DNA from: a virus
IMG/VR virus record: IMGVR_UViG_3300017752_002101
Location: 1 to 26,260 of that record
Length of the DNA: 26,260 bases
Direction: 5' to 3' (one strand)
Each line of letters begins with the position of its first letter. Within the stretch, counting starts at the first letter, position 1. The notes under the pieces were generated by a model that made no database searches, had not been told where the DNA came from, and was given only the letters and a program-made list of their open reading frames with translations. The position numbers were made by a program, and so were the translations under genes. This document shows, in pieces, positions 1 to 26,260 of the stretch.

Positions 1-297
1 GTGTTGTATGTTTCCAATGAGTTCATTAGATTGTTTCCAAGCTAATTTACAGAACTCATTGTCACCACTTATACCAATGACATTTGCTTCATCTACTAAC
101 ATATCCATTCCCGCGATTTCTGTCGGGCATATGAAAGTAAAGTCTTTAGGATAAAAGTAGATTACTGTGTAATCATGCTTTAAAGGTTCATATTCTTTCG
201 ATACAGAAACCTCTATAAAGTTGTTATCCTTGTCTACACCTTGTAGTGTAAAATGAGGGAACGAGTCCCCGATACTTGTCATTCGTGGTTTAAACAT
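1..297 (-). CDS. Peroxiredoxin, AhpC/Prx1 type (3' end outside window)
   Basis: The first 99 residues of a thiol peroxidase that reduces hydrogen peroxide or organic hydroperoxides in the cytoplasm. I translated this by hand from the minus strand. The segment YFYPKDFTFICPTE carries the peroxidatic cysteine at residue 57 in the FTF(V/I)CPTE context of typical 2-Cys peroxiredoxins. It is followed by a segment (VIGISGDNEFCKLAW) that matches the VxGxSxDxxFxxxxW stretch of AhpC. The resolving cysteine would lie in the missing C-terminal half, so the subclass is inferred. The start at 297 has a good ribosome site, AAGGGG, about six bases upstream. It is the third gene after promoter P1, ten bases after the SSB stop. 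A peroxiredoxin directly behind SSB suggests a host-protective auxiliary gene expressed with replication genes. Confidence 0.9.
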   Translation of the reverse strand, partial: MFKPRMTSIGDSFPHFTLQGVDKDNNFIEVSVSKEYEPLKHDYTVIYFYPKDFTFICPTEIAGMDMLVDEANVIGISGDNEFCKLAWKQSNELIGNIQH

Positions 298-307
298 AAT
301 TTTCCCC

Positions 308-943
308 TTAACTAACGTCAAACTCGCTAGAAATATCTTCTGATACTTCACCTGCGTCATTGCCGTTAACTCTTCTTAATAGTTCAAGCTGAGCATCTGC
401 AGTTGGTCTAACAAGAATTTCATCCATAGACTTAAGTCCTGAAGTTAATTCTTTTTCCCAATCTTCTAATTCTCTTGGCTTACACTTAAGAACTGCTAAC
501 TGATATTCTACGTTGAATACCTGTGGACCAGTTTTCTTTCTTTTGAAATGAATGTCATAACCAGTAACTGGGTCTGTTGGGTCTCCCAACTCTTCCATTG
601 CTACTATAACTTGGTCAAATAACTTTCTTTTTAAATTAAGAACTTTTATAGATTTATCGGCGTAGTCAATACACTGAACGGCATAACTCCATCCACATTT
701 TAAATCAGGGTAAAAGTCTCGAACATGGTCATGTTCTACATTGTTGAATGTTTCAGAGTTTCTGTCAAAAGATAAACACTCCATAGGAATGTTTTTGCCA
801 TTCTCTCCTTTAATCCAATACACATATCTAGGAAGTAAATCTCCTACCAGTCTTACATGGTGGTCTTCTTTACCTGCGTAGTTATATGTTTCTATTTTGT
901 TTTTTTGGGCTGAGCCCTTGGTTTGGTTGAATCCAATTGCCAT
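308..943 (-). CDS. Single-stranded DNA-binding protein, gp32-like
   Basis: A 211-residue protein with the layout of phage gp32-type SSBs: a basic N-terminal arm, a central OB-fold region and an acidic C-terminal tail (EVSEDISSEFDVS). The diagnostic stretch is at residues 99-147, where a KVLNLKRKLFDQVI strand-helix is followed by LGDPTDPVTGYD, FKRKK and EYQL, as in T4-like SSBs. The T4 zinc site (H and three C) is not recognisable; the cysteines at 56, 83 and 91 do not form a CxxC pair, so the metal module seems absent. It should coat single-stranded DNA at the fork, with the acidic tail recruiting polymerase, helicase or recombination proteins. The start is preceded by AGGAG six bases upstream, inside the end of the previous gene. 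Confidence 0.85.
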   Translation of the reverse strand: MAIGFNQTKGSAQKNKIETYNYAGKEDHHVRLVGDLLPRYVYWIKGENGKNIPMECLSFDRNSETFNNVEHDHVRDFYPDLKCGWSYAVQCIDYADKSIKVLNLKRKLFDQVIVAMEELGDPTDPVTGYDIHFKRKKTGPQVFNVEYQLAVLKCKPRELEDWEKELTSGLKSMDEILVRPTADAQLELLRRVNGNDAGEVSEDISSEFDVS

Positions 944-944
944 T

Positions 945-1310
945 TTATTCTCCTAATGTCTCCTCGTAGTAAAAGTGTACCCGTCCATCTTTTATTTCAA
1001 GCAGTCTGTTATTATTTATAATTTCTTCTGAAACTGGACATTCCAGAAAATCTAGTGTGGTGTCTTTTGTGTTTACATAGTTGTGATAATTGCGAAAGGA
1101 TGCGACACCTGCATACTCTACAACTTCTCTATCACTCAATGCTCGACCAGCTTCTAGTAACTCCTTTGGGTTTAGGAGGTATGATTGTCCGCCGAATCGA
1201 TACTGATAAAACTTAAAAGTCTTATCGTGGTAATTTTTAGGTTTAATCTTGTAAGTCATTATACGAAGTATTTGTATCATATCATCAACACTTCCTTTGC
1301 TTACTCTCAT
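945..1310 (-). CDS. Unknown protein, first gene after promoter P1
   Basis: I do not recognise a family. The longest reading frame begins at 1337, but that ATG lies directly against the -10 box of P1 (1338-1343), upstream of the predicted transcription start near 1331, so it cannot be used from this promoter. The tenth codon is also ATG (1308-1310), with a GGAA-type ribosome site about seven bases upstream. I therefore choose 1310, giving 121 residues beginning MRVSKGSVDD. The protein has no signal peptide or membrane segment. It is rich in Tyr and Asn with an acidic C-terminus. It sits directly before SSB and peroxiredoxin, whose ribosome site overlaps its last codons, so the three are co-translated. 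A replication-associated role is only inferred from position. Confidence 0.75.
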   Translation of the reverse strand: MRVSKGSVDDMIQILRIMTYKIKPKNYHDKTFKFYQYRFGGQSYLLNPKELLEAGRALSDREVVEYAGVASFRNYHNYVNTKDTTLDFLECPVSEEIINNNRLLEIKDGRVHFYYEETLGE

Positions 1311-1337
1311 TATCTTATTCCAATCAAATAGTAACAT

Positions 1338-1366
1338 ATTATAACAAATTTTTGAACTCGTGTCAA
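1338..1366 (-). promoter_or_regulatory. Promoter P1 (sigma70-like)
   Basis: On the minus strand, TTGACA (1361-1366) is followed after 17 bases by TATAAT (1338-1343). Both boxes match the sigma70 consensus exactly. The bases upstream (TTC before the -35) match those of the four other promoters in this window. The predicted start is near 1331. It drives the 945-1310 gene, SSB and peroxiredoxin. Confidence 0.9.
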
Positions 1367-1369
1367 GAA

Positions 1370-2260
1370 TTATTTTTCTTCCCTTAAGTCGTTGGGACGT
1401 TGTTGCATTTTAGCCATGTCGTCTGGTGCGATTGTAGCATGTACATCTGCTTGTGCCATTTTAACTATACTTCCTCTGAAAATATGTGAGCCACAATGCA
1501 TTAACTCCACTAAGGGCAATGCCCAAATGTCGATTCCTAGCTTAGTGCAATACTCTGAAAACATATAATCTTCAGAAAGATATCTATTTTCTTCGTTAAT
1601 TACACAGTCAAAAAAGGCAGTAATCTTTTGTCCTGGTTTAAACTCTCCTTCTCTTAAATGGTCGGGAGTATATAATAGTTCAGGATATGCTTCTGCATAC
1701 TCTTCAAATACAGACCTTTCTATAAACATAAATCCAGTAGCACCTTCTTTAATTTTTACAGGCTCATACACAGGAGCTTGTCCATCTGGGTACTCTTCAT
1801 GTTTAGGATTAAATACCATATCCCCCGCTACTTCTTCTAGTTCCCACGGTTTTTCATCAAACATCCCTGTCTTTGCTGCTTTTAATACTTTCTCCCATGC
1901 TATAGTCTTTTTAGGGTATAATGCACAGAATACTCTATATACTTCAGGATGTTCTGCCATAAGATGTATCATATACATCAAATCCATAGATTTCCATCCA
2001 ATATCACTATCTATAAAAAGTAAATGTGTACACTCACTTTCTAAAAAGTTTGCTACACAATAGTTTCTTGCCCTTGTAATTAAAGACTCGTTAAACAAAT
2101 AGTATAGTTGCATGGGTATTCCAAACTGCTGAAACTGCCCCACTGTGTCCATAAGTGATTTGGTGTAAAGACCATGACACATTCCTCCATACATAGGTGT
2201 TGCTAGGAAGATTTTCATCTTTCTCATTTCTTCTAAATTTAATTGTATTTCTTGACTCAT
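1370..2260 (-). CDS. Glycosyltransferase, GT-A fold
   Basis: A 296-residue protein that probably transfers a sugar from a nucleotide-sugar donor. The N-terminal part (IFLATPMYGG, then ARNYCVANFL) looks like the Rossmann-like nucleotide-binding half of GT-A enzymes. The metal-binding DxD motif is FIDSDIGW at residues 83-89. An acidic SEDYMF at 229-234 could hold the catalytic base, and MHCGSH at 254-259 resembles the late metal-ligand histidine. No membrane segment is visible. The start overlaps the stop of the upstream helicase as ATGA. It is the last gene of the operon from P2; its stop lies just upstream of the P1 -35. The target (DNA base, lipopolysaccharide or virion protein) cannot be read from sequence. 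Confidence 0.82.
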   Translation of the reverse strand: MSQEIQLNLEEMRKMKIFLATPMYGGMCHGLYTKSLMDTVGQFQQFGIPMQLYYLFNESLITRARNYCVANFLESECTHLLFIDSDIGWKSMDLMYMIHLMAEHPEVYRVFCALYPKKTIAWEKVLKAAKTGMFDEKPWELEEVAGDMVFNPKHEEYPDGQAPVYEPVKIKEGATGFMFIERSVFEEYAEAYPELLYTPDHLREGEFKPGQKITAFFDCVINEENRYLSEDYMFSEYCTKLGIDIWALPLVELMHCGSHIFRGSIVKMAQADVHATIAPDDMAKMQQRPNDLREEK

Positions 2261-3537
2261 AATATTTTTACCTCATAGTCTTGCTTTATATAATAACCCA
2301 TTCTAGCATTAGCTTGACGAGTAGCTGTTTTTCCTTTTAAATGTATATCAACCACTACTGGTTGTCTCTTTCCTTCTTTTTCTCTTATTACTCTACCTAT
2401 TAACTGTGTAAGAAGTGGCTCATTGTTAACAGGTGTACCAAGTACTAAACAACTTAAATCATTTAGTGATATTCCTTCTGAAAAAATAGATTGTGTTCCA
2501 AATAAAATATTCTTATCTTTTCCTATTAGTTTCATAGTATCTTCTCTTTCTTGGAAGTCCATGTCCCCTGTAATTGACACTGCATTATCGCCCACTAATC
2601 TAGCACATGCTTTTAGAAAAGCAACTCTATCAGATACAACTAATACTTTATGTCCTAATGCAGCATATTTTGCAGCTATCATTGCTACACTATGCACATA
2701 TTCTTCGTTATATGCCAGATGATTTATACGTTCTGCCCAAGGCGTAAACGAACCATCTAAAAATCTTATGTCTGACTTTACAACATGTATCTCTGGTATA
2801 AGATAATTTTCTTTAGGCGGTTTAAAAACATTATGCCCAAAGTAATCTCTAAAAACTACATGACGCCCGTCTTTTCTTTCTAGTGTCCCTGTCAAGCCTA
2901 TCTTATATCTTGTAGGCATCTCGTCTACTATTCGTGTAAAAGTAGGACTACTGACGTGGTGCATTTCATCTAAAATCAATGTTCCAAATTCTTGTTTTAT
3001 ATCGTCCATTTTTCGGTATAAACTCTGTATATTCCCGATAACTATAGGAGCGTTAATCTTAAAGTCTCCACTACCTATTCTGCCTGGTTCAATTCCAAAG
3101 CATTTTCGTACTTCTTTTTCCCACTGATTTCTTAGATTGGTAGTGTGCGTAACAACAAGTGTTTTTTGACCAAGCTTTGCAGCTATAGCTAAACCTGTAA
3201 ATGTCTTACCCCAACTTACCCACGCGTTCACTATAGCATTGTCATCAATCTCATCATGTACTTTCTTTTGGCTTGGTCGTAAATCAAACTTAAAGTCTGC
3301 ATGTTCTATCGGCGACTTAGTTCTCTTATCGATTATTTCGTAATCATCTGGGATTAAATCCATTCTTCCAATAGGTATAGAAATCAAACCCTCTTTTATA
3401 AAACGAATTGTTTTAAATACTAAAGGTGGGTCAGAAGGTATACGAGGAGCAATAGTATAGGTAAGTTCCTTCTCTATAGAATTATGTAACTCTTTAGTTA
3501 CACTCATGTATATTCTGTTACTTAGGACTGCTTTCAT
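2257..3537 (-). CDS. SF2 DNA helicase, UvsW/XPB-like
   Basis: A 426-residue superfamily 2 ATPase. RPSQ at 87-90 is the Q-motif region, motif I is AWVSWGKTFTGLA around Lys111, motif II is DEMHH at 190-194, motif III is LTGT at 215-218, and motif VI is QLIGRVIRE near the C-terminus. This order, plus the short accessory N-terminus, fits phage UvsW and XPB-type helicases, which remodel stalled forks and recombination intermediates. The Walker A is unusual: the Gly normally two before Lys-Thr is part of SWGKT, with Trp where most members have a small residue. It overlaps the preceding cytidylyltransferase gene by 20 bases and is coupled by ATGA to the glycosyltransferase after it. Confidence 0.88.
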   Translation of the reverse strand: MKAVLSNRIYMSVTKELHNSIEKELTYTIAPRIPSDPPLVFKTIRFIKEGLISIPIGRMDLIPDDYEIIDKRTKSPIEHADFKFDLRPSQKKVHDEIDDNAIVNAWVSWGKTFTGLAIAAKLGQKTLVVTHTTNLRNQWEKEVRKCFGIEPGRIGSGDFKINAPIVIGNIQSLYRKMDDIKQEFGTLILDEMHHVSSPTFTRIVDEMPTRYKIGLTGTLERKDGRHVVFRDYFGHNVFKPPKENYLIPEIHVVKSDIRFLDGSFTPWAERINHLAYNEEYVHSVAMIAAKYAALGHKVLVVSDRVAFLKACARLVGDNAVSITGDMDFQEREDTMKLIGKDKNILFGTQSIFSEGISLNDLSCLVLGTPVNNEPLLTQLIGRVIREKEGKRQPVVVDIHLKGKTATRQANARMGYYIKQDYEVKIL

Positions 3538-3934
3538 TTATCTTATTTCTTAAATTAGTACTAGAAAAAGAATGAGCTCTACTAGTGTAGAAAATCTCAT
3601 GTAATCCTTTACCAGTAAAATGTTTATCCGTCCAATCCTCTCCTACAAATCGAAGATGTATTGGTGTTGCTTCTAGCAAATCTAACAGACTTTGTTCTGT
3701 ATCATAGGGAACAATTTCGTCAATGTACTTTACTGCTCTTAGTTGTATATATCTTTCAAACACTGACTGTACTGGTTGATTTTTTTCTTGTCTATCAATA
3801 CTCGGGTCTGTCTGTAATCCTACTATCAAATGGTCGCAGTTATCCTTTGCTTCTTTTAGCATTACTATGTGACCTGCATGTAGCAAATCAAATGCTCCAC
3901 AAGTAAATCCTATTGTTTTGTCCATTGTTCCCAT
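3518..3934 (-). CDS. Cytidylyltransferase-like nucleotidyltransferase
   Basis: A 138-residue member of the HxGH nucleotidyltransferase family, closest in look to glycerol-3-phosphate cytidylyltransferase (TagD) and the C-terminal domain of RfaE/HldE. GAFDLLHAGH at 13-22 is the catalytic HxGH motif. The late motif SFSSTNLRNKI corresponds to the (I/F)S(S/T)T.(I/L)R signature. These enzymes activate a sugar or alcohol phosphate as a CDP or ADP derivative. The start is ambiguous between codon 1 (3934) and Met4 (3925); both overlap the end of the amidotransferase gene, and Met4 has GGGA only three bases away. Beside glycosyltransferase and amidotransferase genes it probably belongs to a sugar-modification route. 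Confidence 0.82.
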   Translation of the reverse strand: MGTMDKTIGFTCGAFDLLHAGHIVMLKEAKDNCDHLIVGLQTDPSIDRQEKNQPVQSVFERYIQLRAVKYIDEIVPYDTEQSLLDLLEATPIHLRFVGEDWTDKHFTGKGLHEIFYTSRAHSFSSTNLRNKINESSPK

Positions 3935-5427
3935 ACTTTTTTATTTTGTACTTTCATTGGGTCAGAATTATTATCCCAAGGACTAGACCAACCACACTTT
4001 TTCTTTCTTTCTCGTATATGCTTTGGTATATAATCTTTCATAACTTCTCTTAGTAAATATTTGTAAGTTCCTGAGGCATAATCTTTATGTAGTTTCATTT
4101 TTACTTTACCATCTTGCTGATAAATATATCTAGCAAACTCTTGTGTAAGATATACTGGTCTAGATTCCATGCCAAATAAACCACATGTTTGGTCGGCAGC
4201 TAATACATTATTTTCACTTGTTACCATTAAATCTATAAAAAGTGTAGAATTAAATCCTTGCTTATCTCTTTCAAACATACTTTTCTGTACCCATTTATGT
4301 CTTTTAGGGAACTCTTCCTGCCAAGTCTGATTGTAGCCTTCTGTATATCTTTTAGCATGATGTTGATATCCACTAAAAAACTCATCTGCACTATCTCCTG
4401 TTAATACAACTTTACACCCATCTTCTGAGGCTGCTTTAGCTAGGGCATACCTAGGCGCTCTTCTATTGTCATCATTCCATATAAGATTATTTTTCTCTAA
4501 CCATGCTTTACCATATTCATCTCTTTGAGACTTAGATAAAGTTACTACTTTATATGGAACTCCCCACTCTTCACAAGTTTTAATTGCTAATTTTGATTCA
4601 TTAGCAAATATTTCTTGTCGGTACATATCTCCTTTTTCATCGGAGTATGCACAAATATAAGCTGTTAAGTCTAGCCCCATGTCTTTTACTACGCCCAATG
4701 CGCATGTACTATCTAAACCACCACTTAAAAAGATTGCTGTTTTTTGTTTATTTTTTGCTACTTTTCTTATTCCTTGTACTAACTCATGTTTGAACTGCTC
4801 TGGATTAAACGGAAAGTTCTCTAGTTGGTACCCTGACCATAAATTTAGTCCTTTCTTTAGTATTCCAGTTCGTACATTATAATGATATATTTGACCAGGT
4901 TCTACTTTCATAACTCCTTTAAACGGACTACTAGTACCTGTCCATATAGCATTACCAAGAAAAGATTTTGTAAGAGGTACTGGTTTGGAGTCTTTAAAAC
5001 TTGCTAGGCTTGTAGTAACACTAAGACCGTTATGTCTTTCTCGTCTCATCCATAGAGGTTTTGCTCCAAAATGGTCTCTTACAATATCACATATTCCTGT
5101 TTTATAATCCATATAACAAAAAGACCCATGCCAATTTGTAAACTCTATAAACTTAAACCCATATCTTTCATATCCATCAGCTAAAAACTTAGTATCATTT
5201 GGTATGTTGGAGTCATACATCTCTCCATTAAATACCATTATATTCCCTTTACTTGTTATGTAAGGTTGAACTTGTTTTTCTCCTGATATGTCTAGTAATA
5301 CATGAGACCATGTTAATGCATTGAAGTATCTAATAGTTTCACCGCGCTCATCAGGCCCTCTGAATCTTTGCGCATCTATCATGCCGTCTACTTCTCTGCC
5401 TTCTGTACTTACAACAAATCCACACAT
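3910..5427 (-). CDS. Asparagine-synthase-like glutamine amidotransferase
   Basis: A 505-residue AsnB-type protein with an N-terminal Ntn glutaminase and a C-terminal ATP-pyrophosphatase synthetase domain. I start at 5427 rather than the longer frame at 5442 because the nucleophile must be Cys2 (MCGF), and because this ATG overlaps the previous stop as TAATG. Glutaminase features are RGPD (23-26), FNGE (66-69) and RDHFGAKPLW (117-126). The synthetase PP-loop is SGGLDS (235-240), followed later by GDSADEFFSGY. One key residue differs: the Arg of H-x-R-L, which grips glutamine in E. coli AsnB, is Leu44 here. The family amidates aspartate or other carboxylates; phage and surface-polysaccharide gene clusters use it to amidate sugars. 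The substrate is unknown. Confidence 0.88.
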   Translation of the reverse strand: MCGFVVSTEGREVDGMIDAQRFRGPDERGETIRYFNALTWSHVLLDISGEKQVQPYITSKGNIMVFNGEMYDSNIPNDTKFLADGYERYGFKFIEFTNWHGSFCYMDYKTGICDIVRDHFGAKPLWMRRERHNGLSVTTSLASFKDSKPVPLTKSFLGNAIWTGTSSPFKGVMKVEPGQIYHYNVRTGILKKGLNLWSGYQLENFPFNPEQFKHELVQGIRKVAKNKQKTAIFLSGGLDSTCALGVVKDMGLDLTAYICAYSDEKGDMYRQEIFANESKLAIKTCEEWGVPYKVVTLSKSQRDEYGKAWLEKNNLIWNDDNRRAPRYALAKAASEDGCKVVLTGDSADEFFSGYQHHAKRYTEGYNQTWQEEFPKRHKWVQKSMFERDKQGFNSTLFIDLMVTSENNVLAADQTCGLFGMESRPVYLTQEFARYIYQQDGKVKMKLHKDYASGTYKYLLREVMKDYIPKHIRERKKKCGWSSPWDNNSDPMKVQNKKVWEQWTKQ

Positions 5428-5681
5428 TATAATTCTTTCCAATCTAGTATTGTATATTCTTTTATATCATGCCATTTCATAAACTCTACATCAAACATAA
5501 TAATCTTATTATCTACTTTACTAGTATCTTCATTGATTGCTCTCATGTCCATACCCCTAGTAAATTCAGGATTAGTAGTCATTTCTCTAGTTTTTGTATC
5601 TCCGCTTTTGAGACATTCAAACTGTACTAAACATACTTTCTTTTCTAATGTTCTTTTTAATTTATCTAAATCTTGCGCCAT
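5427..5681 (-). CDS. Small phage protein, possible SH3-like fold
   Basis: An 84-residue protein. Its plan is a short helix, a strand with KVCLVQFECLKSGDTKTREM, a loop, then KIIMFDVEFMKWHDIKEYTI. This resembles small phage proteins of the DUF2693 kind, where a basic strand pair is followed by a conserved (I/V)xVFDxxxxxWRxF segment. I offer that only as a resemblance. No catalytic residues are evident. Its start lies inside the last codons of the upstream gene (16-base overlap), and its TAA overlaps the amidotransferase start as TAATG, so the two are translationally coupled. The function is unknown. Confidence 0.65.
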   Translation of the reverse strand: MAQDLDKLKRTLEKKVCLVQFECLKSGDTKTREMTTNPEFTRGMDMRAINEDTSKVDNKIIMFDVEFMKWHDIKEYTILDWKEL

Positions 5682-6130
5682 GTATCTTTTTTCCTTTCAG
5701 TTGCATACTCCCATAGAGCATAAGGTATACCTTTTTTGTAAAGTACACCTGCCCATGTTTCTTCTGCCTTTGGTGGTCGTGCTACAGTAAATGGAAAAGG
5801 TATATCCTTTATCCAAAGTACTGTTGCCACCTCTTTCTTTTTTATAATCCTAATTTTATGATATTTTAATGGAGCTGTTTCTAGTTTTTCATTATAGAAA
5901 TAACACCCATTAGAATCCACAAAATGCTTTCCTCTGTGTTTTAACATTGCTACTTCATCATCGCATTGATACTTCAATGGATAAATACTTTTCATTGGAG
6001 TCTGTAATCTTCTTATTCCAAGACTCTCTCCTAACATATTTCTATCATCAATGACTTGGTCTTCAAGCCATAACATATTGTCCAGTTCCTCTGGCTCTCC
6101 ATGCACTACATATACTGGATATCTAATCAT
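5666..6130 (-). CDS. Unknown 154-residue protein
   Basis: No family recognised. The N-terminal part is acidic (EPEELDNMLWLEDQVIDD), the centre has a run of basic residues (KIRIIKKKE), and the C-terminal part is rich in aromatics and Pro. There is no signal peptide, membrane segment or obvious nucleotide-binding motif. The start at 6130 overlaps the end of the upstream gene by eight bases, with an AAAAG ribosome site inside its last codons. It is one of three small unknown genes placed between DNA polymerase and the amidotransferase, all in the P2 operon, so it is probably expressed with the replication proteins. Confidence 0.7.
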   Translation of the reverse strand: MIRYPVYVVHGEPEELDNMLWLEDQVIDDRNMLGESLGIRRLQTPMKSIYPLKYQCDDEVAMLKHRGKHFVDSNGCYFYNEKLETAPLKYHKIRIIKKKEVATVLWIKDIPFPFTVARPPKAEETWAGVLYKKGIPYALWEYATERKKDTWRKI

Positions 6131-6596
6131 CTTTTGTTCTTCTTATATGCCATGTTTTATTCCAAAATTCTACAACCTTATCATACTCTTGTTTTCCATA
6201 AATACAAAACCATATTTGTTCAGGTTGTATTACTCTCAGTGATTTCTCTTTTGATAGGTCTGTTATATATCCTTTCTTATCTGTTAAACACCACTCCACA
6301 CAAACATTAGCGTTTCTAGGGTGATGTCTACTGCCACTGTACTCCCATCTCCATTCAAATCTAGAAGCCAGTCTAGTACCTATCCCTAGACTATGAGGAC
6401 GTAAGTATGAACTTTTTCCTTCTTTACTTGTTTTTACTATAGTAGGTTCTTCCATACCTGCAAACATTTTTAAATTTTCATCCCAATAGTCTTTATAAGT
6501 ATATCCTGTATTGTAATTTATGTAAGGAGTTCTACTATAAAAAGTAGCAGCTCTTTCCAACATATAATCCCAATCTGGCTCAAAATTAATTTGCAT
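6123..6596 (-). CDS. Unknown 157-residue protein after DNA polymerase
   Basis: No family recognised. I choose the ATG at 6596 (protein MQINFEPDWDY...) over an in-frame TTG at 6608; both overlap the end of the polymerase gene, and neither has a strong ribosome site, so coupled reinitiation is likely. The protein is very rich in aromatic residues, with many Trp and Tyr in DYWDE, RFEWRWEYSG, VCVEWCLTD and WFCIYG. Its central pattern GIGTRLASRFEWRWEYSG and later PRNANVCVEW suggest a beta-rich fold. There is no membrane segment. The stop overlaps the next gene by eight bases. Confidence 0.68.
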   Translation of the reverse strand: MQINFEPDWDYMLERAATFYSRTPYINYNTGYTYKDYWDENLKMFAGMEEPTIVKTSKEGKSSYLRPHSLGIGTRLASRFEWRWEYSGSRHHPRNANVCVEWCLTDKKGYITDLSKEKSLRVIQPEQIWFCIYGKQEYDKVVEFWNKTWHIRRTKDD

Positions 6597-8844
6597 ATAA
6601 CTTTTCAAACTTACCTAGTGAATAGTCATCAGCAACGTCAAAGTCACATCCAACTGGAGCGCCTGGGATTGATAATCCTCTATCTTTTTGTATAAACTCT
6701 TGAAGCTTTTCTGAATAATGTTCTATCTCATCTTCAGGAACTTCTGCTAGTACGGAATCGTGAACAAGTGCAAATATTTTAGACTTCATGCCTGTCTTTT
6801 CTATGTATCTTTGCATATCTATACCGCCCATAAGGTTGATATCAGATGCAACTGATTGCACTAAGAAATTAATTCCACTACGCACTTCGTGTGAGGCGAT
6901 TCCCTTGTCTTGTGAAAACACATCAGGTAATCTTCTCTTTCTGCCAAATCTACTATATACAAATCCATTCGCTTGTATAAACTTTTTCTGATAGTCTAGC
7001 CACTCACGAAGTTTAGGGAAAGCCTCAAAATAGTCTTTGATAGTATTCGCTGCGTCTTGCATACTGAAATACTCTCCACTATCTTTTGTTACTTGTTCAC
7101 TAATCTTTTTCGGTCCTGCTCCGTACATGATGCCAAAGGTAACAGCTTTTGCTTGTTGTCTTTGCGCACCAAAGTTTGCTGCTATGTCGTCAACATCCCC
7201 TGGCAGTCTAAATACTTGTTTCGCAATCGTACTATGAAAATTACCGCCAGACTTAAATACATTCATAAGTCCTTTGTCATCTGCAAGTACAGCCGCACAG
7301 TATACCTCTGCTGTTGTTAAGTCCATTGCAACTATTTTGTTTCCAGCTTTTGCTTTGATACAACCTTTTACTGTTGGATTGTCTCTTGGAAGCTGTTGCA
7401 TATTTAGTTTACCACTACTACTCAATCTACCACTGGTTGTACCGTGAAGGTTAAAACCTGTGCGAAGTCTTCCATCCATGTCTAGATTAGGTATAATTTT
7501 ATCAAGATATGTAGTCTTGATTTTTACTTTCTGTCTGACTTCTAATATATGCTTTGGTACTTCGTGTTCTTCTGCAAGATTGCCAAGTACTTCGGCATCA
7601 GTTGACAGCGCACCCGTTGCAGTTTTCTTATCAGACTTAAGTCCTATATAATCAAAAAGCAAAGCTCTTAGTTGTAGAGTTGAGTTAGGGTTAAATGCAC
7701 CCTTGTCTGCAATAAATTGTTTGACTTCAGGAAACTGATACAAAGCTTTTACTGCTGTATCAATATCTTCGCCCATTCTTTTAGCACCAAATTCTAAGCG
7801 CACAGCATCAAAAGGAACTCCGTTGTTTTCAATACACTTCAAGAATCTACAGCCTTCTACTAGTATATGTTTATATACTCCATAGAGTTTATCATTTGTT
7901 TTAAGAGCTTTCTCAAACTTCTCAAATAACATAAATGTTACTATAGCATCCATTGCCGCGTAGTTTCGCATAACATCAAATGGAACCATACTATAATCAA
8001 AAGAATCTTTGAGTATACCTGTTCTCTTTTTGAAGTCAGCTATCCAATTAGAAAGTTCTGCTTCGTAATCTCCATATGGAGTGTGCTTGATTGCTAGTGT
8101 CTTAAGCCCATGTGTTCCTGGTCTTTCATCAAACATATAGTGCATTAGCATAGTATCTTCAAAATGAGGAAACTCAAAGTTGAAGTGATATTCAAACCAT
8201 TGTAAATCAAACTTAGCGTTATGAAATACAACTCGTTTCTTGTTAAATATCTCTTGCATTAGTCTTTCAGATTCTTCGTCCATGCACTCACAATCGGCAT
8301 AGATACCATGCTCATTTTCATAGGACATCGAGAAACCTAGCATATAGCCATCACGGCAGTACAATGCTGAAGTCTCTGAGTCAAGCGCTATGAAGTCGCC
8401 TTCGTGGTCTAACGCATCTTGCAGCCACGCATTTAGTTGTTCTGTGTCTTGTATGCCGTAGCACTTATCTTTCGGTATGGTCATTTGTTTGAGTTTTCCA
8501 CTCACATATCCCGTTATACTCTCAACAGCTTCCTCGAATGACTTCTTTGCTTCTGGTCGAAACTTTATCATTGCAGGATTGATTATTGCTAAAAATTTAT
8601 CATCGCAAACTTTTCCATTGTACTCAGTTATGGATGTCTTTCTCGTATACATTTTGAAAGGCTCTGAACCCACAACTATGAGCCATTCGTACGCATCAGT
8701 ATCGATTTCGATATCAACATCTTTTTTCAAAATTTTCTTTTTACTAGAATCTGAACACAGGGCAAACCTGTCATATTCAAAATCAAAGTATTTATTCCAG
8801 TTTGTACTGGACATTGTTGTTTCTATAAGTGCTACGTTTGCCAT
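6586..8844 (-). CDS. Family A DNA polymerase with 3'-5' exonuclease
   Basis: The 752-residue replicative polymerase. The proofreading domain is intact: Exo I LDSETS (Asp155, Glu157), Exo II FHNAKFD (Asp213) and Exo III YAAMD (Tyr295, Asp299). The polymerase domain has SGRLSSSGKLNMQQLPR near 471, motif A MDLTTAEVY with Asp508 and Glu513, motif B RQQAKAVTFGIMYG with Arg562, Lys566, Phe570 and Tyr574, and motif C LVHDS with Asp696. Phe570 occupies the E. coli Phe762 position. Motif C ends in Ser rather than the Glu of Pol I, a common phage variant. There is no 5' nuclease domain. The start overlaps the stop of the helicase-like gene before it as TAATG. Confidence 0.97.
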   Translation of the reverse strand: MANVALIETTMSSTNWNKYFDFEYDRFALCSDSSKKKILKKDVDIEIDTDAYEWLIVVGSEPFKMYTRKTSITEYNGKVCDDKFLAIINPAMIKFRPEAKKSFEEAVESITGYVSGKLKQMTIPKDKCYGIQDTEQLNAWLQDALDHEGDFIALDSETSALYCRDGYMLGFSMSYENEHGIYADCECMDEESERLMQEIFNKKRVVFHNAKFDLQWFEYHFNFEFPHFEDTMLMHYMFDERPGTHGLKTLAIKHTPYGDYEAELSNWIADFKKRTGILKDSFDYSMVPFDVMRNYAAMDAIVTFMLFEKFEKALKTNDKLYGVYKHILVEGCRFLKCIENNGVPFDAVRLEFGAKRMGEDIDTAVKALYQFPEVKQFIADKGAFNPNSTLQLRALLFDYIGLKSDKKTATGALSTDAEVLGNLAEEHEVPKHILEVRQKVKIKTTYLDKIIPNLDMDGRLRTGFNLHGTTSGRLSSSGKLNMQQLPRDNPTVKGCIKAKAGNKIVAMDLTTAEVYCAAVLADDKGLMNVFKSGGNFHSTIAKQVFRLPGDVDDIAANFGAQRQQAKAVTFGIMYGAGPKKISEQVTKDSGEYFSMQDAANTIKDYFEAFPKLREWLDYQKKFIQANGFVYSRFGRKRRLPDVFSQDKGIASHEVRSGINFLVQSVASDINLMGGIDMQRYIEKTGMKSKIFALVHDSVLAEVPEDEIEHYSEKLQEFIQKDRGLSIPGAPVGCDFDVADDYSLGKFEKLYAN

Positions 8845-10460
8845 TATCTAGTTACTCCATTTTCTACGTTCCACTGCCAATATGTTCCGTCCATATTATG
8901 TAGTGCAAAAGGTTTTTTAGTTGTATAGTATTCATGTTCTTGTTTAACTACTTTATAATTTCTACCATCAAACAATATAGCCAGTTCTCTATGTGACTGT
9001 TGTCCTGTATTTTGATTTGGTCTGAGTAATTGCATTCTCTTTTTGGTATCTTTAGTTACATTAAGTACTGTATTAACTTTATAAGTTTCTCTAAACCATC
9101 CAGCTAAGCGTGTATTAGTTAACAAATCTGTACTACTAATATCAATTTCATCAGGAATTACTCCTTCGTCCATTTCTGTTATTGTGTTAAACGGATTAGA
9201 AGTTATACTATATGATTGAGCATAAGTATTTGCATATCCATTTGTATGTTTAATTAAATTAATATTAACATTACCTATACGCGACCATGCTCTTTCTCTA
9301 GCTGCAGCAGTTCTTACATCTTCCTGTATACTCCTTACTCTTGAGTATAAATCTACTGATTCATAAAGATAATCTAATGTCTCAGGAGTAGTGTATAGTT
9401 GCGGAATATGGCCAATAGGATATCCAGAATTCCTAGCTACTCTTTGCAATTTTGTTTCATGGGTTGCTTTAGGAGAACAATGAAATAGACTTCTAAGTCT
9501 ATTAAAACGTCCTTTCCTTGCTCTAAATGTATTTGTTCTATCTGATAAAAAGTAGGCTACTATAAATACTTTCTTAATACCAAGCTCTTCTGCTAACTCA
9601 TATCCTAAAAATGGATTCCAAGTTTGTGATTTAGTACCATAACCTTTTCCATCCACGTAGCATCCGTAACTAGCTTTATCTGAATTCATAATTATTACAA
9701 TATGTGATTGATTACAATTATACATAATATTTTTTGCTATTATAGCATGGTCTTTTTTATTTTTACTTACCTGTATAAGTGTAGCACCTTCGAAATCATC
9801 TTGTATAAAATCTAGTACTCTTTGGGTAGGTTCTAACCCAGAAAAACTAGCCATGTCTTCTTCTGTGAAACTATCGTCTGCATTTTCTACTATTGTTTCT
9901 ACACCTACGTAAGTGTCCCCAACTGGGGCGTCTACTATTTCGTCAAAGTCAGTCTCTGAAAGATGCTCTGCAAAAGGAGTTGCTGTAATATTACGTACTA
10001 CTTCTACACTTGGCATTTCTATAAGACTTTGAGCAAGCCTTTGTTTCTGCACTGGTTTACCTTTCTTAACAGTGTGGTCTAGTGCTAGAGTATCATCCTC
10101 ATCTATACTTATATTGAATCTATACTCACTTCCATATTTGGTGTTGTAAGCAGTGATTATTTTTTTAAGTTCTTCCATACTAGAATGGTGTGCTATGAGA
10201 GATAAAACATACTTCCTCTTAGAATCTAATCCCTTTCTAGTTAGTCTCAAATGAAATCTTTTCAAGGATTCTAGTCCTGAAAATAACTCTACATCATATT
10301 TTTTTATCTTATCATTTGTAGAGTCCATAGAATCATTTGTGCTATAGTGTATAAACACTTCTATGGTTTTTGGTTCTTGATTTTCTAGTGCTGTTCTGAC
10401 TGTATACTCAGTTTTACCTGATTGCATAGCACCATTAATCATTATTCTTTTCTTTGACAT
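8844..10460 (-). CDS. SF2-type helicase/ATPase, Z1-like
   Basis: A 538-residue ATPase between primase and polymerase. Visible motifs in order are Walker A GAMQSGKT (10-17), a motif II-like SIDEDD (118-123), motif III TATP (159-162), a VFIVAYFLSDRTNTF segment (298-312) and motif VI ETKLQRVARNSGY (335-347). The last two resemble the segments of Z1-domain and related viral SF2 proteins. The final 180 residues have no motif I know. It is not a DnaB or UvsW homologue, both of which are encoded separately here, so its role in replication is unclear. The start has AGGAG seven bases upstream, next to a short GCC-GAAA-GGC hairpin. The stop overlaps the polymerase start. Confidence 0.75.
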   Translation of the reverse strand: MSKKRIMINGAMQSGKTEYTVRTALENQEPKTIEVFIHYSTNDSMDSTNDKIKKYDVELFSGLESLKRFHLRLTRKGLDSKRKYVLSLIAHHSSMEELKKIITAYNTKYGSEYRFNISIDEDDTLALDHTVKKGKPVQKQRLAQSLIEMPSVEVVRNITATPFAEHLSETDFDEIVDAPVGDTYVGVETIVENADDSFTEEDMASFSGLEPTQRVLDFIQDDFEGATLIQVSKNKKDHAIIAKNIMYNCNQSHIVIIMNSDKASYGCYVDGKGYGTKSQTWNPFLGYELAEELGIKKVFIVAYFLSDRTNTFRARKGRFNRLRSLFHCSPKATHETKLQRVARNSGYPIGHIPQLYTTPETLDYLYESVDLYSRVRSIQEDVRTAAARERAWSRIGNVNINLIKHTNGYANTYAQSYSITSNPFNTITEMDEGVIPDEIDISSTDLLTNTRLAGWFRETYKVNTVLNVTKDTKKRMQLLRPNQNTGQQSHRELAILFDGRNYKVVKQEHEYYTTKKPFALHNMDGTYWQWNVENGVTR

Positions 10461-10500
10461 TATATTTCTCCTGCCTTTCGGCTTGTTTTTACTTTGTGGA
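10461..10500 (-). promoter_or_regulatory. Ribosome site next to a short GNRA hairpin
   Basis: The gap before the Z1-like helicase reads, on the minus strand, GCC-GAAA-GGC followed immediately by AGGAGAAATATAATG. The three-pair GC stem with a GAAA loop ends one base before the Shine-Dalgarno. It is too small to be called a regulator, but could modulate access to the site. Confidence 0.35.
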
Positions 10501-10502
10501 CT

Positions 10503-11342
10503 TTAGCCATAAAGTTTTTCTTTAAGTCTGTCAATCTCTGGTTCTGTCAAATTACCAGGATCAACGTTTGCTCGAAGTTTTACTACCCTTGCAGATAGCT
10601 CTAACTTCTCCGCTAAATCTTTTGCTTTCTCAGCTGCTTGTATACCCGCCTCATCCCCATCAAACATAATGTCAACTCCTGTAATTCCTTGAAGTTTTAA
10701 TAGACTTAGTTTGACCCAATTCACTTGTTGTGTACCGAAACAGCACACTGTATTCTTGAGACCTTTGTCCCAAAGGTTAAGAGCATCAAAGATGCCCTCC
10801 ACCAATATAACTCTATTTTGAATAGGTTTTACCTTTGCTGGACAGAACGGCATCTCTACTCCTTGAGGGTAGATATAATACTTTTGATTACTGAAGTCGT
10901 CCAGACTTCTACCTATTAAAGCCACAGTCTTACCTGTAATATCGCGTATTGGAAAGATGATACGATTCTCGAACTTGGGTACGTTCCATGTGAACGCGTC
11001 CCACTTAGCGAGAGTCTCTTCGGAAATATTCCGAATACCACCACCTTTCCAAGACAGTCTATCCTTTGGGAGTTGGATTCCGACAGTTGCTGACCTGACT
11101 TTGTTGATTGATTCTTTAATTCTGTGCATACGAACTTCTAGTGGAGAAGATGGTGCACCGAAGAATGTAAACAGATTACCTTTGTACCCACACGAGAAAC
11201 AATGAAATATTCCTGTGACTTTGTCTACTCTCATTGAAGGAGAGTTATCCTCATGTTCTGGGTTTAAACATTTTATGAGAGCATCCCTACCACTTAGGGT
11301 ATACTGTATTTTCTTCTCTCGTAATAAGTCTTCTGCTATCAT
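10503..11342 (-). CDS. DNA primase, DnaG-type
   Basis: A 279-residue primase. A CHC2-type zinc finger is formed by Cys25, His30, Cys48 and Cys51 (KCLNPEHEDNSPSM, then FHCFSCGYKGN). The TOPRIM catalytic domain has VILVEGIFDAL with Glu182 and Asp186, and MFDGDEAG with Asp228 and Asp230. It lacks the long DnaB-interaction domain of bacterial DnaG, as phage primases often do. It synthesises RNA primers at the fork, presumably with the DnaB-type helicase encoded upstream. The ATG at 11340-11342 lies only about four bases after the predicted start of promoter P2, and no ribosome site is visible, so translation from that transcript would be nearly leaderless. Confidence 0.93.
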   Translation of the reverse strand: MIAEDLLREKKIQYTLSGRDALIKCLNPEHEDNSPSMRVDKVTGIFHCFSCGYKGNLFTFFGAPSSPLEVRMHRIKESINKVRSATVGIQLPKDRLSWKGGGIRNISEETLAKWDAFTWNVPKFENRIIFPIRDITGKTVALIGRSLDDFSNQKYYIYPQGVEMPFCPAKVKPIQNRVILVEGIFDALNLWDKGLKNTVCCFGTQQVNWVKLSLLKLQGITGVDIMFDGDEAGIQAAEKAKDLAEKLELSARVVKLRANVDPGNLTEPEIDRLKEKLYG

Positions 11343-11352
11343 AATTACATAT

Positions 11353-11381
11353 ATTATACATGAATTTTAAGGGTTTGTCAA
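11353..11381 (-). promoter_or_regulatory. Promoter P2 (sigma70-like)
   Basis: On the minus strand, TTGACA (11376-11381) and TATAAT (11353-11358) are separated by 17 bases and preceded by TAGTTC. The spacer carries CTTAAAA, as in P3-P5. The predicted start is near 11346. It drives primase, Z1-like helicase, polymerase and the genes down to the glycosyltransferase at 1370. Confidence 0.92.
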
Positions 11382-11384
11382 GAA

Positions 11385-12008
11385 CTAAATTCTTGTTACC
11401 CACGATTTATCATCGAATGTTTGAATCATTTTTCCTCTAAACTTTTTATTTACTGCATTTACTACTTCGGGCCAACACTCTGGATTATAGTCATGACCTG
11501 CAATGTAACCACCTTTCTTAATTTTTGGTAAGAATAAATCTATATCTCGTTCTACAGATGCACCAGTGTGGTCGCCATCAATGTACACAAAATCAAACAT
11601 ATTATCTTTGAAGTAGTCTACACAATCAAAAGAGTAGTTTCTCCAGAAATCTATGAAATCCCAGTATCTACAATTTACTTTTGCTTCCATAAGTACTTGA
11701 TATCCTTGTGGAAAATCATAAGGGTCTATTGTGTGTATCTGTTTAAACATTCCACTAGCGGCAAACATTGATGTCGACTCACCAGCATATGTTCCTATCT
11801 CTATCATCGCAGCATTTTTAGGTAAGTCCATACTTGTCATCAGTGCTACTAGTCCAAACCATTCTCTGTTAGGGTGTACATCCCACTGGTACGGAGGATT
11901 AAATCTCATACTTCCCCACTCGTACTGAGAGCCTGGAGTTAAATAGTTTTCTTTCTTATTCTTATTATTATAAAGTATCGTCTTTGGCTTCTTTATGTTT
12001 CCATCCAT
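11385..12008 (-). CDS. Class I SAM-dependent methyltransferase
   Basis: A 207-residue protein of the Methyltransf_24 type. Motif I is MIEIGTYAGES around Glu70, the ribose-binding acidic strand is IHTIDPYD (91-98), and FDFVYIDGDHTGASVE (138-153) followed by KKGGYIAGHDY is the signature pair of this family. Members methylate sugars or small molecules more often than DNA; no DPPY-type DNA methylase motif is present. A GGAG lies nine bases before the chosen start, which overlaps the ParB-like gene by 41 bases. It is the last gene before promoter P2 and may act with the glycan or nucleotide modification enzymes nearby. Confidence 0.82.
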   Translation of the reverse strand: MDGNIKKPKTILYNNKNKKENYLTPGSQYEWGSMRFNPPYQWDVHPNREWFGLVALMTSMDLPKNAAMIEIGTYAGESTSMFAASGMFKQIHTIDPYDFPQGYQVLMEAKVNCRYWDFIDFWRNYSFDCVDYFKDNMFDFVYIDGDHTGASVERDIDLFLPKIKKGGYIAGHDYNPECWPEVVNAVNKKFRGKMIQTFDDKSWVTRI

Positions 12009-12471
12009 CTAACTCATCTCCTATCTTTTCAAATACTCTGTAATCTGTTCCCATAGAGTCTACACCATTTTCTTCATAGTATCGTGATTTCCATACTAAC
12101 TCTGCCATTTGAAACCATATTGCTACTATTCTTAGGCGTTCTTGTTCGTCTCCCCATAAATTAAATAATAGCCACCATTCTGCATCAAATCGACATACTC
12201 GTATTTCTTGCCCATGTAAGGCAGGGAGTTCCTGAAGACATCTCATCCTCTGACTCCCTGCTATGGGGTACCAGTTTGGCATACAGAGTATGGGAGATTT
12301 TACTCCGTCTTTTGCCAAACTTTCCCTTAACTTTTCATTTAGTGGAACATTCTGTATGTTCTCTTTTATTTTTTCTTGCTCTAGTAACCATCCTACTGTT
12401 CTCACATACCACGTATGGGGTGCTAATGGTACTAGCTCTGCTGTTTCTCTACTGACTCTATCATACGCCAT
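11968..12471 (-). CDS. ParB/sulfiredoxin-like protein
   Basis: A 167-residue protein. The segment LNEKLRESLAKDGVKSPILC followed by WYPIAGSQRMRCLQEL (67-82) has the ParB/Srx layout: a helix, a strand ending in the pocket, then a GxxR phosphate-binding loop (GSQR, 72-75) and a helix. ParB-fold proteins include CTP-dependent clamps, nucleases, kinases and DNA-modification enzymes. No HTH domain follows, so this is not a partition ParB. The C-terminal half is Trp-rich and unassigned. The start has GGGAG seven bases upstream and overlaps the stop of the 57-residue gene. A second protein of similar look lies just upstream. Confidence 0.62.
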   Translation of the reverse strand: MAYDRVSRETAELVPLAPHTWYVRTVGWLLEQEKIKENIQNVPLNEKLRESLAKDGVKSPILCMPNWYPIAGSQRMRCLQELPALHGQEIRVCRFDAEWWLLFNLWGDEQERLRIVAIWFQMAELVWKSRYYEENGVDSMGTDYRVFEKIGDELDGWKHKEAKDDTL

Positions 12472-12634
12472 CGTTCATCTCCCTATATCTTTGATTCCAT
12501 TCATCTTCATAAATTAATCTAAATTCTTCTAGTGTAGGAAAAGGTATCTCTATTCCTTGTCTATTTGTTCCTATTAATTTTTGCAGGTACGTTGTGTACG
12601 CTACTTTAAGTTGTTTTTCTGTGTACAAAAGCAT
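12461..12634 (-). CDS. Small 57-residue protein between the ParB-like genes
   Basis: This frame is short but convincing. The start ATG at 12632-12634 has AGGA nine bases upstream, and the TGA at 12461-12463 overlaps the start of the next gene. It fills what would otherwise be a 134-base gap. The protein begins MLLYTEKQLKVAY, has GIEIPFPTLEEFRLIYEDEW in the middle and ends NDGV. It is helical and acidic, with no membrane segment. I recall similar small LYTExQLxxAY...FPxxExFRxIYE proteins in marine phages, but cannot name a function. It overlaps the previous gene by 29 bases. Confidence 0.75.
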   Translation of the reverse strand: MLLYTEKQLKVAYTTYLQKLIGTNRQGIEIPFPTLEEFRLIYEDEWNQRYREMNDGV

Positions 12635-13274
12635 TGTTTATTTTCCTGTTAAAATAATATTTTAGTGTTAATTCATATATTCCTGCCACATCTTTTACAT
12701 TCCAATGGTCTTGTGCATTTCCTACTGCACCAATGTACTTATTGTTATGCCATATATGAAAACCTGTTTTAGAGGATACTTCTTTCCATTCTTTGCTGTT
12801 ATTTGCATTTCTTAATCTTGGTAGTATTCTATCCTCACTGAATACTATCTCATATAATCTGTTGTCTGTTCTGTGTTGTGCTGTTAAAGCTATATCTCTA
12901 TTCCCGCTGGGGTCTAGTTTCAATTTAGTAATCCCTGGAAATACTTTGCCAAGTCTTCTATAGTTTTTTATATCATAACTAATTACCCAAGCTGTCATAT
13001 CAAAGTTTAGCACTTTGTTTAACATTAGTCTATTCAATCCTGGGTGTATAGAATACTCTTTCTTTTCATCACTATACCACACTATAACTGGATTAACAAA
13101 ATTATCCTGTAATACATCTTTTACAAAAGCGTACAGTCTTATGTCTAGTCTATTCTGCTGTCGCTTCCACCAACCTTCTACATTATGTAAGTCTACAAAA
13201 TTTATAGTCTTAAATAAATCTTTAGTTGATATCTCTCCAATACATATTCTTTGTTGTAAAGGATTATAAATCAT
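12606..13274 (-). CDS. Possible second ParB/sulfiredoxin-like protein
   Basis: A 222-residue protein of uncertain family. Residues 20-95 follow a ParB-like plan: LFKTINFVDLH, a helix LYAFVKDVLQDNFVNPVIVWY, then EYSIHPGLNRLMLNKVL, where HPGLNR (77-82) sits in the place of the GxxR loop. The C-terminal 120 residues (including SKTGFHIWHNNKYIG) are unassigned, with no HTH domain. The start overlaps the end of the DnaB gene by 11 bases; its ribosome site GGAG lies within GGAG-AAAG-CTCC, which could fold into a four-pair stem. Together with the next ParB-like gene and a methyltransferase it forms a compact set between the replicative helicase and primase. Confidence 0.6.
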   Translation of the reverse strand: MIYNPLQQRICIGEISTKDLFKTINFVDLHNVEGWWKRQQNRLDIRLYAFVKDVLQDNFVNPVIVWYSDEKKEYSIHPGLNRLMLNKVLNFDMTAWVISYDIKNYRRLGKVFPGITKLKLDPSGNRDIALTAQHRTDNRLYEIVFSEDRILPRLRNANNSKEWKEVSSKTGFHIWHNNKYIGAVGNAQDHWNVKDVAGIYELTLKYYFNRKINNAFVHRKTT

Positions 13275-14625
13275 AGGAGCTTTCTCCTGTTGACATTGCT
13301 TCTTTCATTTCGGCTCTTTCGTCTGGGTCTATCTCATTCTGAGGGCCGATTCTCAAACTATCCCAGTTCATTGTAGATACAAAACCTTCTACTTTTCCAT
13401 TTCTCATCTTATCACATTTCAACTTGATTGCAGGTTCTGTATCACCCCAATGCTGAATACTGTAGGCAGCATCAACTGCGTCAAGTATACCCTTGGCAAA
13501 TCTCGCTTCTCCTTTTTCGTTTGTTTGAAATGCTGAGAGAACAAGGACATTGTTCTCCTGGGCTAAAGATTTTAACCCTTTTGATATCTCTATCTGCTCA
13601 GTCCATTCGTACTGACCGCCTCGACTCGGGGCGTTGTGGCGTCTGACTTGGTTTAGGTAATCAACTATAACTACTCCAAGGTCTGGAGTAGCGGCAACCT
13701 TTTGTCTTACTACACTAATAATTTTAGCTAGTGTAAGACTTGGGTCATAATAAATATCGACTTGAGGGATATCTTCACGCAAAGGGTTACGAGTCAACTG
13801 ATAATGAAACTTGTCAAAATCTTGATGATCGTTGTACTCCTTACGAGCTTCTTCTCCTTTCTCAAATCTTCCTGCCCACCAATCAGCAATCTTAGACCAC
13901 TCCATAGGAGATAGGTTTTTAGTGTTGATTCGTTTGATAGGAACATTACATGCCATAGCACAAATCCTCTGAAGAATTTGTCTTGGTTCCATCTCGATTG
14001 TAAAGTATAAAGCCGACTTACCTTTTTCGGTAGCTGACTGTGCAACGTTACAACAAGTGAATGATTTACCTCCACCACGACTTCCGCCAACAACGACTAA
14101 GTCTTTGGGAGAGAATTTATAGTCAAAATCATACTCTGAATTAAGACCCAGAGGAAGGTATTTTGCATAGTCTTCCTCACTATCAAATAGCTCTATAGTA
14201 TCCATACTTTCGTTATCGCTAGTAGTTTCTACTCTATCTTCTACTTGAACTACAATTTCTTGTAGCAAGTCAATGTTCTCACGAGCATCGCCGATAGCTA
14301 TTTGAGTATCCACAAAAGATTCAATTCTAGTAAGAATCTCACTTTGTGTAAATTGATTTTTTAAATAATCTAGCAAAAGAATAGCATCAACATCTGTTTC
14401 CACCGTTTCGATGGCATAGATTTTTTCTTGGAGTTCTCTTGAACGAATCTCCAGTTTTAAATCTTCAAATGTTGGCAAGTCATGATACTTGTGTACGTGT
14501 TTATCTACTATCTTCCACAGTTTTCGGTACTCACCTTCTGGAAAGTAGTGTTCTTTCAGACCATTCCATGCCTGAAAATCACCGTTTGCAAGTATTTGCT
14601 TAAGTAATGCACTTTCTAATGTCAA
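13264..14625 (-). CDS. Replicative DNA helicase, DnaB-type
   Basis: A RecA-fold hexameric helicase of the DnaB/gp41 group. Walker A is VVGGSRGGGKSF with the catalytic Lys near residue 187, Walker B is VVIVDYLNQV, and KCDKMRNGK near the C-terminus supplies the beta-finger/arginine-finger region. The N-terminal 140 residues correspond to the DnaB primase-interacting domain. The frame is open to a TTG at 14643 with no ribosome site. I prefer the TTG at 14623-14625 because GGGAG stands six bases upstream, giving 453 residues beginning MTLESALLKQ. No ATG is available near the N-terminus. It lies just after terminator T1 with no clear promoter of its own. Confidence 0.93.
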   Translation of the reverse strand: MTLESALLKQILANGDFQAWNGLKEHYFPEGEYRKLWKIVDKHVHKYHDLPTFEDLKLEIRSRELQEKIYAIETVETDVDAILLLDYLKNQFTQSEILTRIESFVDTQIAIGDARENIDLLQEIVVQVEDRVETTSDNESMDTIELFDSEEDYAKYLPLGLNSEYDFDYKFSPKDLVVVGGSRGGGKSFTCCNVAQSATEKGKSALYFTIEMEPRQILQRICAMACNVPIKRINTKNLSPMEWSKIADWWAGRFEKGEEARKEYNDHQDFDKFHYQLTRNPLREDIPQVDIYYDPSLTLAKIISVVRQKVAATPDLGVVIVDYLNQVRRHNAPSRGGQYEWTEQIEISKGLKSLAQENNVLVLSAFQTNEKGEARFAKGILDAVDAAYSIQHWGDTEPAIKLKCDKMRNGKVEGFVSTMNWDSLRIGPQNEIDPDERAEMKEAMSTGESSYDL

Positions 14626-14655
14626 TTGAATCTCCCAAGACAATTATTAAATTAT

Positions 14656-14690
14656 AAAAAAGGCGAGGCAATCCCGAAGGAAAGCTCGCC
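14656..14690 (-). terminator. Rho-independent terminator T1
   Basis: On the minus strand a perfect six-pair outer stem GGCGAG/CTCGCC encloses an inner TCC-TTCG-GGA hairpin with a UUCG tetraloop, followed at once by six T. It ends the transcript of the tandem-HTH gene, 15 bases after its stop, and lies just before the DnaB helicase, which may depend on readthrough. Confidence 0.9.
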
Positions 14691-14705
14691 CGCGATGAAT
14701 AGGTA

Positions 14706-15422
14706 TTAGCCTATTTCTTTTTTAGCAGCTCCGTTATAGTCTGAGCACTGTAGACCTCTTCTAGTAAGCATTGTTTTCACGCCTCTTACTGTTTTGCCGA
14801 TTTCATCAGCAATTTCTTCAACAGTCATGCCGTCAATGTCGACACCTGCTAAAGGGTCAGCTTTACTTGAACCTTTGGTTTCTTTCTGCTTAGGAATAGC
14901 ATTGATTTCACCAGCTCTTAAGAGTGATAAAGCTTTTCCTCTGATTGAATTTACGCTTCTGCCCATAGCTTCTGCGATATCTTCAATAAATGCACCATCA
15001 TTTACTAATGATACAAATTGTCCTTCTTCTTCCTCGTTGTAAGACTTAACAGTCTCAACTTTAGGTGCAGGTTTAACATGTTCTGTTAACTGCATAGAAA
15101 GGATTTTACCTTGAATTGACTTAGCTGAAAAAGCTCCGCCTTCAAAGTTTGATGCAATTTCTGCATATGTGTAAGAGCCTGAGTTATCCTGCACAAATGT
15201 TGCAAGAGTTGCTTCTTGTTCATCTGAGAAAGACTTAGAAGCTGAAGCAGAAGCTAGTTCTACATCATAACCCATTTTTCTTAATTTACTAGATACACTT
15301 CTTACTGAAGTTTCTAGTTGCTCTGCTGCTGAAGCAACAGTAGTTTGTGAGATAGGGGACTCACTGCCCACAAAAGAAGTCAATTCTGAAGTTCTTTCGT
15401 CTGTCCATTTTGGTAATGCCAT
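14706..15422 (-). CDS. Tandem helix-turn-helix repeat protein
   Basis: A 238-residue protein built of about four related units of 45-55 residues. Units 1-3 begin with an acidic-aromatic motif (KWTDER, SFSDEQ, SYNEEE) and end with a recognition-helix-like segment: SVRSVSSKLRKMGYDVE, AKSIQGKILSMQL, SVNSIRGKALSLL. Unit 4 has only the second half, IADEIGKTVRGVKTMLTRRG. The pattern resembles Myb/SANT-like or sigma-like HTH arrays seen in marine phages. It should bind DNA, as a transcription regulator or a nucleoid-type protein. A GGAG lies ten bases before the start. It follows ligase B in the P3 operon and is closed by a strong terminator, as is its single-repeat relative at 21397-21864. Confidence 0.75.
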   Translation of the reverse strand: MALPKWTDERTSELTSFVGSESPISQTTVASAAEQLETSVRSVSSKLRKMGYDVELASASASKSFSDEQEATLATFVQDNSGSYTYAEIASNFEGGAFSAKSIQGKILSMQLTEHVKPAPKVETVKSYNEEEEGQFVSLVNDGAFIEDIAEAMGRSVNSIRGKALSLLRAGEINAIPKQKETKGSSKADPLAGVDIDGMTVEEIADEIGKTVRGVKTMLTRRGLQCSDYNGAAKKEIG

Positions 15423-15424
15423 TT

Positions 15425-16183
15425 TTAATTTTCTCCAATTAAATGTTTAATATTACTTATTATTATAACACCTCGGTCACGAGCTGTTTGCGTCTTTGCT
15501 GACTCTATGCCTGACTCATTTATAAGATGAGTACATTCTTTTGTCAGACTTGATTTTACTACGAATCCATACTGTTCTAATACTTTAGTAGCATGAGCTT
15601 TTGTAGGGTAGCTTCTTAACTTACCACTTATACATACAACACCAGTGACCTCTTTCTTTTTACTAATTTTATTATTCCAATTGAAGGGTAATGTGTCTTT
15701 GTATCTGTTAGGATAAAATTCTGTTTCCATGAAATTTACCAAGTTAGCTGATGCTTTTGGTCCGATACCTGCCTCAGTACAACTGTTCTCGCTAATATCT
15801 TCGATGTTTGATATTGTATCGCATAATTTTTGAGAAGCCGACCGACCAATAAGTGGTATTGAGAAAGCAGGTAGAATATCTACCAACTTGCTACTCTTAG
15901 ACTTTTGTAATTCATCATAGAGTTTCTCAGCTAATTTTTCACTGTGAATCTTATCCTGTATATCTGATACAGTAAGTTCATAAAGCTCGGGCAGGGATTC
16001 GATACCTAACTTAGAGATAGTCGAAGGCCCAAGCCCTTTTATTTTAAGAGTAGAGGAAAAAGACTCTAACTTTTTAGTCCACTGTGCAGGACACTTTGTG
16101 TTTCTGCAGAACAACTGCTCGTTTACTAACTCCAGTATGGAGTCACAACAAGGACAGTTAGTCGGTGGTGTAATCGTTGTCAT
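15425..16183 (-). CDS. ligB: NAD-dependent DNA ligase subunit B (Zn, HhH, BRCT)
   Basis: A 252-residue protein equal to the C-terminal half of a bacterial LigA. The zinc finger is CPCC at 11-14 with CRNTKCPAQ at 26-34. Helix-hairpin-helix repeats follow (FSSTLKIKGLGPSTISKLGI, later GIGPKASANLV). A BRCT domain covers about 178-252 (VTGVVCISGKLRSYPTKAHA...CTHLI...). It has no adenylation lysine and cannot ligate alone; the catalytic half is the gene at 19728-20666. Such two-gene ligases are known in T5 and other phages. The start has GAGAG about seven bases upstream and a leader of about 20 bases from promoter P3. Confidence 0.9.
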   Translation of the reverse strand: MTTITPPTNCPCCDSILELVNEQLFCRNTKCPAQWTKKLESFSSTLKIKGLGPSTISKLGIESLPELYELTVSDIQDKIHSEKLAEKLYDELQKSKSSKLVDILPAFSIPLIGRSASQKLCDTISNIEDISENSCTEAGIGPKASANLVNFMETEFYPNRYKDTLPFNWNNKISKKKEVTGVVCISGKLRSYPTKAHATKVLEQYGFVVKSSLTKECTHLINESGIESAKTQTARDRGVIIISNIKHLIGEN

Positions 16184-16210
16184 TTCTTTTCTCTCTCAAA
16201 TATATAATAT

Positions 16211-16239
16211 ATTATACAAAAAGTTTAAGCATCTGTCAA
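16211..16239 (-). promoter_or_regulatory. Promoter P3 (sigma70-like)
   Basis: On the minus strand, TTGACA (16234-16239) and TATAAT (16211-16216) are 17 bases apart and preceded by TAGTTC; the spacer has CTTAAA. The predicted start is near 16204. It drives ligB and the tandem-HTH gene up to T1. The TGA of the small upstream ORF is part of the -35 box. Confidence 0.92.
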
Positions 16240-16346
16240 GAACTATTTTTGAAATGCTCAGGAAAATTTCCACATTCAAAATTTACTACTCCTCGTAGAT
16301 GTGGGTATCTTCTACCACATTTCGATTGTCCCACTGAAACTTCCAT
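16236..16346 (-). CDS. Possible 36-residue Cys-containing protein
   Basis: A short frame in the 175-base gap between SGNH hydrolase and ligB. It starts with ATG at 16344-16346, 12 bases after the hydrolase stop, and ends at a TGA that forms part of the P3 -35 box. The peptide begins MEVSVGQSKCGRRYPHL and continues GVVNFECGNFPEHF, with two cysteines, a basic centre and no membrane segment. AAAGG lies almost against the start codon, which is poor spacing, so reinitiation after the hydrolase is the likelier way to translate it. It is supported by position and a protein-like composition only; it could be chance. Confidence 0.45.
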   Translation of the reverse strand: MEVSVGQSKCGRRYPHLRGVVNFECGNFPEHFKNSS

Positions 16347-16358
16347 GCCTTTAGTTTT

Positions 16359-17192
16359 TTACTTAAAAACGTTATCCAATTTTTTATCATATATATCCTG
16401 TATTATTTTATCGGCCATTGCTTGATGACCTTCCTCTAACGGATGGTCCATTGGACCATATGGCTTCTTCAATACTAATTTTGTTAGTTCGTAAAAGCCG
16501 TTATCTTGTAACTCAGGTATTTCTTTTAAGAAATCTTCCTTTGTCATATTGTATTGTTGTTCCCAGACTACGTTTGCACCTTCTCTTCTTTTTTCATTCA
16601 AAGAATCTAAGGCACAATCTATTTGTCCTTTACTCATGAAGTAGTATAGATGTGGTATATTCATGCTATTTAATAATCTTCTAAGATAAATCATCTGCAT
16701 ACACATTTCATGTAGATTCCACTTGATAGTTCTACAATCTTTCATGTAATGTCTCCAACCTTCATATTGATTTCTAGTCATATCAGGGTGGCAGTAAATA
16801 TCGCTTCTTTTAATCTCTAGTTTTCTTCTATCAAAAGCAAAACGAATATGTCCTACTTGTCTCCATACTCCTAAATTATTTAAGTACTCTTGTCTATTCG
16901 GTCCAGACCACAATATAATAGCTAACTTAGGTTTCTTTGGCATCATCAACATATCTGTACTGGTAACTCTTAGTATTCTATCATTACCGCCACCAATTTT
17001 TGATGACCTTCCCCATGTCTGGTCAAAGTGTTCTGCAACTAAATGTGTATAACATCCTCGGAATCTATCTTTCAATTCCATTCCTTGTGTAAAACTGTCT
17101 CCATTATAATATATGTCAGGCGCAGAACTATTATAGCGTTTGCACTCTCCTGGATTATCTACATAATTTAAATCTAATACTGATTCACTCAA
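16359..17192 (-). CDS. SGNH/GDSL-like hydrolase
   Basis: A 277-residue protein with the SGNH blocks. YYNGDSFTQG (28-37) carries the nucleophile Ser33, KIGGGNDRIL (65-74) provides a Gly and Asn70 for the oxyanion hole, and PMDHPLEEGHQAMA (247-260) stands where the catalytic Asp-His block is expected, although here Asp and His are adjacent. There is no signal peptide, so it acts in the cytoplasm or on the assembling virion. SGNH enzymes are esterases, often acting on acylated sugars. It is ATGA-coupled to the carbamoyltransferase upstream (17189-17192), which suggests both decorate or trim the same glycan. Confidence 0.75.
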   Translation of the reverse strand: MSESVLDLNYVDNPGECKRYNSSAPDIYYNGDSFTQGMELKDRFRGCYTHLVAEHFDQTWGRSSKIGGGNDRILRVTSTDMLMMPKKPKLAIILWSGPNRQEYLNNLGVWRQVGHIRFAFDRRKLEIKRSDIYCHPDMTRNQYEGWRHYMKDCRTIKWNLHEMCMQMIYLRRLLNSMNIPHLYYFMSKGQIDCALDSLNEKRREGANVVWEQQYNMTKEDFLKEIPELQDNGFYELTKLVLKKPYGPMDHPLEEGHQAMADKIIQDIYDKKLDNVFK

Positions 17193-18535
17193 AATACTTT
17201 TACTCCATAACTCTTTTCAAACTCTTTGGCATCTTCCCAAGTATTTACCATGGGTTGCCCTTTAATATTTAAACTTGTATTCAATAACATAGGTACTTTA
17301 GTAGCCTCGTAGTACGCCTCTAGTATAGGTCGTAGTATTGACTTAGAGTCTTTTCTAACCACTTGTACTCTTGCAGTTCCGTCGATGTGTGAGACACTAC
17401 TGTAGTCGTGTTTTGCCTTTGAAACATACTGCATATACTCGTTAGCATACCCTTCAAAATATTCATCTACAAACTCCTCAAGTATCGCGGGGGCAAAAGG
17501 CCTGAACTTCTGTCTGCGTTTGATATCATTGACTGTGTCTTTAATATCGTAACGGACATCGCCAAGCAGACTACGATTACCAAGCGCCCGAGGGCCAAAC
17601 TCTGCTTTTCCATTTGCTACTCCTACTACTTTATTATTAATTATTTCTTCTACTACTTTTATGGGGTTTACCTCTCTATCTATATCGTACCCTAAGTAGC
17701 AATCCTCAAACTTTATTCTTTGTTCTGTGTGTGCCAGTATACAGCCTAATGAACTCCCTGCGTCTCCAGGGCTTGGGAATATCCACATATCATCAAACAT
17801 TGCACGAATCTTACTATTTGCTACACAATTAAGTGCAACTCCACCAGCATATGCAACTTTTGGCCCATACTTACGAGCCTTTGCAAATATTTCCATGAGT
17901 TCATTTTCTAAGTGTGCTTGTGCTGACGCTGCTATATCTTCAGGTGTTTCCCAAAACCATTTACGCATAGGAATACCTTTGTGATGGTTGTTGTTAATAA
18001 AGTCTAGCATATCAATAGTTACATCTCCATATGCTGCCATGCCCATTGTAATATACTCATCTTCGTTGGGTTTTAATCCTATTCGTTTCGTAATAGCACT
18101 ATAAAATAATCCTAGTGACCATGGGTACTGACGACTCCATACTTTTTCTCCATCTACCCAAATACTTGCAGTGTCAAACTCTCCTATTGCATCTATGACA
18201 ACTGTGCTGTCAGGTACGAAAGGAGCAGTAAAATAAGCACTGGCGTAGTGACTTTTATGGTGAAGTATATCTCTGACATCGTACGCTCTGCCATTCTCTG
18301 TCGCTGCCAGTCCGTACATGTCTCGTCTGCAATTCTTGATTTCAGTATGTTCGTAAAATATTGTTTTATCATATGCGTACTCATTATATGCGTGTTCTTT
18401 TACCCACTGCGGCACCCACGCATCATTCTTTTTGCGTGTCATTCTCTCTATGTGACTTGCGAATAATATTCGTTGGTCTCTTACAACTGCAATAGCTGCA
18501 TCGTGAAAGCCTTCACTAATCCCTAAATATGTCAT
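17189..18535 (-). CDS. Carbamoyltransferase, NodU/CmcH family
   Basis: A 448-residue enzyme that would use carbamoyl phosphate and ATP to carbamoylate a hydroxyl group. The frame extends upstream to 18724, but those 63 codons overlie the nuclease gene; the family start MTYLGISEGFHDAAIAVV is at 18535, and I use it. The Kae1-like N-terminal half has the metal-binding HHKSHYASA (92-100), VVIDAIGEFD, EYITMGMAAYGD and YAGGVALNCVANSKI. The C-terminal part has GKAEFGPRALGNRSLLGD, FRPFAPAI and LNTSLNIKGQPMV, all typical. At 448 residues it is shorter than NodU or TobZ, mainly through short loops. Similar genes occur in marine phages. The start overlaps the nuclease gene by 20 bases. Confidence 0.9.
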   Translation of the reverse strand: MTYLGISEGFHDAAIAVVRDQRILFASHIERMTRKKNDAWVPQWVKEHAYNEYAYDKTIFYEHTEIKNCRRDMYGLAATENGRAYDVRDILHHKSHYASAYFTAPFVPDSTVVIDAIGEFDTASIWVDGEKVWSRQYPWSLGLFYSAITKRIGLKPNEDEYITMGMAAYGDVTIDMLDFINNNHHKGIPMRKWFWETPEDIAASAQAHLENELMEIFAKARKYGPKVAYAGGVALNCVANSKIRAMFDDMWIFPSPGDAGSSLGCILAHTEQRIKFEDCYLGYDIDREVNPIKVVEEIINNKVVGVANGKAEFGPRALGNRSLLGDVRYDIKDTVNDIKRRQKFRPFAPAILEEFVDEYFEGYANEYMQYVSKAKHDYSSVSHIDGTARVQVVRKDSKSILRPILEAYYEATKVPMLLNTSLNIKGQPMVNTWEDAKEFEKSYGVKVF

Positions 18536-18896
18536 TCTTTTTGGGAAAACTTTGTAGAATCTTTGATTCCATACTAAAGCATTCCGTATGCCCTCCAAAA
18601 TGGTGCTGTGTTTTATGTCTATCATCCTGATACATCTTGTGTAGTTTCTGTTCCCATCTCCAGCAATCGTATATCGTCCCCTGCCAAAGTCTCTGTATTC
18701 TGATGTCGTAGTTTGTAAACCCACGCCCTCTTTTTACTGCGTCTTTGAATGTTCGCCCTTTTGCGATGCCGACCTTTATTGTTTCTCGTTCCCATGTTTG
18801 CATGTTTACCAGTACTATTCCGTATAGTATGCCGTCTTTTTCTTTTTCCCATGGATGGTTATTGAAAAAGGTTTGATTATATACTCCGCCACTCAT
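18516..18896 (-). CDS. GIY-YIG-like nuclease, T5orf172 type
   Basis: A 126-residue protein with the order of a compact GIY-YIG/T5orf172 domain: GILYGIVLV as first strand, TIKVGIAKG as the second strand with the YIG-like triad, an Arg-containing helix (DAVKRGRGF), WRWEQKLHKMYQ with a candidate metal-binding Glu, and GHTECF near the end. These nucleases often act as free-standing homing endonucleases in phages. The ATG at 18896 overlaps the preceding stop as ATGA and has GGGAG as ribosome site; an in-frame GTG four codons earlier is less likely. It sits inside the cargo block between the ligase halves, consistent with a mobile history. Confidence 0.72.
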   Translation of the reverse strand: MSGGVYNQTFFNNHPWEKEKDGILYGIVLVNMQTWERETIKVGIAKGRTFKDAVKRGRGFTNYDIRIQRLWQGTIYDCWRWEQKLHKMYQDDRHKTQHHFGGHTECFSMESKILQSFPKKNDIFRD

Positions 18897-19093
18897 TTCC
18901 ACTCCCACCCTTCTTCGATTGAAGACTGACAGCCTTGGATAAAATCTCTATCTTCTTCTGAGAGAACTGACCAAAATTTACTGATAGTTAGTGTATACTC
19001 CATGCACCCGTTGGGGTCTACGATATGAACATTGTTATTCATCATGAATTCTAGTACATCTAGTTTTTTCTGTATCTTCTCTCTTAGTATCAT
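18893..19093 (-). CDS. Unknown 66-residue protein
   Basis: A small, mostly helical protein (LREKIQKKLDVLEFMMNN, then ISKFWSVLSEEDRDFIQ, then an acidic Trp-rich tail). No cysteine pair, membrane segment or known motif is evident. The start and stop are both ATGA overlaps, with the sulfotransferase before and the nuclease after, so it is firmly part of the P4 operon. I recall similar small proteins with FWSxLSExDRDY in marine phages, without a known role. Confidence 0.7.
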   Translation of the reverse strand: MILREKIQKKLDVLEFMMNNNVHIVDPNGCMEYTLTISKFWSVLSEEDRDFIQGCQSSIEEGWEWK

Positions 19094-19731
19094 ATCTTAT
19101 ACTTATACTTAGGATTAATATAGTTATCAAACATTTTTTGATTATCAACTCCTAAACCAAAGTAATCTTGTACTTTATTAGTATAGATATCTTCGTAGTA
19201 TGTCACTTCCAGTCCTAGATGATGAGCAATAAGTTTTAGCATATCACTACTTTGTTCTTCTTTCATTTTTAGTTGCTTCCATGTTTCAGTATCGGGTATT
19301 ATGGAAGGAGTATACTTATATGCTCCTCTCCACTTTCCAAAGTACTGTGCATGTAATGCACTACTAACTCTTGCATCTATATCTCGTCTATCAAGTACGA
19401 TTACTTTATCAAACTTTTGTGCAAATCTATACCAAAATACAACCTCACTAGCATTGTCTAACCAGTCCAATCCTTCACAATTATATTTAGGTTGTGGTTG
19501 ATTCCAGTAGAATCCTAAGTACTGCTGTACATTTACTATGGATTTAACTACCATGTTGTCAGGCATGTTTTGATAAGTAAAATTATTGTATGCTTCACTA
19601 CGATACTCAGGTCTTAACTTAAGTCCTCTGTTCCATGGCTCAGGAACAACATCATAATCTAGTCCTTCTCCGAGTCCTAACATAATATTTGTACTTCCTG
19701 TCCTGCCATTAGCAAGAATTAGTATTCTCAT
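19090..19731 (-). CDS. Sulfotransferase-like protein
   Basis: A 213-residue P-loop protein. The N-terminal ILANGRTGSTNIM (GRTGST at 9-14) is the PAPS 5'-phosphosulfate loop of sulfotransferases, where RxGST is usual. A later segment VIVLDRRDIDARVSSAL supplies the Arg and Ser that bind the 3'-phosphate. The family moves sulfate from PAPS to a hydroxyl, often of a sugar or lipid. It is short for the family, and has no membrane anchor. It is ATGA-coupled to ligase subunit A before it and to the small gene after it. The acceptor is unknown; carbamoyltransferase and SGNH hydrolase downstream suggest a shared glycan. Confidence 0.75.
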   Translation of the reverse strand: MRILILANGRTGSTNIMLGLGEGLDYDVVPEPWNRGLKLRPEYRSEAYNNFTYQNMPDNMVVKSIVNVQQYLGFYWNQPQPKYNCEGLDWLDNASEVVFWYRFAQKFDKVIVLDRRDIDARVSSALHAQYFGKWRGAYKYTPSIIPDTETWKQLKMKEEQSSDMLKLIAHHLGLEVTYYEDIYTNKVQDYFGLGVDNQKMFDNYINPKYKYKI

Positions 19732-20666
19732 ACTCTTCTCACTATTCTAGGTATGATTTCTCCACTACGAATAACTTCTACTCCACATCCAATCTCAAGG
19801 TCTAGTGCCTCGATATATCCAATGTTATGTAGAGTTGCTCTACTTACTGTCGCTTCTCCAATGATACAAGGCTCTAGAATCGCAACTGGCGAAACAGCAC
19901 CTGACTTCCCGACATTCCATTCAACGTCCAAGAGCCGAGTAACTACTCCAGCCTGTCTTGTTTTTAAAGCGAAACTACCTCTAGGGTGGTGTGCTGTGTA
20001 GCCTAATTTTTCAAAATATATATTAGAGTCGACTCGTACAACTTTACCGTCCTGAGGGAATTCACGATAATCACTTTGTGTGACAGTGTTAAATCCCATT
20101 TCTTTTACCATGCCCATATCGGCAGTCCACTCAGCACAAATTGCTGGTTGAATACCATAAGCTATAAATGTTAGGTTACGGGATTTAAATTCTTCTAAGT
20201 CTTTTAGATTCAAAGCACCACTTGCATAGTTTCTAGCATTTGGTATTGTTTTAGGAGCAACGATTTCTCCAGTAATCTGTTTGACACCTTTGCTCCATAT
20301 TTCATTTGGCACTAAAGACTTTATTTTATCAGTAATATCTAGCCCTGCTTTACCATCTCCACGAGTTAACGCCTGTGTTAGTACGCCTTCTATATAAGTT
20401 ATAGACACAGCTGCACCATCCATCTTGGCAGTCATTATGTGTGGTTGATTGATATCCCAATTAGGTTCTTCATCTTCGCCTACAAAGACTTTCTGAAGTG
20501 AATACATGGGGAAGGGGTGTTTAAATCTTTCCTCTGTGACATCATACCCAACTTTATTTTCAAGTTCGGTATTTTCCACGAGTCTATCGTATACTTCGTC
20601 AGGCAATATTGGATTGCCTTCTGCATACTTTTGATTACACAATTCTAGGTATTCTGTCTTGTTCAT
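19728..20666 (-). CDS. ligA: NAD-dependent DNA ligase subunit A (adenylation and OB)
   Basis: A 312-residue catalytic half of a split LigA. The NMN-binding Ia domain is short but recognisable (ILPDEVYDRL), followed by HPFPMYSLQKVF. The adenylated lysine is Lys81 in TAKMDG. Other motifs are LTRGDGKAGLDIT, ITGEIVAP, FALKT and VEWNVGKSGAVSPVA, then the OB fold with TVSRATLHN and EVIRSGEIIPRI. It ends where the zinc finger would begin; that half is ligB at 15425-16183. The ATG begins seven bases after the -10 box of P4, at the predicted transcription start, so the mRNA would be leaderless. No other in-frame start fits the family. Confidence 0.93.
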   Translation of the reverse strand: MNKTEYLELCNQKYAEGNPILPDEVYDRLVENTELENKVGYDVTEERFKHPFPMYSLQKVFVGEDEEPNWDINQPHIMTAKMDGAAVSITYIEGVLTQALTRGDGKAGLDITDKIKSLVPNEIWSKGVKQITGEIVAPKTIPNARNYASGALNLKDLEEFKSRNLTFIAYGIQPAICAEWTADMGMVKEMGFNTVTQSDYREFPQDGKVVRVDSNIYFEKLGYTAHHPRGSFALKTRQAGVVTRLLDVEWNVGKSGAVSPVAILEPCIIGEATVSRATLHNIGYIEALDLEIGCGVEVIRSGEIIPRIVRRV

Positions 20667-20672
20667 ATGAAT

Positions 20673-20701
20673 ATTATACAGAATTTTTAAGGATTTGTCA
20701 A
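20673..20701 (-). promoter_or_regulatory. Promoter P4 (sigma70-like, leaderless)
   Basis: On the minus strand, TTGACA (20696-20701) and TATAAT (20673-20678) are 17 bases apart, preceded by TAGTCC and with CTTAAAAA in the spacer. Six bases separate the -10 from the ATG of ligA, so the expected +1 falls on the A of the start codon. Confidence 0.92.
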
Positions 20702-20717
20702 GGACTATTTTTTGGTG

Positions 20718-21020
20718 CTATAGGTATATCTCGTCTAACACTTCTTTGAAATGAGTTTCTAGTACTCCTTTGACTTCTGATATAGAAAGTATCTCTACTA
20801 ATGCCTCAAACAGTCCACGACTATTATTAAAATCTAAAGGCATGGCTATGCCGTCCTTAGTAGGTTTCCATTCTTCGTCAAAGTCTTGATAATATTTTCT
20901 AATATGTAAATACTCTGTTCCACGAAAGGTATTTATCATAACGAATACTTTTTCATGTTTAGCTTCGTTATAACTTATTTCCTTTTCATAAACAGCAGGT
21001 GCTTCATGTAATTCTATCAT
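20718..21020 (-). CDS. PC4/p15-like transcriptional coactivator
   Basis: A 100-residue protein. The segment LHIRKYYQDFDEEWKPTKDGIAM (38-60) has the PC4 pattern: an (I/V)RxYY strand, an acidic turn, then W-K-P-x-K-x-G-I. The family forms dimers that bind single-stranded DNA and can affect transcription; T5-type phages also carry PC4-like proteins. The rest (LFEALVEIL, then VLETHFKEVLDEIYL) is helical. The start overlaps the previous gene by 17 bases. It ends just before the P4 -35. Expression may depend on readthrough of T2 because no promoter is seen close upstream. Confidence 0.72.
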   Translation of the reverse strand: MIELHEAPAVYEKEISYNEAKHEKVFVMINTFRGTEYLHIRKYYQDFDEEWKPTKDGIAMPLDFNNSRGLFEALVEILSISEVKGVLETHFKEVLDEIYL

Positions 21021-21276
21021 TTTTCAATATCCTTGCTAAAGGAAGAATAGAAGTTACACTCTCAGGAGATAATAGTCTATAGGAGTCAGTATCCCAGCAA
21101 AACAATAGAACTTGTCTATCGCTTGGCTTTGCTCTGTTCCTTTTTTCCTGTATATATTTATTATCAAAATCTCTAGTGCAGACATTATATTTCATTCTGC
21201 GACTATTTTTGCTACGATAGGTGACTACAGCGTCACCAGCATCGTCAATTTTTTTAACAAAATCGTCTTTTTTCAT
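21004..21276 (-). CDS. Unknown 90-residue protein
   Basis: Not recognised with certainty. The N-terminal half is basic (YRSKNSRRMKYNVCTRDF, then EKRNRAKPSDR), and the C-terminal half is a strand-rich segment VLLFCWDTDSYRLLSPESV ending in a PLARIL turn. A WDxDxYR segment after a VLLF strand is reminiscent of small SH3-like phage proteins such as the gene at 5427-5681, but identity is low. The start has AAGGA four bases upstream. It is the first gene after terminator T2. Confidence 0.65.
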   Translation of the reverse strand: MKKDDFVKKIDDAGDAVVTYRSKNSRRMKYNVCTRDFDNKYIQEKRNRAKPSDRQVLLFCWDTDSYRLLSPESVTSILPLARILKNDRIT

Positions 21277-21352
21277 GCGTTCCTTGTTGGTAGGTTAATA
21301 TCTATTACCGTCCAATCATGGTATCGCTTTGTAAGGTGATTCTTTTAGATGC

Positions 21353-21386
21353 AAAAAAGTGCGGGCAGTCCGAAGACTACCCACAT
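21353..21386 (-). terminator. Rho-independent terminator T2
   Basis: On the minus strand GTGGGTAGTC and GACTGCCCGCAC pair around a TTCG tetraloop with about ten pairs, two of them G-T, and are followed by six T. It lies 10 bases after the stop of the small HTH gene and ends the P5 transcript. Between it and 21276 I see no gene and no convincing promoter. Confidence 0.92.
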
Positions 21387-21396
21387 TCCAGGGGTA

Positions 21397-21864
21397 TTAA
21401 TCGTTAAGTTTGTTGATTAAGTTTGTGAAGTATACAGCTGCTTTACCTGTAAGTTTACTTACAATAGCACTGTCTGCTTCTTCGCCTGCATCACTAATAG
21501 CTTTAATCAAACCATCTTGTGCAGCTGCGACATTTACTCTGCCACCGCCACCACCTGATGAGGATTTGACTGCTGGTGTTTTCTTAACATAAACACCTGC
21601 TTTTGTTAGAATCATTCTGACTCCATTTGGGCTCTCGCCTAATTCTTCAGCAATATTCTTAACAATCTCCATGCTATTTTCTGGAGTTGGTTCTTCAGCA
21701 GTATACATTTCAACTGCTTGTTCTTTACTTTCGTCTGTCCACGCCATAGTTCTTTTCCTTTTTAATTTATAGTTTTGTTTGTATTCGGCAAGAGTGTAAG
21801 TACTGCGATAACCAGGACACCAACCTGTGGTCTCTAGCATTTGTGTGTAATACCTGTCGCTCAT
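21397..21864 (-). CDS. HTH protein related to the tandem-repeat protein, two possible starts
   Basis: A 155-residue frame with two good starts. The ATG at 21864 has AAGGA eight bases upstream. The internal ATG at 21747 (codon 40) also has AAGGA with good spacing, and gives a 116-residue protein beginning MAWTDESKEQ, just like the MALPKWTDER start of its relative at 14706-15422. The HTH unit ends IAEELGESPNGVRMILTKAG, clearly similar to IADEIGKTVRGVKTMLTRRG there. A flexible SSSGGGGGR linker leads to a helical C-terminal domain. The 39-residue extension is Tyr-rich, with TTGWCPGYRSTY. It is the only gene between P5 and terminator T2, so it is likely made in quantity. Role: DNA-binding, otherwise unknown. 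Confidence 0.72.
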   Translation of the reverse strand: MSDRYYTQMLETTGWCPGYRSTYTLAEYKQNYKLKRKRTMAWTDESKEQAVEMYTAEEPTPENSMEIVKNIAEELGESPNGVRMILTKAGVYVKKTPAVKSSSGGGGGRVNVAAAQDGLIKAISDAGEEADSAIVSKLTGKAAVYFTNLINKLND

Positions 21865-21888
21865 TGCTTATTTCCTTAATATAAATAT

Positions 21889-21917
21889 ATTATACAAGAA
21901 TTTTAAGCATGAGTCAA
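21889..21917 (-). promoter_or_regulatory. Promoter P5 (sigma70-like)
   Basis: On the minus strand, TTGACT (21912-21917) and TATAAT (21889-21894) are 17 bases apart, preceded by TAGTTC, with CTTAAAA in the spacer. The predicted start near 21882 leaves an 18-base leader containing AAGGA before the ATG at 21864. Confidence 0.92.
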
Positions 21918-21927
21918 GAACTATTTT

Positions 21928-22284
21928 TTAGTAGCTAAAACCAAAGTGATTAAGCTCATCTGAGTACAGATGGAATACTACCTGTATACTCTTTAATGTA
22001 TACCAGTTTTTATAGTCCGTTATTGAAGATAGACCTTCCATAATTGATGTATCTTTTGGATGTAGGTTCAATAATTGTAATTCATTTTTCCAATCTTTGA
22101 AATCAATAAAGTGGTCGCAGTCTTTATAAAGTTTCTTTTGGCAAAGTAAATTACCTTCTAGCAACCAATTATCAAATCCTATGAAGTCAAGACTGTGTAT
22201 ATAATTCCACACAGCTCTTTCATATGTATCTCTAACTACAGCAATCTTTTCATCGCCATACTCCAGTATAAGGGATTGGCTCAT
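21928..22284 (-). CDS. Unknown 118-residue protein
   Basis: Not recognised. It begins with a beta hairpin-like segment (LILEYGDEKIAVVRDTYER) and continues with aromatic, acidic stretches (FIGFDNWLLEG, DCDHFIDFKDW). There are no membrane segments or catalytic motifs. The start overlaps the previous stop as ATGA. It ends ten bases before the P5 -35 box and is the last gene of the incoming operon. Confidence 0.7.
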   Translation of the reverse strand: MSQSLILEYGDEKIAVVRDTYERAVWNYIHSLDFIGFDNWLLEGNLLCQKKLYKDCDHFIDFKDWKNELQLLNLHPKDTSIMEGLSSITDYKNWYTLKSIQVVFHLYSDELNHFGFSY

Positions 22285-22493
22285 TTGTTTACTAAGGTAC
22301 GTAGAGCTTGTAGCTTTTCATCAGCACTTGCAAGTTGCTCTATCCATTTATCAAACTCAGGCAATAAATCAGAGTGTTCTCCAATACCTACTGAGTTTTT
22401 AAAATATGTTTGTAGTACTGCTTGTGCTTCTTTAATCTGTGCTATATACTTTGCTTCTAGTGCATCGTAGTAAGGGTTTCCTATATACGCCAT
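22281..22493 (-). CDS. Unknown 70-residue helical protein
   Basis: A small, predicted all-helical protein (YYDALEAKYIAQIKEAQAVLQTYF, then LLPEFDKWIEQLASADEKLQ, written here in part). Heptad-like spacing of Ala and Leu suggests a coiled coil. No motif is recognised. The ATG at 22493 overlaps the stop of the membrane-protein gene as TAATG, and its own stop overlaps the next start as ATGA. Confidence 0.68.
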   Translation of the reverse strand: MAYIGNPYYDALEAKYIAQIKEAQAVLQTYFKNSVGIGEHSDLLPEFDKWIEQLASADEKLQALRTLVNK

Positions 22494-22735
22494 TAATCTT
22501 CTCCTAATAATCCTTTCATAAAACTAATTTTAAATCTTCTTTTTCCTTGTTCTGACAACATTGGTACTACCATCAACGGTACTAATGCAAAAGATAAACC
22601 AAGTAATACTACCCAACATAATGTTTTATATTGAGAGATTAAATTATCTTTTGGTATCATAGCCATAAGGGGTACAAATATTGTCCACAGTTGTATTAGC
22701 CATGCAGAAACCCACACAGCTGCTATATATTCCAT
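22493..22735 (-). CDS. Small inner-membrane protein with two helices
   Basis: An 80-residue protein. The frame is open to 22864, but that part overlies the end of the preceding HTH gene. The ATG at 22733-22735, twelve bases after that stop and with AAGGA six bases upstream, is the real start. Two hydrophobic segments are visible: about residues 4-26 (IAAVWVSAWLIQLWTIFVPL) and 38-58 (TLCWVVLLGLSFALVPLMVV). A basic tail (KRRFKISFMK) follows, so both ends are probably cytoplasmic. No family is recognised. It is too early and too far from any lysis gene to be called a holin. Confidence 0.72.
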   Translation of the reverse strand: MEYIAAVWVSAWLIQLWTIFVPLMAMIPKDNLISQYKTLCWVVLLGLSFALVPLMVVPMLSEQGKRRFKISFMKGLLGED

Positions 22736-22746
22736 ATATTTCCTTT

Positions 22747-23406
22747 TTACATATACTCTTGTAAATGTCTTAGACTGCCCATCTCGTATGAAGCTAAACA
22801 ATATTGTTTGCCTGCATGACTTAGATATGGAAAGTACGTATCTTTTAAATCTTCTTGTGTACACTCTATTGTATTTACTAAATACACTCTGTACCCTCTT
22901 TCATCTGCCAATTCAGGCTTAAGCTCTTTTTGTACTATCGCTGGATAGTTTTGTCTAATTGCCCAAATCTTTTCTTCAGGCTTAAACTCTTCAGATACGC
23001 ATTGCTCTGGAAGCATTGCGTTTCTTCTTCCTTCATAGTCTGTCATTGAGAGCTTCTGAGGTACTCCAATTCTATCAATGATACCTTTTACGAAAGCAGG
23101 AGAACGATACAACCCTTTGGCTATATCTGATACTGTAGCTCCTTCTAAGTACATCGCTACTGCGGATGAAATCTCTTGTGGTGTTGCTGCTTTACCTTTG
23201 TTCTGTGCTTTTCGTTTTGCACGAAACTCCATAGTCTCGTTAAATTCTGTTATAATATTACTCAATCTTGTTGTGTTGTAAGCAATATTTAATATGCCAC
23301 AAGCTTCCTTCTTGGTAATAGGTTTACTACCATCCGTTGGATTTAATAACTCAATTACCTTGGTTATATTCGCTTGTGTAATCTGTTCGTGTTTTTTTAT
23401 TCTCAT
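22747..23406 (-). CDS. Helix-turn-helix protein of marine phage type
   Basis: A 219-residue protein. The N-terminal part (LLNPTDGSKPITKKEACGIL, then AYNTTRLSNII) looks like a first HTH in which a GCx-type turn selects a lineage of short repeats. A second HTH is ISSAVAMYLEGATVSDIAKGL followed by RSPAFVKGIIDRIG, as in resolvase-like or sigma-like turn motifs. The C-terminal 90 residues are unassigned. I recall very similar proteins in T4-like cyanophages and pelagiphages, without known function. It probably binds DNA. The start overlaps the DUF3310 gene by 56 bases, an unusually long overlap, and has only a weak ribosome site. Confidence 0.72.
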   Translation of the reverse strand: MRIKKHEQITQANITKVIELLNPTDGSKPITKKEACGILNIAYNTTRLSNIITEFNETMEFRAKRKAQNKGKAATPQEISSAVAMYLEGATVSDIAKGLYRSPAFVKGIIDRIGVPQKLSMTDYEGRRNAMLPEQCVSEEFKPEEKIWAIRQNYPAIVQKELKPELADERGYRVYLVNTIECTQEDLKDTYFPYLSHAGKQYCLASYEMGSLRHLQEYM

Positions 23407-23677
23407 CTATTTTTGACCCCATCAAAATTATTGCATAATGCAGAATCTTTAATAAGTCCTGCTCGTTTCTTCCTTCTTTCTTTCCATAGCGTTGGGCGTA
23501 CTTTATAATGTTGCCTAGGCAAAAGCCTTCGCCATGACCAGCGTCGAAGATGAACTCCGTTGACTGGATTTTATTCATACTGTAGTGTTGGTCGTATGTT
23601 CCCAATATATGATTACGTAGTTTGTTTAGGACTACATCTTCACTAAATTTATATTTATCTTCCTTATAATTACTCAT
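23351..23677 (-). CDS. DUF3310 family protein (T7 gp1.7-like)
   Basis: A 108-residue protein with the DUF3310 core: HYSMNKIQSTEFI (31-43), a G-F-C-L-G-N-I-I-K-Y helix (51-60), RYGKKEG (63-69) and EQDLLKILHYA (72-82). The family includes T7 gp1.7, reported as an unusual nucleotide kinase acting on dTMP and dGMP, so a role in nucleotide supply is possible. The acidic-basic charges are well preserved. The start overlaps the previous stop as TAATG. The C-terminal 18 residues overlap the next gene. Confidence 0.85.
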   Translation of the reverse strand: MSNYKEDKYKFSEDVVLNKLRNHILGTYDQHYSMNKIQSTEFIFDAGHGEGFCLGNIIKYAQRYGKKEGRNEQDLLKILHYAIILMGSKIDENKKTRTDYTSEYNQGN

Positions 23678-24720
23678 TAATCCTCCAAATTAGTTGGGTC
23701 CATTTGTATTTTTGCTGGTGCTTCATACCATTGTATACTGGCATTTTCTGCCCACTCTATATACTTCTCCTCTATCTCTAGTATTGCCATAAAAGTTTCA
23801 TATCTTCTATGTGTTTTTGTCTGCATAGTATCTGTAAACATAGGTTGAAACAAATGAACCTGTTTATCAGACTCATATGTAGTAGTACTAATAGATAAAT
23901 TAGGTAAATCTAGTCCCCAGTAGTAAGAGTTCCACTTTTGTTTCTTGCTCCACAACCACCAAATACTTTCATCACACATATTGTTATCTAGTAAAGAATA
24001 TAACGCCCATGATTTGAAAGCATCTGTTTGTAGTGCCTTTGGACAAAAACTAAATATAAAAGATATATTCCAAACTTTTTCTTTTTCTATTAAAGTTTCT
24101 ATATCCATATCTAGTTCTTCTTCTATGTCCCAAGTATATGTATGGGGTCTAAGAGTGTCTTCTCTACCTCTCTTGTGCATAAATGTATGAGATACATTTG
24201 GAGTTTCTTTTCTACCAAAAGCCCACACAAAAGAGAAGGGATTATTACCAAGCAGTCTCTTTACTTCCAGCAAAGAACTCTTTAAACTATCTACTTTTCC
24301 TAAGAAAAATAAATCTGCATCTACAAAAGTACAAGACTTATAATCTTTTATAAGTGTATGACAAGTAATAACTTGTTTATAACAAGCAGCCTCGCCATTG
24401 ACACGAACTATATCATGCTCAAATAATAATCCTTTCAGTTCTTCTTTTGCTTTTTCCCAAAGTTTTGCTTCTACAAAAACCATAATTTTACAGCGAGGAG
24501 CTACTAGTCTTAGACTCATTATAGAATATCTAAGATAAGTGAGATATATCTCACTGCCATACACTGTGTATAAAAAACAATGATTGTATGGTTTGTCCCA
24601 TAAAAACTGAACTATAGGCGTATTTTTTATCGCCTCTTTATGTTTTTCTTGTAGTAGTATTTCATCATGTAAAATAGTCTTTTCTAATACTCTTAATAGA
24701 CCTGCATTTGCTTTTAACAC
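23677..24720 (-). CDS. Glycosyltransferase-like protein, GT-A fold
   Basis: A 347-residue protein. Residues 47-85 (HCFLYTVYGSEIYLTYLRYS, then KIMVFVEA) form a first Rossmann half, and SCTFVDADLFFLG (129-141) gives the metal-binding DxD motif at 134-136. Its layout resembles GT8 and other nucleotide-sugar transferases. The start is GTG (24718-24720), read from TAGTG where the stop of the oxygenase gene overlaps it. It differs clearly from the other glycosyltransferase at 1370-2260. Its target is unknown; the oxygenase just upstream could supply or modify the same acceptor. Confidence 0.75.
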   Translation of the reverse strand: MLKANAGLLRVLEKTILHDEILLQEKHKEAIKNTPIVQFLWDKPYNHCFLYTVYGSEIYLTYLRYSIMSLRLVAPRCKIMVFVEAKLWEKAKEELKGLLFEHDIVRVNGEAACYKQVITCHTLIKDYKSCTFVDADLFFLGKVDSLKSSLLEVKRLLGNNPFSFVWAFGRKETPNVSHTFMHKRGREDTLRPHTYTWDIEEELDMDIETLIEKEKVWNISFIFSFCPKALQTDAFKSWALYSLLDNNMCDESIWWLWSKKQKWNSYYWGLDLPNLSISTTTYESDKQVHLFQPMFTDTMQTKTHRRYETFMAILEIEEKYIEWAENASIQWYEAPAKIQMDPTNLED

Positions 24721-25400
24721 TACGCTTCCTCATAACCTTTTTCTACTCCAGATTTTTCTGCATAAAAGAAAAATATCTGTATTAGTCTACCAGTTTCTTT
24801 GTTAAGACCAAACCCTGGATTAAAAGGCGCATGCCAATATGTAGCAGGGTAAACTACTATTCTGTTGTACATATTCCCAACATAAGTATGTAGCTTAAAG
24901 TTAAGGTCTGTATCGTCTACTTGATTTTGAAATAATTTACTTTTCTTATAATCGTATTCTTTACTTGCCCAATTCTTATGACTCTGTACATCAGTAAACA
25001 ATCCTGTCCCATACTTTAGAGAAGGGGCTATGTCATTGGGTGTAAGATAAAGAACAGCTGCAAACATCTGAGCTTGTAAGTCTTCGCTTCTTTGAGTCTC
25101 ATGATTACCTTTATCTTGGTGAATCCAATTTTTATAAGGTTCACCATCACTAGACTCTTCTTTGCCTAAAGTAAATGCAGCATTACTATTGTTAACAGGA
25201 AAGTTTACTATCTTTCTGTTAATTAGTTTTTCTATTTTATTCTTACAAAATAGTCTGTTTGTTGACGAGAAAGTACCTAATGTTCTTTGCCCTGCAAACA
25301 TAAGTTTCTTACCCTTTACTCCAGGGTGAAAAAACATTTCTAATACTTGTTCTCTTACTTTATCAACATCAGGATAGAAGTCGTCTTCAATTACTATCAT
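24720..25400 (-). CDS. 2OG-Fe(II) oxygenase-like protein
   Basis: A 226-residue protein resembling the phage branch of 2-oxoglutarate and iron dependent dioxygenases (DUF6445-like). The iron ligands are His94 and Asp96 in WIHQDKG and His190 in ATYWHAP; Arg205 in GRLIQIFFF should bind 2-oxoglutarate. The supporting pattern AAVLYLTP...GTGLF lies between them. These enzymes hydroxylate proteins, nucleic acid bases or small molecules. It is coupled by ATGA to a short coiled-coil gene before it and by TAGTG to a glycosyltransferase after it, so hydroxylation followed by glycosylation is a reasonable guess. Confidence 0.82.
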   Translation of the reverse strand: MIVIEDDFYPDVDKVREQVLEMFFHPGVKGKKLMFAGQRTLGTFSSTNRLFCKNKIEKLINRKIVNFPVNNSNAAFTLGKEESSDGEPYKNWIHQDKGNHETQRSEDLQAQMFAAVLYLTPNDIAPSLKYGTGLFTDVQSHKNWASKEYDYKKSKLFQNQVDDTDLNFKLHTYVGNMYNRIVVYPATYWHAPFNPGFGLNKETGRLIQIFFFYAEKSGVEKGYEEA

Positions 25401-25600
25401 TTTAGTAATTCATCAACTACATCTATTCCACCCTCTATTTTTGCGAGGTACTCTTTTTTATCAGCTAACTTTTTCTCAAGTATGCCAATCTCAGCACTAA
25501 CCTTTTCATGTTGTACTTGTAAATTTTGTTTTACTACTTCTGCTTTTCCCATAACTCTTGGAGGCTCCTCTGCCACTGCTATTAATTCTGATAAGTTCAT
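25397..25600 (-). CDS. Small coiled-coil protein
   Basis: A 67-residue protein whose residues 20-60 form a long amphipathic helix (VVKQNLQVQHEKVSAEIGIL, then LEKKLADKKEYLAKIEGG). This is a likely coiled coil; no other motif is seen. Both ends are ATGA overlaps, so its translation is tied to its neighbours. Confidence 0.65.
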   Translation of the reverse strand: MNLSELIAVAEEPPRVMGKAEVVKQNLQVQHEKVSAEIGILEKKLADKKEYLAKIEGGIDVVDELLK

Positions 25601-25791
25601 GATGAATGTCTTTTACCTTGCATTCTTACGCCATTTAATAACTTATACTCTTCTCCATTGCTTTTTCTAATAACGATTGGTCTTTTAGTAAAGTAAAGAT
25701 TATTTAGTCTTTTAACTATTTCTTTATGTCTATCTTCTTCGCTCATGTTATCTGAAAAAACCATGGTCATTCCATTTACTTCTAGCTTCAT
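25597..25791 (-). CDS. Unknown 64-residue protein
   Basis: A small protein with a short N-terminal beta strand (KLEVNGMTMVF), an acidic-basic helix (SEEDRHKEIVKRLNNL) and a basic C-terminal strand pair (RPIVIRKSNGEEYKLLNG). No family is recognised. It is joined to the neighbours on both sides by ATGA overlaps. Confidence 0.65.
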   Translation of the reverse strand: MKLEVNGMTMVFSDNMSEEDRHKEIVKRLNNLYFTKRPIVIRKSNGEEYKLLNGVRMQGKRHSS

Positions 25792-26260
25792 TTTGCTGTT
25801 ATCCTTTCCTCATAGTCGGCGTAATCTTCATTCCACCAGTGAGGCTTGTCTCTGTGAGACCATGCTGCGAACGTAGCTTTGTCTAGATGATAGTAGTCCC
25901 GATAGCTTTGTATCGGATTCTCATAGTCTTTCAACTCATCTGGCATTGCTAGTCCAAATTCTGTAAATCCAAGTCTGGGCATATTCTTTGGCTCAGGTAG
26001 TTTATTTACTACTTCCACTATGGATTTGTGTTGTTTACCATAACGATAGTGGTACTCATCATTTAACGCGTTAGCGTAACAATGAGTCCACTCAAAGTTA
26101 TCCAAGCTCGACCTTACCCATATCGTACACGGATGATTATACATCATTGGTAAGTATGGCGTGAGCGGTCGCTGGTCAAGCGGTAGGTGCTTAATCTTGG
26201 CTTTCTCACTATTTAGTACCTCACGTTCGTCCTTGTCAAGCGCACGGGGTACAAAACCTA
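25788..26260 (-). CDS. Conserved phage protein of unknown function (5' end outside window)
   Basis: The frame has an ATG at 26147, but it stays open without a stop to the window edge, and the extra codons read like real protein: LNSEKAKIKHLPLDQRP, then LTPYLPMMYNHPCTIWVRSS. I recall this arrangement, a basic region, LTPY(K/L)P, NHPC(A/T)xW.R.S.(D/E)N, then LNDEY.YRxGKxHKS and LAMPDE....YR.YY, from a widespread conserved family in tailed phages whose function I cannot name. The true start is therefore upstream of 26260, and the visible part is at least 156 residues. Trp- and His-rich motifs suggest an enzyme. Confidence 0.78.
   Translation of the reverse strand, partial: GFVPRALDKDEREVLNSEKAKIKHLPLDQRPLTPYLPMMYNHPCTIWVRSSLDNFEWTHCYANALNDEYHYRYGKQHKSIVEVVNKLPEPKNMPRLGFTEFGLAMPDELKDYENPIQSYRDYYHLDKATFAAWSHRDKPHWWNEDYADYEERITAK

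Follow-up and report, generated by a model that had tools for sequence, protein, structure and literature searches.

The NAD-dependent DNA ligase of an uncultured marine relative of phage T5 is encoded by two genes that flank a block of accessory genes. The window analyzed here, a stretch of 26,260 nucleotides of viral DNA, very probably carries a standard two-subunit ligase of the T5 type, with the interval between the subunit genes used as a cargo slot in this marine lineage. The feature is real and the ligase is ordinary, and a nuclease-like gene resides in the cargo slot between its two genes. The split two-gene ligase is the known arrangement of T5-type phages, from which the window differs by this slot. 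For an essential two-subunit enzyme that flanks accessory genes, an order of events is obtained (the split, then the nuclease gene, then the cargo, then exchange). This order runs against the tempting view that the ligase was split by the cargo or by the nuclease.

The assignment of the two halves is based on several independent matches. LigA matched Pfam DNA_ligase_aden (9e-26), DNA_ligase_OB (7e-24) and PHROG 3359 (1e-101), and LigB contained a Cys4 zinc motif together with HHH_5 and BRCT matches and a match to PHROG 3498 (7e-59). On TIGR00575, the NCBIfam full-length ligase model of 652 positions, the best LigA stretch ended at position 377 and LigB spanned positions 388-648, so that the two halves join end to end. 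Residues K80, D82, G83, D212, G213 and K241 (numbered on the first row of the alignment; KxDG and later motifs) were invariant in seven phages. Furthermore, PDB entries 9hu3/9i5i are a two-chain DNA ligase with chains of 339 and 248 aa, chain A of which resembled LigA (1.3e-62) and chain B LigB (7.7e-32); a literature search for 9HU3 gave no paper. The split falls at the border of the OB and zinc domains with one gene per half, the gene order is PC4-like - LigA - LigB - D5 - DnaB and a promoter precedes each half, as in the T5-type ligase. The preliminary description, which had been made from the window alone, proposed complementary halves about 3.5 kb apart, each directly behind its own promoter; these domain matches, the tiling on TIGR00575, the measured gap of 3,544 bp and near-consensus repeats before ligA and ligB agree with it. 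Misassembly of the contig was rejected on the grounds that the arrangement was seen in 57 distinct cargo-bearing intervals. Rfam and tRNA scans of the window gave no matches. The features are listed in Table 1.

Table 1. Features of the ligase locus in the window, from high to low position
Feature	Position	Strand	Basis or remark
PC4-like regulator, left neighbour of ligA	20718..21020	-	
ligA promoter repeat (TTGACA-17-TATAAT)	20671..20709	-	
LigA, adenylation and OB half of the NAD-dependent DNA ligase	19728..20666	-	Pfam, PHROG, TIGR00575
Sulfotransferase-like gene, late patchy cargo	19090..19731	-	GRTGST and RRD....S motifs
66-aa ORF (sm66)	18893..19093	-	Conserved in ∼1/3 of spanning relatives
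Nuclease-like gene of the T5orf172 type (GIY-YIG superfamily), stand-alone; a constant of the interval	18516..18896	-	
NodU/TobZ-type O-carbamoyltransferase (CarbT)	17189..18535	-	Carbam_trans_N and Carbam_trans_C domains
SGNH-type hydrolase-like protein	16359..17192	-	G-D/C-S, G..N and HP motifs
34-aa conserved ORF (orf34), closes the cassette	16286..16390	-	Sequence MIKNWITFLSKKLKAWKFQWDNRNVVEDTHIYEE
ligB promoter repeat, at which the exchanged cassette ends on the right	16209..16247	-	
LigB, zinc, HhH and BRCT half of the NAD ligase	15425..16183	-	Cys4 motif, HHH_5, BRCT, PHROG, TIGR00575
D5-like regulator, constant right neighbour of ligB	14706..15422	-	

The closest known system is the two-gene NAD ligase of T5 itself (dnlj1/dnlj2; LigA/LigB of the Demerecviridae), which shares the split point, order, neighbours and early promoters with the window at a protein identity of ∼40%. 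In the T5 records compared (AY543070 and AY587007), dnlj1 and dnlj2 are 206 bp apart with an early promoter before each and without a nuclease or metabolic genes between them, whereas the gap here is 3.5 kb. The order is also that of Vibrio phages VspSw_1, D254 and Morian and of Erwinia phage KEY, in which 483-1384 bp separate the halves; the earlier remark that T5-like phages have the two close together is thus correct. All of these phages have the same halves and the same neighbours (PC4-like - LigA - LigB - D5 - DnaB) without the cargo of the window. A concatenated LigA and LigB query matched 1,200 phage records, and in 956 of them a single place accounted for at least 80% of the query, with two genes within ∼1.35 kb or, in more distant phages, with a fused ligase. 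The T5 ligase was already called split in a paper of 2006, with reference to Wang et al. (2005); the same paper reports that an archaeal NAD ligase cut to the LigA-equivalent domains was adenylated but gave no ligation (PMC1684257). Since T5 and these Vibrio and Erwinia phages share the halves and their order but lack both the cargo and the nuclease gene in the interval, genome comparison shows the split to be ancestral and older than the cargo, as judged from gene order. The scenario of the preliminary description, in which nuclease-carried cargo was inserted into an intact ligase gene and thereby split it, would account for complementary halves with cargo between them; however, the same split between the OB and zinc-finger domains in these phages, and also in cargo-free marine relatives, makes it almost certainly wrong.

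The history of the interval was followed in relatives of LigA and LigB gathered from IMG/VR, with all marine relatives being metagenomic contigs. In total, 77 distinct intervals were distinguished: five from named T5-like outgroups, 15 from cargo-free marine phages and 57 with a carbamoyltransferase. The gap measured 432-1245 bp in the cargo-free marine phages and 2618-5882 bp in the cargo bearers. In a tree of LigA and LigB the cargo bearers formed one clade (support 97/96) and the cargo-free marine phages lay outside it, with one of them (L154) deepest and the T5 and Vibrio phages as the outgroup. A search for carbamoyltransferases in 12 cargo-free contigs, which are fragments, found none. 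A T5orf172-type gene was present inside the interval in every marine locus showing both halves, including the cargo-free ones, and in none of the five outgroup intervals; by this distribution, the ancestor of the marine group already had it there. The TGA stop codon of the nuclease gene lies within the TTGACA of the ligB promoter in all ten cargo-free examples listed, which indicates that the nuclease gene came first and that the cassette was inserted between it and the promoter, with the promoter left intact. By tree position and gene content, the cassette of CarbT, SGNH and the 34-aa ORF is shown to have entered once at this site, and sulfotransferase, 2OG oxygenase, radical SAM and other genes were gained and lost. 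The earlier suggestion of cargo inserted at a split gene is thus retained in one respect, as the block is later than the split and the 15 cargo-free relatives and the single clade of cargo bearers mark it as later cargo, but not in the sense that the cargo caused the split or arrived with it. The combination of this cargo with an unsplit ligase was looked for and was absent from the 77 distinct intervals.

The cassette has also been replaced since its entry. Among 32 phages, divergence reaches 28% in CarbT and 56% in SGNH between pairs that are no more than 8% apart in LigB and D5. In one relative (L003) the CarbT-SGNH genes are ∼56-87% identical to those of the window between flanks of ∼86-99%, and in this relative and another (L005) a divergent CarbT-SGNH block with conserved flanks ends at the ligB promoter. 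Very different cassette alleles between near-identical flanks argue for exchange of the cassette by recombination. In two further relatives (L020 and L021), identity to the window is mostly 78-93% upstream of ∼20,100, a position inside ligA, and 99-100% downstream of it; as the relatives are all metagenomic contigs, these two single junctions could be assembly chimeras. Exchange would take place by homologous recombination in the conserved flanks, namely ligA, the nuclease gene, the ligB promoter and ligB.

The layout of transcription suggests why this interval accepts genes. A promoter repeat, AATARTNCTTGACA-N17-TATAATAT, occurs at five sites in the window with at most three mismatches (expected number 0.01), which precede the gene ending upstream at 21864, ligA, ligB, the primase gene and the gene at 945-1337. 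On the minus strand between the ligA and ligB promoters, no promoter-like site of at least 10/12 and no terminator-like site were found. The first cargo gene, the sulfotransferase-like one, is joined to ligA by an ATGA overlap, as had been noted, and the whole block overlaps in the same manner: sulfotransferase with sm66 and sm66 with the nuclease gene by 4 nt each, the nuclease gene with CarbT by ∼20 nt and CarbT with SGNH by 4 nt. SGNH also overlaps orf34, which completes an unbroken chain from ligA to orf34. In the relatives, spacing is variable at LigA-nuclease, nuclease-CarbT, DnaB-primase and PC4-LigA, and is near-constant at LigB-D5 (0-9 nt) and D5-DnaB (38-93 nt). Just downstream of the LigA-LigB, DnaB-primase and PC4-LigA intervals there is in each case a promoter repeat. 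These three variable intervals point to the slot being the tail of the ligA transcription unit, a rule based on few intervals, with the primase-polymerase gaps being poorly measurable. Such a tail would tolerate insertions: the ligA promoter would serve new genes through translational coupling, the separate promoter of ligB and of the essential D5-DnaB genes would remain intact, and LigA and LigB would still assemble in trans into one ligase. A checkable rule is suggested, in which T5-like phages accept genes at the end of a transcription unit, immediately ahead of the following early promoter.

The cargo itself is of mixed constancy. The likely start of CarbT is the ATG at 18535, as the GTG at 18724 sits in a different frame of the nuclease gene. 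Pfam and NCBIfam searches assigned neither the sulfotransferase-like nor the SGNH-like gene to a family, and both names are provisional, being derived from invariant conserved motifs. An alternative frame for the small ORF ('sm37') contains stops and was rejected, and the conserved ORF is 34 aa long. The sulfotransferase is patchy and is present in 27% of spanning relatives. A 2OG oxygenase lies between the nuclease gene and CarbT in the deepest cargo bearers and in several other relatives, and is absent from the lineage of the window. Its position directly before the carbamoyltransferase brings to mind a pathway of DNA hypermodification, in which a hydroxyl group placed on a base by the oxygenase is capped by the carbamoyltransferase, and a carbamoyltransferase from a metavirome does make 5-carbamoyloxymethylcytosine (PMC8670742). 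However, in that study the pairing of carbamoyltransferase with thymidylate synthase was specific to modified contigs (PMC8670742), and a gene of the thymidylate-synthase/hydroxymethylase family was found in none of 13 related contigs (most of them fragments; two of 104-105 kb), which makes carbamoylation of DNA unlikely. Furthermore, the oxygenases of the relatives match generic 2OG families (Oxy_3 and Oxy_5) and not TET/JBP, and in other marine phages the carbamoyltransferase sits among SGNH genes, so the hypermodification pathway is very improbable. A ∼51% identical carbamoyltransferase was found in a marine single-cell virus, and of the 82 loci of this protein and its relatives, 58 have SGNH genes within 1.5 kb and none gave a nuclease or ligase profile match. 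The carbamoyltransferase-SGNH module is thus common to T5-like and other marine phages. The O-carbamoyltransferases NodU/TobZ/GdmN and the 'Nol-like' carbamoyltransferases of marine phages likewise have both Pfam domains, and SGNH neighbours are also seen in other marine phages, whereas CarbT of the window sits in a ligase interval. Most tentatively of all the steps proposed, the cargo may decorate a small molecule or glycan, and not DNA, by O-carbamoylation, SGNH-type acylation or deacylation and sulfation.

The nuclease-like gene had been put forward in the preliminary description as the possible agent of insertion. The protein is a single domain of 126 aa in which G22, Y25, G43, R56, E82 and H86 are invariant, and its predicted structure (mean pLDDT 87) gave fold matches including viral proteins named T5orf172 (E of 3e-5). 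The match to Pfam T5orf172 was below the cut-off, a Foldseek search of the PDB gave no solved structure at E ≤ 0.001 and a profile search of PDB sequences gave chance matches only. The gene is under strong purifying selection (dN/dS 0.09). In a homing-type system the nuclease would cut the ligA-ligB intervals of co-infecting relatives, and repair would copy the nuclease gene with the adjoining cargo, making the nuclease the motor of exchange. The gene is indeed the one constant of the interval, lying between two variable cassettes, it was there before the cargo, exchanged tracts end at or near it and its putative catalytic Arg and Glu are invariant; in addition, nuclease genes have been described at the borders of genetic exchange, and T5-like phages are rich in T5orf172 genes (PMC10448857). 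However, almost all of the T5orf172 homing enzymes surveyed carry zinc fingers of the CapR/DUF723 type (PMC10448857), whereas no zinc-finger DNA-binding domain (CapR, DUF723 or DUF4397), second domain or conserved Cys pairs were found in the protein of the window. No presence/absence polymorphism was seen either: the gene is in all marine loci with both ligase halves, so that a homing enzyme would find no allele without it to invade in the marine group. Variation is also seen in the DnaB-primase interval, with no recognized nuclease family match among the genes tested there, and the occurrence of the CarbT-SGNH pair in other marine phages with neither nuclease nor ligase nearby means that the nuclease is not a necessary vehicle. 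Homing as the motor of exchange is accordingly possible but unlikely, and exchange through the conserved flanks is preferred. Less likely still is a more elaborate version, in which a domesticated T5orf172-type protein, as a site-directed nuclease, cuts the DNA of rivals near the ligB promoter and so maintains the LigA-LigB interval as a permanent site of exchange, with repair through the conserved ligase genes importing the cargo block and shuffling the ligase halves independently. The locus may be compared with the HEG islands described by Barth, Dunham and Seed (2023) (PMC10448857), which likewise have a T5orf172-family gene next to essential replication genes, where the exchanged DNA ends. 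HEG islands have zinc-finger nucleases on both sides, whereas the window has one stand-alone nuclease domain inside the slot; there the essential genes are the cargo, and here accessory cargo is swapped between constant essential genes.

Within LigA, variability is concentrated in stretches of the adenylation domain (residues 34-50, 61-77, 91-97, 117-130 and 166-202), where amino-acid differences amount to 38-49% over all pairs, in contrast to the OB domain, which is nearly constant between phages. The genes adjoining ligA are almost the same in the phages concerned, and the variability could reflect either the import of alleles or diversification against a host factor. Two relatives have a tRNA-like sequence immediately upstream of the ligA promoter: in L119 it lies at about 3400-3490, and in L135 it directly precedes position 10001.

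The helicase gene also seems to have been exchanged between phages, since DnaB differs by 22-23% from its counterparts in the relatives L045 and L072, while LigB and the adjoining D5-like regulator are only 0-5% apart. The DnaB-primase interval is a second variable slot, measuring 166-3082 nt among relatives, and has the promoter repeat at its end, as does the LigA-LigB slot.

Features of the window considered here
Feature	Position	Remarks
Cytidylyltransferase gene	3518-3934	adjoins asparagine synthase gene
538-aa ORF	8844-10460	between primase and polymerase genes
DnaB-primase interval	11385-13274	four genes
Methyltransferase gene	11385-12008	in DnaB-primase interval
DnaB	13264-14643	compared with L045 and L072
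LigA	19728-20666	

The 538-aa ORF has a homologue in none of the 45 relatives that span the region, and NCBIfam gives a weak match only. The cytidylyltransferase gene is located between LigA and the GIY-YIG-type nuclease-like gene in three relatives (L070, L076 and L012), and thus a single cargo gene occupies different slots.
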